From positions 1-59,728 of the IMG/VR virus record IMGVR_UViG_3300046028_010391: a stretch of DNA of 59,728 nucleotides; one strand, given 5' to 3'. This document shows positions 1 to 59,728 of the stretch, piece by piece. Source of the stretch: a virus. The position numbers and the translations under genes were made by a program. Below the pieces are notes generated by a model. That model was given only the letters and a program-made list of their open reading frames with translations, did not search any database and was not told the origin of the DNA. The first letter of the stretch is position 1. Every line of letters starts with the position of its first letter.

Positions 1-2562
1 GTTTCATTTTTAGAAAGCGGTTCACAAAATTCAGCAATTTGGTTAGATGGTACAGACAATATGTTTGACATTTATGCCAACACAAGTCACGGTATAAGAC
101 TTAAAACCGGTGGCGACAATACTCGCTTGACCGTCACAAGTGGCGGTAACGTACTTATTGGAACTACTACGGACGCTGGTCAACTGCTTTATGTTAATGG
201 AACTTCTAGATTTAACTCAACCATTTTTAATGCTAGCCGACTTATGGTCGGAATCACATCTGATCAAACTTATGCCAGCATATTCGTGGCGGGTGATATA
301 ACTACTGGTAGTAACCAGTATGCGGTGTTATTAGACCCACAATTAAGCGGAACAACCAACTATGGTTTGCTTGCTAATGCTCGTATCAAAGCATCGCACG
401 CTGCAAGCATCGCTTATGGTGTATATATCGCTAACAATGAGATATTATCTGGTGCAAGCATAGTCAACAACTATGGATTATACATTGCTAATCAAACTAA
501 TGGCTCATCGCTAAACTATGCTTTGTACTCTGCAGGTGGAACCTCCTATTTTGCTGGTAGCGTAGGTATTGGTACTACTAGTCCATCAAATAAACTTTAC
601 GTTTCTGATACCGTAGAAGATTATGTAGCAGTAATTGAAAACCTTGGAACAGGAACAGCTAAAAACGGTTTATGGATTAAAACTGATAGTAGTTTTACTA
701 ATTCTACAGTTCTAAAAGTAACGGGTACAACTAGTGATTCTGAAACTCTTCAAGTAAACCCAGGTCAAGTAAGAATTGGACCCGGTAGCATAGGTCAGTT
801 TGACGGTACATTATTCTTAACTAGCTCAGCTGCTACAGTAGCAAACTTTGTAGCAAATAATAGTTCAGCTTTATTTATTTCCGGTTCAGGTAACATAGGT
901 ATTGGTACTACTAGTCCAACCTATACTTTAACAGTTGGTAAACAAGCAACATCTGATAATACAGACTATGCTATCGCAGTACTAAGACATGGAACTGGAG
1001 CAGCTCCAGGTTCATGGACTAGCCAACCTGCTATTTTAATAAGTGATCAAACAAACAATGGTCCTGGCACAGTAGATACTACAGGTTTATTTAGTATGCA
1101 GCTAGGTCGATTTGACTATACCGATACTGATGCAACTAATGCTAGTTTAATTAATATTACTTATGATGGAACAGTAGGTCCATTAAGAGTTGACGGTAAG
1201 GGTAATACATGGATCGGATACGATAGAGGTTCAGTACCTGTTAACACTGGTGCTTTTGGATTATTAGTACGAGGAGGTGCTTCTATCGGTAGTAATTATC
1301 AAGCTACTACTCCTCCTTCAAACGGAGCTATTATAGAGGGTAACGTAGGTATTGGTATTACTAGTTCATTCACAACTGGAGGTACAGCTAAACTATCAAT
1401 ATTAGGATCTTCAGTCATGCTTACTATGGGTGCTAGTACATCTGATTTAATGTACTTCCGTCAAGCAGGAGCCGGTGAATACCAAATTCAAACTAATAAC
1501 GGAGGAAATGACGGTAACATCCAACTTCAACCTTATGGAGGTAAAGTAGGTATTGGTACTACTACTCCACTAGCTAAACTACACGTATCAGGTGCTGCGG
1601 TTGATGATATAGGTTTATCTGTATTCCAAAACTCAGTTAACGGATTAGGAGTTTATTACCCAGCAGCTAGTTTTATTAACGTTAATGGAAATCACAGTTA
1701 TGGAATTGTAGCTGAATTTAAAACAGATAATGCTGGTACTAACGATAGACCTTCTATTTTGTTTTATGGAGCTCAAACAACTTCAAGTTGGCAAATAGGT
1801 CAAGGAAATTCACAATGGGGTACTGCTGATGCTTTTATGATAGGATACAGAGCATCAAATACCCCATCAACCTTTAGTGATTGGCCTTCTTCTTATTTTA
1901 CTGTTTTAACAGGTGGTAACGTAGGTATTGGTACTACTACCCCAAACCAGAAATTAAGTGTTGAAGGTGGTAACATTCAGCTTAATGCTAATAATGCAGC
2001 AGCTAATTATTACTTATATTTAAACAAGAAAAGCGGTCAAGATGGTGGTATATTATTTAATAGAGATAACGCTAATGATTGGCAATTAACAAACGGTGCT
2101 GGGAATGGAGATTTAATTTTTTATTCTTATGGAATCAGTAATGATGCAGTAACATTTAAAAGAGCAACAGGTAACGTAGGTATTGGAACAACCTCACCAT
2201 CATACAAACTCCAAGTCTCAGGCGCAATTGCAATAGAGAATCAAGGTACAACAACTATTGAAACAACAACCTTCTCAGGTTCACTTACCACAAACACAAA
2301 CATTGCTTCTGTTCCAACAGCATCCTTTAAAGCAGCATTCTTTGATTACTATGTTGCCTCGGGTTCAGTAAACATGAGAGCCGGAACAGTAATGGCAGTA
2401 CACAACAATTCAACCTCACGATACACAGACACAAGTACAGCCGATATCGGTACTACAGCGGCCGTAGATTTCTCAACATCTATTGTAGCCGGTAGTTTAG
2501 TATTAACAGCAAACATCTCAAGCGGAACTTGGGAAGTAAAAACAGCATATAGAGCATTATAA
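1..2562 (+). CDS. Tail fibre / virion surface protein with VGIGTTSP repeats, 5' partial
   Basis: The reading frame is open from base 1, so the start lies upstream of the window; 853 residues are visible. The protein is Gly/Thr/Asn/Ser-rich and carries at least six copies of a short motif, G-N-V-G-I-G-T-T-S-P followed by a K-L-x-V strand, coded near 556, 889, 1339, 1540, 1915 and 2170. This module is common in beta-structured fibre and adhesin-like proteins, especially in Bacteroidetes and their phages. The likely role is host recognition by a trimeric fibre, but the receptor cannot be read from the sequence. It ends with tandem stops (TAATAA), and the next gene starts in the same frame 12 bases later. 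The family assignment is confident; the exact fibre position on the virion is not. Confidence 0.75.
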   Translation, partial: VSFLESGSQNSAIWLDGTDNMFDIYANTSHGIRLKTGGDNTRLTVTSGGNVLIGTTTDAGQLLYVNGTSRFNSTIFNASRLMVGITSDQTYASIFVAGDITTGSNQYAVLLDPQLSGTTNYGLLANARIKASHAASIAYGVYIANNEILSGASIVNNYGLYIANQTNGSSLNYALYSAGGTSYFAGSVGIGTTSPSNKLYVSDTVEDYVAVIENLGTGTAKNGLWIKTDSSFTNSTVLKVTGTTSDSETLQVNPGQVRIGPGSIGQFDGTLFLTSSAATVANFVANNSSALFISGSGNIGIGTTSPTYTLTVGKQATSDNTDYAIAVLRHGTGAAPGSWTSQPAILISDQTNNGPGTVDTTGLFSMQLGRFDYTDTDATNASLINITYDGTVGPLRVDGKGNTWIGYDRGSVPVNTGAFGLLVRGGASIGSNYQATTPPSNGAIIEGNVGIGITSSFTTGGTAKLSILGSSVMLTMGASTSDLMYFRQAGAGEYQIQTNNGGNDGNIQLQPYGGKVGIGTTTPLAKLHVSGAAVDDIGLSVFQNSVNGLGVYYPAASFINVNGNHSYGIVAEFKTDNAGTNDRPSILFYGAQTTSSWQIGQGNSQWGTADAFMIGYRASNTPSTFSDWPSSYFTVLTGGNVGIGTTTPNQKLSVEGGNIQLNANNAAANYYLYLNKKSGQDGGILFNRDNANDWQLTNGAGNGDLIFYSYGISNDAVTFKRATGNVGIGTTSPSYKLQVSGAIAIENQGTTTIETTTFSGSLTTNTNIASVPTASFKAAFFDYYVASGSVNMRAGTVMAVHNNSTSRYTDTSTADIGTTAAVDFSTSIVAGSLVLTANISSGTWEVKTAYRAL

Positions 2563-2574
2563 TAAAACATAGTT

Positions 2575-3132
2575 ATGGCAACAGATTACGATTTTATAGT
2601 TAGAAAAGGAAATTTAGGGGTTGGAACAGCAACTCCCGGAACTAAACTTCATGTATCCGGAGCAATTTCCGGTTCATCAATTAATTTTGGACAAACTACT
2701 TTAAATTTTTATGAAGAAGGTGTTTGGACTCCTTCTCTTGATACCACTAATAATAATTTAGGTACTGTAAACTACACTACTGATCCAGTTGGACTTTATA
2801 CTCGTATTGGAAATGTAGTTCACGCTTGGTTTGATATTGAGGTAAATGATATTACTTTAAGTGCAAACACAGGTACTGGAACTATTGATGATTTACCATA
2901 TGCTTCAAACTCAAGTATTGGAGTATTTTCCTCTTTAATAATCACTGAAGGAGGTTTATTAGGTGCAGGTGCAGCAGGTACTCAAGTTAAAGGATATATT
3001 GTTGGTGGTGAAAGTAGAATTATTATAGATTATTATGATTCTGGTGCTAATGGTTTTGGGTTAAATGGTAGATCTTTATACAATGCTGTAAATGGAGGTG
3101 TACTTTCTGGTTATATAACATATCAAGTTTAA
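2575..3132 (+). CDS. Short tail fibre or fibre-tip protein
   Basis: A 185-residue protein. Residues 12-30 repeat the G-N-L-G-V-G-T-A-T-P...K-L-H-V-S-G module of the preceding fibre. The remainder is a different domain with a G-V-W-T-P-S-L motif and a G-L-Y-T-R-I-G-N-V-V stretch, a pattern often seen in receptor-binding fibre tips. The start is the ATG preceded by AGTT, the context shared by many genes here. Its position directly after the long fibre suggests a partner, a tip or an exchangeable adhesin. It could also be a C-terminal part split off by the tandem stop codons at 2560-2565. Confidence 0.65.
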   Translation: MATDYDFIVRKGNLGVGTATPGTKLHVSGAISGSSINFGQTTLNFYEEGVWTPSLDTTNNNLGTVNYTTDPVGLYTRIGNVVHAWFDIEVNDITLSANTGTGTIDDLPYASNSSIGVFSSLIITEGGLLGAGAAGTQVKGYIVGGESRIIIDYYDSGANGFGLNGRSLYNAVNGGVLSGYITYQV

Positions 3133-3134
3133 TT

Positions 3135-3314
3135 ATGATCTACAGAATATTTATGCAGTTTATTCCGGGTTTAGATGATATTTGGGTAGCACAACTAGAA
3201 TCAGACGATCCGATTTACGATTACGATAATTTAGAGGAAGCAGAATTAAAAGCTGCTGAATTGCAAGCTAACGATCCAACAGGAAGACAATACAAAGTAG
3301 AACAGATAGGGTAG
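3135..3314 (+). CDS. Small acidic hypothetical protein (59 aa)
   Basis: An ATG two bases after the preceding stop opens a 59-residue frame ending in TAG. The product is acidic in its middle, with a D/E-rich stretch and an A-E-L-K-A-A-E-L-Q helix. I do not recognise a family. Tight packing between the fibre and neck genes, with no other use of this interval, supports it as a real gene. It may be a fibre accessory or chaperone, but that is only a guess from position. Confidence 0.5.
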   Translation: MIYRIFMQFIPGLDDIWVAQLESDDPIYDYDNLEEAELKAAELQANDPTGRQYKVEQIG

Positions 3315-3333
3315 GACAGTTGCTTTCTTTTTT

Positions 3334-3344
3334 AATATTTATAA
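3334..3344 (+). promoter_or_regulatory. Putative late promoter (AATATTTATAA)
   Basis: AATATTTATAA ends 9 bases before the ATG of the gp13-like gene. The same motif precedes most virion genes in the window and has no TTG element about 24 bases upstream. It runs on into TATAAATA, the T4 late consensus, at 3340-3347. Confidence 0.55.
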
Positions 3345-3353
3345 ATAAAAAGT

Positions 3354-4550
3354 ATGGCAAACGTTCCTATTTGGCCTGGCTCATCATCATTTTTCCCTGG
3401 AGATACGCCTTTTGGTTTTTACGATAATCAATATGATTTCCAAGTTGATGCTGATAAAGTAGCAAAGTTCTGTGCTATTCGTTTAGGTTACCCTATCGAA
3501 AACGTAGAACTGCAAGCTGTAAACTTTTACACTGCTTTTGAAGAAGCAACTACAGTTTACGGCAACGAATTATACGCATATCAATTAAGAGATAACTATT
3601 TATCTTTAGAAGGTGTAACACAATCTATTGATGTTAACGACAGTATCATCACACCTTCAATGGCAAACATTGTTAGACTGTCTCAACAGTATGGTGAGGA
3701 AGCAGGAGCTGGTGGTAACGTAACTTGGCTTAAAGGTCAATTAATGCTTACAGCATCTGTTCAACAATATGACCTAAAAGCATGGGCCATTGAAAATGGA
3801 ATTTCAGGCGGTATAGAAATTAAAAACGTTTGGTATCAACCACCTCCAGCAATTAACCAATTATATTCTCCCTACATGTTAGGTCAAGGTGGAGGTGCTG
3901 GTTTAGGAGGTGTTCCTGCAGCTGGTGTTTATGGCTTTGGATATGGATACTCTAACTATCTTATGATGCCTACAAGTTACACAATGCAGAATCTTCAAGC
4001 AATTGAAATGCAAAACACTGTAACTTTATCTAACTATACCTTTAATATTATAAATAATATTATTACAGTATTCCCAGTACCTGGTACTGGAATGGGTGAT
4101 GGTGATTTTGATGGGGCAGACGGTTTAGGATATGGTGAAATCTTAGTATTCGACTTTATTAAAGTAGAAGACAGATTAAACTCAGCTGTAACAAATGGTA
4201 TAGGAAAAATTTCAAACGCCTCAAACGTTCCATACACTAACCCTAACTATAACGATATTAACTCTGTAGGTAGATCTTGGATATTTGAATACACATTAGC
4301 ATTATCTAAAGAAATGTTAGGTTACACTCGTAACAAATATTCTTCAATACCAATTCCAGGGGCAGAAGTAACATTAAATGGTGATACATTAGTTACAGCT
4401 GCTACTACAGAAAAAGAAAATTTAATTACAAGATTAAGAGAATATTTTGATTCAACATCTCGTCAAGCATTATTAGAAAGAAGATCAGCAGAATCTACTG
4501 CAAGACAAAATGAATTGAATCAATCACCAATGACAATCTTTATAGGATAA
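3354..4550 (+). CDS. 13: Neck protein, T4 gp13-like
   Basis: A 398-residue protein. The N-terminal region (about residues 28-75) resembles T4 gp13: a helix with K-F-C-A-I-R-L-G-Y-P, then I-E-N-V-E-L and a helical segment with Y-x-x-F-E-E-A-x-x-x-Y. The middle is Gly-rich. It is followed with one-base overlaps by gp14-like and gp15-like genes, the T4 gene order 13-14-15, which supports the call. In T4, gp13 and gp14 form the neck that completes the DNA-filled head and receives the tail. The protein is longer than T4 gp13 (309 aa). The assignment rests on weak similarity plus gene order. Confidence 0.6.
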   Translation: MANVPIWPGSSSFFPGDTPFGFYDNQYDFQVDADKVAKFCAIRLGYPIENVELQAVNFYTAFEEATTVYGNELYAYQLRDNYLSLEGVTQSIDVNDSIITPSMANIVRLSQQYGEEAGAGGNVTWLKGQLMLTASVQQYDLKAWAIENGISGGIEIKNVWYQPPPAINQLYSPYMLGQGGGAGLGGVPAAGVYGFGYGYSNYLMMPTSYTMQNLQAIEMQNTVTLSNYTFNIINNIITVFPVPGTGMGDGDFDGADGLGYGEILVFDFIKVEDRLNSAVTNGIGKISNASNVPYTNPNYNDINSVGRSWIFEYTLALSKEMLGYTRNKYSSIPIPGAEVTLNGDTLVTAATTEKENLITRLREYFDSTSRQALLERRSAESTARQNELNQSPMTIFIG

Positions 4551-5071
4551 TGGCACTATTTGGACAAGCTAGAGATATTTCAATGTTTAGATACATCAAC
4601 CGCGAGTTGATGCAAAACATTATTTCTCAACAAGTAGTATTTTATAAAGTAAACCTTACAGAAACAAAAACAAATATGTATGGTGAGGCAAATATGGGAA
4701 GAGTATTTCAACAACCTTTACTTATATATGCTTTAATCGAAACCAGCAATTTTGAAAACCCAGTTGATGATTTTGGTGTTGACTTTAAATGGAGTGTTCA
4801 ATATAGATTCTTACGAGATGATTTAGTTGACGCTAATGTTCAACCTGAGGTAGGTGACTTTATAATGTTCCAAAATGGATATTGGGAAATTGACAACGTA
4901 AACACAAGTCAATTCTTTGTAGGTAAAGATCCTGCTTATCCATATACGGATGCTAATAATGTTAACCCATTAGAAACTGATTTGAATGAGTTTGGTTACA
5001 ATGTAAGTGTAATATGTGATGCTCACTATGTACCTGCTGATCGTGTTGGAATTGTTAATCAAAGAATATAA
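4550..5071 (+). CDS. 14: Neck protein, T4 gp14-like
   Basis: A 173-residue protein, shorter than T4 gp14 (256 aa). A segment reading P-E-V-G-D-F-I-M-F-Q-N-G-Y-W-E-I resembles the gp14 stretch G-D-L-V-Y-F-P...L-F-E-I, and the N terminus M-F-R-Y-I-N-R-E-L-M-Q is helical. The start codon overlaps the previous stop by one base, and the stop overlaps the next start by one base, so the three neck and terminator genes look translationally coupled. The likely role is head-tail joining together with the gp13-like protein. The call depends partly on gene order. Confidence 0.55.
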   Translation: MALFGQARDISMFRYINRELMQNIISQQVVFYKVNLTETKTNMYGEANMGRVFQQPLLIYALIETSNFENPVDDFGVDFKWSVQYRFLRDDLVDANVQPEVGDFIMFQNGYWEIDNVNTSQFFVGKDPAYPYTDANNVNPLETDLNEFGYNVSVICDAHYVPADRVGIVNQRI

Positions 5072-5913
5072 TGGCTACTAGAAAACCGACTCCAAAAACC
5101 CAAAAAGAGATAAGCTTATCTCAACATAAGGCAACTGCTCCTGAATGGGGAAATCCAAACGATAGATTAAAGCCAAATCGCTCACAACAGGTATCGTGGA
5201 AAGGAGATGATGTAAAACCATTTAGCGTTGGTATTCAAGACATTGATGAAGCCGTTTTTTATTATTTTAATGAAGTAATTAAACCTTCAGTATTGCAAAA
5301 TGGTGAACGTTTACCTGTTCCCGTAATTTATGGTTCTCCTGAAAAATGGAAATCATATCAAAGAGATGGATTTTACCGAGATATAAAAGGTAAAATTATG
5401 GCACCTCTTATCATGTTCAAAAGAACAGATATTACAAAAAACAGAACTATTACAAACAAGTTAGACGCTAACAACCCAAACAACTATAGTGTTTCTAAAA
5501 AAAGCTATGACGCACGAAACGAATATAGTCAATTTAACGTATTAAATAACCGAACTCCTGAAATTCAATACTACGCCACAGTTGTGCCTGATTATGTTAC
5601 TATAACGTATACATGCGCGGCATTTACGTACTATGTTGAGCAACTAAACAAAATAGTTGAGGCAATTGAATATGCTTCCGATGCATACTGGGGTAATCCT
5701 GAAAGATACCAATTTAAAACAATGATCGATTCTTTTGGTTTTCAAACCGAACTAACTAACAACGACGAACGTATTATTAGAAGTACATTCGATTTAAGAA
5801 TTAACGGCTACATCATTCCAGACACATTACAGAAAGATGTAACAGCTATATCGAAATTCTCAAACACAACTCAGGTATTGATATCAGAAACTACTGTAAA
5901 TAAGCTGCCTTAA
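5071..5913 (+). CDS. 15: Tail terminator / sheath stabiliser, T4 gp15-like
   Basis: A 280-residue protein, close to T4 gp15 (272 aa). After a basic, low-complexity N terminus (residues 1-50), a strand-rich domain contains P-V-P-V-I-Y-G-S-P-E-K-W, M-A-P-L-I-M-F-K-R-T-D-I and a C-terminal D-L-R-I-N-G-Y-I-I-P. These match the gp15 pattern of R-V-P-I-T-Y-A-S, later F-E-V-N-G-W-M-Y-P. T4 gp15 caps the finished tail tube and sheath and binds the neck. It is the last gene of the 13-14-15-like set. Confidence 0.65.
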   Translation: MATRKPTPKTQKEISLSQHKATAPEWGNPNDRLKPNRSQQVSWKGDDVKPFSVGIQDIDEAVFYYFNEVIKPSVLQNGERLPVPVIYGSPEKWKSYQRDGFYRDIKGKIMAPLIMFKRTDITKNRTITNKLDANNPNNYSVSKKSYDARNEYSQFNVLNNRTPEIQYYATVVPDYVTITYTCAAFTYYVEQLNKIVEAIEYASDAYWGNPERYQFKTMIDSFGFQTELTNNDERIIRSTFDLRINGYIIPDTLQKDVTAISKFSNTTQVLISETTVNKLP

Positions 5914-5935
5914 CAGTTTTATCAATATAAGTTTT

Positions 5936-5946
5936 AATATTTATAA
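5936..5946 (+). promoter_or_regulatory. Putative late promoter (AATATTTATAA)
   Basis: A perfect copy of the recurrent AATATTTATAA motif ends 16 bases before the ATG of the collagen-like fibre gene. No TTG lies at the -33 distance. Confidence 0.55.
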
Positions 5947-5962
5947 GAAACGTTTTTAAGGC

Positions 5963-8900
5963 ATGGCTGAAAACAGGTACAGTGGTAATAATCGATTAGA
6001 CAACCCAAACCAAGGTAGGGGTTTCTTTGATAGATCACTTGGCTTTAACAAATATAACTTACCTATCGTAACACAAGGATGGGAGGGATATGTCTTAACA
6101 ATTGATGATGAGGGTGTTGTATCGTTAGTTCAAGGAGGAGGCGGAGGAAGTGGTACAACAGGTACATCTGGTACATCAGGTACTAGCGGTACTTCAGGTT
6201 CTTCTGGTACATCAGGTATAACAGGTTCAAGTGGACAATCAGGTACAAATGGTACTTCAGGTGTAAATGGTACTTCAGGTACTTCAGGATCAACAGCAGG
6301 TACCTCAGGTACTTCTAGCTCATCTGGTACTTCTGGCACAAGTGGATCTTCTGGATCATCTGGTTCTTCAGGTAGTTCTGGTATAGAAGGTTCTTCAGGT
6401 ACAAGTGGAGGTACAAGCGGTACTTCTGGTAGCTCAGCAAGTGCTGGTTCTTCAGGTACAGCAGGTACAAGTGGATCTTCAGGTTCATCTGGTTCAGCGG
6501 GTGCTGGTGGTAATAGTGGTCAATCTGCAACTTCAGGTACAAGTGGAACATCAGGTTCTTCTGGTACAAGTGGTTTAACCTCATCGTCTGGTTCATCTGG
6601 TACATCTGGCTCTTCAGGTAGTTCAGGTTCAAATGGATCTTCTGGTATAGCAGGAAATAGTGGTCAAAGTGCTACCTCAGGAACATCAGGTTCTTCTGGT
6701 AGTACAGGTACTTCAGGTTTAGCGGCATCTTCTGGTAGTTCAGGTTCATCTGGTTCTAGTGGTAGTAGTGGTTCAAATGGTGTTTCTGGTAACAGCGGTC
6801 AATCAGCAACTTCAGGCACAAGCGGTAGCTCAGGTTCATCTGGTACCTCAGGTTTAACTGGTTCATCAGGTTCAAGTGGTACTTCAGGTTCATCAGGATC
6901 TAGTGGTTCGAATGGATCATCAGGTATTGCTGGAAATTCAGGACAAAGTGCAACTTCAGGTACTTCAGGTTCATCAGGTTCATCAGGTACTTCAGGTTTA
7001 GTAGGTTCGTCAGGCACTTCAGGCACTTCAGGATCTTCTGGTAGCTCAGGTTCAAATGGATCATCAGGTATTGCTGGAAATTCAGGACAAAGTGCAACTT
7101 CTGGTACTTCAGGTTCAAGTGGAAGTACAGGTACTTCAGGTTTAGTAGGTTCGTCAGGTACTTCAGGTTCATCAGGTAGCTCAGGAAGTTCAGGATCAAA
7201 CGGATCTTCTGGTGTATCAGGAAATAGTGGTCAAAGTGCAACCTCAGGTACAAGCGGTAGCTCAGGCAGTTCAGGTACTTCAGGTTTAGTAGGTTCAAGT
7301 GGTACTTCAGGTTCATCAGGTAGTTCAGGTACATCTGGAACAAGTGGTTCTTCAGGTGTAAACGGAAACTCAGGACAAAGTGCAACCTCAGGTACAAGTG
7401 GAAGTTCAGGTTCAACTGGTACTTCAGGTTTATCTGGATCAAGTGGTTCAGCAGGAACTTCAGGCACAAGCGGAACATCAGGTTCATCAGGTAGTTCAGG
7501 TTCATCTGGTGCAAACGGTAATAGTGGTCAAAGCGCCACTTCTGGTACTTCAGGTTCAAGTGGAAGTACAGGCACTTCAGGTTTATCTGGTATTTCAGGA
7601 TCTTCAGGCACAAATGGCACTTCAGGTACATCAGGTTCAAACGGAACAAATGGTAACTCTGGTAATAGTGGTCAATCTGCTACTTCTGGAACATCTGGTT
7701 CAAGTGGAAGCTCAGGTACTTCAGGTTTAGCCGGTAATTCTGGTACATCAGGTACTTCAGGTACATCTGGTGTTTCAGGTAGTGCAGGAACTTCAGGTAG
7801 TTCAGGTACATCAGGTACAAATGGTACTGCAGGAACTAGCGGTACATCAGATTCTTCAGGAACATCAGGTTCGTCAGGAACTTCAGGTACAGCAGGTACC
7901 TCTGGAAGTTCAGGCACAAGCGGAAGCTCAGGTAGTTCTGGTACCTCAGGTCTAGCAGGTGCTAGTGGTATATCAAATACAAGTGGTACAAGCGGTACTT
8001 CTGGTTCTTCTGGTACAAGTGGTTCAAGCGGTTCATCAGGAACTAGTGGTACTTCTGGTTCTTCAGGAACAAGTGGTAGTTCAGGAACTTCAGGTTCATC
8101 TGGAACATCTAACTCAAGTGGAACTAGTGGAAGTTCAGGTTCATCTGGTTCAACAGGTACAAATGGTACTTCAGGTGCCTCAGCAACTTCAGGTACAAGC
8201 GGTACTTCAGGATCCTCAGGATCAAATGGTGCTGCCGGTAATAGCGGTCAAAGTTCAACTTCAGGTACTTCAGGAAGCTCAGGTTCAACTGGTACTTCAG
8301 GTTTAGCAGCATCTTCTGGTACAGCAGGTACATCTGGTACATCAGGTACAAATGGCACTTCAGGTACTTCAGGTACAAGCGGTTCTTCAGGCACAAGCGG
8401 TGCTGCAGGAACTTCAGGTACAAACGGTACCTCAGGTACAAGCGGATCTTCTGGTACAAACGGTACAGCAGGAACTAGTGGTACAAGTGGTACTTCAGGT
8501 AGTTCAGGTACTTCAGGTATTGCCGGTGCAGCAGGTGCTTCAGCAGTAAGTGCTACTTCTGGTACTTCAGGTACATCTGGATCTTCAGGTACAGCAGGTA
8601 CATCAGGTTCAGCAGGTACAAGTGGAACTTCAGGTACTTCAGGTACAAATGGTACTTCAGGTACATCTGGATCTTCAGGTTCAAGTGGTGCATCTGGTAA
8701 TAGCGGTCAATCAGCAACTTCAGGCACAAGCGGAAGTTCTGGTTCAACTGGTACTTCAGGTTTATCAGGTAATGCTGGATCTTCTGGTACAAGCGGAACA
8801 AGTGGAACAAGTGGTTCTTCTGGTACAAACGGTACTTCAGGAGCAGCTGGTTCTTCAGGTACAAATGGTACATCTGGTACTTCAGGTAGTTCAGGCACAA

Positions 8901-10861
8901 ACGGTACCTCTGGAGTAGCCGGAAGTTCAGGCACTTCAGGTTCATCTGGAACATCAGGTTCTAGTGGAACCAGTGGAACTTCAGGAACTGCAGGTACTAG
9001 TGGTACAAACGGAACAAGTGGTACTTCAGGCAGTTCAGGTACTTCAGGTGTAGATGGGGGTTCAGGAGCATCAGGTACTTCAGGTACAAGCGGAACTTCA
9101 GGTTCAAGTGGTAGTAATGCATCAAGTGGTGCCGCAGGTAATAGCGGTCAGAGCTCTACTTCAGGTACTTCAGGTTCAAGTGGAAGTTCAGGCACTTCAG
9201 GTTTAGTAGGATCTTCAGGAAGAAGTGGTTCAAGCGGAACCGCAGGTACAAATGGTACCTCAGGTACATCAGGTGTAAGTGGTTCTTCAGGAACTTCAGG
9301 TGCTTCTGGAACAAACGGAACAAATGGAACATCAGGTGTATCTGCAACTTCAGGTACATCAGGATCTTCTGGTACAAGCGGAACATCAGGTACTTCAGGT
9401 TCATCAGGTACTTCAGGTTTAGCAGGTGCTAGTGGTATATCAAACACAAGCGGAACATCAGGCACTTCAGGTTCAAATGGAACTTCAGGAGCTGCAGCAA
9501 CTTCAGGTACAAATGGCACTTCAGGTGCTTCAGGTACAAACGGTACAACTGGAACTTCAGGTGTTTCTAGTACGGCAGGTACAAATGGTACAAGCGGTGC
9601 TTCAGGTACAAACGGAACAAATGGTACAAGCGGTGCTTCAGGAACTTCAGGTACAAGCGGAACTTCAGGAGCTTCAGGTACAAGTGGCACTTCAGGTGCA
9701 TCTGGTACTTCAGGTACAAATGGTACAAGTGGAACAAGTGGATCATCAGGCACTTCAGGTATAGCAGGTGCTGCTGGTTTTTCTGCAGCTAGTGCAACTT
9801 CTGGTACTTCTGGAACAAGTGGTTCTTCAGGTACAGCCGGTGCTTCAGGTGCTTCACAAACAAGTGGTACAGCTGGAACATCAGGTGCTTCTCAAACAAA
9901 TGGAACTAATGGTACTAGTGGTGCCTCAGGTACAAACGGAACAAATGGCACTTCAGGTGCTTCCGGAACAAATGGTACAAGTGGAGCTAGTGCAACAAGC
10001 GGTACTTCAGGTACAAGCGGAAGTTCTGGTACTTCAGGTCTAGCAGGTGCTAGTGGTATATCCCAAACAAGTGGTACTTCAGGCACAGCAGGTTCAAACG
10101 GTACATCAGGTAATTCAGGTACTTCAGGTACAGCTGGTAACTCAGGAGCAAGTAATACTTCAGGTACAAATGGTACTAGTGGTGCTAGTGCAACAAGCGG
10201 TACAGCCGGTACTTCAGGTTCATCTGGTACTTCGGGTGTAGATGGAGGTTCAGGTGCTTCTGGTACTTCAGGTACAAGCGGTACAAGCGGTACAGCAGGT
10301 ACTTCAGGTGCTTCAAATACTTCAGGAACAGCAGGTACCTCAGGTGCTTCAAATACATCTGGTACAGCTGGAACTAGTGGTAATTCAAGAACATCAGGTA
10401 CTGCAGGTACAAGTGGTAGTTCAGGTACTTCAGGTATTGCAGGTGCTGCAGGTTTATCAGCAGCAAGTGGTACCTCAGGTACAAGCGGTTCAGCAGGTAC
10501 TTCAGGTTTATCATTTAATGGTACCTCAGGTATTAGTGGTGGTACATTTAACAACCAACCAAACTATTTAGTTTATACAGTATCTGCAACTACAATACAG
10601 TCTGTAGACTTTGTTACAATTAACAACGCTTCAGATTTAATGCGTGTTAATGATGGTGTTAGTGGAGCTATTTTACAAACTAACCGTTTAGAAATTGATA
10701 CTCCAGGAGTTCAACCCCCAGCTAACCCACCAGCAGGAGGTAACATGGTAGATTTAGTATTTAGTAATCTTCCTCCAAACAACGTTTTAGGAGAACCAGA
10801 CTCATGGATTGAAATAATATATGCAGGAAACAGATATGCTGTTCCAGGTTATATATTCTAA
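5963..10861 (+). CDS. Giant collagen-like (Gly-X-Y) Ser/Thr-rich fibre protein
   Basis: A 1632-residue protein in three parts. Residues 1-60 form a short non-repetitive head, probably the virion anchor. Residues about 62-1525 are Gly-X-Y triplets in which X and Y are almost only Ser, Thr, Asn and Ala, with no proline. In some places the Gly is replaced by Ala or Ser without loss of register, as in G-Q-S-A-T-S-G-T-S. Residues 1526-1632 form a globular C-terminal domain ending in A-V-P-G-Y-I-F, likely a trimerisation knob or tip. Collagen-like triplets occur in phage fibres and bacterial spore hairs (BclA), where Thr residues can carry glycans. The adjacent glycosyltransferase genes make this fibre a plausible glycosylation substrate. 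An alternative is a flexible linker or whisker. Confidence 0.8.
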   Translation: MAENRYSGNNRLDNPNQGRGFFDRSLGFNKYNLPIVTQGWEGYVLTIDDEGVVSLVQGGGGGSGTTGTSGTSGTSGTSGSSGTSGITGSSGQSGTNGTSGVNGTSGTSGSTAGTSGTSSSSGTSGTSGSSGSSGSSGSSGIEGSSGTSGGTSGTSGSSASAGSSGTAGTSGSSGSSGSAGAGGNSGQSATSGTSGTSGSSGTSGLTSSSGSSGTSGSSGSSGSNGSSGIAGNSGQSATSGTSGSSGSTGTSGLAASSGSSGSSGSSGSSGSNGVSGNSGQSATSGTSGSSGSSGTSGLTGSSGSSGTSGSSGSSGSNGSSGIAGNSGQSATSGTSGSSGSSGTSGLVGSSGTSGTSGSSGSSGSNGSSGIAGNSGQSATSGTSGSSGSTGTSGLVGSSGTSGSSGSSGSSGSNGSSGVSGNSGQSATSGTSGSSGSSGTSGLVGSSGTSGSSGSSGTSGTSGSSGVNGNSGQSATSGTSGSSGSTGTSGLSGSSGSAGTSGTSGTSGSSGSSGSSGANGNSGQSATSGTSGSSGSTGTSGLSGISGSSGTNGTSGTSGSNGTNGNSGNSGQSATSGTSGSSGSSGTSGLAGNSGTSGTSGTSGVSGSAGTSGSSGTSGTNGTAGTSGTSDSSGTSGSSGTSGTAGTSGSSGTSGSSGSSGTSGLAGASGISNTSGTSGTSGSSGTSGSSGSSGTSGTSGSSGTSGSSGTSGSSGTSNSSGTSGSSGSSGSTGTNGTSGASATSGTSGTSGSSGSNGAAGNSGQSSTSGTSGSSGSTGTSGLAASSGTAGTSGTSGTNGTSGTSGTSGSSGTSGAAGTSGTNGTSGTSGSSGTNGTAGTSGTSGTSGSSGTSGIAGAAGASAVSATSGTSGTSGSSGTAGTSGSAGTSGTSGTSGTNGTSGTSGSSGSSGASGNSGQSATSGTSGSSGSTGTSGLSGNAGSSGTSGTSGTSGSSGTNGTSGAAGSSGTNGTSGTSGSSGTNGTSGVAGSSGTSGSSGTSGSSGTSGTSGTAGTSGTNGTSGTSGSSGTSGVDGGSGASGTSGTSGTSGSSGSNASSGAAGNSGQSSTSGTSGSSGSSGTSGLVGSSGRSGSSGTAGTNGTSGTSGVSGSSGTSGASGTNGTNGTSGVSATSGTSGSSGTSGTSGTSGSSGTSGLAGASGISNTSGTSGTSGSNGTSGAAATSGTNGTSGASGTNGTTGTSGVSSTAGTNGTSGASGTNGTNGTSGASGTSGTSGTSGASGTSGTSGASGTSGTNGTSGTSGSSGTSGIAGAAGFSAASATSGTSGTSGSSGTAGASGASQTSGTAGTSGASQTNGTNGTSGASGTNGTNGTSGASGTNGTSGASATSGTSGTSGSSGTSGLAGASGISQTSGTSGTAGSNGTSGNSGTSGTAGNSGASNTSGTNGTSGASATSGTAGTSGSSGTSGVDGGSGASGTSGTSGTSGTAGTSGASNTSGTAGTSGASNTSGTAGTSGNSRTSGTAGTSGSSGTSGIAGAAGLSAASGTSGTSGSAGTSGLSFNGTSGISGGTFNNQPNYLVYTVSATTIQSVDFVTINNASDLMRVNDGVSGAILQTNRLEIDTPGVQPPANPPAGGNMVDLVFSNLPPNNVLGEPDSWIEIIYAGNRYAVPGYIF
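6150..10542 (+). repeat. Tandem Gly-X-Y coding repeats with a 144-bp higher-order unit
   Basis: The DNA is built of 9-base units such as GGTACTTCA. On top of this, a landmark coding for G-N-S-G-Q-S-(A/S)-T-S recurs with its Asn codon at 6512, 6656, 6791, 6935, 7079, 7223, 7367, 7520, 7664, 8240, 8699 and 9140. The early spacings are 144, 135, 144, 144, 144, 144, 153 and 144 bases, that is 48 residues plus or minus exactly one triplet. The later spacings are 576, 459 and 441. Confidence 0.85.
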
Positions 10862-10862
10862 A

Positions 10863-10894
10863 CTTGGATATTTAAAATATTTTTTATATATTTA
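10863..10894 (+). promoter_or_regulatory. Putative promoter TTG-N20-TATATTTA
   Basis: CTTG (10863-10866), 20 bases, then TATATTTA (10887-10894), 29 bases before the ATG at 10924. It fits the host-type pattern seen elsewhere in the window, and its -7 box also resembles the late motif, so it may be a hybrid site driving the glycosylation module. Confidence 0.45.
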
Positions 10895-10923
10895 TTGACA
10901 CAAACTGTTATTAAAATAAATTT

Positions 10924-11202
10924 ATGGCTATTAAAAAATTAACCAAAAAAGAGATCGACGCTCTTAAAGAAATCCAACAGAAAAACAATGCTATCGTAGC
11001 TGAATTTGGTAATCTTAGAATTGCTAAATTGCAACTTGAAGCTAGAGAAACTGAGCTTGTTAAGTTCTTCAATGATTTAAAAGAAGAAGAAAGTGAAATA
11101 GGTAAAACCCTTTCTGACAAGTACGGTGTTGGTACTATCAACATTGAAAACGGCGAATTTATTCCCGCCGAGACTGAAGGTACAGAAAAAGCTTCATTCT
11201 AA
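10924..11202 (+). CDS. Small coiled-coil protein, paralogue of the 15332-15580 gene
   Basis: A 92-residue, highly charged helical protein. Residues about 8-66 should form a coiled coil. The tail has S-D-K-Y-G-V-G-T-I-N followed by I-E-N-G-E-F-I-P. The gene at 15332-15580 encodes a clear paralogue with the same order of features: E-F-G/K-F-G after the first helix, then an E-I-G motif, then K-Y-G...I-N...G-E-x-V/I-P. The two copies bracket the glycosyltransferase cluster. The function is not known to me. A chaperone or structural adaptor for a fibre would suit the context, but that is inference. Confidence 0.6.
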   Translation: MAIKKLTKKEIDALKEIQQKNNAIVAEFGNLRIAKLQLEARETELVKFFNDLKEEESEIGKTLSDKYGVGTINIENGEFIPAETEGTEKASF

Positions 11203-11220
11203 TTTTACTTAACAAAGGTT

Positions 11221-13212
11221 ATGGAGAAACTACTATATGTAGCGCCTCATTTATCAACTGGGGGATTACCTCAGTATTTAACTAAAAAAATTGAACTATT
11301 AAAAGATAGTTATGAAATTTATTTGGTTGAATGGGTTGATTGTACAGGAGGTGTATTAGTAGTTACTCGTAATAAAATTGTAAAGCTTGTCGACCCCGAC
11401 AAGTTTTTTACTTTAGGAGAAAATAAACACGAACTTATCGATATTATAAATAAAGTTCAACCCGATATTGTTCATTTAGAAGAAATTCCTGAATTCTTTA
11501 TGGACTTTGAGGTTGCTAAAAAACTTTATACAAAGGAAAGAAAGTATAAAATCGTAGAAACATCTCACGATTCATCTTACGATACAACTCAAAAGAAATT
11601 CTTTCCCGATAAGTTCATGTTTGTCTCTGAATGGCAGGTTCAACAATACAAAGACATAGATATTCCTAAAGTAGTTGTATACTACCCTATCGAATATGTT
11701 GAACGCCCTGATAGAACAGAAGCATTAAAGAAATTAGGATTAGACCCAAGTAAAAAACATATTTTACATATTGGACTATTTACCCCACGTAAAAATCAGG
11801 CTGAATTTTTTGAATATGCTAAAGCATTGTCCCAATATGAATTCCATTGTGTAGGTAATCAAGCAGATAATTTTAAACATTATTGGGAACCGTTAATGAA
11901 TAACAAACCCAATAATTTAACCTGGTGGAATGAACGTACAGATGTAGATGCTTTCTATCAGGCAATGGATTTGTTTTTATTTACGTCTCGTGGTACAAAC
12001 AATGATAAAGAAACAATGCCTTTAGTAATTAGAGAGGCAGTTTCATACCAAATACCAGTTTTAATATATAATCTTCCAGTTTACCTTAATTATTGGGATG
12101 ATTATAATGTAAATTACTTAGATTTTACAGATTTTTCTTATAATTTAAGTTTAATTGAATCTACTTTACATTATGTAAATAAACCTAAGATTGAAGAAGA
12201 AGCAGTTGTAATTTCAACATACCCAATGTTAGAATCAATTTCTAAAACTACAGAGGAATGTATCAAATCTATTCAATCATCTGGTAGAAAGGTTATATTA
12301 ACATCACACATCCCAGTTTCGGAAAAGTTACAAGAACTTGCTGATTATTATGTTTATGATAAAAATAATCTTTTAACAAAACATACTTACTATCAATACA
12401 CATGGTTTGATTTTGGTAATTGGAGAGTAGATTTATTGTTAAATGGAGAAGATAATGACATTTATCATGGACCAGCAGTTTATACAAATTATTATAATGC
12501 TGCTGCATTAGCTCAAGATTTAGGTATTAAAAAATTATACTTTTTAAATTATGATTATTATCTATCTAACCCTAAATTTTTAGATGATATATCTCAAATC
12601 CTAGACCAGAAAAAAGCATATGTTGGTTTTAAAAAAGAACAAGAAGGTAATACAGTAATTACTTACTTTTTAGCATCAACACCTAAATTCTATCTTGACC
12701 ATTTCCCATCAATATCTACTTCAGAAGAGTACGATAGTTTAATGACAAAATGGGGTAGTGAATCTAATGGTTTAGAAAATTTAACATACCATACATTTAA
12801 CCAAAACAAAGATCAGGTATATTGGGAAGATGAACCTAATTTTACTAAATTAATAGGTGAAAATTTTGAACATAAAGATTATTCAAGAGTAGAATATTTT
12901 TCAGTATTACCTGTTAAAAATCATGATAATCAATTTGCAGTATTTTTAAGTATAGCTAATTCAGTTGATAATAGAGATATTGAAATTTCTGTATACGAGG
13001 ATGATCAAATGTTATTTGATGAAACGATAAAAGTGTTAGGTAAAGTATCTTGGTTTAGACAGGTATTCTTTAATCCTGAAAAAACATATAAAATATATTA
13101 TCATGCTCACGATAGGCATAATCAAAAACTTGTTGAACGTAAACAGATTATAGTAAATAAGGATTATTACGATAATAAACTAAATAAAAACGGATTCTTA
13201 ACACTAAAATGA
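11221..13212 (+). CDS. GT-B (family 4-like) glycosyltransferase with long C-terminal extension
   Basis: A 663-residue protein. The N terminus (Y-V-A-P-H-L-S-T-G-G-L-P-Q-Y) is the glycine-rich acceptor-side loop of GT4 enzymes. Residues about 180-310 form the second Rossmann domain, with H-I-G-L-F-T-P-R-K-N-Q and an M-P-L-V-I-R-E-A-V-S-Y-Q-I-P-V donor-binding segment containing the typical E-x7-E-like region. After about residue 325 comes an extra ~340 residues. This starts with V-V-I-S-T-Y-P-M, looks alpha/beta and ends in a strand-rich part; I do not recognise it. The next gene overlaps by four bases (ATGA), so the cluster is an operon. The likely role is sugar transfer to a virion protein or glycan. 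Confidence 0.75.
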   Translation: MEKLLYVAPHLSTGGLPQYLTKKIELLKDSYEIYLVEWVDCTGGVLVVTRNKIVKLVDPDKFFTLGENKHELIDIINKVQPDIVHLEEIPEFFMDFEVAKKLYTKERKYKIVETSHDSSYDTTQKKFFPDKFMFVSEWQVQQYKDIDIPKVVVYYPIEYVERPDRTEALKKLGLDPSKKHILHIGLFTPRKNQAEFFEYAKALSQYEFHCVGNQADNFKHYWEPLMNNKPNNLTWWNERTDVDAFYQAMDLFLFTSRGTNNDKETMPLVIREAVSYQIPVLIYNLPVYLNYWDDYNVNYLDFTDFSYNLSLIESTLHYVNKPKIEEEAVVISTYPMLESISKTTEECIKSIQSSGRKVILTSHIPVSEKLQELADYYVYDKNNLLTKHTYYQYTWFDFGNWRVDLLLNGEDNDIYHGPAVYTNYYNAAALAQDLGIKKLYFLNYDYYLSNPKFLDDISQILDQKKAYVGFKKEQEGNTVITYFLASTPKFYLDHFPSISTSEEYDSLMTKWGSESNGLENLTYHTFNQNKDQVYWEDEPNFTKLIGENFEHKDYSRVEYFSVLPVKNHDNQFAVFLSIANSVDNRDIEISVYEDDQMLFDETIKVLGKVSWFRQVFFNPEKTYKIYYHAHDRHNQKLVERKQIIVNKDYYDNKLNKNGFLTLK

Positions 13213-14156
13213 AAATTTGCCAAGTAAACCCAGGTTGCGGAATTCCAATCCCACCTCCAGCATGGGGTGCGGTTGAAAAAATTGTATGGGAATTTACTTG
13301 TAATCTTAAACAATTAGGTCACGAGGTAGATATTAAATGGGCTAGTGAAGTACAATCAGGTGAATATGATTTAGTAATGGTACACGTTGCTAATCTAGCA
13401 TTAGAATTAGCAGATCGAGGAATACCTTATGTATTTCAACACCATGATCATCATGCTTATCATTATGGTAAAAACTCAGATGTTTACAAACAAAACAGAC
13501 AAGCAATGGAGCGTTCGGTATTTTCATTGGTACCGGCTCGTTATCTTGTAGAATATTTTAATTTACCAAATGTACATTATTTTTCACATGGTGTAAATAC
13601 AGATACATTTTATCCTAACGAAACACCTCCATTAGCACATAATTTATTAATGTTAGCAAATAATGGTTTAGGTGGATACGGTTCATATGATAGAAAAGGA
13701 TTTGAATTAGGTGTTAAAATAGCAATGGCCCGTAATTTACCTATTACAATTGTTGGTCCTAAAAATAATGAAAATTGGTTTGAAGAAAATTCATGGGTAT
13801 ATGGTTATCCAAAATTGTCAATTATATATGAACCTTCGAATGAAACTCTAAGACAAATTTATACCTCATATACTATATTTTTACATCCCTCAGAATTAGA
13901 AGCTGGGCACCCTAATTTAACTTTGTTAGAAGCTGCCGCTTGTGGTTTACCTATTTTGGGTTGGATAGAAACAGATACTACATTCCACGGGTTATGGAGA
14001 GCACCAAGAGATTTTAATGAAATGTTGCGTGGGTTAGATACAATAATTAATGAATATGGTCATTACCGTCAACGAGCATTACAGACAGCAAATGAATTAT
14101 CTTGGTTAAATCGTTCTAAAGAATTAATAATATTACATGAAAGATATTTTAATTAA
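13209..14156 (+). CDS. GT-B (family 4-like) glycosyltransferase
   Basis: A 315-residue protein, short for the family. It opens with K-I-C-Q-V-N-P-G-C-G-I-P-I-P-P-P-A-W-G and A-V-E, the nucleotide-sugar glycosyltransferase N-terminal loop. A His-rich segment follows (F-Q-H-H-D-H-H-A-Y-H, about residues 78-87). The second domain has S-H-G-V-N-T-D-T-F-Y-P and a C-terminal S-E-L-E-A-G-H-P-N-L-T-L-L-E-A-A-A-C-G-L-P, the donor-binding motif of GT4. It overlaps its upstream neighbour by four bases and its downstream neighbour by 20. The acceptor is unknown; the context suggests protein-linked glycan on the fibre. Confidence 0.8.
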   Translation: MKICQVNPGCGIPIPPPAWGAVEKIVWEFTCNLKQLGHEVDIKWASEVQSGEYDLVMVHVANLALELADRGIPYVFQHHDHHAYHYGKNSDVYKQNRQAMERSVFSLVPARYLVEYFNLPNVHYFSHGVNTDTFYPNETPPLAHNLLMLANNGLGGYGSYDRKGFELGVKIAMARNLPITIVGPKNNENWFEENSWVYGYPKLSIIYEPSNETLRQIYTSYTIFLHPSELEAGHPNLTLLEAAACGLPILGWIETDTTFHGLWRAPRDFNEMLRGLDTIINEYGHYRQRALQTANELSWLNRSKELIILHERYFN

Positions 14157-15330
14157 AGAATATTCAAATACAAAAATATTAAATATTGAAAGTAAAAAAC
14201 CACAAAATACTTTTAATGTTAATTTTGTTAATGGTGCCTTTTTAGAAGTTTTAGGTCCTTTAGAAGGAGAATATAATGTAAAATTTATTAATCGTAAAAC
14301 AAATCGTGTAATGCACGAAAGTACGATTAATAATAATATGTGGACCCGTACTAACATTAAATACTGCGTTAATTGGCGTGTAGAAGTTTATAGTAACGGC
14401 GATTTAGTATTTGAACATAATTGGGATCCAAAAGGAAAACGCGTTTATATACACATTGATTCTGGTGCGATGGGTGATACTTTAGCATGGTTCCCTTACA
14501 TTGAAGAATTCAGAAAAACATTTATGTGTGAGGTAATTTGCTCAACATTCCACAATGAATGGTTCGAAGGAAATTATCCTAATATTGAATTTGTAAAACC
14601 TGGATTTCAAGTAGATAACATTTATGCGATGTATAGTATTGGATGGTTTTACGATGGTAAAAAAGTTGTGTTTGATAAAATTCCAATTGATTTTAAAAAA
14701 TATCCTTTACAACAAACAGCAAGCGAAATTTTAGGGTTAAAATATTCTGAAGTTAAACCTATTATAAATTCACCAAAATCTAAAACAGATATTGAAGGTG
14801 ATTATGTTGTAATAGCCCCACATGCTTCGGCTCACGCTAAGTATTGGAATCACAAAGGTGGTTGGCAAACAGTAATCGATTATTTGAATGATAAAGGTTA
14901 TAAAGTTGTAATGATTACACAAGAACCTTTAGGTGATGAATGGCATGATTCTAAATTAGGAGGTACTTTAACTGGAGTAATTAATAAAACCGGAGATTTA
15001 CCATTACAAGATAGAATGATCGATATCCGTGATGCAAAAGCATTTATAGGAGTAGGTAGTGGATTAAGTTGGTTATCTTGGTCTTTAAACACACCAACAA
15101 TTATGATTTCAGGATTTAGTTACCCATACACTGAATTTCAAGAATGCGAACGTGTTTACCCTGAAGATCCTAAAACATGTAAAGGATGTTTTAACCGCAA
15201 ATGGTTAGATCCAGGAGATTGGGAATGGTGCCCAGATTATAAAGATACTCCGCGACATTTTGAATGCACAAAAACAATAGAATCCTCTCAAGTAATTAAT
15301 TCTCTTAATAGAATACTTAATATTTATTAA
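14137..15330 (+). CDS. Autotransporter O-heptosyltransferase-like (Aah/TibC family) glycosyltransferase
   Basis: A 397-residue protein. After a strand-rich N-terminal domain, I-H-I-D-S-G-A-M-G-D-T-L-A-W-F-P (about residues 104-119) starts a GT9-like GT-B fold. Later motifs are V-V-I-A-P-H-A-S-A-H-A-K-Y-W-N and F-I-G-V-G-S-G-L-S-W-L-S-W. The C terminus has four cysteines arranged C-K-G-C...W-C-P...F-E-C-T, like the Fe-binding cysteines of the bacterial autotransporter heptosyltransferases TibC and Aah, which put heptose on Ser residues of repetitive beta-helical adhesins. In this phage the nearby repetitive fibres at 1-2562 and 5963-10861 are the obvious candidate acceptors. The family call is from remembered motifs; the sugar and target are inferred. 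Confidence 0.7.
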   Translation: MKDILIKEYSNTKILNIESKKPQNTFNVNFVNGAFLEVLGPLEGEYNVKFINRKTNRVMHESTINNNMWTRTNIKYCVNWRVEVYSNGDLVFEHNWDPKGKRVYIHIDSGAMGDTLAWFPYIEEFRKTFMCEVICSTFHNEWFEGNYPNIEFVKPGFQVDNIYAMYSIGWFYDGKKVVFDKIPIDFKKYPLQQTASEILGLKYSEVKPIINSPKSKTDIEGDYVVIAPHASAHAKYWNHKGGWQTVIDYLNDKGYKVVMITQEPLGDEWHDSKLGGTLTGVINKTGDLPLQDRMIDIRDAKAFIGVGSGLSWLSWSLNTPTIMISGFSYPYTEFQECERVYPEDPKTCKGCFNRKWLDPGDWEWCPDYKDTPRHFECTKTIESSQVINSLNRILNIY

Positions 15331-15331
15331 T

Positions 15332-15580
15332 ATGGAAAATAAAGTTCTAGCACCAGAAGAGTTATCTAAGTTACAAGAATTAAATAATAAACGAGGAGAT
15401 TTGATCGAAAAGTTTGGAGTGATTGAAATTAATATACAAGATCTTGAACTTCAAAAAGAACAACTAATCGAAGAGTTATCACAAATTAAAAAGGCCGAAT
15501 TAGAAATTGGTGCTTTGTTACAACAAAAATATGGTGATGCGAACATAAATTTATCCACGGGAGAAATAGTCCCAAGGTAA
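15332..15580 (+). CDS. Small coiled-coil protein, paralogue of the 10924-11202 gene
   Basis: An 82-residue, mostly helical, charged protein. It aligns along its length with the product of 10924-11202: two helices with a K-F-G break, then A-E-L-E-I-G, then Q-K-Y-G-D-A-N-I-N and T-G-E-I-V-P-R. It lies one base after the heptosyltransferase-like gene stop and closes the glycosylation module. The function is unknown. Duplicate copies flanking three glycosyltransferases suggest either a working link to them or a duplication made when the module was inserted. Confidence 0.6.
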   Translation: MENKVLAPEELSKLQELNNKRGDLIEKFGVIEINIQDLELQKEQLIEELSQIKKAELEIGALLQQKYGDANINLSTGEIVPR

Positions 15581-15599
15581 TATTTTGAAAAGACTTAAC

Positions 15600-15610
15600 A
15601 TATTTATAAC
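15600..15610 (+). promoter_or_regulatory. Putative late promoter (ATATTTATAAC)
   Basis: ATATTTATAAC lies 23 bases before the ATG of the tail sheath gene. It is the same motif as before the other virion genes, and no -33 TTG is seen. Confidence 0.55.
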
Positions 15611-15633
15611 AAAACATTAATTAACATCTAACA

Positions 15634-17367
15634 ATGGCAGAAACATTAATATCTCCTGGTGTCTTAGCGCTTGAAAACGACCAGTCATTTATTACCCAGC
15701 AGCCAGTTACTGTAGGGGCCTCACTTATTGGTCCAACAGTTAAAGGCCCGGTTGAAGTTCCTACAATCGTTACTTCATACAGCGATTATCAAAATAAATT
15801 TGGTACTACTTTCTTAAGTGCTAGCCAAGTTTATACTTATTTTACCTCTATTGCAGCTTACAATTACTTTGCAAATGGTGGTCAAACATTATTGGTATCA
15901 AGAGTAGTAACAGGTTCATTCACAAGCGCAACAACAGCTACAGGTTCAGGTACTCCTATTTATGCAAGTGCATCTGTAGAAGCTTTAGTATTTAAAACTA
16001 TTTCACAAGGTGCTATCATGAACAATACGGGTAGCATGGACGTAAGTGGTTCATTAATTTCTGGCTCTATTGATAATATTAGATGGCAAATTACAAATTC
16101 TGATACAGCATCAGGTACATTTAGTTTATTAGTTAGACAGGGTAATGATAACGCTAATACTCCTATTGTATTAGAAAGTTGGACTAATTTATCAATGGAC
16201 CCAACAGCTCCTAATTACGTATCTAAAGTAATTGGTGACCAATATAAACAATATAACTCAGTAGATAACCAAGTAGAAGTAGTTGGTACTTATTCTAATG
16301 CTTCAAGATACGTTTACGTTTCTTCAGTATTAACTCCAACCCCATTCTATTTTGATAATACTGGTATAGCAAAAGCGCAATACACATCTTCAATCCCTGT
16401 AAATGCTTCCGGATCATTCGGTGCTGCTACTGGTGCTTTATTCGTTGGTGGAGGTGCTAAATACTATAACAGCATTGTTTCAGGTGTAAATAACATTCAA
16501 GGTTTGAACACAGCAAGTTACACTAACATGATTAACTTGATGGCAAATGCTGATGATTACAGATACAACGTATTATTAACTCCTGGTTTATTTGCTTCAG
16601 AAGGTCCTTTAGGTGCTTCAGGTGTAAATACAATTATCTCTAATACTCAAAATAGAGGTGATGCAATTTACGTAAATGATTTAGTACCTTATAGCTCAAG
16701 TATTTCAGCTACAACATCTGCTGCAAACGCTAAAAATAGTTCATATGCTGCTGCTTACTGGCCTTGGGTTCAAACAATCGATCCAGATTCAGCTCAATTA
16801 GTATGGGTACCAGCTTCAACTATGATTGGTGGTGTTTATGCATATAACGATTCAGTAAGTGAGCCATGGTTCGCACCTGCTGGTATTAACAGAGGTGGAT
16901 TAGGTAGCGTAGTAAGAGCTGAAAAGAAATTATCTCAAGCTAACCGCGATACTTTATACTTAAACAAAGTTAACCCAATCGCTACATTCCCTGGTATTGG
17001 TACTGTAGTATACGGTCAGAAAACACTTCAAACAACTGCATCAGCACTTGATCGTGTTAACGTTCGTAGATTATTAATTGCTCTTAAGTCTTACATTTCT
17101 CAAGTAGCTCAAAACTTAGTATTCGAACAAAATACTATCTCTACAAGAAATAGCTTCTTAAGTCAAGTTAACCCATACTTAGAATCAGTACAACAACGTC
17201 AAGGTTTGTACGCGTTTAAAGTAGTAATGGACAGTTCAAACAACACTCCAGACGTAATTGATAGAAACCAGTTAGTAGGTCAGATTTATCTACAACCAAC
17301 TAAGACTGCTGAATTCATTTACTTGGATTTCAACATCTTACCTACTGGAGCAACTTTCCCAGCGTAA
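15634..17367 (+). CDS. 18: Contractile tail sheath protein, T4 gp18-like
   Basis: A 577-residue protein, near the size of T4 gp18 (659 aa) and cyanophage sheaths. The N terminus reads S-P-G-V-L-A-L-E-N-D then Q-P-V-T-V-G-A-S-L-I-G-P-T-V-K-G-P-V, the typical sheath opening. Next come S-Y-S-D-Y-Q-N-K-F-G and F-A-N-G-G-Q-T-L-L-V-S-R-V, where sheath proteins describe the incoming beta-strand handshake. The C terminus has N-V-R-R-L-L-I-A-L-K-S-Y-I and a final Y-L-D-F-N-I-L-P-T-G-A-T-F-P-A. Many copies surround the tube and contract to drive it into the cell. It is followed by the tube gene, as in all myoviruses. Confidence 0.92.
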   Translation: MAETLISPGVLALENDQSFITQQPVTVGASLIGPTVKGPVEVPTIVTSYSDYQNKFGTTFLSASQVYTYFTSIAAYNYFANGGQTLLVSRVVTGSFTSATTATGSGTPIYASASVEALVFKTISQGAIMNNTGSMDVSGSLISGSIDNIRWQITNSDTASGTFSLLVRQGNDNANTPIVLESWTNLSMDPTAPNYVSKVIGDQYKQYNSVDNQVEVVGTYSNASRYVYVSSVLTPTPFYFDNTGIAKAQYTSSIPVNASGSFGAATGALFVGGGAKYYNSIVSGVNNIQGLNTASYTNMINLMANADDYRYNVLLTPGLFASEGPLGASGVNTIISNTQNRGDAIYVNDLVPYSSSISATTSAANAKNSSYAAAYWPWVQTIDPDSAQLVWVPASTMIGGVYAYNDSVSEPWFAPAGINRGGLGSVVRAEKKLSQANRDTLYLNKVNPIATFPGIGTVVYGQKTLQTTASALDRVNVRRLLIALKSYISQVAQNLVFEQNTISTRNSFLSQVNPYLESVQQRQGLYAFKVVMDSSNNTPDVIDRNQLVGQIYLQPTKTAEFIYLDFNILPTGATFPA

Positions 17368-17381
17368 TTTTTTAAAAGTTG

Positions 17382-17392
17382 AATATTTATAA
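17382..17392 (+). promoter_or_regulatory. Putative late promoter (AATATTTATAA)
   Basis: AATATTTATAA ends 14 bases before the ATG of the tail tube gene, allowing tube to be expressed separately from sheath. Confidence 0.55.
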
Positions 17393-17406
17393 CAAAATAA
17401 AATAAA

Positions 17407-17895
17407 ATGGCAGTATTAGATCCAAACGAAATATTTTTCACAGCCTTTGAACCAAAACAGGCAAACCGATTCATCATGTATATTGATGGTATTCCTGCTT
17501 ATGAAATTAAAGGTGTTGGTGCTGTAACACTAACTCAAGGTACAGTAGCTTTAAACCACATTAACGTACAACGTTATGTTAAAGGTAAAACAACTTGGGG
17601 CCCTATTCAGTTTACATTGTTTGATCCTATCACTCCTTCAGGTGCTCAGGCAGTAATGGAATGGGTACGTTTACACCATGAATCAGTAACTGGTAGAGAT
17701 GGTTACAGTGATTTCTACAAGAAAGATTTAACTTTCGATGTATTAGGACCTGTAGGCGATATCGTATCAGAATGGATTATTAAAGGTGCTCTTATTACTG
17801 AAGCTAACTTCGGTGATTATAACTGGGATACTGAAAACACTGCTGTAAACATTACTATGACAGTTCAACCAGACTACTGTGTATTGAACTTCTAA
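17407..17895 (+). CDS. 19: Tail tube protein, T4 gp19-like
   Basis: A 162-residue protein, almost the same length as T4 gp19 (163 aa). Motifs include E-P-K-Q-A-N-R-F-I-M-Y-I-D-G-I-P-A-Y, then a long strand-turn region R-Y-V-K-G-K-T-T-W-G-P-I-Q-F-T. The C-terminal I-K-G-A-L-I-T-E-A-N-F-G-D-Y-N-W and final V-Q-P-D-Y-C-V-L-N-F are characteristic of T4-type tube proteins. It stacks as hexamers to form the DNA channel inside the sheath. A strong terminator follows directly, fitting very high expression. Confidence 0.92.
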   Translation: MAVLDPNEIFFTAFEPKQANRFIMYIDGIPAYEIKGVGAVTLTQGTVALNHINVQRYVKGKTTWGPIQFTLFDPITPSGAQAVMEWVRLHHESVTGRDGYSDFYKKDLTFDVLGPVGDIVSEWIIKGALITEANFGDYNWDTENTAVNITMTVQPDYCVLNF

Positions 17896-17916
17896 TCAGT
17901 AAAAATAAATTTAAAA

Positions 17917-17949
17917 GAGCTCGCGATTTTTCGCGAGCTTCTTTTTTTC
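17917..17949 (+). terminator. Intrinsic terminator after the tail tube gene
   Basis: AGCTCGCGA (17918-17926), loop TTTT, then TCGCGAGCT (17931-17939), followed by a run rich in T to 17949. The 9-bp GC-rich stem is very strong in this AT-rich genome. Confidence 0.85.
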
Positions 17950-17952
17950 TCA

Positions 17953-17963
17953 TATATTTATAT
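17953..17963 (+). promoter_or_regulatory. Putative late promoter (TATATTTATAT)
   Basis: TATATTTATAT sits just after the terminator and 27 bases before the ATG at 17991. It is a variant of the recurrent late motif and lacks a TTG at -33. Confidence 0.45.
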
Positions 17964-17990
17964 ACGACAATAAAGTTATAAAAATAATCT

Positions 17991-18734
17991 ATGGAAGAAA
18001 ATAAATTTAAGTTACCAACGGAGGTTGTAGAATTACCTTCAAAAGGTTTGTTATATCCTGAAGGAAATCTTCTTCGTGAAGGTAAAGTGGAAATGAAATA
18101 CATGACCGCAAAAGAAGAAGATATTCTTACTAATCAAAACTATATTAGACAAGGTACAGTAATTGATAAATTACTTAGTTCTTTAATTATTAGTAAAATT
18201 AATTACAACGATCTTTTAGTTGGTGATAAAAATGCTATTATGATAGCAGCACGTATTCTTTCATACGGAGCTAACTATGAATTTATGTATGATGGTCAAA
18301 AACAAAATGTTGACTTAAGTACTCTTGAACATAAACCTTTACATTCTGAAGTAACAAATAGTGGTAAAAATGAATTTAGCTTTACTTTACCAGAAACGGG
18401 TAATGTTGTTACTTTTAAATTGATTAATCACGGTGATGAAATTAAGATTGAAGATGAAATTAAAGGTTTAAAGAAAATTAATAAAGATAATGCTAACGAA
18501 GTTACTGTAAGACTTAGCCACATTATAACTTCAATTAATGGATCATCTGAAAAGAAAGATATTAGAGATTTCGTTAATAATTATTTTTTAGCTAAAGATG
18601 CTAGAGCATTTAGAGCATATTATAACGAAATATCCCCAGACATAAACTTAAAAGTAGTATTAACCGATTCAGATGGCGTAGAGGAGGACGTAGATCTACC
18701 GATCGGGATTAACTTTTTTTGGCCTGACGCCTGA
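17991..18734 (+). CDS. Tail assembly chaperone / baseplate protein, T4 gp26-like (G-type product)
   Basis: A 247-residue protein. It opens with V-V-E-L-P-S-K-G-L-L-Y-P and then V-E-M-K-Y-M-T-A-K-E-E-D-I-L, motifs of the phage protein family annotated as T4 base plate protein gp26 or tail assembly chaperone. A helical core (I-D-K-L-L-S-S-L, A-A-R-I-L-S-Y-G) follows. The zero frame ends in G-I-N-F-F-W-P-D-A. Its place between tube and tape measure genes is the conserved place of G/GT chaperones, which coat the tape measure during tail assembly. A run of seven T at 18714-18720 near the end leads to a +1-frame extension (next entries). Function is inferred from family and position. Confidence 0.7.
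   Translation: MEENKFKLPTEVVELPSKGLLYPEGNLLREGKVEMKYMTAKEEDILTNQNYIRQGTVIDKLLSSLIISKINYNDLLVGDKNAIMIAARILSYGANYEFMYDGQKQNVDLSTLEHKPLHSEVTNSGKNEFSFTLPETGNVVTFKLINHGDEIKIEDEIKGLKKINKDNANEVTVRLSHIITSINGSSEKKDIRDFVNNYFLAKDARAFRAYYNEISPDINLKVVLTDSDGVEEDVDLPIGINFFWPDA
18711..18723 (+). promoter_or_regulatory. Putative +1 ribosomal frameshift site
   Basis: In the zero frame the codons are AAC TTT TTT TGG. Skipping one T gives AAC TTT TTT (T) GGC and joins the upstream product to a downstream frame that has no start codon of its own before it becomes a conserved-looking domain. A one-base error in the T run would give the same picture. Confidence 0.6.
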
Positions 18735-18984
18735 GTATAGAGTAAGTTTATTCGACCAAATCCATGAAATAGTATTTTTTGGTAAAGGAGGTTATGACTG
18801 GAATACAGTTTATAACATGCCTATTTGGTTAAGAAACTTTACTTTTAAACGAATTAAAGAATTTTATGAGGAAACTAACAGCAATACTAATACAGTAGAA
18901 CAATCAATTGCTGCGATGAAATCAGCGGGAACTGATAAAAAAGTAAATGTTCCATCATATGTTACAAAGGCGTCAAAAAAATGA
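18721..18984 (+). CDS. T-type extension of the tail assembly chaperone, read by +1 frameshift
   Basis: Frame +1 relative to 17991-18734 is open from 18694 to the TGA at 18982-18984. It contains no ATG, GTG or TTG until an ATG deep inside the domain, so independent initiation is unlikely. The sequence starts G-L-T-P-E-Y-R-V-S-L-F-D-Q-I-H-E and has Y-D-W-N-T-V-Y-N-M-P-I-W-L-R-N-F, a W/D-x-M-P-x-x-x-R pattern that I associate with small genes preceding tape measure genes. Joined by a +1 slip after base 18719, it gives a fusion of about 330 residues. By analogy with lambda gpG/gpGT and the wide conservation of such slips, both forms would chaperone the tape measure. Confidence 0.65.
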   Translation, partial: GLTPEYRVSLFDQIHEIVFFGKGGYDWNTVYNMPIWLRNFTFKRIKEFYEETNSNTNTVEQSIAAMKSAGTDKKVNVPSYVTKASKK

Positions 18985-18994
18985 CGCCTTTTAA
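18967..18994 (+). terminator. Intrinsic terminator overlapping the chaperone stop
   Basis: AAGGCGTCA (18967-18975), loop of six A, then TGACGCCTT (18982-18990), followed by TT. The TGA stop is in the right arm, and a late-type motif starts just after the hairpin. Confidence 0.7.
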
Positions 18995-19003
18995 TATTTA
19001 TAA
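18993..19003 (+). promoter_or_regulatory. Putative late promoter (AATATTTATAA)
   Basis: A perfect AATATTTATAA, 15 bases before the tape measure ATG and immediately after a terminator hairpin, so the tape measure gene appears to form its own transcription unit. Confidence 0.6.
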
Positions 19004-19018
19004 TAAATAATCTCCTTA

Positions 19019-21421
19019 ATGGCAAAAAAAGTAGGCGACTTAAACGAAGGTGAAATCAAAAAGATTAGACAAGAATCTATTGGTCTGTTAAATGACTTAG
19101 ATTCTATTGGAAAAAGCATCAATTCTAATCTTCAGAAAGTTAGTCAGCTAACAGGAGAAAGTACTGCAGGTTTCAAAGAAAGTTTTAATGCTGCTAAATC
19201 ATTAGGTGATGCATTAGCTAAAGTAGATTCTGAAACCTTAAAATCCAAAAAACAGCAAGCCACATTCCAGGATAAAGTCCGTAAAGCTCAAGAAGAAGCT
19301 ACTAAATTAGAAGCTAAAGCTTCTCGTTTAAGAGCAGAAGCTGTAAACTTTACTAAAGAACAAGCAAAAGAAGCTTATCGTGTAGCTAGAGGATATGAAG
19401 ATGGTGCTGAAAGATTAAGAGATCAAGCTAAAGCAGCTGGAAAAGTTACTGACCAATTTGAAAAATTAAACAAACAAACTAAAATCTTTGATGATATGGC
19501 TGAGTTTACTCAGCAAATCCCAGGATTAAGTAAAGTTTTAGGTGATTTTCAAAGAGCATCAGATGCTGCTCGTGAAGCTGCTTCCGAAGGTGGTAGTGCT
19601 TTAGCAGCTGGTGGAAAAGAATTAGCAGGATTAGCAGGAAAAGCAATAGCTGCTTTTGCAGTAGGAAATTTTGTTAAAGCAGTTGTTGACTTAGATGAAA
19701 GAACAACATCAGCTGCTCGTAATTTAAACATGAGTAGAGACCAAGCTAGTAAATTAGCTATGAGTCTTAATGATGCTGCAGTAAACGGAATTACAGGTAA
19801 AGACGCTCAAGCAGCTCTTGAACAATTTGCTAACACTTTAGGAACTACAGCTGCTATTAGTGCTGAAGATGCTGTTAACTTTGCTACAATGACCAAACAA
19901 TTAGGTTTGGCCGTTAATGAAGCATCACAATTAGAAACATTATCTTTAGCAATAGGTCAAAGTTCTAAATCTATTACTCAAAATATAATAGGTGAAGTTA
20001 GATTTAGTAATTATAGAAACAAAGCGGCCGTAGATTATAAAAAAGTTTTAAAAGATGTAGGTAATGCTAATGCTGCTATTTTACTTAGTGTTAAAGGACA
20101 AGGTAAAAGTTTAGGTGATGCTGGTGCTGCAGCAAGAAGATTAGGTTTAGATTTAAATAAAGTAGATGCTATTGCTGGTAGTTTACTTAATTTTGAAGAA
20201 TCTATTGCAGGAGAATTAGAAGCTGAATTACTTACTGGTAAAGATTTAAATTTAGAAGAAGCAAGAAGATTTGCTCTTAACAATGATATAGCTGGGTTAA
20301 CAGCAGAAATTGCTAAAAACGTAGGTAATGCCGAACAATTCGGTAAAATGAATCGTTTACAACAGGAAGCAATTGCTAAATCTGTTGGAATGACTCGTGA
20401 AGAATTAGCTGCTTCTTTAATGGAACAAGAAGCTCTTACTAGATTAGGAGCTAAAGATGCTAAAGAACGAGATGCTAAAGTTGAAGCTGAAATGCAATCA
20501 ATTGAAGCTCTTAGAAAACAAGGTAAATTTTCTGAAGCTGAAGCCGCAAGAAAACAACTAGTAGATAAATTAGGTTCAGATGAATTAATTCGTCAAAGAG
20601 AAAATAGATCATTAGCTGAATTACAATTAGAAGCTAGCCAAAAAATGGCTGAATCTATGGATAATTTAGCAAGTAAAGTTCTCCCTAATATGCAATCATT
20701 AATGCAAAAAATAGTTGAACATGCTGATTCATTAGCTAAAATATTAACTATTGTTGGTGGTGTTGTTTTATTTAGTAAAGTTGCTAAAATGTTTTCTCAA
20801 TTTGGAAAAATAGCTGAATTTGCTAAAGGTATAGGTAAATTTTTAGGATTTGGAGAAAAAGCAACTGGAAAAGTTACTCAAGCTGTTATGAAAGAAACGG
20901 GTAAAACAGTATCAGGAGCAGCGGCACAATCCGCTGTTAAAGCAGGTACAGCAACCGCTGCAAAAACTACAGCAAAAGTAGGAGCCAAAACATTAGGCAA
21001 ATCAGTACTTAAAAAAATCCCAATTATTGGTGCTTTAGCAGGTATTGGATTTGGTTTAAGTCGTTTAGCTGATGGAGATATATTAGGAGCAGCAGGTGAA
21101 GTAGCTTCAGGATTAGCAGGTACTATTCCAGGATTCGGAACAGCAGCTTCAATAGGTATAGATACAGCATTAGCCGCAAGAGATATTAAAAAATCTTCAA
21201 GTATAGATTCTAGTGAAACACCAATGGCTACAGGAGGCATTGTTACTAGACCAACTAGAGCAATAGTTGGTGAAGCTGGAACAGAAGCGGTAATTCCTCT
21301 TGACAAATTTTATGCTAAATTAGACGAACTTATAGCTACTGTAAAACAAGGAGGAAACATATACTTAGATGGAACTAAAGTAGGTACAGCCATGTCTGTA
21401 AGTACTTATAGAGTTCAATAA
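19019..21421 (+). CDS. Tail tape measure protein (T4 gp29 analogue)
   Basis: An 800-residue protein. Residues 1-190 are long charged helices (coiled coil). Two hydrophobic Ala/Gly-rich segments follow, about residues 195-220 (A-G-L-A-G-K-A-I-A-A-F-A-V-G) and 660-720 (I-P-I-I-G-A-L-A-G-I-G-F-G). Near the C terminus is G-G-I-V-T-R-P-T-R-A-I-V-G-E-A-G-T-E-A-V-I-P-L, the hallmark of tape measure proteins. Position after tube and chaperone genes agrees. At about 0.15 nm per residue this predicts a tail near 120 nm. T4 gp29 is 590 aa, so the tail may be somewhat longer than that of T4. Confidence 0.85.
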   Translation: MAKKVGDLNEGEIKKIRQESIGLLNDLDSIGKSINSNLQKVSQLTGESTAGFKESFNAAKSLGDALAKVDSETLKSKKQQATFQDKVRKAQEEATKLEAKASRLRAEAVNFTKEQAKEAYRVARGYEDGAERLRDQAKAAGKVTDQFEKLNKQTKIFDDMAEFTQQIPGLSKVLGDFQRASDAAREAASEGGSALAAGGKELAGLAGKAIAAFAVGNFVKAVVDLDERTTSAARNLNMSRDQASKLAMSLNDAAVNGITGKDAQAALEQFANTLGTTAAISAEDAVNFATMTKQLGLAVNEASQLETLSLAIGQSSKSITQNIIGEVRFSNYRNKAAVDYKKVLKDVGNANAAILLSVKGQGKSLGDAGAAARRLGLDLNKVDAIAGSLLNFEESIAGELEAELLTGKDLNLEEARRFALNNDIAGLTAEIAKNVGNAEQFGKMNRLQQEAIAKSVGMTREELAASLMEQEALTRLGAKDAKERDAKVEAEMQSIEALRKQGKFSEAEAARKQLVDKLGSDELIRQRENRSLAELQLEASQKMAESMDNLASKVLPNMQSLMQKIVEHADSLAKILTIVGGVVLFSKVAKMFSQFGKIAEFAKGIGKFLGFGEKATGKVTQAVMKETGKTVSGAAAQSAVKAGTATAAKTTAKVGAKTLGKSVLKKIPIIGALAGIGFGLSRLADGDILGAAGEVASGLAGTIPGFGTAASIGIDTALAARDIKKSSSIDSSETPMATGGIVTRPTRAIVGEAGTEAVIPLDKFYAKLDELIATVKQGGNIYLDGTKVGTAMSVSTYRVQ

Positions 21422-21424
21422 CTT

Positions 21425-21435
21425 AATATTTATAA
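21425..21435 (+). promoter_or_regulatory. Putative late promoter (AATATTTATAA)
   Basis: AATATTTATAA three bases after the tape measure stop and 9 bases before the next ATG; no -33 TTG. Confidence 0.55.
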
Positions 21436-21444
21436 TAAAAAACT

Positions 21445-21687
21445 ATGGGACTATTAGATTTACTTAAAAAGGGTTCACAGTTAACTCAATGGGATGGTAA
21501 AAATCCTCAACCATTTGATAATGCTACTCAATACCAAAAAGGTTTAGCTACATCACAATTGGATTTAGATGGTAAAACACCTCTTGCTTACGACAGACTG
21601 ACCCAATACCAAAAAAGTTTAGCGGTATCACAATTAGATTTAGACGGAAAAACTCCACCAAAATATTTGGATAATCCTCCTAAATAA
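21445..21687 (+). CDS. Small virion-associated protein with internal repeats
   Basis: An 80-residue protein made of about three imperfect copies of a 27-residue unit: S-Q-L-x-L-D-G-K-T-P-x-x-(Y/F)-D-x-x-T-Q-Y-Q-K-x-L-A. The unit ends in L-D-G-K-T-P and starts again with Q-Y-Q-K-S-L-A-V-S-Q-L-D. I do not know the family. It sits between the tape measure and a baseplate gene, its stop overlaps the next start by one base, and it has its own late-type promoter, so a role in the tail or baseplate is likely. Confidence 0.55.
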   Translation: MGLLDLLKKGSQLTQWDGKNPQPFDNATQYQKGLATSQLDLDGKTPLAYDRLTQYQKSLAVSQLDLDGKTPPKYLDNPPK

Positions 21688-23450
21688 TGCCTTTAATAAA
21701 TCTAAAAACTGATCTTAAATCCCTAAGATACGGGAAGGATACTCTTGGAGGAGGGTATAGTGGGCAACCCTATATTCAAACTCCTATCCCTGAAAGCTTT
21801 AATGATTTAGGAGCACGTGAAGATTTTATTTTACGAGGTGGTATTAATGCTATAACAGATTCCGCAACTGATATTAAACGTTTGGGGAAAATGTTTACAG
21901 ATACTAAATCCCCAAACGGATTACTTTTTATTGCAAAACAACAATTATTATCTCGTACAGCTCCCCGTACACAAACTAGCGGTATTTTAAATGAAGGTGT
22001 ATATTCACCTTTGAATACATTAGCTCAAGCAGGTGCAATAGCATTTGGTGGTCATTTAAATAAACAAGGAGAAAATCCTTTTGCAGAAACAGGTGCTTAT
22101 TCTTATAATAATAACTTATACTTTAATAAAGTAAAACCAAATCCAAATAGCCCTGAAGAATCTAAAGAAAATAATAGATTAGTTAGTTTATTAACAGCTA
22201 ATACACAACAAAGAGTACTACAAAGAGAAGGATTTAGAATTAATGATGGTATAAATGTTTTAGATTATAATGGAGGCCCAGGTTCTACTTTAGGTGTAGG
22301 ACGAACAGGTATAAGATATATGTCTGATTCGTCTTTAACCTTATTAAAGAAAAAACCTACTTTATTCTCTACACAACAGAATACCTGGACATATAGTTCA
22401 GTTTTAGTTTCTACTCCATATTCAACAGTAACTCCTTTACCTGATGGAGGTTCTCAAAACCTTCCAGGCCCAACTAAACAAGGTTCTTTAGCATCACCTA
22501 AAATTCAAGATTTTAGAGCTGTATTAAGAACACAAATTCAAGGTCAAGATAGACAAACTGCAGAAAACGCAGGTGCTTTATCTTTATCCCCAGGATATGT
22601 TAACAATAATGGACCTCTTGATTTAAGAACCAATTATGGACAACCCGGACAAAGAGGTGGTAAAAGTTATGCTAACTATTCTTTAGGAGTTTTAGATACT
22701 AATGGTGCCGGTATCCCACAACCAGGTACTGCAAAACCATTAGACCAAATCAATGCATTACCTATCTACAGAAGTGAAAATGTAGATACTTCACAACCTG
22801 TAAACGATTTAGTTAAATTTAGAATTGCTGTTATAGATAACGACAGTCCTAATTTTAAAACGTTTATGCACTTTAGAGCACTTTTAGGACCTATGTCTGA
22901 TTCATACAGTTCAACATGGAACGGTATTAGTTATTTAGGTAGAGGTGAACAATTTTATACTTATGGTGGGTTTACTCGTCAAATTTCATTATCTTGGACA
23001 GTTGCAGCCCAATCAAAAGCTGAACTTATTCCAATGTATAAAAAATTAAATTATCTAGCTTCAACCTTAACCCCAGACTATGGGTCTAATGGTTATATGA
23101 AAGGTAATTTAGTTCAATTAACAGTTGGTGGCTACTTATACGAACAACCAGGATTTATAACTTCTTTATCTTATGAAATTCAAGAAGATACACCTTGGGA
23201 AATAGGAATAGGTGTAACCCCCGGTTCGGAAGATGGGACAGTAAAAGAATTACCACACATTATTAGAGTTACAGGATTCTCATTTACACCAATCCAAAAT
23301 TTTATTCCTTCTTTACAAGATAACACATTTGCCGGAATTAATAATACTGGATTAGCTAACTCTTACGGAGATGAAAGATATATAGCATTAGCTAATGGAT
23401 TAAATAATGAAAATAGTAACTATAATTTCCTAGACACTTCAGCTGAATAA
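21687..23450 (+). CDS. Baseplate / tail-tube junction protein (gp48 or gp54-like)
   Basis: A 587-residue protein. The first 370 residues are variable and Asn/Gly-rich. The C-terminal part (about 375-560) resembles the tube-like fold of phage baseplate-tube junction proteins: V-K-F-R-I-A-V-I-D-N-D, F-R-A-L-L-G-P-M-S-D, Y-T-Y-G-G-F-T-R-Q-I-S-L-S-W-T-V and Q-L-T-V-G-G-Y-L-Y-E-Q-P-G. In T4, gp48 and gp54 sit at the centre of the baseplate and start tube polymerisation. The gene order (tape measure, this gene, LysM/gp53-like gene, hub) fits. The exact T4 counterpart is uncertain. Confidence 0.55.
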   Translation: MPLINLKTDLKSLRYGKDTLGGGYSGQPYIQTPIPESFNDLGAREDFILRGGINAITDSATDIKRLGKMFTDTKSPNGLLFIAKQQLLSRTAPRTQTSGILNEGVYSPLNTLAQAGAIAFGGHLNKQGENPFAETGAYSYNNNLYFNKVKPNPNSPEESKENNRLVSLLTANTQQRVLQREGFRINDGINVLDYNGGPGSTLGVGRTGIRYMSDSSLTLLKKKPTLFSTQQNTWTYSSVLVSTPYSTVTPLPDGGSQNLPGPTKQGSLASPKIQDFRAVLRTQIQGQDRQTAENAGALSLSPGYVNNNGPLDLRTNYGQPGQRGGKSYANYSLGVLDTNGAGIPQPGTAKPLDQINALPIYRSENVDTSQPVNDLVKFRIAVIDNDSPNFKTFMHFRALLGPMSDSYSSTWNGISYLGRGEQFYTYGGFTRQISLSWTVAAQSKAELIPMYKKLNYLASTLTPDYGSNGYMKGNLVQLTVGGYLYEQPGFITSLSYEIQEDTPWEIGIGVTPGSEDGTVKELPHIIRVTGFSFTPIQNFIPSLQDNTFAGINNTGLANSYGDERYIALANGLNNENSNYNFLDTSAE

Positions 23451-23749
23451 TGAATAGATATCAAAACATACCTAAAATAAAAATTGATGGAAATTTAGTT
23501 TACCAAACATCTAAATATCCTGAGGTACCTCTATCAGTAAATGATATTTATGTTTATACTGTTCAGGGAGATAGATTTGATACCTTAGCTCAACAGTATT
23601 ATAGTAATAGCTCGTTATGGTGGGTTATTTCAATAGCAAATTCCGATAAACTTAATCAAAGTACATTAGTAATCCCTGAAGGATTACAGATTAGAATCCC
23701 CTCAACTTACGCAAATGTTGTAAGAGATTTTAACATATTAAATGCCTAA
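23450..23749 (+). CDS. 53: Baseplate wedge protein, gp53 / LysM-like
   Basis: A 99-residue protein. The core is Y-T-V-Q-G-D-R-F-D-T-L-A-Q-Q-Y-Y then L-W-W-V-I-S-I-A-N, ending in V-I-P-E-G-L-Q-I-R-I-P. This is the LysM-type domain found in T4 gp53 and in P2 gpX-like baseplate proteins, here as the domain alone. It joins baseplate parts around the hub. The start overlaps the previous stop by one base, and it sits directly before the hub gene. Confidence 0.75.
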   Translation: MNRYQNIPKIKIDGNLVYQTSKYPEVPLSVNDIYVYTVQGDRFDTLAQQYYSNSSLWWVISIANSDKLNQSTLVIPEGLQIRIPSTYANVVRDFNILNA

Positions 23750-23752
23750 AAT

Positions 23753-26575
23753 ATGAGTAATATAATAGGAGAAGGTTTTGATCCAAAAATAATAGATCAA
23801 ATAAAAGTCCGTCAAAAAATTTATGGTTCTAAAAATAGAAATAATGAACAACTTTCATATTTAAATGCTAGAACAGGTTGGTGTAAATTAATTTCTTCTG
23901 TTGATATTGAAAATGTTAATGATCCTAATCTTAGAGGTATAAAAGTACAACCGGGAGCTAATTCATTTGAATTTGCTTCTCAATTTGTATTGTTTAATGG
24001 TACTTCAAAAAACAACATCACCTTAGATAATGATAAAAACTTTGTAAGCAGTGAAATAGTACAAAGATCAGGTGTGTGGCCAGGGACTGGTAATTATAAT
24101 GATTATGCTTACGGTTTAGGGGGTAATGAGTTTGGTTTAAGACCAATGCCTGGTATTATTCAAGCATCAACTAAAAGTGAAAACCGAGGTTCTTTAAGAA
24201 CTTCTACTATTAATATCAAAGCTCACAGTAGAGAACAATTTGATATAATTGATTTATTATATCTTCGATTAGGATTTACTATGTTATTAGAATGGGGCAA
24301 TAGTTCTTATTTTGACAATAATGAAAATTACATTAATGACAACCCTCACAGTCTAGCAGATGATTTCCTTTTAGGAAAAATAAAATACGAAAATTTTCCT
24401 CAAAAAATTAGAGAAAAAATATTAGCATCTAATGGTAATTACGATGCTGTTGTAGGTAAAGTAGTTAATTTTAACTGGACGTTTAATAGAGACGGAAGTT
24501 ATGATATAACTCTTATCCTAAGAAGTATGGGAGATGTAATTGAATCTCTTACAACTAATATTATACTCCCAGGTAAACCAGTAGTTAATACCCCCAAACC
24601 AGTAGGTGAAGAATCTTCAGCTCAACAATTTATTAGAGCTCAAGCTAATGTACATTCATTAGGAACTTGGTTATTTAAAAACCAACAACTCTTATCACCT
24701 AAACCAGGAAATAATGCTGGTCAATCTTTTTTAATAGAACAAGATAAAATTGATAGTCCTATTTTTAGTGGATACGATGATAAAGCTACCCCATCAGTTA
24801 CTTTTTTCAAACAATCTTATACTGGAGGGGTTGTTGGAAACCAATACTATGTTAAGTTAGCAACTTTATTAGGATGGATTCAAACTAATGTAATTCCATA
24901 TATAGAAGATCCTGAAGTAAAATTACTTAAAATAAATAATAGAGTTAAAGATAATATAATTTATTGTTTAGACAGACAAACTAGTACTGATCCTCGAGTT
25001 TTATTGTTTAAACGTGGTTTTACGTTTAGTAATGGAGATAAAGTAGAATTTGCAGGTGTATGTGATGATTTTTTTGTTACTGAACCTAAAGGATTAAAAA
25101 ACAAGTATGGTTATATAATGAATGCTTATTTTAATATGGTGTTCATTTTGTATAAAATGCAAAGTTTAATAAACTCATCAACAGGTAAAGTAGGTTTATT
25201 AGATTTTCTAAATTCTATAGCATATGGTTGGAACCAATCAACAGGATATTTTAATCAATTAGAATTTGTTGTTGATCCTGATTTAAATGAAATCAAATTA
25301 ATTGACCAAACCGTAATACCTGAAAAAGAATCATTTTTAAGTAATAATGATTTAGTAGTATTTGATGTTTATGGTTATTACGATAGAAAAGGTGATTCAC
25401 ATAGTGGATTTATTCGAGATATAAATTTTACAACTACAATATCTCCTAATTTAGCTACTATGTTAACTGTAGGAGCACAAGCAAACGGATATGTTGTAGG
25501 ACAAGATGCTACAGCATTATCTCGAATGAACAGTGGATTAAAAGATAGATTTAAATCTACTATCTATGCTTCAACCGCACAGAAAAACCAAGAATACACA
25601 GCTGAATCTTTACAAAAAGAATATCAAGATCAAATTTTTGCATTCAACACATATTTAAGAGAATTAGGATCTTTGAATGGAGGTGCTCCTACCTTTAATA
25701 CAATAGCCGTTGATGCTTTTAATAGTGCTGCTCGTACATTCTATGAGTATGACCAAGCATCACAAACTATAAATGCAACTAAAACAAATAAATTTGCTGC
25801 TTCTCCAAACAGTGGATTTTTACCATTTGACTTATCCTTAACAATGGATGGACTTTCGGGTATGAAAATTTATCAAAAGTTTACTATTGATACTTCATAT
25901 TTACCTTCAAACTATCCAACCGCTCTAGAATTTATTATTCGTAGTATTAATCATACTATTTCTGGAAATGAATGGGTAACTCAAATTGAATCATTTGCTA
26001 TTCCTAAGAATCCATTTGGTTCAATAGAAGGAAGTAGTCCTGTGGCTGCAGCATCACAACGTGAAGATACTAGAGGAACAACCCAATCAACAGCCGGAAC
26101 ACCAAACGCTGATAGATTAAGAACAATCTTAACAAGTTTAGGATACCTTGAAAAAGGTAGAGAATTGTCTAATGGTGGAGACATTTCAAGTGATCTAGTA
26201 GATTATGCAGCTTCAGTATTTAGAGAAATTAAAAGACAAATTCCAAGTTTAACAATTACAGTAACTGGAGGTAATGATGCTTACCACCAGAGATTATCTT
26301 ATAAATCTTCCCACACATTAGGTCAAGGATTAGATTTTACAATTTCACCTTTAACAACAGCTAATAAAAATGCAGTTGATAAAATATTAGGTGGATTTGC
26401 CGCTGGTAATCAAAATAAAATAGTTAGTTTTATTAATGAATATGATTACCCATCATCCAAATCAACTGCAGGTCACTTCCATATTAGAATAGGTGGTAAA
26501 GTTGAAAGTACAAGAATTGCTACATTTATAGCTCAAGCAAAGAAAGGACAGTTAACAACTTATACAATAGCATAA
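23753..26575 (+). CDS. Baseplate hub protein with C-terminal M15/VanY-like peptidase domain
   Basis: A 940-residue protein. The first ~770 residues form a large virion domain with aromatic-rich, strand-like segments (for example L-R-L-G-F-T-M-L-L-E-W-G and V-V-N-F-N-W-T-F-N-R-D-G). After a Ser/Thr/Gly linker, residues about 785-940 look like a D,D- or L,D-peptidase of the M15 fold. S-S-H-T-L-G-Q-G-L-D near 852-861 gives the His and Asp zinc ligands, and G-H-F-H-I near 906-910 gives the HxH. This would cut cell wall peptide bridges as the tube enters, replacing the gp5 lysozyme of T4. Combining hub and enzyme in one chain parallels the T4 gp27-gp5 complex. The enzyme specificity cannot be read. 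Confidence 0.7.
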   Translation: MSNIIGEGFDPKIIDQIKVRQKIYGSKNRNNEQLSYLNARTGWCKLISSVDIENVNDPNLRGIKVQPGANSFEFASQFVLFNGTSKNNITLDNDKNFVSSEIVQRSGVWPGTGNYNDYAYGLGGNEFGLRPMPGIIQASTKSENRGSLRTSTINIKAHSREQFDIIDLLYLRLGFTMLLEWGNSSYFDNNENYINDNPHSLADDFLLGKIKYENFPQKIREKILASNGNYDAVVGKVVNFNWTFNRDGSYDITLILRSMGDVIESLTTNIILPGKPVVNTPKPVGEESSAQQFIRAQANVHSLGTWLFKNQQLLSPKPGNNAGQSFLIEQDKIDSPIFSGYDDKATPSVTFFKQSYTGGVVGNQYYVKLATLLGWIQTNVIPYIEDPEVKLLKINNRVKDNIIYCLDRQTSTDPRVLLFKRGFTFSNGDKVEFAGVCDDFFVTEPKGLKNKYGYIMNAYFNMVFILYKMQSLINSSTGKVGLLDFLNSIAYGWNQSTGYFNQLEFVVDPDLNEIKLIDQTVIPEKESFLSNNDLVVFDVYGYYDRKGDSHSGFIRDINFTTTISPNLATMLTVGAQANGYVVGQDATALSRMNSGLKDRFKSTIYASTAQKNQEYTAESLQKEYQDQIFAFNTYLRELGSLNGGAPTFNTIAVDAFNSAARTFYEYDQASQTINATKTNKFAASPNSGFLPFDLSLTMDGLSGMKIYQKFTIDTSYLPSNYPTALEFIIRSINHTISGNEWVTQIESFAIPKNPFGSIEGSSPVAAASQREDTRGTTQSTAGTPNADRLRTILTSLGYLEKGRELSNGGDISSDLVDYAASVFREIKRQIPSLTITVTGGNDAYHQRLSYKSSHTLGQGLDFTISPLTTANKNAVDKILGGFAAGNQNKIVSFINEYDYPSSKSTAGHFHIRIGGKVESTRIATFIAQAKKGQLTTYTIA

Positions 26576-26576
26576 A

Positions 26577-27236
26577 ATGTATTATCCTAAATCCCAAATA
26601 AAAACTAATTTATACACCAATGGGGATGAGTATGTTATTGAATTAACAAAATCTCCATACTCGGGATATTATTACTTAACAAGTACCGGAATAGCATATA
26701 CTGGAAAAACTCCTAATGATAGACCTAATCAAAAATTAATCAAGGTTGAACAAGTAGTATCTGAAACCTTTACATTACCAATAAACCCGAATGTAACAGC
26801 TACTATTTTATCCTCAGATAACCCAGGAGCATTAGATACAGTATCTTTTTCAAATTATACATCAGTATTAAATTATGCCACTTTAAAAAATATAAACATA
26901 TTTAACCCTCCTGTTAAACTATTACCATATTATTCCCCAGTACAACCAACATCACAAGACTATCAAAACGGAGAATTTCAAAGATACTTCGTTAAAAAAA
27001 CAAATGGTATTGTTTATATCGAAATAAACCAAGATCAGTTTGCTAAATTAGAAGCTAAAGATCCCCAAATTGAATTTTCACTTTATGAACCATTTACTAT
27101 AACTTGGGTATTAACGGGAGATAAAGAACAAGTAGCTAAAACAAATAGAAACATAGTAGAATTAGCTGAAAAAAGAAATCGTTTACCTAAATTTGGAGAA
27201 TACCTAAAACTTGATTACCTTAAATACTATAAGTAA
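26577..27236 (+). CDS. Probable baseplate/virion protein, unknown family
   Basis: A 219-residue protein rich in Tyr, Asn and Pro. It starts M-Y-Y-P-K-S-Q-I and has T-N-G-D-E-Y-V-I-E-L, S-G-Y-Y-Y-L-T-S-T-G-I-A-Y-T-G and a final L-P-K-F-G-E-Y-L-K-L-D-Y. I do not recognise it. It begins one base after the hub gene stop and is the last gene before the replication region, so a late structural role is the simplest reading. Confidence 0.55.
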   Translation: MYYPKSQIKTNLYTNGDEYVIELTKSPYSGYYYLTSTGIAYTGKTPNDRPNQKLIKVEQVVSETFTLPINPNVTATILSSDNPGALDTVSFSNYTSVLNYATLKNINIFNPPVKLLPYYSPVQPTSQDYQNGEFQRYFVKKTNGIVYIEINQDQFAKLEAKDPQIEFSLYEPFTITWVLTGDKEQVAKTNRNIVELAEKRNRLPKFGEYLKLDYLKYYK

Positions 27237-27250
27237 AAAGGTTATATTAA

Positions 27251-28531
27251 ATGTTTTGGTTAATAGAGACGGAAGAGCAGATTAATTATTTAATTAGTAG
27301 GGAATATAAAGAAGCATTTATAGAAATTATTCCGCTACACGATAAAGTACATCCTGCTTTAAATGATGTATCCTTAGTTTATTTTAGACCGTCTATAGAA
27401 ACAAAAGGATTTATGTTATGTATTGACCATAGCGAGACTTTAAGTATTAATAAGACGCTAATAAACGCGTTGCTACAAGGAATAGAATGGTTGTGGGTAC
27501 GCGATAAGAAAAACGCATTATATTATTTTCAAATTAAGGGCCTGCGCGACGTAAACATACTCACTCCTCCGTATATACAAGACCAAACACCAACCCACAC
27601 ATACTTTAATAACAAATATCCGGATTATCAAAAAACCAACAAACTTGTGCCGGTAGTTAAGCATTACGAGGTATGTGAACATATTTATAATAAAGTAAAA
27701 CCACATTTTACAAAGGATTTACCCGCGTATTTTGATTTTTACAACAACAAAACCACACTCTCATTCTTTGGAATCGAGAAAAACGGAATAAACATAGATG
27801 AAACAGTTTTTGATCAACACTTTAAACCAACTATCAAACAGCATTCAATTGCAGATGGTAAAGTTTTCACCAGTTACAATCTTTTTACAACAACACGTAG
27901 ACCAAGCAACTCTTTTAATGGCATCAATTTTGCCGCACTAAATAAAGATAATGGCGCAAGGGGGAGCTTCATATCGAGTCATGAGTTTGTGGAGCTTGAT
28001 ATTAGTGCATACCACCCTCATCTTGCTGCTCGTTTGGTTGCCGTGGATTTTAGTGGACAGGATGTACACCAAGTCTTCGCGGACCTCTACGGAACGAGTT
28101 ATCAAGAAGCCAAAGAGCTCACGTTTAAGCAGCTATACGGAGGCGTTTTTAAAGAGTATGCGCACCTTGAATTTTTTCAAAAAGTAAGTAAATTTATTGA
28201 TGATAACTGGAAAGAGTTTAATAACTCGGGACAAGTTATTGTGCCAAATTCAAGTTATTGCTTTAAAAAGAGTGAGCTGGATAATATGAATCCGCAAAAG
28301 TTGTTTAATTATATTTTACAAAACTTGGAAACGGCAACTAATGTTTGTATATTAATGGAAATACATAAGTTGTTAAGAGGCAAAAATACTAAGTTAGTAT
28401 TATATACGTACGATAGTTTTTTATTCGATTACGACGCGAGTGAAAATTTAATTGAGGAAATAAAAGATATTTTTAAAAATAAAGAATTACAAATAAAGGT
28501 TAAGCATGGAAGCAGTTATGACTTTAAATAA
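27251..28531 (+). CDS. Minimal family A DNA polymerase-like protein
   Basis: A 426-residue protein. The C-terminal ~220 residues keep the order of family A polymerase motifs. T-T-R-R-P-S-N (about 213-220) resembles the T-G-R-x-S region. V-E-L-D-I-S-A-Y-H-P-H-L (about 247-258) is motif A with its catalytic Asp. D-V-H-Q-V-F then K-E-L-T-F-K-Q-L-Y-G (about 288-297) is motif B, with the Lys and Tyr in place. L-Y-T-Y-D-S-F-L-F (about 384-392) is motif C, with YDS instead of HDE. The N-terminal 170 residues match neither exonuclease domain. The phage also has a family B replicase, so this may be a repair, gap-filling or modified polymerase, or an inactive relative. It overlaps the next gene. Confidence 0.65.
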   Translation: MFWLIETEEQINYLISREYKEAFIEIIPLHDKVHPALNDVSLVYFRPSIETKGFMLCIDHSETLSINKTLINALLQGIEWLWVRDKKNALYYFQIKGLRDVNILTPPYIQDQTPTHTYFNNKYPDYQKTNKLVPVVKHYEVCEHIYNKVKPHFTKDLPAYFDFYNNKTTLSFFGIEKNGINIDETVFDQHFKPTIKQHSIADGKVFTSYNLFTTTRRPSNSFNGINFAALNKDNGARGSFISSHEFVELDISAYHPHLAARLVAVDFSGQDVHQVFADLYGTSYQEAKELTFKQLYGGVFKEYAHLEFFQKVSKFIDDNWKEFNNSGQVIVPNSSYCFKKSELDNMNPQKLFNYILQNLETATNVCILMEIHKLLRGKNTKLVLYTYDSFLFDYDASENLIEEIKDIFKNKELQIKVKHGSSYDFK

Positions 28532-28964
28532 TCATTACGATATTTATTGGGAGAAAACTCAATTAAATATTAAAGATTTGAACAACAAGTTATTTTGTAC
28601 GTTTGTTGCAGAGGATGTCCTTGATGATATGGTAAACAGCATCGCGGATGCATACACTATAATGTATAATAAAATGTTTGTGTTATTTGTTAAAAGCACA
28701 GGCGAATATGTTATTACTTATAATGTAGACCAGGGCAATGTAGATAATATCCCTCACAACACAATCCTAGTACATAGAAAAAAAGAAACGAATACGTTAT
28801 ACACAATTAACGCTCTTAACACATTGATTAAATCATTAAATGGTGGTGTAGTAGATCCAGCATTTAGAGTGAATTGGCAACATTACAAGAATTGTATTTT
28901 GTTGACTAACACAAATGAATTAAGACAATTAAACACAAAAGTTTACAAAATTGTTGAACTTTAA
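28518..28964 (+). CDS. Hypothetical protein overlapping the polymerase-like gene
   Basis: The frame is open from an ATG at 28506, but the ATG at 28518 has the AGTT-ATG context shared by many genes of this phage and is preferred. This gives 148 residues and a 14-base overlap with the upstream gene. The protein looks globular alpha/beta (M-F-V-L-F-V-K-S-T-G-E-Y-V-I-T-Y, N-T-L-I-K-S-L-N-G-G-V). No family is recognised. It lies between the polymerase-like gene and the SSB promoter, so a link to DNA metabolism is possible. Confidence 0.5.
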   Translation: MTLNNHYDIYWEKTQLNIKDLNNKLFCTFVAEDVLDDMVNSIADAYTIMYNKMFVLFVKSTGEYVITYNVDQGNVDNIPHNTILVHRKKETNTLYTINALNTLIKSLNGGVVDPAFRVNWQHYKNCILLTNTNELRQLNTKVYKIVEL

Positions 28965-28996
28965 TTTGGTAAAGCACCAAATAGTTATTATATTAA
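28965..28996 (+). promoter_or_regulatory. Putative host-type promoter of the SSB gene, with inverted repeat
   Basis: TTTG (28965-28968), 20 bases, TATATTAA (28989-28996); the ATG is at 29022. The -33 box lies in an inverted repeat TTTGGT-AAAGC-ACCAAA (28965-28981), which could be an operator or the end of the upstream transcript. Confidence 0.55.
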
Positions 28997-29021
28997 TATC
29001 ACAAACAAAATTTGATTAGTT

Positions 29022-29849
29022 ATGGACTTAAATGAAATGCGAAATCGACTGTCTTCAATGCAGTCAAAGCAATCTGGTAAAGGCAGCGGAGAGAAAAAAT
29101 CTGTCTTTTGGAAACCCTCAGTAGGTAAGCAAGTAGTTCGAGTTGTACCATCTAAGTACAACAAGAAAAACCCATTTACCGAAATGTATTTCCATTATGG
29201 TATTGGAAAAAATACTATGGTATCTCCAATCAATTGGGGTGAAAAAGACCCAATCGTAGAATTTGCAAAACAATTGCGTAGTACTAGTGACAAGGAAAAC
29301 TGGCGTATGGCTAAAAAGCTTGATCCAAAAATGCGTATCTTTGTTCCTATTGTAGTTCGCGGTGAAGAAAGCGAAGGAGTAAAATTGTGGCAGTTTGGTA
29401 AGGAATTGTATATGGATTTCTTGAACCTTGCTGACAACGAAGATGTTGGTGATTTTACCGACGTAATGAATGGTCGTGATATTACATTGACCACTGTAGG
29501 TCCTGAGGTAACAGGTACAAACTACAACAAAACCACTATCATGCCTAAAGTTAAAGAAACTTTGTTGGCCGATGATAAAGCAACTATTGAAGCATTGCTT
29601 TCAAATCAACCTAATCCTATGGAAGTATTTAAAAAATATCCATATGATGAAATGAAGACAGCTCTCCAAGAATGGTTGTCTCCTGAAGACGAATATTCTG
29701 AAGGTGATATTATCGATGATGAAAAGGAAGAAGTTGTAGAAAAACCTGCTAAAGCTTATTCACTTAAGACCCCTGCGGCTGAAAAAGTAAGTAAGGCAGA
29801 TAAGTTTGATGCTTTGTTCGACGAAGAAGATAACGACTTACCTTTCTAA
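29022..29849 (+). CDS. 32: Single-stranded DNA-binding protein, T4 gp32-like
   Basis: A 275-residue protein (T4 gp32 is 301 aa). The basic N terminus contains M-R-N-R-L-S-S-M-Q-S-K and K-K-S-V-F-W-K-P, followed by an OB-fold core with V-V-R-V-V-P-S-K-Y and F-T-E-M-Y-F-H-Y-G-I. The C-terminal ~50 residues are strongly acidic and end in F-D-A-L-F-D-E-E-D-N-D-L-P-F, the tail that recruits replication and recombination partners. Unlike T4 gp32, no cysteine is present, so there is no zinc site. It coats ssDNA for the polymerase, helicase and UvsX encoded next to it. It has its own promoter and the AGTT-ATG start. Confidence 0.85.
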   Translation: MDLNEMRNRLSSMQSKQSGKGSGEKKSVFWKPSVGKQVVRVVPSKYNKKNPFTEMYFHYGIGKNTMVSPINWGEKDPIVEFAKQLRSTSDKENWRMAKKLDPKMRIFVPIVVRGEESEGVKLWQFGKELYMDFLNLADNEDVGDFTDVMNGRDITLTTVGPEVTGTNYNKTTIMPKVKETLLADDKATIEALLSNQPNPMEVFKKYPYDEMKTALQEWLSPEDEYSEGDIIDDEKEEVVEKPAKAYSLKTPAAEKVSKADKFDALFDEEDNDLPF

Positions 29850-29860
29850 TTTAAACACAC

Positions 29861-30943
29861 ATGGCAAGAAGTAAAAAAAGCGAATCGCTAACGGCTGCTC
29901 TATCCTCTGAACTTAGATCTAAATTTGATTTGACTAAGTTTAAGGAGAAAAAAATGCTTAACTCAAATGTAAAGTTTAAAGAGCAAAAATGGATTCCACT
30001 GAGTCCTGCCTTCCAGGAGGTAACATCAGTACCAGGGATTCCAATGGGCCACATTGTACTTCTTCGCGGACACAGTGATACAGGTAAAACAACCGCTATG
30101 ATTGAAGCAGCGGTTTCAGCCCAAAAAATGGGCGTTTTACCTGTGTTCATTGTAACTGAGATGAAATGGAATTGGGAACATGCTGTCCAAATGGGTCTTC
30201 ATGTAAATGAGATTGTAGACGAAGAAACAGGTGAAATTTTAAATTACGAAGGTAATTTCATTTATGTTGACCGTGAAACTCTACACACTATTGAAGACGT
30301 AGCAGCATTTGTTTTAGATTTGTTAGACGAACAGAAAAAAGGTAATCTACCTTATGATCTATTGTTCCTTTGGGATTCAATTGGTTCAATTCCTTGTGAA
30401 ATGTCTGTTAAATCAAACAAAAATAACAACGAATGGAATGCTGGAGCAATGTCAACCCAATTTGGTAACAATGTTAACCAGAAAATTACATTATCACGTA
30501 AAGAATCATCACCACACACTAATACACTAGTATGTGTTAATAAAGTGTGGACTGCAAAAGCAGAAGTACCTATGGGTCAACCTAAGTTGATGAACAAAGG
30601 TGGATTTGCAATGTGGTTTGATGCTACGTTCGTAGTAACATTTGGTAATATTTCAAATGCAGGTACATCTAAAATCAAAGCGATTAAAGATGGTAAGCAA
30701 GTTGAATTTGCTAAACGTACAAACATCCAGATTGATAAAAACCACATTAATGGTGTTCAATCAAGAGGAAAAATTATTATGACTCCACACGGATTCATTA
30801 ACGATACTGATAAGGAACTTAAATCATATAAAGATGCACACGCATCAGAATGGATGAAAGTACTTGGAGGTATGGATTTCGATATTTTTGAGGAACAAGA
30901 CAATTTTGAACCTGAAAATATCTTTACACAAGAACCAGATTAA
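29861..30943 (+). CDS. uvsX: RecA-like recombinase UvsX
   Basis: A 360-residue protein (T4 UvsX is 391 aa). It has a Walker A motif, G-H-S-D-T-G-K-T-T at about 70-78, and a Walker B-like L-L-F-L-W-D-S-I-G-S near 165. An F-A-K-R-T-N-I-Q-I-D-K-N segment follows. The C terminus is acidic. It catalyses strand exchange for recombination-dependent replication and repair together with the gp32-like SSB encoded 11 bases upstream. The C-terminal frame is followed within one base by the exonuclease gene. Confidence 0.9.
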   Translation: MARSKKSESLTAALSSELRSKFDLTKFKEKKMLNSNVKFKEQKWIPLSPAFQEVTSVPGIPMGHIVLLRGHSDTGKTTAMIEAAVSAQKMGVLPVFIVTEMKWNWEHAVQMGLHVNEIVDEETGEILNYEGNFIYVDRETLHTIEDVAAFVLDLLDEQKKGNLPYDLLFLWDSIGSIPCEMSVKSNKNNNEWNAGAMSTQFGNNVNQKITLSRKESSPHTNTLVCVNKVWTAKAEVPMGQPKLMNKGGFAMWFDATFVVTFGNISNAGTSKIKAIKDGKQVEFAKRTNIQIDKNHINGVQSRGKIIMTPHGFINDTDKELKSYKDAHASEWMKVLGGMDFDIFEEQDNFEPENIFTQEPD

Positions 30944-30944
30944 T

Positions 30945-31982
30945 ATGAAAAGAAAAGAATTGCTTAAACTCCTTGATAATCTTGAGGAGCAGGAAACAGT
31001 CTCCTCAAATCGTTACGATCGTGTACTTTTAATTGATGGTTTAAATTTGTTTTTTAGAAATTTTGCCATGATGAATATAGTAAACCCTCAAGGAGTACAC
31101 GTGGGTGGTTTAGGTGGTTTTATTCGCTCATTAGGATCTTTAATTAATCAAATCCAACCTACATCTGTGTTTGTAGTATTCGACGGGATTGGTTCTTCCA
31201 CAAATAGGAAGAACCTACTCCCCGAGTACAAATCAGGTCGTAATCAACACAGAATTACAAACTGGGAAGTATTTGAGGATTTAGAGGATGAAGATGATGC
31301 TAAGATTAATCAAATAGTTCGTATTGCTCATTATTTAAAGTGTTTACCTGTTAAAACGGTTGCAATTGATAAAGCAGAAGCAGACGATATTATAGCGTAT
31401 TATAGCGATTATCTCCCTTCAACACATGGTTCCAAGGTTTTTATAGTATCATCGGATAAAGACTTTATACAACTGGTAAATGACGATGTTATTGTGTATC
31501 GTCCAATCGAAAAAGAATATTATACTAAAGATACTGTTAAAGAAAAATTCGGTGTATTGGCCGAAAACTTTATTTTGTATAAAATGCTACTTGGAGACAA
31601 TTCAGATAAAGTAGCAGGTGTAAAAGGGTTAGGAGCTAAAGGTTTATTCAAGAAATTCCCTGAATTATCTACTGATATATTAACATTAGATGACATTTTT
31701 AGTATATCAGAAGCTAAGTATAAAGAACATGTTATTTATTCTCGCATCGCTTTTGAACGCGATAGATTAGAACAAAATTACAAAATTATGAACTTAAAAA
31801 AACCTTTATTGGATGATGATGATAAAGAGTTTTTGAGGGAATTTGCTGAAGATGATACTTTAGTTTTGAATACTGAAGCTTTTTTACGATTTTACCACGA
31901 TGATGGTTTAGGTCATTTAATCAAGAATGTTGAGTTTTGGATTAATGACACATTTAAAGTATTAAATAGTTTTAGAAAATAA
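30945..31982 (+). CDS. 5'-3' exonuclease (T4 RNase H / FEN family)
   Basis: A 345-residue protein from the ATG at 30945; a longer frame reaches back into uvsX but lacks support. D-R-V-L-L-I-D-G-L-N-L-F-F-R (about 24-37) is the PIN/FEN N-terminal motif. A-E-A-D-D-I-I-A-Y and V-S-S-D-K-D-F-I-Q-L provide the acidic metal ligands. M-L-L-G-D-N-S-D-K-V-A-G-V-K-G-L-G-A-K-G is the helix-hairpin-helix binding region. It removes RNA primers and flaps behind the fork. It lies between recombinase and helicase genes in a replication operon. Confidence 0.88.
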   Translation: MKRKELLKLLDNLEEQETVSSNRYDRVLLIDGLNLFFRNFAMMNIVNPQGVHVGGLGGFIRSLGSLINQIQPTSVFVVFDGIGSSTNRKNLLPEYKSGRNQHRITNWEVFEDLEDEDDAKINQIVRIAHYLKCLPVKTVAIDKAEADDIIAYYSDYLPSTHGSKVFIVSSDKDFIQLVNDDVIVYRPIEKEYYTKDTVKEKFGVLAENFILYKMLLGDNSDKVAGVKGLGAKGLFKKFPELSTDILTLDDIFSISEAKYKEHVIYSRIAFERDRLEQNYKIMNLKKPLLDDDDKEFLREFAEDDTLVLNTEAFLRFYHDDGLGHLIKNVEFWINDTFKVLNSFRK

Positions 31983-31987
31983 GTTAT

Positions 31988-33361
31988 ATGACATTAAGTA
32001 ATCTTTCGCAGTACGGTATTGGCTTTCAAATTAAAGTCTTATCTTCACTTTTAACACACAAAGAGTTTTTGCTTAACATCCACGATGTTATTAGTGAAGA
32101 ATATTTTGATAATCAGGCACACCGTTGGATTATTAAAGAAATTTTAAAGTATTACCAAAAATACCACACTACACCTTCAATGGATGTTTTGAAGGTAGAA
32201 TTGAAAAAAATTGACAACGAAGTACTTCAAGTATCTATTAAAGAACAACTTCGCGAAGCTTATAAAGCATCAGATGAGGATCTCAAATATGTTGAAGAAG
32301 AATTTAGCAATTTTTGTAAAAACCAGCAACTTAAGAAAGCGTTGTTAACAAGCGTAGATTTTTTAAATGCGGGAGACTATGACTCAATTCGTTCATTAAT
32401 TGATAACGCACTTAAATCCGGTCAAGACAAAAATGTTGGTCACGAATATAACAAAGATGTTGAATCTCGTTATAGAGAAGATCACAGAGTTGTAGTACCT
32501 TGTCCTTGGGAATCATTTAATATGCTACTTCAGGGTGGTTTAGGAAATGGTGATTTTGGTTTGATTTTTGGTAATCCTGGTGGTGGTAAATCTTGGACAC
32601 TTATTGCATTAGGTGGCTATGCTGTTAAGATGGGTTATAATGTTCTTCACTATACACTTGAATTAGGTGAAGATTATGTTGGACGTCGTTATGATGCTTT
32701 CTTTACTAATATTCCTGTAAATAAAATTACAGAACAAAAGAATAGAGGTAAAGTAGAAGAAACAGTAGAAACTTTACAAGGCCAATTGATTATTAAAGAA
32801 TATTCACCTGGAAAAGCATCAATGTCAACTATTGAATCACATATTAAAAAGTGTATTGATCAAGATTTCAAACCAGATTTGGTTATTATCGACTATGTAG
32901 ATCTTCTTCGCTCTAAAAAGACAAATCGTGAGCGTAAAGACGAAATAGATGATATTTATGTAAGCACAAAAGCTTTGGCTCGCGAGTTAAATATTCCTGT
33001 ATGGTCTGTTTCACAAGTAAACCGAGCTGGTGCAAAAGATGATGTAATTGAAGGCGATAAAGCGGCCGGTTCTTATGATAAAATCATGATTACCGATGTA
33101 GCTATATCCCTTTCACGTAAACGTCAAGATAAAGTTAACGGCACAGGAAGATTTCACATTATGAAAAATAGATATGGTATGGATGGTATGACTTTTAATG
33201 TTAAGGCAGATACATCTACTGGTCATTTTGAAGTCTCAGAACGTATTGAAGATGATGAAGAAGAAACAACAACAACAACTTCTAAATCACCCGTTTTTTC
33301 TACTATAGATGCTGTAGATAAAAAAGAGTTGCGAAATAAATTTTTTGAACTTAACTCCTAA
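31988..33361 (+). CDS. 41: Replicative DNA helicase, T4 gp41 / DnaB-like
   Basis: A 457-residue protein (T4 gp41 is 475 aa). Residues 1-140 form the helical DnaB N-terminal domain (Y-F-D-N-Q-A-H-R-W-I, T-P-S-M-D-V-L). Walker A is G-N-P-G-G-G-K-S near 196-203. L-V-I-I-D-Y-V-D-L-L near 300 is Walker B, and S-V-S-Q-V-N-R-A-G is the sensor strand. The hexamer unwinds DNA on the lagging strand. The acidic, Thr-rich C-terminal tail is not typical and may be flexible. It sits in the operon SSB-UvsX-exonuclease-helicase-NrdB-NrdA. No T4 gp61-type primase is recognised in the window. Confidence 0.9.
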   Translation: MTLSNLSQYGIGFQIKVLSSLLTHKEFLLNIHDVISEEYFDNQAHRWIIKEILKYYQKYHTTPSMDVLKVELKKIDNEVLQVSIKEQLREAYKASDEDLKYVEEEFSNFCKNQQLKKALLTSVDFLNAGDYDSIRSLIDNALKSGQDKNVGHEYNKDVESRYREDHRVVVPCPWESFNMLLQGGLGNGDFGLIFGNPGGGKSWTLIALGGYAVKMGYNVLHYTLELGEDYVGRRYDAFFTNIPVNKITEQKNRGKVEETVETLQGQLIIKEYSPGKASMSTIESHIKKCIDQDFKPDLVIIDYVDLLRSKKTNRERKDEIDDIYVSTKALARELNIPVWSVSQVNRAGAKDDVIEGDKAAGSYDKIMITDVAISLSRKRQDKVNGTGRFHIMKNRYGMDGMTFNVKADTSTGHFEVSERIEDDEEETTTTTSKSPVFSTIDAVDKKELRNKFFELNS

Positions 33362-33370
33362 TTAAAAATT

Positions 33371-34348
33371 ATGACAAATATTATAAAACCTCGGTTAGTG
33401 TACAAACCATTTGAGTACCAAGAAGCAGCCGATTACTGGCTTAAACAACAACAAGCACACTGGCTTCACACAGAAGTACCAATGATGTCGGATTTAACAG
33501 ACTGGAATTCAAATTTAAACGCAACTGAAAAAAATATTATTGGTTCTATTTTAAAAGGATTTGCTCAAACCGAAACCGTTGTAAATGATTATTGGTCAGG
33601 ACTAGTAACAAAATGGTTTCGTAAACCTGAAATTATTATGATGGCTACAACATTTGGTGCGTTTGAAACAATCCACGCTGAAGCTTATTCATTGTTGAAC
33701 GAAACTTTAGGTCTTGATAATTTTGATGAATTTTTGGAAGATGAAGCTACAATGGCTAAAATTGAAAATTTGATGAATGTAAGAGATAGTTTTCAAGGTG
33801 AAACAGATTGGCATGAAGTAGCAAAATCATTAGCAATATTCTCAGCATTTACTGAAGGCGTTAATTTGTTCTCTTCGTTCGCAGTATTATTAAGTTTTAA
33901 AATGCGTAATAAACTTAAAGGTGTAGGCCAAATTGTTGAATGGTCTATCCGAGACGAATCATTACATTCAGAAGCTGGATGTTGGTTATTTAGAACATTA
34001 GTTCAAGAAAATCCAAAACTTAAAACTCAAGAACTTGAAGCCGCTATTAATGAAGCAGCATTACTTTCTCTTAAACTTGAGCTTGATTTTATCAATAAGG
34101 TTTATGAACTTGGTGATTTGGAAGGTTGTTCACAATACGATTTAGAACACTTTATTAAAAATAGAGTAAATACTAAATTAGGTGATTTAGGATATAAACC
34201 AATTATTTCAAATGTAGACATGACCGCAGTAGAAAGAATGAAATGGTTTGATCATCTATCAGCAGGTAAACAACATACTGATTTCTTTGCAAATCGTGTA
34301 ACTAATTATTCAAAAGGTCATTTAACTTGGGACGAATCAATTTTTTAA
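33371..34348 (+). CDS. nrdB: Class I ribonucleotide reductase small subunit NrdB
   Basis: A 325-residue protein. The di-metal ligands are visible as E-T-I-H (about 97-100), E-G-V-N-L-F and R-D-E-S-L-H-S-E-A-G, the two E-x-x-H motifs of ferritin-like R2. A Tyr four residues after the first His (H-A-E-A-Y) matches the radical Tyr. The first ligand, usually Asp, seems to be Glu in Q-T-E-T-V. It generates the radical for NrdA, encoded directly after it, to make dNTPs for replication. The order nrdB-nrdA is the reverse of the common bacterial order. Confidence 0.9.
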   Translation: MTNIIKPRLVYKPFEYQEAADYWLKQQQAHWLHTEVPMMSDLTDWNSNLNATEKNIIGSILKGFAQTETVVNDYWSGLVTKWFRKPEIIMMATTFGAFETIHAEAYSLLNETLGLDNFDEFLEDEATMAKIENLMNVRDSFQGETDWHEVAKSLAIFSAFTEGVNLFSSFAVLLSFKMRNKLKGVGQIVEWSIRDESLHSEAGCWLFRTLVQENPKLKTQELEAAINEAALLSLKLELDFINKVYELGDLEGCSQYDLEHFIKNRVNTKLGDLGYKPIISNVDMTAVERMKWFDHLSAGKQHTDFFANRVTNYSKGHLTWDESIF

Positions 34349-34354
34349 CAAATA

Positions 34355-36064
34355 ATGGACAATAATTTATCAATAGACTATACACAATGGGAGCGTGGAA
34401 AAGACTATCCCGAATATTTTGATGAAGTAGCTCTTAGTACTATTTCTAAAGGTTACTTACTCCCAGGTGAAACTCCTAAAAAAGCATATAGAAGAGTAGC
34501 ACACGCTGTGGCGATGCGTATAAATCGTCCTGACTTAGAAAATAAATTTTTTAAATACATTTGGAATGGCTGGATTGGATTGGCTAGCCCTGTACTCTCG
34601 AACACAGGAACAGACCGCGGATTGCCGATCAGCTGCTTTGGCATCGATACTCCGGATTCAATCAGAGGTATTGGCCTTACAAACGCTGAACTCATGCGAC
34701 TTACCTCTTACGGAGGTGGAGTTGGAATCTCCCTCTCAAGAATTAGAGGTAGAGGATCAAACATTACCGGAAACGGAAAATCAGAAGGAGTAGTTCCTTG
34801 GGCTAAAATTTATGATTCAACTATTATTGCCACCAATCAAGGTTCAGTACGTAGAGGAGCAGCATCTGTAAACTTAGATATTAATCACGTTGATATCAAA
34901 GAATTTTTACAGATTCGTAGACCTAAAGGTGATCCAAACCGTCAGTGTCTTAACCTTCATCAATGTGTAGTTGTTGACGATGCGTTTATGAAGCGCTTAA
35001 ATGATCGCGACAGCGAAGCTATGTCATTGTGGCTTGAAATACTTAAATCACGTGTAGAGACGGGTGAACCATACATTATGTTTAAGGATAACGTCAATAA
35101 AGACAATCCTCTAGCATACAGAATGAATAACTTAGATGTTTCTATGACTAATATCTGTACTGAAATTACACTTCATACAGACGAGGAACATTCATTTATT
35201 TGCTGTTTAAGTTCACTTAATTTAGCTAAGTATGATGAGTGGAAAAACACAGATGTAGTTGAAACTGCAATCTATTTCCTGGATGGTGTAATGGAAGAAT
35301 TCATCCAGAAAACAAATGGTAAAGAATCTATGATTCGCTCACATCGTCACGCTAAAAAAGGACGTGCACTTGGTTTAGGTGTAATGGGTTGGCACACGTT
35401 CTTACAACAAAAGAACCTACCATTTAACTCAATTGCTTCTACAGCTTGGACACATACTATTTTTAGCCAAATTAAAACACAAGCTGAGGCTGCATCTCGT
35501 AAACTAGCAGTTGAGTATGGTGAACCACTTTGGTGTAAAGGTACAGGTATGAGAAATACTCATTTATTAGCTATTGCTCCTACAGTATCAAATTCACGTA
35601 TTAATGCTTGTTCAGCAGGTATTGAACCCCAACCAGCAAACGTTTACGTATTTAATGGTGCTAAAGGAACATTTATTGTTAAAAACCCTGAATTAGAGGC
35701 ATTACTTGAATCTAAAGGTAAAAATAACAGTAAAGTATGGGATCAGATTTTAGCAGATAATGGTTCAGTACAAAACCTATCTCACGAGATTTTATCTGAT
35801 GATGAAAAGGAAATTTTCTTAACATTCCCAGAAATCAACCAGTTGGCTTTAGTTCAACAAGCAGCAGTTCGTCAACGTTATATTGACCAAACTCAATCAC
35901 TTAACCTTTCATTTGACCCAACTGATTCACCAAAATGGATTAATCAGGTGCATATGGAAAGTTGGAAATTAGGAATCAAAACATTATATTACCTACGCAC
36001 AGACTCAGTTATTAAAGGTGATTTAGGTTCACGAACTGTAGACTGTGTCGCTTGTGATGGATAA
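34355..36064 (+). CDS. nrdA: Class I ribonucleotide reductase large subunit NrdA (short form)
   Basis: A 569-residue protein, much shorter than E. coli NrdA (761 aa), with no N-terminal ATP-cone, so overall allosteric activity control should be absent. Catalytic features are G-L-P-I-S-C-F-G, the active-site T-N-I-C-T-E-I (Asn, Cys, Glu), C-C-L-S-S-L-N-L, and the radical-transfer Tyr pair in T-L-Y-Y-L-R-T. A C-terminal C-V-A-C is the reducible pair served by thioredoxin-like proteins, two of which are encoded at 41654 and 43745. The stretch 34561-34740 is about 51% G+C by hand count, well above its surroundings. Confidence 0.9.
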   Translation: MDNNLSIDYTQWERGKDYPEYFDEVALSTISKGYLLPGETPKKAYRRVAHAVAMRINRPDLENKFFKYIWNGWIGLASPVLSNTGTDRGLPISCFGIDTPDSIRGIGLTNAELMRLTSYGGGVGISLSRIRGRGSNITGNGKSEGVVPWAKIYDSTIIATNQGSVRRGAASVNLDINHVDIKEFLQIRRPKGDPNRQCLNLHQCVVVDDAFMKRLNDRDSEAMSLWLEILKSRVETGEPYIMFKDNVNKDNPLAYRMNNLDVSMTNICTEITLHTDEEHSFICCLSSLNLAKYDEWKNTDVVETAIYFLDGVMEEFIQKTNGKESMIRSHRHAKKGRALGLGVMGWHTFLQQKNLPFNSIASTAWTHTIFSQIKTQAEAASRKLAVEYGEPLWCKGTGMRNTHLLAIAPTVSNSRINACSAGIEPQPANVYVFNGAKGTFIVKNPELEALLESKGKNNSKVWDQILADNGSVQNLSHEILSDDEKEIFLTFPEINQLALVQQAAVRQRYIDQTQSLNLSFDPTDSPKWINQVHMESWKLGIKTLYYLRTDSVIKGDLGSRTVDCVACDG

Positions 36065-36065
36065 A

Positions 36066-36076
36066 AATATTTATTA
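36066..36076 (+). promoter_or_regulatory. Putative late promoter (AATATTTATTA)
   Basis: AATATTTATTA ends only two bases before the ATG at 36079. If it is a -10-type box, the transcript would start inside the gene or be leaderless, so either a downstream start is used or the motif acts differently here. Confidence 0.35.
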
Positions 36077-36078
36077 TT

Positions 36079-37407
36079 ATGTTTAAAAATTTAAAAGACA
36101 GATTATTTCCAGCATTAATAGCACTCTCCGCCCTGTCAGTGTCTGCTTCGGCCGCTTTCTATTCGGTTAGCGGCCTTAGCAAACTCTTTGCTGGGGCTAG
36201 TTTAGAGGTTATTATAATGGCTTCATCTCTTGAGGTTGCTAAATTAGTTATAGCTTCTTTACTTTATCAATATTGGGGTAAAATTAATAAAACCTTAAAA
36301 GTTTATCTTACAGTAGCATGTGCTGTGTTAATTTTAATTACTTCAATGGGTATTTATGGTTTCTTATCGTCCGCGTATCAAGAAACCGCTAATAAAGATA
36401 ATTTAGTAACCCAACAAGTTGAAGCATTAGAAACTAAAAAGAAATTATACGAGGGTACTCGAGATAATATTCTTAAAGAAAAGCAATCATTAGCTGAGTT
36501 AAAAGGTACATTATCTAAAGGTTCAACTACTCAATATACAGATAAAAATGGTAATTTAGTAGTTAGATCAAATAACGCTACTGTAAAACAAATTGAATCA
36601 GCTAATAAATCAGATGATGCTTTAACAAATAAACTAGATGTAGCTAATGATTCTATATTTAGTTTAGAAACCCAAATTCTAGAAGTTAGAACTAAAGGTG
36701 AAACCACTAGTGAATTAGGTCCACTTAAATACCTTTCAGAACTAACTGGGGTTGAAATGAACCGAATTATTAACTGGCTACTTTTAGTAATTATCTTTGT
36801 ATTTGATCCTTTAGCTATTGCTTTAGTAATTGCTGCTAACTTTGCTTTTGCTCAACTACGTCCTAAAAAAGAATATCCACTAGAGGAACAAGTAGAGGAT
36901 ATGAGAAAAGTAGTTGACGCTTATGATACTTTACAAGACGAAATAGAAGATAATGAAGGGACTGATATCTATACTGAAGATGAATTAAAAGATTGGGATT
37001 CAACTTTAATGGATGGTTTAGAAGATCTAACATGGGATGAATACGGTAACCCAACACCTAACATTTATGATGAAGATCCTAATTCACCTGTAAATCTAGA
37101 TTTAGATGGTGATGGAATTGTTGAAGAAGAAGAAATACAACAAGTATTTGATCAAGCCGACACTAATGATGATGGAGTAATAGATGAACAAGAAGCCAAA
37201 GCAGCTAATTTAGATTTAGAAACAGCCCACAAATTAAATGACGTTACCAAAGCACTAGAAGAACTAGAAAAACTAAACAGAGAAAACAACTATGACTTCC
37301 AGTGGAAAAAAGATAAAATGTCTGAAGAATTAAATAATATTAAAAAATTCTTACTACAACAGTTTAAAGATAAGAATAAAGACGAGGATACAATAACCTA
37401 CTTTTAA
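36079..37407 (+). CDS. Membrane protein with coiled coil and C-terminal EF-hand pair
   Basis: A 442-residue protein. Four likely transmembrane helices lie at about 8-30, 38-61, 73-95 and 230-256. Between the third and fourth is a long charged coiled coil (about 100-220). The cytoplasmic-type C terminus is acidic and carries two canonical calcium-binding loops: D-L-D-G-D-G-I-V-E-E-E-E (341-352) and D-T-N-D-D-G-V-I-D-E-Q-E (361-372), both with acidic or Asn ligands at positions 1, 3, 5 and 12. The last 60 residues are helical. I do not know its function. Lysis control, superinfection control or membrane anchoring of replication are all possible. It ends at a bidirectional terminator. Confidence 0.6.
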   Translation: MFKNLKDRLFPALIALSALSVSASAAFYSVSGLSKLFAGASLEVIIMASSLEVAKLVIASLLYQYWGKINKTLKVYLTVACAVLILITSMGIYGFLSSAYQETANKDNLVTQQVEALETKKKLYEGTRDNILKEKQSLAELKGTLSKGSTTQYTDKNGNLVVRSNNATVKQIESANKSDDALTNKLDVANDSIFSLETQILEVRTKGETTSELGPLKYLSELTGVEMNRIINWLLLVIIFVFDPLAIALVIAANFAFAQLRPKKEYPLEEQVEDMRKVVDAYDTLQDEIEDNEGTDIYTEDELKDWDSTLMDGLEDLTWDEYGNPTPNIYDEDPNSPVNLDLDGDGIVEEEEIQQVFDQADTNDDGVIDEQEAKAANLDLETAHKLNDVTKALEELEKLNRENNYDFQWKKDKMSEELNNIKKFLLQQFKDKNKDEDTITYF

Positions 37408-37433
37408 AAAAAGGAGCGCTTAATTGCGCTCCT
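37405..37433. terminator. Bidirectional terminator between convergent genes
   Basis: AGGAGCGC (37412-37419), loop TTAATT, GCGCTCCT (37426-37433), with seven A at 37406-37412 giving a U run for - strand transcripts. The stop of the + gene is at 37405-37407, and the stop of the - gene is in the loop. Confidence 0.75.
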
Positions 37434-37635
37434 CTCTATTTGTTACTGATACGGCTATAATTTTATTATATTCATCCAACGTTAATTTAGTTCGAGTAAC
37501 TATAACAACGTGGTCCTCATAAATCAATGCTTGTCTGGTTGTTTTGGGAGTCTCACTTACTTTATGAGCTATAAAATTAGTTGAAGAACAAGCAGTCATA
37601 ACTAACGCAACCCCAATTAATAATAGTTTTTTCAT
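37420..37635 (-). CDS. Small lipoprotein, only - strand gene of the window
   Basis: A 71-residue protein. The N terminus is a classic lipoprotein signal: M-K-K, a hydrophobic stretch L-L-L-I-G-V-A-L-V, then the lipobox M-T-A-C with Cys16. The mature part is only about 55 residues and polar. Phage lipoproteins of this size (for example Llp of T5) block receptors against superinfection. A similar role here is inference, as is early expression from the divergent promoter region 37675-37762. The gene ends in the bidirectional terminator shared with the gene at 36079-37407. Confidence 0.65.
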   Translation of the reverse strand: MKKLLLIGVALVMTACSSTNFIAHKVSETPKTTRQALIYEDHVVIVTRTKLTLDEYNKIIAVSVTNREERN

Positions 37636-37674
37636 TTTGTTTTTGGTTTTAGGGTTAAACTAATATTACGTGTA

Positions 37675-37705
37675 TAAATATTAGTCATTTTAACGTCATT
37701 TCAAA
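37675..37705 (-). promoter_or_regulatory. Putative promoter of the lipoprotein gene
   Basis: On the - strand, TTTG (37705-37702) is followed after 19 bases by AATATTTA (37682-37675), 39 bases before the ATG at 37635. It matches the host-type layout with a one-base shorter spacer, and its second box also equals the late motif core. Confidence 0.5.
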
Positions 37706-37722
37706 TTCATAAAAAACGTCAT
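37692..37722. promoter_or_regulatory. Direct repeat AACGTCAT x2 between divergent promoters
   Basis: AACGTCAT occurs at 37692-37699 and 37715-37722, 23 bases apart start to start (about two helical turns), between the divergent lipoprotein and early-gene promoters. It could be a regulator site for both. Confidence 0.35.
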
Positions 37723-37730
37723 ATTAAAAA

Positions 37731-37762
37731 TTTGGCTCCCCGAAATCTCGTTTGTATATTTA
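37731..37762 (+). promoter_or_regulatory. Putative host-type promoter TTTG-N20-TATATTTA
   Basis: TTTG (37731-37734), 20 bases, TATATTTA (37755-37762); the ATG follows at 37783. This is a close match to the Bacteroidetes -33/-7 layout. Confidence 0.6.
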
Positions 37763-37782
37763 CCATATAAGGAATTAAGGTT

Positions 37783-38013
37783 ATGATGAATCAAGAAGAA
37801 ATTTACCAAGCAGAACAAGAATTAGCTCGTTTTAATGAGTTGATGAGTAAAGAAATTCTCAATCAAGAGGAGTATGAGTTTTGTAAAGCATGGGATGCTG
37901 AAGAAGCTAAAAATTTGTTCCACAATAGTTGGAATAATACCTACCTCAATTTGAATGTTTATTCTGAGGTTGAAAAAGAAGAGTTTGATTTAAAAATGGA
38001 AATTGGATTTTAA
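37783..38013 (+). CDS. Small acidic hypothetical protein (76 aa)
   Basis: A 76-residue, mostly helical, acidic protein with E-E-I-Y-Q-A-E-Q-E-L-A-R-F-N and E-E-Y-E-F-C-K-A-W. No family is recognised. It is the first gene behind a strong host-type promoter, and its start has the AGGTT-ATG context. Such a position is typical of early host-takeover genes, but nothing in the sequence shows a target. Confidence 0.55.
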   Translation: MMNQEEIYQAEQELARFNELMSKEILNQEEYEFCKAWDAEEAKNLFHNSWNNTYLNLNVYSEVEKEEFDLKMEIGF

Positions 38014-38017
38014 GGTT

Positions 38018-38224
38018 ATGGAAGTAAGAGTAAGTTTATTAATGCAAAGCCACTTAAGTGATGCATTGTTTGAAATGAGTCTTCCAAACCGAGGTCTTGC
38101 ATCCGAACGTTTAGAGTTTGTAAAATGGATGGTTCATATGTTTCCCGATACTAATGTAAAGGTTGATGCTGATGTAGTTTACAAACAGTTTAAATTAAAA
38201 CAACAAGTAAATTTGGAAAATTAA
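38018..38224 (+). CDS. Small hypothetical protein (68 aa)
   Basis: The ATG at 38018 is preferred over one at 38003 because of its AGGTT-ATG context and because 38003 overlaps the upstream stop. The 68 residues include V-R-V-S-L-L-M-Q-S-H and F-V-K-W-M-V-H-M-F-P-D-T-N-V-K-V. No family is recognised. It belongs to the early-type cluster. Its 3' end contains the TTTG of the next promoter. Confidence 0.5.
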   Translation: MEVRVSLLMQSHLSDALFEMSLPNRGLASERLEFVKWMVHMFPDTNVKVDADVVYKQFKLKQQVNLEN

Positions 38225-38243
38225 AAAATTATTATTATATTTA
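38212..38243 (+). promoter_or_regulatory. Putative host-type promoter TTTG-N20-TATATTTA
   Basis: TTTG (38212-38215), 20 bases, TATATTTA (38236-38243), 12 bases before the ATG at 38256. Confidence 0.6.
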
Positions 38244-38255
38244 AATAAAAAAGTT

Positions 38256-38462
38256 ATGACACACGAAGAATTCGAAAACCAACAACTCGACAAAATCAAT
38301 CACATCATCGATATCAATAATGCTATTGGTGAAGTATGGGCTTATCATCCCGAAAATCCAAATCGAATTGATCCTGTTCAATATCATGCTATTTTAGTTG
38401 CGAAGCTGGAACAAATGGAACAGGAATTGAAGGAGTTTGAAGCACAATATGGCACAGTATAG
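38256..38462 (+). CDS. Small hypothetical protein (68 aa)
   Basis: A 68-residue, helical, acidic protein starting M-T-H-E-E-F-E-N-Q-Q and ending E-F-E-A-Q-Y-G-T-V. It has the AAGTT-ATG start. The next gene starts inside its 3' end (14-base overlap), so the two are probably co-translated. Function unknown. Confidence 0.5.
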   Translation: MTHEEFENQQLDKINHIIDINNAIGEVWAYHPENPNRIDPVQYHAILVAKLEQMEQELKEFEAQYGTV

Positions 38463-39045
38463 TTTTCTTAAAGGAACTAGTATTAAACACAGTCGAGAGG
38501 TTGTTATGAAGCATATTAATAAGCTTCAACCTCTCAACTATAACAAATTTATGTGGTGGCGTACACATACTGATAAAGTTGTACCTCTTGGTAAACGTGC
38601 ACCACTTAAAGATCGTATTTTGAATGGTGATTTTAATCCATCATCATATTTCTGGCAAGCACAATTATCTTTGTATACTGCTTTAGACAAAATTAATCTG
38701 GAAACCGATGACCATCAGAAACAAGTTGAAATGTTACAACTTGATATGGCTCGTCATAAACGATTGATGGAGGATTTTGAAAAAGAAGAACCTGCACGTT
38801 TAGAAGCTTTGTATGATGCCTTTACAGTTGCATTTAAGGTTACTCGTGAAGAATTAGAAGAAAAATTTCTTAATTGGCCGGGTGATATTTTGAGTTTTTA
38901 TAATCATGCTTGTGAATTTATGCACACTACCCCAGCTGAAAATAGAAAAAACATGAGAGGTCGTCCTAAAAAAGTACAACCTGTACAAGTTCAAAATAAA
39001 CTAAAACGTGGGAGAGGACGTCCTCGTAAAAATGAAATGTTTTAA
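38449..39045 (+). CDS. Protein with C-terminal AT-hook motifs
   Basis: A 198-residue protein from the ATG at 38449; a TTG at 38437 would add four residues. The body is helical and rich in Lys, Glu and Trp (F-M-W-W-R-T-H, S-S-Y-F-W-Q-A). The last 30 residues are basic and hold two AT-hook-like cores, R-G-R-P-K-K and R-G-R-G-R-P-R-K, which bind the minor groove of AT-rich DNA. A DNA-binding role on this AT-rich phage genome or on the host chromosome is likely; nothing shows enzymatic activity. Confidence 0.55.
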   Translation: MAQYSFLKGTSIKHSREVVMKHINKLQPLNYNKFMWWRTHTDKVVPLGKRAPLKDRILNGDFNPSSYFWQAQLSLYTALDKINLETDDHQKQVEMLQLDMARHKRLMEDFEKEEPARLEALYDAFTVAFKVTREELEEKFLNWPGDILSFYNHACEFMHTTPAENRKNMRGRPKKVQPVQVQNKLKRGRGRPRKNEMF

Positions 39046-39047
39046 AA

Positions 39048-39197
39048 ATGATAGAAATTATTAGACATAGTTTAGGATTTTGTGGTGAACATTGGCATCC
39101 AAATCTTTTTACAGTTTTAGCAGGTAGTCTTGGAATCCTACCAGGAATTAATTATATTTATTTCAAATATATTAAACGTTATGAAAAAAAGAATTAA
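39048..39197 (+). CDS. Small hydrophobic protein (49 aa)
   Basis: A 49-residue frame: I-R-H-S-L-G-F-C-G-E-H-W-H-P-N-L-F-T-V-L-A-G-S then a hydrophobic L-G-I-L-P-G-I-N-Y-I-Y-F stretch and a basic tail. It starts two bases after the previous stop and overlaps the next gene start by 17 bases. The C-G-E-H-W-H-P-N-L motif has possible metal ligands and reads like a conserved small membrane protein. The promoter of the next gene lies within it. Confidence 0.45.
   Translation: MIEIIRHSLGFCGEHWHPNLFTVLAGSLGILPGINYIYFKYIKRYEKKN
39129..39160 (+). promoter_or_regulatory. Putative host-type promoter of the DpdA-like gene
   Basis: CTTG (39129-39132), 20 bases, TATATTTA (39153-39160); the ATG is at 39181. 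It lies inside the small frame 39048-39197. Confidence 0.55.
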
Positions 39198-39978
39198 GGT
39201 TTCACATGAAGTCCCCTTTAGTTTATTGGATTATAGTCGTGAATTTAATGATTATGACTATTGTTTACCCCACCTATTAGATCAAAATGAAGAATATTTG
39301 GCTTATTTTAAACAAGCCAAAGCAGATGGACGTTATATTATAATGGACAATTCACTTCATGAATTGGGTGAAGCTTATGATTCAAATCGTTTATGGCACT
39401 GGATAAACGAACTACAACCAAATGAATTTATTGTACCTGATGTTTGGGAAAATAAAACTCAAAGTGTTGTAAATGCTCGTCAGTGGATTAAATATGAGTA
39501 CCCTGAAAACACTACTCCAGTAGCAGTAGTTCAAGCACAAACACTTCATGAAGCATTTGAATGTACTCAAACATATAAAGATTTAGGTTATAAGAAAATG
39601 GCATATTCGTATGGTGCTTCTTACTATAATGATGTTTGTGTTCATCCTAATAAACATTTAGGTAAAGCACTTGGTCGTGTTTATGTAATTTCAACTTTGT
39701 ATAAACAAGGAGTTTTATCGCCTAATGATCGAGTACATCTATTAGGTTGTCAAGTACCTCAAGAATTTGGTTGGTATGAAGGTATTGAATGTATTGAATC
39801 AATTGATACTTCAAATCCAATTATGGCAGCACTAGATGGTAATGCTATTAATTTCTTTGGCCTAACAGAAAAACCAGAAGCAAATATGAATAATTTCCAA
39901 GAATTACCTTCAGAAGATATTGATTTGGATCTTATTGATAATAATGTTGAAATATTTCGTTTAATTAATAATCTATAA
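39181..39978 (+). CDS. dpdA: DpdA/TGT-like 7-deazaguanine DNA transglycosylase
   Basis: A 266-residue protein from the ATG at 39181 (GTT-ATG context); an upstream TTG frame is not needed. Family-like motifs are I-I-M-D-N-S-L-H-E-L-G with Asp56, which replaces the D-S-G-G-F-Q nucleophile/base segment of tRNA-guanine transglycosylase. F-I-V-P-D-V (Asp87), V-V-Q-A-Q-T and H-L-L-G-C-Q-V-P (about 186-193) match the base-recognition strands. Phage enzymes of this type (DpdA) swap guanine in DNA for a 7-deazaguanine. The neighbouring QueC, QueD, QueE and FolE genes make that base, which strongly supports a DNA rather than tRNA role. The call is from motifs and context, not from alignment. Confidence 0.65.
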   Translation: MKKRIKVSHEVPFSLLDYSREFNDYDYCLPHLLDQNEEYLAYFKQAKADGRYIIMDNSLHELGEAYDSNRLWHWINELQPNEFIVPDVWENKTQSVVNARQWIKYEYPENTTPVAVVQAQTLHEAFECTQTYKDLGYKKMAYSYGASYYNDVCVHPNKHLGKALGRVYVISTLYKQGVLSPNDRVHLLGCQVPQEFGWYEGIECIESIDTSNPIMAALDGNAINFFGLTEKPEANMNNFQELPSEDIDLDLIDNNVEIFRLINNL

Positions 39979-39981
39979 GTT

Positions 39982-40227
39982 ATGAACACACAAACCGAAT
40001 ATAAATCATTGTTTGATTATCTAGGGCATGCCGCTGGTAGTGATCTAGGAAAACAAGTAGCTGCCGCAGCATCAGCTGAAAAAGTAAGAATTGCTGTAAA
40101 ATATGTTCAAAATTCTAAATATAAAGGAGACATTTTAATGTATCCTATTGATTGGTTAGATTATTACTTTTCTAAAAAAGAAACAAAACAAGATGAATCA
40201 GATGAATCATATGAACTCCCCTTCTAA
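39982..40227 (+). CDS. Small hypothetical protein in the 7-deazaguanine cluster
   Basis: An 81-residue protein with a helical Ala-rich middle (K-Q-V-A-A-A-A-S-A-E-K-V-R-I-A) and an acidic tail ending Y-E-L-P-F, a little like SSB-type acidic tails. It has the AAGTT-ATG start three bases after the dpdA-like stop. Function unknown. The acidic tail could mediate contact with DNA enzymes. Confidence 0.5.
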   Translation: MNTQTEYKSLFDYLGHAAGSDLGKQVAAAASAEKVRIAVKYVQNSKYKGDILMYPIDWLDYYFSKKETKQDESDESYELPF

Positions 40228-40360
40228 AACAACTCAAGAAATAAATCCTGTTTGGGAAGCAGAAATTAAAAAAGTTTTAGACGAACTTTGGAAAAATCGT
40301 TTTAATTTAAGTTTGAAAAACGTAGAACTTCTACGTAGATTATCTAATAAAAAATATTAA
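40202..40360 (+). CDS. Small basic helical protein (52 aa)
   Basis: A frame from the ATG at 40202 (or 40211) to TAA at 40358-40360. It overlaps the preceding gene by 26 bases and ends one base before queC. The product has E-A-E-I-K-K-V-L-D-E-L-W-K-N-R and K-N-V-E-L-L-R-R-L. The final codons coincide with the promoter and palindrome in front of queC. It is plausible as a gene because of the tight spacing; function unknown. Confidence 0.4.
   Translation: MNHMNSPSKTTQEINPVWEAEIKKVLDELWKNRFNLSLKNVELLRRLSNKKY
40312..40343 (+). promoter_or_regulatory. Putative queC promoter with perfect palindrome in the spacer
   Basis: TTTG (40312-40315), 20 bases, TAGATTAT (40336-40343); the ATG is at 40362. 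The spacer holds a perfect 8+1+8 palindrome, ACGTAGAAcTTCTACGT (40320-40336), an operator-like site covering the polymerase contact region. Confidence 0.5.
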
Positions 40361-40361
40361 T

Positions 40362-41177
40362 ATGAATAAACAAGCAGTATTGTCACTAAGTGGAGGTATG
40401 GACAGCTCCACATTGTTGCTTCATCTACTCGCCAATGGCTATGAAGTGACAGCACTGTCTTTTGACTATGGTCAAAAACATAGAGTTGAACTTGAGCGTG
40501 CTCAAGATTTAGTAAACTATCTAAATTCTCAATGTACCGATAACAATTGTTATGGTGGATGTAAGATTAAATATCAAGTAATTAAACTTGATGGTTTGAG
40601 TCAACTACTTAATTCATCACTTGTAACAGGTGGAGATGAAGTACCTGAAGGTCACTATGCTGAAGAAAATATGAAGGCAACAGTTGTACCTAATCGTAAT
40701 AAAATCTTTAGTTCAATTATTCAAGCAGTAGCTTTAAGTATAGCAAACAAAACCAATTCAGAGGTTAAAATTGCTTTAGGAGTACATAGCGGAGATCATT
40801 CAATTTACCCAGATTGTACGGATGAATGGAGAAAATCAGATGAAATAGCATTTAAAACAGGAAATTGGGATTCACATCTAGTAAATTATTATGTTCCCTA
40901 TATGGAAGGAAATAAATTTACTATTCTACAAGATGGAGAAAAATGTTGTAAACAATTAAGTCTTGATTTTAACGAAATATATAAACGTACAAATACATCT
41001 TATAAACCATACCCTTCAGGAAACTCTGATTATATGTCTGCTTCAAGTGTTGAACGTGTAGAAGCATTTATTGCTTTAGGTCGTCCTGATCCTGTAACTT
41101 ATGAAGATGAAGATGGTATTGCTTCATGGGATAAAGTAGTTGCTCATGTATCTAAAGTACTAGCTAGCCATGAGTGA
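40362..41177 (+). CDS. queC: QueC-like 7-cyano-7-deazaguanine synthase lacking the usual zinc cysteines
   Basis: A 271-residue protein. The PP-loop S-G-G-M-D-S-S (10-16), S-F-D-Y-G-Q-K-H-R-V-E-L and V-P-N-R-N identify QueC, which converts 7-carboxy-7-deazaguanine through the amide (ADG) to preQ0 using ATP and ammonia. The C-terminal C...C-x2-C-x2-C zinc site is not present: the matching stretch (about 218-245) reads S-Y-K-P-Y-P-S-G-N-S-D-Y-M-S-A-S-S-V-E-R. An insertion near the N terminus has Cys58, Cys63 and Cys67, which might form a different site. The enzyme may therefore stop at ADG or have another metal site. It lies in the dpdA-queC-queD-queE-folE cluster. Confidence 0.8.
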   Translation: MNKQAVLSLSGGMDSSTLLLHLLANGYEVTALSFDYGQKHRVELERAQDLVNYLNSQCTDNNCYGGCKIKYQVIKLDGLSQLLNSSLVTGGDEVPEGHYAEENMKATVVPNRNKIFSSIIQAVALSIANKTNSEVKIALGVHSGDHSIYPDCTDEWRKSDEIAFKTGNWDSHLVNYYVPYMEGNKFTILQDGEKCCKQLSLDFNEIYKRTNTSYKPYPSGNSDYMSASSVERVEAFIALGRPDPVTYEDEDGIASWDKVVAHVSKVLASHE

Positions 41178-41454
41178 TGGAATCACCGAAGCTCGTAGAG
41201 GTACTTACTTTAAAAACGATAAATACAATAAAAGTATAATTAATTGGGAATTACATCAGAAAATGAATAATAAAAAATCTAAAATAGATAAAGATTTTAA
41301 ACATATGCCTAACCAAAAATGGCACAAAATTATAAGTTTTATCAAATCAGGGGTTAGAATTGTAGGTTACGGACTTATCCCATTTAATTTGGTAGTTGCA
41401 ACAATTGTACTTATCTTTAGTGAAGTTATTGGCATTGTTGAAGAATTAGTATGA
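41170..41454 (+). CDS. Small membrane protein
   Basis: A 94-residue protein overlapping the queC end by 8 bases. The first 60 residues are basic and polar; a hydrophobic segment follows (about 66-90: V-G-Y-G-L-I-P-F-N-L-V-V-A-T-I-V-L-I-F), ideal for one transmembrane helix. Function unknown. It is co-transcribed with the 7-deazaguanine genes but shows no enzyme motif. Confidence 0.5.
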   Translation: MSDGITEARRGTYFKNDKYNKSIINWELHQKMNNKKSKIDKDFKHMPNQKWHKIISFIKSGVRIVGYGLIPFNLVVATIVLIFSEVIGIVEELV

Positions 41455-41657
41455 CACGTAGACCCTATAGAAAGTCGGTTCCATTCCAAGAAATGTATGT
41501 TATTATAAACCAAAATGGAGAAGTATTTACAGGATTAAAAAAAGGTTACCCTGAGTATTCTTGGGATTGGTCACAAGCAAAACCACTATTTATAGAGAAC
41601 ACAAAATACCTGTTAAGAGAAACAGGGACAGAATTAATCAAAGAATCAGAATTATGA
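41451..41657 (+). CDS. Small hypothetical protein (68 aa)
   Basis: A 68-residue basic protein with the ATGA start-stop overlap on both sides. The segment Y-V-I-I-N-Q-N-G-E-V-F-T-G-L-K-K-G-Y-P looks like a small beta-meander, and S-W-D-W-S-Q-A-K-P-L-F follows. No family is assigned. Its position between the membrane protein and thioredoxin suggests the same transcript. Confidence 0.5.
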   Translation: MTRRPYRKSVPFQEMYVIINQNGEVFTGLKKGYPEYSWDWSQAKPLFIENTKYLLRETGTELIKESEL

Positions 41658-41899
41658 AACAAGTATATTACTTTTCGGCTAGTTGGTGTCAACCGTGCCA
41701 AACACTTGGCCCTATCATGGAACAAGTATCTCAACAAGTTCATGTTGAAAAAATTAACGTAGATTATGAAGCCGACCTTATCACAAAATATGGTGTTAGA
41801 AATATTCCCACTGTAATACTCGTGGAAAATGGTCAAGAAGTTCGTAGATTTACTGGAGCAAGAAATTTTAACGACGTAATGAATTTTATCAATGGGTAG
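41654..41899 (+). CDS. Thioredoxin-like protein (CQPC)
   Basis: An 81-residue protein from the ATG at 41654, in ATGA overlap with the preceding stop. A-S-W-C-Q-P-C (Cys12, Cys15) is the redox site, and V-R-N-I-P-T-V carries the cis-Pro of the thioredoxin fold. It is shorter than a standard thioredoxin (about 105 aa) and close to phage glutaredoxin/NrdC size. It may reduce the phage ribonucleotide reductase (C-terminal C-V-A-C) or an enzyme of this cluster. Confidence 0.8.
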   Translation: MKQVYYFSASWCQPCQTLGPIMEQVSQQVHVEKINVDYEADLITKYGVRNIPTVILVENGQEVRRFTGARNFNDVMNFING

Positions 41900-42356
41900 T
41901 TTTAGATCAACAAAAGTATTTGACGGTTACTCAACTGTATTTCGTCAATGGAGAGCCGATGGAACTCATTGTCAGTTTCTCCATGGTTATGGAGTATCAT
42001 TTAAAGTATGGTTTGAAGGTGAACTTGATGAACGTAATTGGGTTTGGGATTTTGGAGGTATGAAACGTGCTAAAGGTACTATTGATGGAATGAATCCTAA
42101 AGCATGGATGGATTATATGTTTGACCATACTACAATTGTTGCTGAAGATGATCCATATTTAGAAAAATTTAAAGAAATGTGGAAAGATGGTATTATTCAA
42201 CTTCGTATCATTCCAGCAGTAGGAGCAGAACAATTTTCAAACTACCTTTGGGTGAAACTAAATAACTTTATTCAAGAAGAAACTGATGGACGTGTAAGAG
42301 TAGTTCAAGTTGAATTTAGAGAACATGAAAAAAATACAGCATTTTATAAAGGATAA
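41892..42356 (+). CDS. queD: QueD-like 6-carboxytetrahydropterin synthase
   Basis: A 154-residue protein. T-H-C-Q-F-L-H-G-Y-G has Cys27 and His31 in the positions of the E. coli QueD catalytic Cys27 and zinc ligand His31. V-W-D-F-G-G-M-K, M-F-D-H-T-T-I and V-E-F-R-E-H-E match the D-F, D-H and Glu motifs. However, the HGH pair reads HGY, and no His is seen near position 16, so the zinc site differs from the standard. QueD makes CPH4 from the FolE product. It overlaps the thioredoxin gene by 8 bases and precedes queE by two. Confidence 0.75.
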   Translation: MGSFRSTKVFDGYSTVFRQWRADGTHCQFLHGYGVSFKVWFEGELDERNWVWDFGGMKRAKGTIDGMNPKAWMDYMFDHTTIVAEDDPYLEKFKEMWKDGIIQLRIIPAVGAEQFSNYLWVKLNNFIQEETDGRVRVVQVEFREHEKNTAFYKG

Positions 42357-42358
42357 TT

Positions 42359-43141
42359 ATGGCACTAGGTAGAATCGAAGATTATAGTAAAAAGCTCCCA
42401 ATCGTTGAGCTTTATACCTGCGTACAATCAGAAGGTAGTAGAGCAGGTCGTCCAACAGTAGCAATTAGAACTACAGGTTGTACTCACCGTTGTTATTTTG
42501 GTGAAGGTGGATGGTGTGACTCTTGGTACACGAGTATCCACCCAGAAAAAGGTAAATTTAACTTCCAGGATATTGTAAACATTTACGATGCACACCCTGA
42601 AATTACAGAAATGATGCTTACAGGTGGTTCACCCACAATGCATCCTGCTTTAGTAAATGAATTAACTCACTTTGCTAATGAAAGAGGAATTATTATTACT
42701 ATTGAAACTGAAGGATCTCATTTCTTAGAAACTGACCATCCTATTGGTCTTATTAGTTTTAGTCCTAAATTTAAAAATTCAGTCCCTGTATTAGGAGTAC
42801 TTACACCTCAAGGTTCAGTTACAGATCAAAAGATGATTGACAAACATAATAGCTTACGTTTAAATAAAGATGCTATTAAAAAATCTATGGAATATCATTC
42901 TGATTACCATATGAAAGTTGTAGTCAACCCAATTGAAGATCCTGAAACATGGAATGAAATTAAATCATTCTTGGATGAATTAGAAGTACCTAAGAATAAA
43001 ATTTGGATTATGCCTCCTGGAGATAACCGCCAAGAATTGATTCGAGTTTATCCTATGGTAATTGACTGGTGTACTAAAAATTATTATAATTTCACTGGTC
43101 GTGAACACATCATTGCCTTTGATACTAAGCGCGAAGTTTAA
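42359..43141 (+). CDS. queE: QueE-like 7-carboxy-7-deazaguanine synthase (radical SAM)
   Basis: A 260-residue protein. Y-T-C-V-Q-S-E-G (20-26) is the QueE opening. The cluster cysteines are Cys41, Cys45 and Cys53 in G-C-T-H-R-C...G-W-C-D-S-W, a C-x3-C-x7-C variant of the radical SAM motif. M-L-T-G-G-S-P-T and I-E-T-E-G follow as in QueE. It converts CPH4 to CDG, giving the 7-deazaguanine ring. It lies right after queD. Late-type promoter bases begin at its stop codon. Confidence 0.82.
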   Translation: MALGRIEDYSKKLPIVELYTCVQSEGSRAGRPTVAIRTTGCTHRCYFGEGGWCDSWYTSIHPEKGKFNFQDIVNIYDAHPEITEMMLTGGSPTMHPALVNELTHFANERGIIITIETEGSHFLETDHPIGLISFSPKFKNSVPVLGVLTPQGSVTDQKMIDKHNSLRLNKDAIKKSMEYHSDYHMKVVVNPIEDPETWNEIKSFLDELEVPKNKIWIMPPGDNRQELIRVYPMVIDWCTKNYYNFTGREHIIAFDTKREV

Positions 43142-43150
43142 TATTTATTC
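43140..43150 (+). promoter_or_regulatory. Putative late promoter (AATATTTATTC)
   Basis: AATATTTATTC overlaps the queE stop and ends four bases before the ATG of the secreted nuclease gene. If it works as a late promoter, it would set nuclease expression apart from the early operon around it. Confidence 0.4.
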
Positions 43151-43154
43151 TCAT

Positions 43155-43748
43155 ATGAGAAAAAGTATTTTATTATTTATTTCGTTACTATTATCAGTAA
43201 CGTCTTTTGCACAAGTTCTTAGAGATAGTATTCATTGGAATACTCCTTATTATACAATCATCTATTCTGAGGTATTAGAACAACCTAAAGCTATTTGGTA
43301 CACGGTTGCTTGTCCTGATGGAACAGCATCACGAGCAGGAATGGATTTTTACACAGAACCTGGTATTAAAACATCAGACAATGCTGATTATGTAAATAAT
43401 GAATGGGATAAAGGTCATATGGCACCTGCAGCGTCTTTAAATTGTAATAAAAATATGCTATGGGAAACCTTTAATTACATGAATTCAGCATTGCAACAAC
43501 AATCTTTAAACAGAGGTGTTTGGAAAAAGCTTGAAATACAAGAGCGTATTTGGGCCCAAACATCTCATGTTGAAGTTTATATTAGAGTTGAATTTGATAA
43601 AGTACCTAAAAGAGTTCCTACAAACGCTGCTATTCCAAAAGGATTTTATAAAGAACTTAAAATAGGAAATACAAAACGCTGTTACTATTTTCCAAATGTA
43701 GCTCCTACTACAAATGAATTAGAAAAATTTAAATGTAATTGTAGATGA
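43155..43748 (+). CDS. Secreted NUC1-type DNA/RNA non-specific endonuclease
   Basis: A 197-residue protein from the ATG at 43155. Residues 1-20 are a clear Sec signal peptide (M-R-K, a Leu/Ile/Ser core, S-F-A-Q). The mature part has the beta-beta-alpha-metal nuclease motif E-W-D-K-G-H-M-A-P-A with His88. F-N-Y-M-N...N-R-G-V-W-K-K-L-E follows, matching the Asn, Asn, Trp and Glu of the Serratia/NUC1 family. It should cut DNA outside the cytoplasm. Possible roles are destroying other phages' DNA in the periplasm, clearing DNA at lysis, or scavenging nucleotides. It overlaps the next gene by four bases. Confidence 0.75.
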   Translation: MRKSILLFISLLLSVTSFAQVLRDSIHWNTPYYTIIYSEVLEQPKAIWYTVACPDGTASRAGMDFYTEPGIKTSDNADYVNNEWDKGHMAPAASLNCNKNMLWETFNYMNSALQQQSLNRGVWKKLEIQERIWAQTSHVEVYIRVEFDKVPKRVPTNAAIPKGFYKELKIGNTKRCYYFPNVAPTTNELEKFKCNCR

Positions 43749-44026
43749 ATAAAAAATTATTGGTTGAAAACTTAGAAAATAAACAAAATGTAATTTTGTT
43801 TTTTAACTCATCACATTGTGGAGCTTGTCAAACAGCAAAACCCATTGTTGAAAAAATTGTAAAATCTAAAAAAGATTATTTATATTCTAATATTACAGAA
43901 GGATCATCAGATTCAGAACAATTAGAAAAATTTTGTGGTGTTGAGTTTTATCCAACACTAGTTATCATTGAAAATGGTAAAGTAAAAAGGTATGTTGGTT
44001 TAAAACAATTGAATGAAATAAAATGA
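43745..44026 (+). CDS. Thioredoxin-like protein (CGAC)
   Basis: A 93-residue protein. F-F-N-S-S-H-C-G-A-C (Cys25, Cys28) is the redox motif, and V-E-F-Y-P-T-L-V-I-I provides the cis-Pro. A standalone cytoplasmic thioredoxin fold with no signal peptide, it is the second of the cluster and differs clearly from the first. It overlaps both neighbours by four bases. It may serve RNR or radical SAM/QueD chemistry. Confidence 0.75.
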   Translation: MNKKLLVENLENKQNVILFFNSSHCGACQTAKPIVEKIVKSKKDYLYSNITEGSSDSEQLEKFCGVEFYPTLVIIENGKVKRYVGLKQLNEIK

Positions 44027-44529
44027 AACAAGTATTATTTACTGAATTAGAATTACAAAACAAAGTAGGCGAAATTGCCTACAACATTAAAAAACAAGAA
44101 CACGATTTTCCTCCCGTGTTTATATGCGTTTTAAACGGCGCATTTATGTTCTTTACGGATTTAGTGAAGCGGATGGATGAATGCGAAATAGACTTTATAC
44201 GCGCGAAATCATACGAGGGAATCACACAGAGCACAGTCAAAATTACTAAATCTATTGAAATTGATATTTCAAGAAAAGACGTTTATCTTGTAGATGATAT
44301 TTACGATACAGGAGAAACAATGAAAGAACTTACTAATCATCTTAAATTATACGATCCTCGATCAATCACTCCAGTTACTTTATTTAAACGTTGGAGCGCA
44401 AAACATCCTGATTTAATTTATGGATTTGAATTGTATGATGAGGCCTGGCTTGTAGGTTATGGTTTAGATAATGAAAAAGGTCTCCAACGAAATCTTAAAC
44501 ATATTCTTGGAATCCCAAGAGAAGATTAA
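44023..44529 (+). CDS. Hypoxanthine/guanine phosphoribosyltransferase-like protein
   Basis: A 168-residue protein, the typical size of HGPRT. The PRPP loop is V-Y-L-V-D-D-I-Y-D-T-G-E-T (about 88-100). L-N-G-A-F-M-F-F-T-D-L is the PPi loop, and W-L-V-G-Y-G-L-D is the purine-side motif. It converts a purine base and PRPP to the nucleotide. Here it could salvage guanine released by base exchange and feed GTP to FolE, or act on a 7-deazaguanine. It sits between the thioredoxin and FolE genes, with a promoter for folE in its 3' end. Confidence 0.8.
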   Translation: MKQVLFTELELQNKVGEIAYNIKKQEHDFPPVFICVLNGAFMFFTDLVKRMDECEIDFIRAKSYEGITQSTVKITKSIEIDISRKDVYLVDDIYDTGETMKELTNHLKLYDPRSITPVTLFKRWSAKHPDLIYGFELYDEAWLVGYGLDNEKGLQRNLKHILGIPRED

Positions 44530-44537
44530 TATATTAT
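44506..44537 (+). promoter_or_regulatory. Putative host-type promoter of folE
   Basis: CTTG (44506-44509), 20 bases, TATATTAT (44530-44537), 14 bases before the ATG at 44552. Confidence 0.55.
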
Positions 44538-44551
44538 ATAAAAATTAAGTT

Positions 44552-45256
44552 ATGGAAAATATCGAAAATAAGCGTCGTAAAAAACACGAAAACATTGAGT
44601 GTGTTCCTGTTGGATATGCTAATGGTGTTGCACCTGGTTTCCCATTTACCGATAGGGAAAAAGACAAAATGATTGAAGAAGCAGCCGAAGCGTTTGGTCA
44701 GTTTCTTGATGCCTTAAAATGTGATTGGAGAAACGACCCTAATTCAATGGAAACACCTCGTCGTGTAGCTAAAGCATATGTGAATGATTTGTGGAAAGGT
44801 CGTTACAACAACTTTACAGAAATTACTTCATTCCCTTCAGATGGTTATGATGGGATTATCATTGAACGTAACATTCAGCTTACTTCAATGTGCTCACATC
44901 ACCACCAAACAATTCGTGGTGTAGTACATATTGGTTATGTAGCTGGAAATGAAGGTCAAGTAATTGGTTTGTCTAAACTAAACCGAATTGTAGAACATTT
45001 TGGTCGTCGAGGTGCTATCCAAGAACAACTCACTTCAGCTATTCACCAAGCAGTAGATAAAGTATGTGAAGCAAATCGTGGTGTAATTGTAACTGTAGTA
45101 GCAACTCACAACTGTGTATCTTGCCGAGGTATTAATCACCAAGGTGCAGCAATGGTAACTACTAAAGCATCAGGTGTGTTTATGGAAAACGACAATCAAG
45201 CACGTAAAGAATTCTTTGATTCATTGAAAATTAATAACGGTCATATTTCAATTTAA
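44552..45256 (+). CDS. folE: GTP cyclohydrolase I (FolE)
   Basis: A 234-residue protein, close to E. coli FolE (222 aa). M-C-S-H-H-H-Q-T-I-R-G carries the zinc Cys114 and His residues. V-I-G-L-S-K-L-N-R-I-V is the signature, and A-T-H-N-C-V-S-C-R-G holds the third zinc Cys. It turns GTP into dihydroneopterin triphosphate, the first step to 7-deazaguanines. Having its own promoter suggests it is the rate-setting step. It has the AAGTT-ATG start. Confidence 0.92.
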   Translation: MENIENKRRKKHENIECVPVGYANGVAPGFPFTDREKDKMIEEAAEAFGQFLDALKCDWRNDPNSMETPRRVAKAYVNDLWKGRYNNFTEITSFPSDGYDGIIIERNIQLTSMCSHHHQTIRGVVHIGYVAGNEGQVIGLSKLNRIVEHFGRRGAIQEQLTSAIHQAVDKVCEANRGVIVTVVATHNCVSCRGINHQGAAMVTTKASGVFMENDNQARKEFFDSLKINNGHISI

Positions 45257-45261
45257 TAGTT

Positions 45262-45747
45262 ATGAGTGATAAACAAAATTACGTACCCTTTGTAAGCGAG
45301 GTTGAAGAGTTCAACAGCTTAATGAATAAACCCAACAACTATGAACCATCCATACCACACAATCGAGCTGAATGGGAGTTTGTATATAACTTCGTTCTCG
45401 AAGAACTTGAAGAATATAAACAAGCTTGCGAACGTGGAGACATCGTTGAAGTTTTGGACGCATTGTGCGACATTACTTATGTATCCCTTGGGAACGGTGC
45501 TATGCTTCATGGTCTTAAGGATAAAGTTTGGCCGGCTTATATGGAAGTGCAGGCGTCAAATTTATCAAAAGCTTGTTCTACACAAGAAGAGGCAGAAGAA
45601 ACTGTTAAAATTCGCTCCAACGAACAAGGTGAACTTTGTCATTGGGAGCAGGTTGGTGACAAGTATGTTGTATATCGTACTAGAGACCGTAAAGTCATAA
45701 AGTCGATTAATTACTTTAAACCAAATCTTAAGCAGTTTTTTGAATAA
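45262..45747 (+). CDS. MazG-like NTP pyrophosphohydrolase
   Basis: A 161-residue protein. F-V-L-E-E-L-E-E-Y-K-Q-A then I-V-E-V-L-D-A-L-C-D-I-T-Y-V form the E-E-x-x-E...E-x-x-D metal site of the all-alpha NTP-PPase fold, with V-Q-A-S-N-L-S-K after it. Phage MazG proteins hydrolyse dNTPs or alarmone-type signals. It might remove unwanted nucleotides during modified-DNA synthesis. Its stop overlaps the DNA polymerase start by one base. Confidence 0.78.
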   Translation: MSDKQNYVPFVSEVEEFNSLMNKPNNYEPSIPHNRAEWEFVYNFVLEELEEYKQACERGDIVEVLDALCDITYVSLGNGAMLHGLKDKVWPAYMEVQASNLSKACSTQEEAEETVKIRSNEQGELCHWEQVGDKYVVYRTRDRKVIKSINYFKPNLKQFFE

Positions 45748-48350
45748 TGTACCAATCCATCTACTACGATAGAGAGGAATACCAGTACTATTTAAGAGAT
45801 GACAAAAGGGGTTGGAAGGTATTTAATTACCAACCAACCCACTATGTTGCTGATCCTGACGGTGAACTAGAAACTCTTGATGGCACTAGAGTATCGCCCA
45901 TCAAAAAGATTGATTGGAAAGATCCTAAATATTATGAAAAGGATGTAGATAAAAATACTAGAGTATTAGTAGATTTTTATTACGAATCAGATGATACTCC
46001 AACTCATCATAATTTAGTTTATCTTGATATCGAGTGTGAAATTGCTGGAGCACTTACCCCCGAAAACATTAAGGATCCTAAAGGTAAAATTACATCTGTA
46101 GCTTTATATGATAACAATAGTAAAAAATATTACTGTTTGTTATTAGATGAAAAGAAATCATTTAAAGATGTAATCGAAGAAAATAAAGAAGTTATCCCAT
46201 ATGCTTCTGAAAAAGACTTACTTAACGGATTTCTTGATCTATGGATTAAATTAGATCCTACTATCATTTCAGGATGGAATAGTGAATTCTTTGATATTCC
46301 TTATTTATACTATCGTATTTCTAAAGTATTAAGTGAAGATTTAGCCCAATACTTATCTCCTATTCGTAAAGTTAAACCTACAGTAATGTTTGATGCTGGG
46401 GCAATGACTGAATTTGTAGTTGTAGGTGGTATTAATCACTTGGATTACATGAACTTGTTTAAAAAGTTTATTACTAAACAAGAGCCAAGTTATGCGTTAG
46501 GTAATATTGGAGAGAAGTATGTTAAATTAGGTAAAATTGACTATAAAGGATCACTTGACAGACTATTCCAGGAAGATATAGAAAAATTTATTGAATATAA
46601 CCTTCGAGACGTTGAAATTATTGTTGAGCTAGAAAAATCACTTAAGTTTATTGATTTAACAGTTACAATTTCTCATTTATGTCATACAACTTACGAGTCA
46701 ATTTATTATTCAACAGTATTGAATGATGGAGCTATTTTAACTTATCTAAAACGTAAAGGAATTGTATCTCCTAATAAACCTACTACATATAATCCTGCAC
46801 TTAAAGAAATTAAGGAAGAATATGCTGGAGGTTATTTAAAAGATCCGGTACCTGGTCTGTATGAATGGGTTATTGACCTCGATTTTACTTCGTTATATCC
46901 ATCAATTATTCGCTCTCTCAATATGGGTATTGAAACATTAGTAGGACGCGTTGTAAACCGCGATAAATTCGATAATCAATGGTCTTTGCGCGAGTTAAAG
47001 GCAATGGATCCTAATAAAGTAATCGAAATTGAAAAAGTAAAACGAGATAGATCATTAGTTCGTTCTGAAGTTAAAGTAAAAGATATTATAGAATTAATAG
47101 AAGAAAGTAATCTAATAATCTCAGCACCTGGAGTAATATTCCGTAAGGATAAATCAAGTGTTGTATGTGAAATTTTATCTGACTGGTTTGCTAAACGTCA
47201 AGAATATAAGGCGTTAATGAAAAAAGCATATAAAGTTGATAAAGACCCGGTTATGGGAGAGTTTTATAATAAACGTCAACACGCGTATAAAATTAAATTA
47301 AACGACGTTTATGGTGTATTTGCTATTAATGGTTGGAGATACACTGATGGACATAAATTTATTAGTAAAGCTATTACACTTACTGGTCAAAGATTAACTC
47401 AAGAGTCTATTAAATTTGTTAATAAATGGATGAATGAACAACTAAATACCAAAGATGTTGATTATATTGTCACTTCAGACACAGACTCATTGTTTATTCA
47501 AGTAAAAGATCTAATTTTATCTCGTAACCCAGAATTAAAAGATGCTGATCAAGATACTATTGTAAAAGCTGTACTTGAAGTTGCTACTGAGGTACAAAAG
47601 TTAGCAAACGATAATCTACATATTTTAGTTCAAGACTTATTTAATGTTAAGTACCCTGACGAACCACATTATTTTGAATTAAAACAAGAGGTTGTACTTG
47701 ATAGAGGTTACTTTGCTGGTAAGCGTAGATATGCTCAACATATTGTAAATAAAGAAGGTGTACCTGTAGATGAATTAGATATGAAGGGTTTGGATTTGAT
47801 GAAATCGAATTTCCCTCCACTATTTAGAAAGTTTGGTGAACATATTTTAAATGAAATTATGTTTGGTACTTCTAAAGCTAGTATTGATAAGCAAGTCCTT
47901 GAATTTAGAGAATCACTTAGAACAGTTGGTTGGGAACAAATTATGAAACCTACTGGATTAAAGAAAATGAGTGAATATATCGCTTCAGGCCCTACAGCAG
48001 GTGAAATATTTTCTAAATTAGGTTTAAAATGTCCTATTAATACTAAAGCAGCTATCTACTATAATGACCTACTTCGTTTTAAAGGATTAGATAAAAAATA
48101 CCCAACATTTCAAATAGGAGATAAAATGTACATTGGATACCTAAAGGAAAATCCGTATCGTATCGATGTGATTGGTTTTAATGGATATAATGATCCTCCA
48201 GAAATTATGGAATTTATCGAAAAATATATCGATAGAGATGGATTATTTGACTCTGTTATGAAAAACAAATTAGAAGGCATATACCAAGACCTTAAATGGG
48301 GTATGCCAGTATTTAATAAAAAAATAAATAAATTCTTTATATTCGAATAA
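45747..48350 (+). CDS. 43: Family B DNA polymerase, T4 gp43-like
   Basis: An 867-residue protein (T4 gp43 is 898 aa). The exonuclease motif is V-Y-L-D-I-E-C-E (Asp94, Glu96). Polymerase motif A is D-L-D-F-T-S-L-Y-P-S-I near 375-385, and motif C is T-S-D-T-D-S-L-F near 574-581. I-K-L-N-D-V-Y-G-V-F is motif B. It has full 3'-5' proofreading and polymerase domains and is the replicase working with the clamp (next gene) and clamp loader (51855 and 53610). No intein or intron interruption is seen. Confidence 0.95.
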   Translation: MYQSIYYDREEYQYYLRDDKRGWKVFNYQPTHYVADPDGELETLDGTRVSPIKKIDWKDPKYYEKDVDKNTRVLVDFYYESDDTPTHHNLVYLDIECEIAGALTPENIKDPKGKITSVALYDNNSKKYYCLLLDEKKSFKDVIEENKEVIPYASEKDLLNGFLDLWIKLDPTIISGWNSEFFDIPYLYYRISKVLSEDLAQYLSPIRKVKPTVMFDAGAMTEFVVVGGINHLDYMNLFKKFITKQEPSYALGNIGEKYVKLGKIDYKGSLDRLFQEDIEKFIEYNLRDVEIIVELEKSLKFIDLTVTISHLCHTTYESIYYSTVLNDGAILTYLKRKGIVSPNKPTTYNPALKEIKEEYAGGYLKDPVPGLYEWVIDLDFTSLYPSIIRSLNMGIETLVGRVVNRDKFDNQWSLRELKAMDPNKVIEIEKVKRDRSLVRSEVKVKDIIELIEESNLIISAPGVIFRKDKSSVVCEILSDWFAKRQEYKALMKKAYKVDKDPVMGEFYNKRQHAYKIKLNDVYGVFAINGWRYTDGHKFISKAITLTGQRLTQESIKFVNKWMNEQLNTKDVDYIVTSDTDSLFIQVKDLILSRNPELKDADQDTIVKAVLEVATEVQKLANDNLHILVQDLFNVKYPDEPHYFELKQEVVLDRGYFAGKRRYAQHIVNKEGVPVDELDMKGLDLMKSNFPPLFRKFGEHILNEIMFGTSKASIDKQVLEFRESLRTVGWEQIMKPTGLKKMSEYIASGPTAGEIFSKLGLKCPINTKAAIYYNDLLRFKGLDKKYPTFQIGDKMYIGYLKENPYRIDVIGFNGYNDPPEIMEFIEKYIDRDGLFDSVMKNKLEGIYQDLKWGMPVFNKKINKFFIFE

Positions 48351-48353
48351 GTT

Positions 48354-49094
48354 ATGATTAATAAACTAGATTTAACTTCAGTTATTTCAAAATACTACCT
48401 AAATGGTATGGTAGAAGCAGTTAAATGGGATATCCATGATGAAAATATGGTTATCAAATTTAATGCACCTACAAAAGATATGATTGGTCGTGTTGAATTT
48501 AAAGGAATGCCTCTTGAAGATTCAACTATTGCCATTAGTAATACTACTCAATTAAATAAATTAATTGGTATTACAAGTGGTTATTTAGAATTGAAATATG
48601 AAAAAATTAATAAATTTATTACTAAATTAATTATTGCTGATAATCAATTTACTCTTAATTATGCTCTAGCGGATACAATGATTATCCCTAAAGCCGGTGA
48701 ATTAGGAGATATTGGTGAATGGAATATTGAAGCACCTTTAGATAATGAAAGTATTAATGCTATTGTTAGAGCAAAATCAGCATTAGCTGAAAGTGAAACA
48801 GTAGTTATTAAACCACACGAAAATGCTGATGGTGAATTTCAAATTGAAATGCAATTTGGTGGTAATGTAGAACATGCTAATAAAGTATCATTCTATATCC
48901 CCAATGCTCAAACTAATGAGCTACCAGATGACTTTAAAGAACATTACAATTCAAATATGATTAAAGAAATTATGTATTGTAATAAGGATATGGTAGGAGG
49001 TAGTATTAGTATTAATTTAGAAGGTATTATGAAATTAGAATTTGAAAACGATTCAGTAAAAAGTATTTACTATCTAGTATCAAAAGAAATCTAG
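48354..49094 (+). CDS. 45: Sliding clamp, T4 gp45-like
   Basis: A 246-residue protein (T4 gp45 is 228 aa). The strand-rich pattern with V-I-S-K-Y-Y-L-N-G-M, I-A-I-S-N-T-T-Q-L-N-K-L and a C-terminal G-S-I-S-I-N-L-E-G-I-M-K-L-E-F matches the T4-type clamp. It forms a trimeric ring tethering the polymerase. In T4, gp45 also activates late transcription, which fits the -33-less late motif of this phage. It starts with AAGTT-ATG three bases after the polymerase gene. Confidence 0.82.
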   Translation: MINKLDLTSVISKYYLNGMVEAVKWDIHDENMVIKFNAPTKDMIGRVEFKGMPLEDSTIAISNTTQLNKLIGITSGYLELKYEKINKFITKLIIADNQFTLNYALADTMIIPKAGELGDIGEWNIEAPLDNESINAIVRAKSALAESETVVIKPHENADGEFQIEMQFGGNVEHANKVSFYIPNAQTNELPDDFKEHYNSNMIKEIMYCNKDMVGGSISINLEGIMKLEFENDSVKSIYYLVSKEI

Positions 49095-49143
49095 TAGTAT
49101 ATGTATAATCATATATTAAGTTATTAAAAAATTAAACCTTAGG

Positions 49144-49175
49144 GTTGGTTATATTAAAAAAAGTTCGTATATTAA
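49144..49175 (+). promoter_or_regulatory. Putative host-type promoter before the GroES/GroEL operon
   Basis: GTTG (49144-49147), 20 bases, TATATTAA (49168-49175), 15 bases before the ATG at 49191. The rest of the gap 49095-49190 shows nothing else clear. Confidence 0.55.
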
Positions 49176-49190
49176 CGGAAATAAAAAGTT

Positions 49191-49505
49191 ATGGCTAAAG
49201 AAGAATTCTCATCTCTCACAATCATTCGTGACCCCAAAATTGAACCTTATTTTATAGGTAAGGATTCGTACTGTTACACTATCTATGAAACTGTTACTCC
49301 AGATACTAAGTATACTGAAGACAACAAACCTGGTAAAGAATATACCAAGTCACTAGGTCATTACAGTAATTTTGGAAATTGTCTTAAAGTAATTGCTCGT
49401 TTGAAAACGGATGATAAACAAAATTACGGTTCGATTCAAGATTACCTCGAAACGTATTCACAAACAGAAAATCTTATTAATCAATTAGTTAAAGTTAAAA
49501 TTTAA
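49191..49505 (+). CDS. Hypothetical protein preceding groES (104 aa)
   Basis: A 104-residue protein: I-I-R-D-P-K-I-E-P-Y-F-I-G-K-D-S-Y-C-Y-T-I-Y-E-T-V then an acidic loop and L-G-H-Y-S-N-F-G-N-C-L-K-V-I-A. It has a small alpha/beta look and the AAGTT-ATG start. I have seen similar proteins in T4-like marine phages but cannot name a function. It is the first gene of the chaperonin operon. Confidence 0.5.
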   Translation: MAKEEFSSLTIIRDPKIEPYFIGKDSYCYTIYETVTPDTKYTEDNKPGKEYTKSLGHYSNFGNCLKVIARLKTDDKQNYGSIQDYLETYSQTENLINQLVKVKI

Positions 49506-49507
49506 AT

Positions 49508-51414
<1,907 letters not shown>

Positions 51415-51425
51415 ATTTAGGTAGT

Positions 51426-51614
51426 ATGCAGGACGCAGTAGGTCTCATAGGCACAGTAGTACAAATTAAAGAAGTTAACTACAGAATCAAAGAATTTTAC
51501 TTTGTACCTGGAACTAATTATTTGTATGTCGGTTTAACCCATGATGAAATTACAACAGTAAACTGGAGTTATGAGAACCTACTGCCCTACCTAATTGAAC
51601 AAATAAAGTTATGA
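51426..51614 (+). CDS. Small hypothetical protein (62 aa)
   Basis: A 62-residue protein with a beta-rich reading (G-L-I-G-T-V-V-Q-I-K-E-V-N-Y-R-I-K-E-F-Y-F-V-P) that could be a small SH3-like barrel. It lies between groEL and the clamp loader and overlaps the next start by four bases. Function unknown. Confidence 0.5.
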   Translation: MQDAVGLIGTVVQIKEVNYRIKEFYFVPGTNYLYVGLTHDEITTVNWSYENLLPYLIEQIKL

Positions 51615-51871
51615 AAACAGAAATCCAAGAAAAATTAATTGAATTTGCTCAACGTGTCCCTCCTGGTGATCGTTGGCAAGTAATGCATGTTAATACTGTT
51701 CAAAATGGTTTAACAGAAGCATTAGAAGCTTATTATCAAGCCGTAGTTACAAAACCTCAAGCATTTCGTTTAGATTTGGCTCAAGGAAAACTTTATGGTA
51801 TCTTCAACAATGAAGTAGAAGTTAAAGAACCAGAACCAAAGAAATATAACATTTATGGGGAACTCGAGTAA
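51611..51871 (+). CDS. Small hypothetical protein (86 aa)
   Basis: An 86-residue protein with a helical N terminus (I-Q-E-K-L-I-E-F-A-Q-R-V-P-P-G-D-R-W) and an acidic, Pro-containing C terminus ending Y-N-I-Y-G-E-L-E. It has the AAAGTT-ATG start, overlaps its upstream neighbour by four bases and the gp44-like gene by 17. No family is assigned. Confidence 0.5.
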   Translation: MKTEIQEKLIEFAQRVPPGDRWQVMHVNTVQNGLTEALEAYYQAVVTKPQAFRLDLAQGKLYGIFNNEVEVKEPEPKKYNIYGELE

Positions 51872-52796
51872 GAAAGCACATACACTTTGGGTTGAGAAAT
51901 ATCGTAGTTCTAACCTAGATTCGTATGTTGGAAATGAAAATATCAAAAAAACAATCCAACAATATCTAGATCAAAATGACATTCAAAATTTTATTTTCTA
52001 TGGTCCAGCTGGCACTGGCAAAACTACTCTTGCTAAGCTCATTGTTAATAATCTTGATTGCGATTATCTCTATATTAACGCTTCCGATGAGCGTGGTATT
52101 GAAACTATTAGAGATAAGGTACAAGGTTTCGCGTCTGTCGCATCTTTTAAGCCGCTCAAAGTTATCATCTTGGACGAGGCTGATTTCCTTACTATACAAG
52201 CTCAAGCATCGCTCCGAAATATAATTGAAACATTTTCACGTACAACACGTTTTATTTTAACTTGTAATTTTGTTGAACGTATTATTGATCCACTTCAATC
52301 ACGTTGTCAAGTACTTAAAATTGTACCTCCTTCAAAATCTGATATTGCAAAACACGTAGCTGGTATTTTAGAACAAGAAGAAGTTGAATACGAAATTGAT
52401 AATTTAAAAATTGTTGTAAATCAGTTTTATCCTGATCTTCGTAAAATGCTTAACACATTTCAAATGAGTGTTAAGGATAATAAGATAGTAATTGATAAAT
52501 CAGTACTTGTTTCAAATAGTTATATGAATCAGGTATTAAAAGAATTACAACAGAAATCACCTAACTGGAGAACTATTCGACAAATTATTGCCGATTCAAA
52601 TTCTAGCGATTTTGACGAGTTATATAAGTTTCTATATGATTCATCAAGCGAATTCGCCCCAGGCAATGAAGGTATGGTAGCTATTTATATAAACGAATAT
52701 TCTTACCAATCACAATTTCGTATTGATAAAGAGATTAATTGCATGGCTTTAATTTCTCGTTTGATTGAATTAGCTAAACCACAACTACTTAAATGA
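51855..52796 (+). CDS. 44: Clamp loader large subunit, T4 gp44-like
   Basis: A 313-residue protein (T4 gp44 is 319 aa). W-V-E-K-Y-R-S opens the RFC-type AAA+ fold. Walker A is G-P-A-G-T-G-K-T-T near 50-58, and Walker B is V-I-I-L-D-E-A-D near 103-110. F-I-L-T-C-N is sensor 1, and L-Q-S-R-C is the SRC arginine finger. It loads the gp45-like clamp together with the gp62-like subunit encoded at 53610. Confidence 0.92.
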   Translation: MGNSSKKAHTLWVEKYRSSNLDSYVGNENIKKTIQQYLDQNDIQNFIFYGPAGTGKTTLAKLIVNNLDCDYLYINASDERGIETIRDKVQGFASVASFKPLKVIILDEADFLTIQAQASLRNIIETFSRTTRFILTCNFVERIIDPLQSRCQVLKIVPPSKSDIAKHVAGILEQEEVEYEIDNLKIVVNQFYPDLRKMLNTFQMSVKDNKIVIDKSVLVSNSYMNQVLKELQQKSPNWRTIRQIIADSNSSDFDELYKFLYDSSSEFAPGNEGMVAIYINEYSYQSQFRIDKEINCMALISRLIELAKPQLLK

Positions 52797-53197
52797 TGGA
52801 TCTAATTTCAACTCACCCCGTTAAAAAACTCGATTTAGGGTTTCATGGAAACTTATTTGGTGGAAAACTATTAAGTTGGATTGATGCTGCTGTTGCTGCT
52901 TATGCTATGGAAAAATGCCATAGTAAAAATATGATCACAGTAGCTATTGATAAATGTGTATTCGAAAAACCAGCTAAAGAAGGTAATTTGATTAAAATAT
53001 ACGCTTGTATGTCTAAAATAGGAACAACATCAGCTACTTTTAATGTAGAAGCTAGAACATACAATGTGTTTAGAGGTGATGAAGAAGTTGTTTTAAAAAC
53101 TCACATGACATTTGTTAGAGTAGACGATGAAGGAACACCAATTCCAGTCTCAGAACAAGTAAAACGTTTATTTAAAACACCAGACTCAAAATTGTGA
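52793..53197 (+). CDS. Hotdog-fold acyl-CoA thioesterase-like protein (YciA type)
   Basis: A 134-residue protein. G-F-H-G-N-L-F-G-G-K-L-L-S-W-I-D (16-31) is the signature of YciA/ACOT hotdog thioesterases, including the catalytic-type Asp31. I-T-V-A-I-D, F-E-K-P-A-K-E-G and G-T-T-S-A-T-F-N-V follow as in the family. It would hydrolyse acyl-CoA or a related thioester. A lipid-metabolism enzyme between the two clamp loader genes of a phage is unusual. It may alter host membranes or have a new substrate. Tandem ATGATG overlaps the gp44 stop. Confidence 0.75.
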   Translation: MMDLISTHPVKKLDLGFHGNLFGGKLLSWIDAAVAAYAMEKCHSKNMITVAIDKCVFEKPAKEGNLIKIYACMSKIGTTSATFNVEARTYNVFRGDEEVVLKTHMTFVRVDDEGTPIPVSEQVKRLFKTPDSKL

Positions 53198-53406
53198 GAC
53201 ATTTCATAGTATATCTTTTAACTTGGATATCAAGTAACTTGTCCATACCGTTCTGGATGATAGGACATGTTCATTTAACTATGAATGTATACCAAGACAT
53301 ACATGAAATCCTTATGTCATTTGGTATGAATATTATTGTAGCAATAGGATTTTACTTAGATTATAAAAAATATAAAAATGAGCAAACAACAACAAATGAA
53401 TCTTAA
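53194..53406 (+). CDS. Small membrane protein, GTG start
   Basis: A 70-residue protein starting at GTG, which overlaps the thioesterase stop as GTGA. Two hydrophobic segments (about 3-24 and 40-56) suggest two transmembrane helices, and the C terminus is charged. Function unknown. It could localise the neighbouring thioesterase activity to the membrane, but that is speculation from context. Confidence 0.45.
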   Translation: MRHFIVYLLTWISSNLSIPFWMIGHVHLTMNVYQDIHEILMSFGMNIIVAIGFYLDYKKYKNEQTTTNES

Positions 53407-53623
53407 TATTGATATTAAGAACACTCGCCCCGTATTGTCACCTGAAGGCAATGCTGTATTTCAAGAAGGTGTAATCCTTCGTAAAGTATCTCGTTTTGTA
53501 ACTGGTACTTCTGAAGATGGAATTATTCCTGTTCCCTGTTTTTTTGATGTAGTTACTGGTAAAGTATTAGTAGAATTGCTTCCTAAAGAACTAAGAGACG
53601 AGTTCAGTGATGAAAATATTTGA
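53378..53623 (+). CDS. Small hypothetical protein (81 aa)
   Basis: An 81-residue protein overlapping the previous gene by 29 bases and the next by 14. L-S-P-E-G-N-A-V-F-Q-E-G-V-I-L-R-K-V-S-R-F-V and I-P-V-P-C-F-F-D-V-V-T-G-K-V-L form a likely small beta-sandwich. No family is assigned. It is packed within the clamp loader region. Confidence 0.5.
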   Translation: MSKQQQMNLNIDIKNTRPVLSPEGNAVFQEGVILRKVSRFVTGTSEDGIIPVPCFFDVVTGKVLVELLPKELRDEFSDENI

Positions 53624-54032
53624 TTGGCTTGATCAGATAACATACCATAAAAAATCTTGGGAAGATTTTACCGAAGATCAACAAGAATCGTTTAATTCTT
53701 ACATGGTTCACCGGTTTTTGAGTATGTATGAGGGATATATTGATATCACAAATGTTGTGCAAAAATTTCCTCTTACTGAAAAAAAACTAATATATAATAC
53801 CTACCGTTCCATGATCCCAAAGAAAAAAATGTTTCTGAAGTACATCAAATCCTCCAAGAAAAAAACACCACAAACTGTGTTAGAACACGTTGCAAATTAT
53901 TTTACTATCTCCCTTGGAGAAGCCGAAGAATATACTTATATTCTCCGAAAAGAAGGTGTTCATGCAATTTTGTTTGAACAAGGAGTACAAGAAAAAGAAA
54001 TAAATAAGTTATTAAAAGATTTAGTTTTATGA
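53610..54032 (+). CDS. 62: Clamp loader small subunit, T4 gp62-like
   Basis: A 140-residue protein from the ATG at 53610 (a GTG directly before is possible). It aligns loosely with T4 gp62 (187 aa): S-F-N-S-Y-M-V-H-R-F-L-S-M, then F-P-L-T-E-K-K-L-I-Y-N-T-Y-R-S-M-I-P-K-K-K, then L-E-H-V-A-N-Y-F-T-I-S-L-G-E-A. The last resembles the gp62 A-K-R-Y-Q-V-N-T-N-D-A region. With gp44 it forms the 4:1 loader complex. The gene order 44-62 is kept as in T4 but with three genes inserted between them. Confidence 0.65.
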   Translation: MKIFDWLDQITYHKKSWEDFTEDQQESFNSYMVHRFLSMYEGYIDITNVVQKFPLTEKKLIYNTYRSMIPKKKMFLKYIKSSKKKTPQTVLEHVANYFTISLGEAEEYTYILRKEGVHAILFEQGVQEKEINKLLKDLVL

Positions 54033-54406
54033 TCACAGAAAATACAGGTTACGATTATACTGGAACTCAAAAAGCAATTACGGATTTTGAAAAAACATAT
54101 CCTACACTTGCTGAGGCATTTAAAGAAACACAAAAAGAACAATACGAACTTTTTGCTCAAAAAATGATGGATTATGGTTTGAGTAATATTGCTCTTGGTT
54201 CACCACTTGAAGATGCTGAAGATATTAATCTATCGTTGACTGGTATTTGGTTGCGTTGTAATGACAAAATAAACCGCTTAAAAAACATGTTAAAGCGTAA
54301 AGGTCGTAATTACGTTCAAGACGAACCAATGATCGATAGTTTTATTGACATTTCTAACTACGGCATTATCGCTCAGTTAGTAATGAAGGGTAAATGGAAA
54401 AAATAA
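54029..54406 (+). CDS. DUF1599 / Nmad1-like nucleotide-modification-associated protein
   Basis: A 125-residue helical protein. F-A-Q-K-M-M-D-Y-G-L-S, D-I-N-L-S-L-T-G-I-W-L-R-C-N-D-K-I-N-R-L, D-E-P-M-I-D-S and D-I-S-N-Y-G-I-I-A match the DUF1599 pattern. This family was named nucleotide modification associated domain 1 from its co-occurrence with phage base-modification genes. Its place in a phage with a 7-deazaguanine cassette supports that link. It resembles MazG-type all-alpha folds, so it could act on a nucleotide. It overlaps both neighbours. Confidence 0.65.
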   Translation: MITENTGYDYTGTQKAITDFEKTYPTLAEAFKETQKEQYELFAQKMMDYGLSNIALGSPLEDAEDINLSLTGIWLRCNDKINRLKNMLKRKGRNYVQDEPMIDSFIDISNYGIIAQLVMKGKWKK

Positions 54407-54996
54407 AATTTAGTTTTGTTATACCTTGCTGGGAGCAGACACATTTATTAAAGTGTTTGCTTCAAAGCATTTGGTGTCAAACTTATACTAATTGGGAAGT
54501 TATTTTAGTACATGATGGTCCAAATCCCTCACACGAAAAAGCTTTAGGAGACCTAATAGGTAATTCTAGATTCAAATATACAAATACAGAAGTAAGATAT
54601 GGTTATTGGGGTCACTACGGTAGAGAAGTGGGTACTCAATTAGCAACAGGTGATTGGATTATTCATACAAATGATGATAATTACTTTATGCCTATTCTCC
54701 TCGAAGAAATCAATTCAGAAATCATTAGGAATCCTGAAGCTAATTTCGTATATTGGGAGATGATTTTAGGAAAATATAGCAATGTTCATAGTCATAATAA
54801 AAAAGATTATGGACATTTTGTTCCTAAAATTAAACACAGTTATATTGATTGGGGCCAATTTGCAACAAAAAGTGAAGTTATAAAAAAATATTCAATAAAT
54901 AAACACGAGGCAGCAGCTGATGGAACATTAGTAGAAAATATGAAACACGAGTTAAATCCTGTTTTTATTGACAAGTGTTTATTTGTACACAATTAA
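54394..54996 (+). CDS. Family 2 (GT-A) glycosyltransferase
   Basis: A 200-residue protein. F-V-I-P-C-W-E-Q-T-H-L-L-K-C-L-L-Q-S-I and W-E-V-I-L-V-H-D-G are the GT2 nucleotide-binding strands. H-T-N-D-D-N-Y-F is the DXD-like metal site, and the C-terminal D-W-G-Q-F-A-T-K replaces the acceptor motif. It is compact and cytosolic. It probably adds a sugar to DNA, a virion protein or a glycan. It overlaps the DUF1599 gene by 13 bases. Confidence 0.78.
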   Translation: MEKIKFSFVIPCWEQTHLLKCLLQSIWCQTYTNWEVILVHDGPNPSHEKALGDLIGNSRFKYTNTEVRYGYWGHYGREVGTQLATGDWIIHTNDDNYFMPILLEEINSEIIRNPEANFVYWEMILGKYSNVHSHNKKDYGHFVPKIKHSYIDWGQFATKSEVIKKYSINKHEAAADGTLVENMKHELNPVFIDKCLFVHN

Positions 54997-54999
54997 GTT

Positions 55000-55953
55000 T
55001 TGGCTAAAAAGAAAAAAATACCACAAATAGTAAAGCAGATTAAAAATCAACCTTTACGAGAAATGAATTATGCCTTTGAAAAGGCAGTTTCATATAGTCA
55101 ATTTTCTGTGTTTCAAAGTTGCCCTCGCAAATGGTCTTTACAGTATAGAGACGGTCATTACACGTCTGAACAATCGATTCACATGACCTTCGGGACGGCG
55201 TTACATGAGGCAATACAACATTATATAACAACTATATACGAGGTTAGTGGTGCTGCAGCAGACCGGATTGATTTAAAAGAATATTTTGAAGAACGATTCA
55301 GAGAAACTTATTTAAAAGATTACAAATCAAATAATAATACTCATTTTAGTAACTCAATTGAAATGAATGAGTTTTTTGAAGATGGTTTATCTATTTTAGA
55401 TTTTTTAAAGAAAAGACGAAATGGATATTTTGGAAAAAAAGGTTGGCATCTAATAGGATGTGAGTTACCTCTTATGGTTAATCCTAATCCTCAATATCCA
55501 AACATTTTATATAAAGGGTATTTAGACGTAGTATTATACAATGAAACTTTCAATAAGATTAAGATCCTTGATATTAAAACTTCTACTAAAGGTTGGAGTG
55601 ATAAGGAAAAGAAGGATGAAGTAAAACAATTTCAATTAATTCTTTATAAGAAATTCTTTGCTCAACAATTTAACGTTCCTGTAGATGATATTGAAATAGA
55701 ATTCTTTATTGTAAAACGTAAAATCTGGGAAAATAGTGATTTCCCAATCCCACGAATACAAGAATTTAAACCAGCTTCAGGTAAAGTAAAATTAAATAAA
55801 GCATATAATGCTATTAATGAATTTATTGGAGAAGTATTTAATGCCGATGGTTCTCATAATTCCAGAAACCATCACCCACAACCTTCAGCACATAATTGTA
55901 GGTTCTGTCCTTTTAAAAATAATAAAGAGCTTTGCGATAAGGGATTAACTTAA
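55000..55953 (+). CDS. PD-(D/E)XK nuclease with Cas4/AddB-type Fe-S cysteines
   Basis: A 317-residue protein starting at TTG, which carries the same AAGTT context as other starts. S-Q-F-S-V-F-Q-S-C-P-R-K-W (Cys41), F-G-T-A-L-H-E-A, G-Y-L-D-V-V-L (Asp about 176) and I-L-D-I-K-T-S (Asp-x-Lys about 191-193) make the RecB-family nuclease core. Cys300, Cys303 and Cys312 with Cys41 would bind a 4Fe-4S cluster, as in Cas4 and AddB. The likely role is DNA end processing in recombination or host DNA degradation. No CRISPR array is present. Confidence 0.75.
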   Translation: MAKKKKIPQIVKQIKNQPLREMNYAFEKAVSYSQFSVFQSCPRKWSLQYRDGHYTSEQSIHMTFGTALHEAIQHYITTIYEVSGAAADRIDLKEYFEERFRETYLKDYKSNNNTHFSNSIEMNEFFEDGLSILDFLKKRRNGYFGKKGWHLIGCELPLMVNPNPQYPNILYKGYLDVVLYNETFNKIKILDIKTSTKGWSDKEKKDEVKQFQLILYKKFFAQQFNVPVDDIEIEFFIVKRKIWENSDFPIPRIQEFKPASGKVKLNKAYNAINEFIGEVFNADGSHNSRNHHPQPSAHNCRFCPFKNNKELCDKGLT

Positions 55954-55965
55954 GGATCTCTTTAT

Positions 55966-55976
55966 ATATTTATATA
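55966..55976 (+). promoter_or_regulatory. Putative late-type promoter (ATATTTATATA)
   Basis: ATATTTATATA, 22 bases before the ATG at 55999, without a TTG at -33. Confidence 0.4.
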
Positions 55977-55998
55977 TGATAATTAAATAATAAAAGCT

Positions 55999-56184
55999 AT
56001 GAGTAAAAAAGATATGACACTAACCTCTGTTAAAGTACAGAGCGAGTTGTTTGAGAATTTTAAAATCTCTTGCGTAAAATACAAATTTTCCCTACAAAAG
56101 CTTGCTGATCGAGCTATTCATTTGTATCTTACCGATGACGATTTTAGAAAAAAAATTCACAATCACAACAACCTAGACGTTTAA
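55999..56184 (+). CDS. Small ribbon-helix-helix-like protein
   Basis: A 61-residue protein. T-L-T-S-V-K-V-Q-S-E-L-F-E-N-F-K-I-S-C has the strand-then-helix layout of RHH/Arc-type DNA-binding proteins, followed by S-L-Q-K-L-A-D-R-A-I-H-L-Y-L. It is a candidate transcription regulator, and operator-like repeats at 37692 and 40320 would be natural targets to test. Having its own promoter agrees with a regulator. Confidence 0.5.
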   Translation: MSKKDMTLTSVKVQSELFENFKISCVKYKFSLQKLADRAIHLYLTDDDFRKKIHNHNNLDV

Positions 56185-56205
56185 AAAAACAACAAATTTA
56201 GTTAC

Positions 56206-57642
56206 ATGAATAATAGTTTTGAACACTTGCCAAAAGAGCAAAGGAAAAAGATCTTACTTATTTGTGACGATATCCGAGTTCATTCGGGGATTGCAACAGT
56301 AGGTAGAGAAATTGTAATTCACACCTCCCATCATTTCAATTGGGTAAACATTGGTGGAGCAGTAAAACACCCAGAAGAAGGTAAACGTTTAGATCTTTCA
56401 GAATCTACAAACGTAAATGCAGGTATTGATGATTCTTCAGTAATTATGTATCCAGTTACAGGATACGGTACTCCAGAATTAGTTCGTCACTTAATTAAAG
56501 CTGAACAACCTGATGCTATTATGTTGATTACTGATCCTCGTTACTTTACATGGTTGTTTGCTATTGAAAATGAAATCCGTAAACACATTCCTATTGCTTA
56601 CTTAAACATTTGGGATGACTATCCAGCACCTCACTACAATAAAGCATTTTATGAGGCATGTGATTTGTTGATGGGTATTTCAAAACAAACAGTAAACATC
56701 AATAAACTTGTATTACGAGATAAAGCGGAAAGTAGAATTTTACGTTATGTTCCTCACGGTTTGAATAATGATATTTTTAAACCTTTGAGTAAAGAAGATG
56801 AACAATTAAAAGAATTTAAAAAGAAATTATTCCAAGGTAAAGAATATGATTTTGTTTTGTTCTTTAACTCTAGAAATATTCGCCGCAAACAAATTCCAGA
56901 TGCGATGTTAGCTTATAGATACTTTATTGATAAATTGTCTATTGAACAAGCTAAAAAATGTGCATTTGTACTTCATACCGAATTAGTAAGTGAACACGGT
57001 ACAGATCTCCCAGCAGTTCAAGAATTGATTTTAAATGGAGAACAATACAATGTAATTTATACTGGAGATCGTTTTGATGCTAATGGAATGAATTTATTGT
57101 ATAACAGCTGTGATGCTCAGATTTTGTTAACATCAAATGAAGGTTGGGGATTAAGTTTAACGGAAGCTATGTTATGTGGTTTACCTATTATTGCTAACGT
57201 AACAGGTGGTATGCAAGATCAAATGCGTTTTGAATTTGAAGATGGTACTTGGATTGATTTTGATGCAGATTTCCCTTCAAATCATAACGGAACCTATAAA
57301 AAACACGGTAAATGGGCTTTCCCAGTATATCCAACAAATCGTTCATTAGTTGGTTCACCACCAACACCTTATATTTGGGATGATAGATGCACCTCAGAAG
57401 ATGCAGCTGAACAAATTATGGCTGTTTATAATTTAGGTAAAGAAGGTCGTGAAGAAGTAGGTTTAGCTGGCCGTGAATGGGCTATTGGTGATGAAGCTGG
57501 ATTTACAGCAAAACACCAAGCATCAAGAGTTATTGAAGCATTTAATACACTATTTGAAACTTGGAAACCGAGAGAAAAATATGAATTAATTAATGTTAAT
57601 CAAGTAGAAGATAGAATTGTAAACCATAAATTGTTATATTAA
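56206..57642 (+). CDS. GT-B (family 4-like) glycosyltransferase
   Basis: A 478-residue protein. I-L-L-I-C-D-D-I-R-V-H-S-G-I-A-T-V-G-R-E is the GT4 N-terminal Gly loop. V-P-H-G-L-N-N-D-I-F-K-P, F-N-S-R-N-I-R-R-K-Q and S-N-E-G-W-G-L-S-L-T-E-A-M-L-C-G-L-P form the donor domain. It is followed with a one-base overlap by another glycosyltransferase and belongs to the second glycosylation region. The acceptor is unknown. Confidence 0.82.
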   Translation: MNNSFEHLPKEQRKKILLICDDIRVHSGIATVGREIVIHTSHHFNWVNIGGAVKHPEEGKRLDLSESTNVNAGIDDSSVIMYPVTGYGTPELVRHLIKAEQPDAIMLITDPRYFTWLFAIENEIRKHIPIAYLNIWDDYPAPHYNKAFYEACDLLMGISKQTVNINKLVLRDKAESRILRYVPHGLNNDIFKPLSKEDEQLKEFKKKLFQGKEYDFVLFFNSRNIRRKQIPDAMLAYRYFIDKLSIEQAKKCAFVLHTELVSEHGTDLPAVQELILNGEQYNVIYTGDRFDANGMNLLYNSCDAQILLTSNEGWGLSLTEAMLCGLPIIANVTGGMQDQMRFEFEDGTWIDFDADFPSNHNGTYKKHGKWAFPVYPTNRSLVGSPPTPYIWDDRCTSEDAAEQIMAVYNLGKEGREEVGLAGREWAIGDEAGFTAKHQASRVIEAFNTLFETWKPREKYELINVNQVEDRIVNHKLLY

Positions 57643-58949
57643 TGAAACCGTTATTTGTAATAAGTTCTCCTTTTGACACCTATAGTGGCTATGGTGCTCG
57701 TTCAAGAGATTTAATTAAAGCCATTGTAGAATCTGATAAATATAATGTAAGATTGATTTCCCAACGTTGGGGAGGTACACCGTTTGGATTTTGTGAAGAT
57801 AATCCAGAATGGAAATTTCTTTTAGATCTACAACTCCCTAATAATCAACTTCCTAAACAACCAGAAATTTGGGCTCAGGTAACTGTACCTAATGAATTCC
57901 AACCAGTAGGAAAATATAATATTGGTTTTACAGCTGGTATTGAAACTACTTTATGTGCACCTGAATGGATTGAAGGATGTAACAGAATGGATCTTAACAT
58001 TGTTTCTTCAGAACATTCTAAAAAAGTATTTGTAGATTCTAAATATGAAAAAAGAAACAAACAAACAAATGTTCTTGAAGGTACAATTGAATTATCTAAA
58101 CCTATGGAAGTGTTGTTTGAAGGAGCAAACACAGACATTTACAAAGTTATTGAATCTCACCAAGTTAAAACTATTAATTTAGATTCAATTAAAGAAAAAT
58201 TTGCATATTTGTTTGTAGGTCACTGGATTACAGGTGATTTTAATGAAGATAGAAAGAATGTAAGTTTGTTAGTTAAAGCATTTTATGAAGTATTTAAAAA
58301 CAAACAAAACAAACCAGCACTTATCTTAAAAACTTCTCAAGTAGGTGCCTCTTATATGGACCGAGAAGAAATTCTTAAAAAGATTAAACAAATTCTTAAA
58401 ACTGTAAACTCTAAAAATGTACCTAATGTTTATTTGTTACATGGAGAATTTACAGATGTAGAAATGAATGAATTATATAATCATTCTAAAGTAAAAGCTA
58501 TGGTTAGTTTAACTAAAGGTGAAGGTTTTGGTCGTCCACTACTTGAATTTAGTTTGACTAAAAAGCCAATTATTACTACAGGATGGTCTGGACATATGGA
58601 TTTCTTGAATCCCGATTTTGTAAATCTAATTCAAGGTCAATTAACAAATGTACATGAAAGCGCTGCTAATCAGTTTCTATTAAAAGATTCTCAATGGTTC
58701 TCAGCAGACCATGGTCAAGTAGGTTACTTCCTTAAGGATGTATTTGAAAATTATAAAAACTATACTGACAAAGCAAAACGCCAAGCATATTATAGTAAAT
58801 CCAACTTTAGTTGGGATAAAATGAAGGAAAAAATTGATACTATTTTAACAGATAATATCCCTGAGTTTCCTAAAGAAGTAAGTTTAAAACTACCTTCACT
58901 GAAAAAAATCGAAATGCCAAAACTTAAAAAAGTAGAACAAAATGGATAA
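57642..58949 (+). CDS. GT-B (family 4-like) glycosyltransferase
   Basis: A 435-residue protein. S-S-P-F-D-T-Y-S-G-Y-G-A-R-S-R-D-L-I is the N-terminal loop, and T-K-G-E-G-F-G-R-P-L-L-E-F is the donor-binding Glu region. The middle has F-E-G-A-N-T-D-I-Y. The C-terminal 30 residues are basic, K/L/P-rich repeats (L-K-L-P-S-L-K-K, E-M-P-K-L-K-K) that may bind a partner or membrane. It is coupled with the previous gene (one-base overlap) and the next (8 bases). Confidence 0.8.
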   Translation: MKPLFVISSPFDTYSGYGARSRDLIKAIVESDKYNVRLISQRWGGTPFGFCEDNPEWKFLLDLQLPNNQLPKQPEIWAQVTVPNEFQPVGKYNIGFTAGIETTLCAPEWIEGCNRMDLNIVSSEHSKKVFVDSKYEKRNKQTNVLEGTIELSKPMEVLFEGANTDIYKVIESHQVKTINLDSIKEKFAYLFVGHWITGDFNEDRKNVSLLVKAFYEVFKNKQNKPALILKTSQVGASYMDREEILKKIKQILKTVNSKNVPNVYLLHGEFTDVEMNELYNHSKVKAMVSLTKGEGFGRPLLEFSLTKKPIITTGWSGHMDFLNPDFVNLIQGQLTNVHESAANQFLLKDSQWFSADHGQVGYFLKDVFENYKNYTDKAKRQAYYSKSNFSWDKMKEKIDTILTDNIPEFPKEVSLKLPSLKKIEMPKLKKVEQNG

Positions 58950-59397
58950 TCTAATTGTATGCGCACATTGTGGCTCAGATGCCTGCTATGTTGATGAAGT
59001 GAATCAAGATATTAAAACTTATTTTTGTTATGGGTGTGGTTTTCAAACTAACTCATTAATGAAAGAAGGTGAAACATTTTTTGAAGAACAAATTTCCATA
59101 CTTCCTGAATTGTATAAGGATTTATTAGGTAAAGATGATGATGGTCACGTTTGGATGCCTTCATCAGTAAATGTTCCTACCCAAGGTATGATATTTGCTA
59201 ATGGTCCCTCTAAAGATCAATGGGGATGGGGAGCTGTTAAAGCAGTTCCTGTTACTGAAGAGGAAAAAGAAAAATATCCTATTAAAAACCAACCAGGAAA
59301 ATTTTACGAGTGGAGAATGGATATGACTACTCTTCAAATGTTCCCTGAACGTGATTTTATAGAAGCTCTTTCTTATATTGGTGTTTTACCTGAATAA
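58942..59397 (+). CDS. Zinc-ribbon protein of unknown function
   Basis: A 151-residue protein. The N terminus has V-C-A-H-C-G (Cys7, Cys10) and F-C-Y-G-C-G (Cys29, Cys32), a zinc ribbon. The rest is acidic and Trp/Pro-rich (G-H-V-W-M-P-S-S-V-N-V-P-T-Q-G-M). Such ribbons bind nucleic acids or proteins. It is in the same unit as the glycosyltransferases. No family is assigned. Confidence 0.5.
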   Translation: MDNLIVCAHCGSDACYVDEVNQDIKTYFCYGCGFQTNSLMKEGETFFEEQISILPELYKDLLGKDDDGHVWMPSSVNVPTQGMIFANGPSKDQWGWGAVKAVPVTEEEKEKYPIKNQPGKFYEWRMDMTTLQMFPERDFIEALSYIGVLPE

Positions 59398-59408
59398 AAA
59401 TAAAATTT

Positions 59409-59728
59409 ATGAAAAAAATATGGTACGCTCCCTATAAGTTTGAATCTTATGGAGAAGAAGAAATTAAAGCAGTAGAAGAATCACTCCGCTCAGGATGGTT
59501 AGGTGGACAAGGTCCTAAATCAGTTGAATTTGAAGAAAAAATTGCTAAACGATTTGGTAAAAAATATGGTGTATTTGTTAACTCAGGTTCATCAGCATGT
59601 TTGTTAGCTATTGCCGCTTTGAATTTACCTAAAGGATGTAAAATTATTACTCCGGCTTGTACATTTTCAACCACATTGGCTCCTATTATTCAATTAGGTT
59701 ATAAACCTAAATTTGTAGATGTAGGATT
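59409..59728 (+). CDS. DegT/DnrJ/EryC1-type aminotransferase, 3' partial
   Basis: An open frame from the ATG at 59409 to the window end, about 106 residues visible. S-G-W-L-G-G-Q-G-P-K-S-V-E-F-E, F-V-N-S-G-S-S-A-C-L-L-A-I and I-T-P-A-C-T-F-S-T-T are hallmarks of PLP-dependent sugar aminotransferases that make amino sugars (such as perosamine or bacillosamine types) on nucleotide carriers. The PLP lysine would be further downstream. It likely supplies the donor for the glycosyltransferases just upstream. Confidence 0.82.
   Translation, partial: MKKIWYAPYKFESYGEEEIKAVEESLRSGWLGGQGPKSVEFEEKIAKRFGKKYGVFVNSGSSACLLAIAALNLPKGCKIITPACTFSTTLAPIIQLGYKPKFVDVG

Follow-up and report, generated by a model that had tools for sequence, protein, structure and literature searches.

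Why does a phage place three glycosyltransferase-like genes beside the gene of a very long collagen-like fibre, and do these enzymes act on that fibre? The locus that raises this question lies in the window, by which we mean the whole analysed stretch of 59,728 nucleotides (IMG/VR record IMGVR_UViG_3300046028_010391). According to its gene content (phrog_23 sheath, phrog_211 head-tail adaptor, a gp32-like protein and a family B polymerase), the source record, a virus of 59.7 kb, is a fragment of a T4-like myovirus. All genes of the locus are located on one strand, in this order:

3354–5913, plus strand: neck/connector-type genes upstream of the fibre, assigned by synteny and, for 3354–4550, by a match to phrog_211
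5963–10861, plus strand: collagen-like fibre, 1632 aa, the proposed acceptor
10924–11202, plus strand: small coiled-coil-like protein, 92 aa, by eye similar to the product of 15332–15580
11221–13212, plus strand: GTa, 663 aa, with a GT4 domain (PF00534), a putative C-terminal GT-A-like domain and a beta-sandwich
13209–14156, plus strand: GTb, GT4-type glycosyltransferase, 315 aa (PF00534)
14137–15330, plus strand: homologue of Aah/TibC-type O-heptosyltransferases, 397 aa (TIGR04414, 4rap)
15332–15580, plus strand: second small coiled-coil-like protein, 82 aa
15634–17367, plus strand: tail sheath (phrog_23, E-value 3.8e-71), the anchor for the control set

The preliminary description had the three glycosyltransferase genes following the fibre directly; they do lie downstream of it, but the 92-aa ORF (10924–11202) intervenes. 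Two similar coiled-coil-like proteins of about 85 aa are thus encoded on either side of the glycosyltransferase genes. An ORF of the 82-aa type also precedes the sheath in phages that do not possess the cassette; since one copy is present there, this small coiled-coil-like gene may have been duplicated and the cassette inserted next to it. Promoters and terminators, for which the surroundings of the cassette were scanned, were no more frequent than in shuffled sequences.

The proposed acceptor has a collagen-like repeat. A fibre of 1632 residues with a long Gly-X-Y region had been claimed before, and this is borne out by an ORF open over 1632 aa, by a match to the Pfam family Collagen (PF01391, E-value 1e-161, 12 stretches) and by triplet counts: windows in which one triplet phase is at least 80% Gly cover 1437 residues (the Gly-X-Y windows), and a triplet walk gave 447 G-X-Y units with 136 residues out of phase. 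A virion-attachment-like N-terminus of about 58 aa, which is conserved in 18 fibre contigs, is followed by about 1460 aa of Gly-X-Y and a C-terminal domain of about 100 aa. Ser and Thr account for 52% of the Gly-X-Y region (512 Ser, 259 Thr), Pro and Lys are absent, and the most frequent triplets are GTS (168) and GSS (98). As no 60-mer recurs and the codons vary (169 GTS copies are encoded by 21 different 9-mers), the repeat exists at the protein level; an artefact of repetitive DNA was considered and dismissed, the other frames containing 16–288 stops each. With neck and sheath genes adjoining, the long Gly-X-Y repeat stands in a virion-gene context, which places the protein among the collagen-like phage fibres. 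The known members of this group in phages and prophages (phrog_5073, phrog_1806; E. coli EPclA, PMC3368898) likewise carry Gly-X-Y in a tail fibre; unlike them, the fibre of the window is much longer, is nearly devoid of proline and charged residues and has linked glycosyltransferases. EPclA produced as a recombinant protein carried no glycosylation (PMC3368898). No match to a 2OG-Fe(II) oxygenase of the P4H/PLOD-like kind was found beside the collagen in the window; such oxygenases occur in related phages with Gly-Pro collagens.

Which reaction might the enzymes catalyze? An indication comes from the third one: by sequence, the product of 14137–15330 is a clear Aah/TibC relative, as the preliminary description had supposed. 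The profile search for the heptosyltransferase family that had been suggested there returned TIGR04414 with 310.7 bits (curated equivalog cut-off 200); moreover, the protein aligns with the TibC structure 4rap over residues 22–393 (E-value 2e-56) and matches PF01075 (1.6e-11). In TibC, Asp-110, Lys-230, Arg-286, Trp-305 and Cys-339/342/358/370 matter for activity (Yao et al., PMC4358343). The window protein retains D114, S231, K235, R293 and W312, the exchange of Thr-226 for Ser being conservative, and its four C-terminal cysteines (C348, C351, C365, C377) are in register with those of TibC and form an iron finger motif that is invariant across 29 aligned proteins. The N-terminal beta-barrel family PF21129 scored 14.6 bits (cut-off 27). 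Pro-300 sets the stereoselectivity of TibC; the corresponding residue of the window protein is a glycine, which is why a choice between D,D- and L,D-heptose is not predictable. PHROGs holds no family for the gene; among predicted structures, one record for a protein from an uncultured phage bears the automatic name 'Glycosyltransferase Aah/TibC'. In common with the known Aah/TibC system (TIGR04414; 4rap, PMC4358343), there are full-length homology, the catalytic base, the sugar-binding residues, the iron-finger cysteines and the position beside a long repetitive Ser/Thr-rich surface protein. Differences from that system are the neighbour, which is a collagen-like fibre of a phage and not an autotransporter with strand-loop-strand repeats, the presence of GT4-type companions and a clade separate from the sampled autotransporter-linked enzymes. 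Because of this neighbour, we file the gene as a TibC homologue by sequence and not as an autotransporter heptosyltransferase.

An identity as LPS heptosyltransferase (WaaC/WaaF/WaaQ-type GT9) was rejected, as all scores are far below the equivalog cut-offs: 36.5 versus 467 bits for RfaQ, 27.9 versus 170.2 for type III, 26.4 versus 185.3 for type I and 12.5 versus 134.6 for type II. These values bear on a different reading of the locus, according to which the enzymes modify host LPS or O-antigen against superinfection and the adjacency of the fibre merely reflects a shared variable host-recognition region. Glycosyltransferases and rfaE in the host-recognition clusters of pelagimyophages have been interpreted in this way (PMC7029224), and LPS synthesis commonly involves GT4 families. 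Considering that the profile of a protein O-heptosyltransferase family outscores those of the LPS families to such an extent, and given the comparisons described below, we regard this reading as unlikely.

The two companions are also glycosyltransferase-like, in agreement with the earlier description of all three downstream genes: PF00534 matches GTa with an E-value of 8.9e-13 and GTb with 2.1e-6, while PF01075 is the family of the third gene. AlphaFold models of GTa (pLDDT 82.6 and 89.8) gave GT4 matches in Foldseek and, weakly (TM about 0.35), folds of the glycogenin/COLGALT1 type, which makes the GT-A-like assignment of the C-terminal domain a weak one. A fusion of GTb with TibC is found in L285 and in a megaphage of 735 kb.

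If the enzymes serve the fibre, both should be found in the same phages. TibC relatives were detected in at least 232 IMG/VR stretches and in only 4 of 50,697 phage records. For the comparison, loci ascertained with the sheath as an independent anchor were combined with a TibC-centred set and dereplicated at 95% sheath identity, which resulted in 46 loci. Ser/Thr collagen was present in 18 of 25 TibC-positive and in 0 of 21 TibC-negative loci (p = 2e-7, Fisher test uncorrected for shared ancestry); one of the 18 Ser/Thr-collagen groups includes members of the L036/L033 type, whose own stretch carries a YadA-like fibre. For any collagen, the numbers were 21 of 25 and 2 of 21 among the same loci. 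Within the sheath-ascertained loci alone, which were not dereplicated, Ser/Thr collagen accompanied TibC in 8 of 13 cases and occurred in none of 22 TibC-negative ones (p = 5e-5); as most of the compared loci stem from related T4-like phages, they are non-independent samples, and the Fisher tests ignore shared ancestry. A search starting from the fibre N-terminus led to the same picture: all contigs that reach past the enzymes carry TibC, few distinct contigs being that long. At locus L082, whose sheath is 86% identical, the neck genes are followed by the sheath, and fibre, GTa, GTb and TibC are all absent, a loss of the cassette as a unit. Flavobacterium phage immuto is the closest isolate by sheath, and its whole genome contains neither collagen nor TibC.

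A locus inherited by common descent could produce such a linkage by chance or hitch-hiking, with no functional tie between fibre and enzymes, and the relatedness of the T4-like phages speaks for this possibility. We nevertheless consider it highly improbable, since the pairing recurs in varied gene arrangements (separate genes, GTb-TibC fusion, GT4-TibC fusion and GT4-FkbM-TibC fusion) and in Methylobacter. In Microcystis phage Mel-JY01, an isolate, a Ser/Thr collagen ORF lies 1.7 kb from a GT4-FkbM-TibC fusion, the FkbM part being taken from the annotation of the record. This ORF of 1016 aa (L158, PP395634.1, positions 2–3052) is covered there by annotated hypothetical proteins, most of them placed on the opposite strand. 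In the 735-kb phage LR756501, a Ser/Thr collagen ORF adjoins a GTa-like gene and a GTb-TibC fusion. In the isolates Methylobacter luteus and Methylobacter sp. BlB1, only about 40 bp separate the TibC ORF from the end of an upstream collagen-like protein, which carries a secretion signal as judged by eye and, in M. luteus, exceeds the cut-off of PF01391. The Methylobacter pair (L167:6953–9155, L168:6950–9170) is a bacterial counterpart of the phage fibre-TibC pair; at many other bacterial TibC loci, the neighbour is a long G/S/T/A-rich autotransporter-like ORF, and no Ser/Thr collagen is found. In a TibC tree with only ten bacterial rows, a branch supported by 100/100 splits the phage and Methylobacter enzymes from the other sampled bacterial TibCs, including that of ETEC.

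The preliminary description had also named glycosyltransferases that travel without repetitive fibres as an observation that would speak against its proposal. The data show mostly the opposite, namely a strong co-occurrence that recurs in deep lineages; there are, however, exceptions. The 636-kb phage LR756504 possesses TibC and no collagen, and in the examined stretches of L008 and L152 TibC is present and collagen is lacking. At L036 and L033, TibC stands beside a YadA-like repeat fibre instead of collagen; here (L036:1–9076 and L033) the TibC cassette with a sulfotransferase adjoins the YadA-head-like repeats that replace the collagen. At L112, L123, L270 and L280, the neighbour is a Gly-Pro collagen with almost no Ser/Thr, so that the acceptor must be other than collagen Ser/Thr; TibC could act there on a glycan under construction, on a different protein or on residues that have been hydroxylated. 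The Gly-Pro collagens, the YadA-like repeats and LR756504 show that collagen Ser/Thr is not the acceptor in every phage.

One might therefore assume a glycosylated virion in which TibC acts on another Ser/Thr-rich repeat protein, for example the 833-aa fibre at 61–2562, or adds a later sugar. The persistence of TibC beside Ser/Thr-poor Gly-Pro collagens and non-collagen repeat fibres fits this assumption, as does the loss of the Arg-286 equivalent in some divergent phage TibCs. On the other hand, Ser/Thr-rich non-collagen fibres also occur in TibC-negative phages, whereas Ser/Thr collagen tracks TibC, and the Methylobacter enzyme pairs with a short collagen-like protein, no such fibre being present. 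For the window, we judge the assumption unlikely and prefer the collagen-like fibre as acceptor.

Further support for an action on the adjacent fibre comes from its chemistry. Among 33 lineages with both TibC and collagen, a P4H-like 2OG-Fe(II) oxygenase (PF13640) was found in all 6 whose collagen contains 3% Pro or more and in 1 of the 27 below this value (p = 6e-6), the single exception being L284; a GT4-GT25-2OG protein occurs in 4 of the 6 Pro-containing lineages. Sublineages possess enzymes that could decorate a glycan: an FkbM methyltransferase and a carbamoyltransferase (L081), or a sulfotransferase (L036). Because the enzyme sets follow the Pro content of the fibre, the match is best explained by enzymes acting on the neighbouring fibre. 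Neither these composition-linked sets, prolyl-hydroxylase-like genes included, nor the joint gain and loss of fibre and enzymes is predicted by a modification of host LPS. The Gly-Pro collagen phages (L123:1379–9688, L112, L134, L129, L138, L270 and L280) encode the P4H-like 2OG-Fe(II) oxygenase, the GT4-GT25-2OG (OGFOD2/lysyl-hydroxylase-like) protein, several unassigned 'ISGQPR' proteins and a GT4-TibC fusion; this gene set is possibly a phage cassette for collagen hydroxylation and glycosylation.

Taken together, we consider it likely that the region of the window is a TibC-led O-glycosylation cassette for a virion fibre, inserted between neck and sheath genes; the comparison across many phages indicates, rather than proves, that its enzymes sugar-coat the fibre. 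The phage would produce a very long Pro-free collagen-like fibre, with Thr and Ser at most of the X and Y positions, which would become part of the virion. Late in infection, the TibC-type enzyme would attach in the cytoplasm the first sugar, probably a heptose, to Ser/Thr hydroxyls of the fibre, the donor probably being host ADP-heptose; GTa and GTb would then lengthen the glycan. The main benefit is likely a stabilized and hydrated triple helix in spite of the absence of Pro or hydroxyproline, and shielding (which the preliminary description had suggested, alongside receptor mimicry) or adhesion are possible added benefits. Our preference for stabilization over shielding as the purpose has two grounds: collagens are known to be stabilized by glycosylation of Thr (cited in PMC3368898), and hydroxylase-like genes occur where Pro is present. 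If this is true, the glycoprotein fibres of a widespread group of phages from aquatic habitats are built by means of a repurposed adhesin heptosyltransferase, and virion maturation, in place of 'host LPS modification', becomes the role of part of the phage glycosyltransferase repertoire. In addition, these phages would be natural sources of hydroxyproline-free, glycosylated collagens, and the folding of proline-free collagens would become a testable question.

To a more general proposal, namely that phages possess modular collagen-maturation cassettes, we assign about even chances. TibC-led O-glycosylation would serve Pro-free Ser/Thr collagens, with sulfo-, methyl- or carbamoyltransferases added in some lineages, and prolyl/lysyl-hydroxylase-like and GT25-type enzymes would serve Gly-Pro collagens. 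Such cassettes would be a phage counterpart of the collagen modification in animals and giant viruses, two alternative chemistries stabilizing the viral triple helix. The modification of BclA-type spore collagens and of mimivirus collagen relies on other enzyme families in other organisms. These cases (reviewed in PMC8968730) resemble the proposed system in that collagen-like proteins are sugar-modified, by hydroxylation and glycosylation in mimivirus; here the enzyme is of the TibC type and the system belongs to a bacteriophage. The pelagimyophage clusters share with the window glycosyltransferases beside tail-fibre genes in T4-like phages and, in some cases, heptose-pathway genes; they differ in being interpreted as modifying host O-chains, and the cited part of PMC7029224 describes no TibC-fibre pairing. 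In the searched open literature on phages with TibC, heptosyltransferases, collagen-like proteins or hydroxylases, no such system was described.

The supply of the donor is assumed for the window phage. Heptose-pathway families (RfaE domains, GmhA) had no match in the window fragment or in most of the larger relatives, and in most phages of this kind the ADP-heptose would have to come from the host. Two TibC-bearing megaphages encode one heptose-pathway enzyme each: an RfaE-type heptose kinase (306 bits, below the cut-off of 345) in the 735-kb phage LR756501 (L159 and L161:8696–9682) and a GmhA above the cut-off in the 636-kb phage LR756504 (L162:8084–8653). An RfaE-like match in G001 (L030) was set aside as donor evidence, as it sits in a nucleotide-sugar gene cluster. 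Contigs L165 and L166 are binned with Flavobacteriales genomes, which only hints at a host among the Bacteroidota. Elsewhere in the window, a further lone GT4 glycosyltransferase is encoded at 56206–57642, and QueC-like, radical SAM and GTP cyclohydrolase I genes together with a Cpn60 chaperonin gene are found at 40362–45256 and 49801–51414; the first three point to a possible DNA modification of the deazapurine type.
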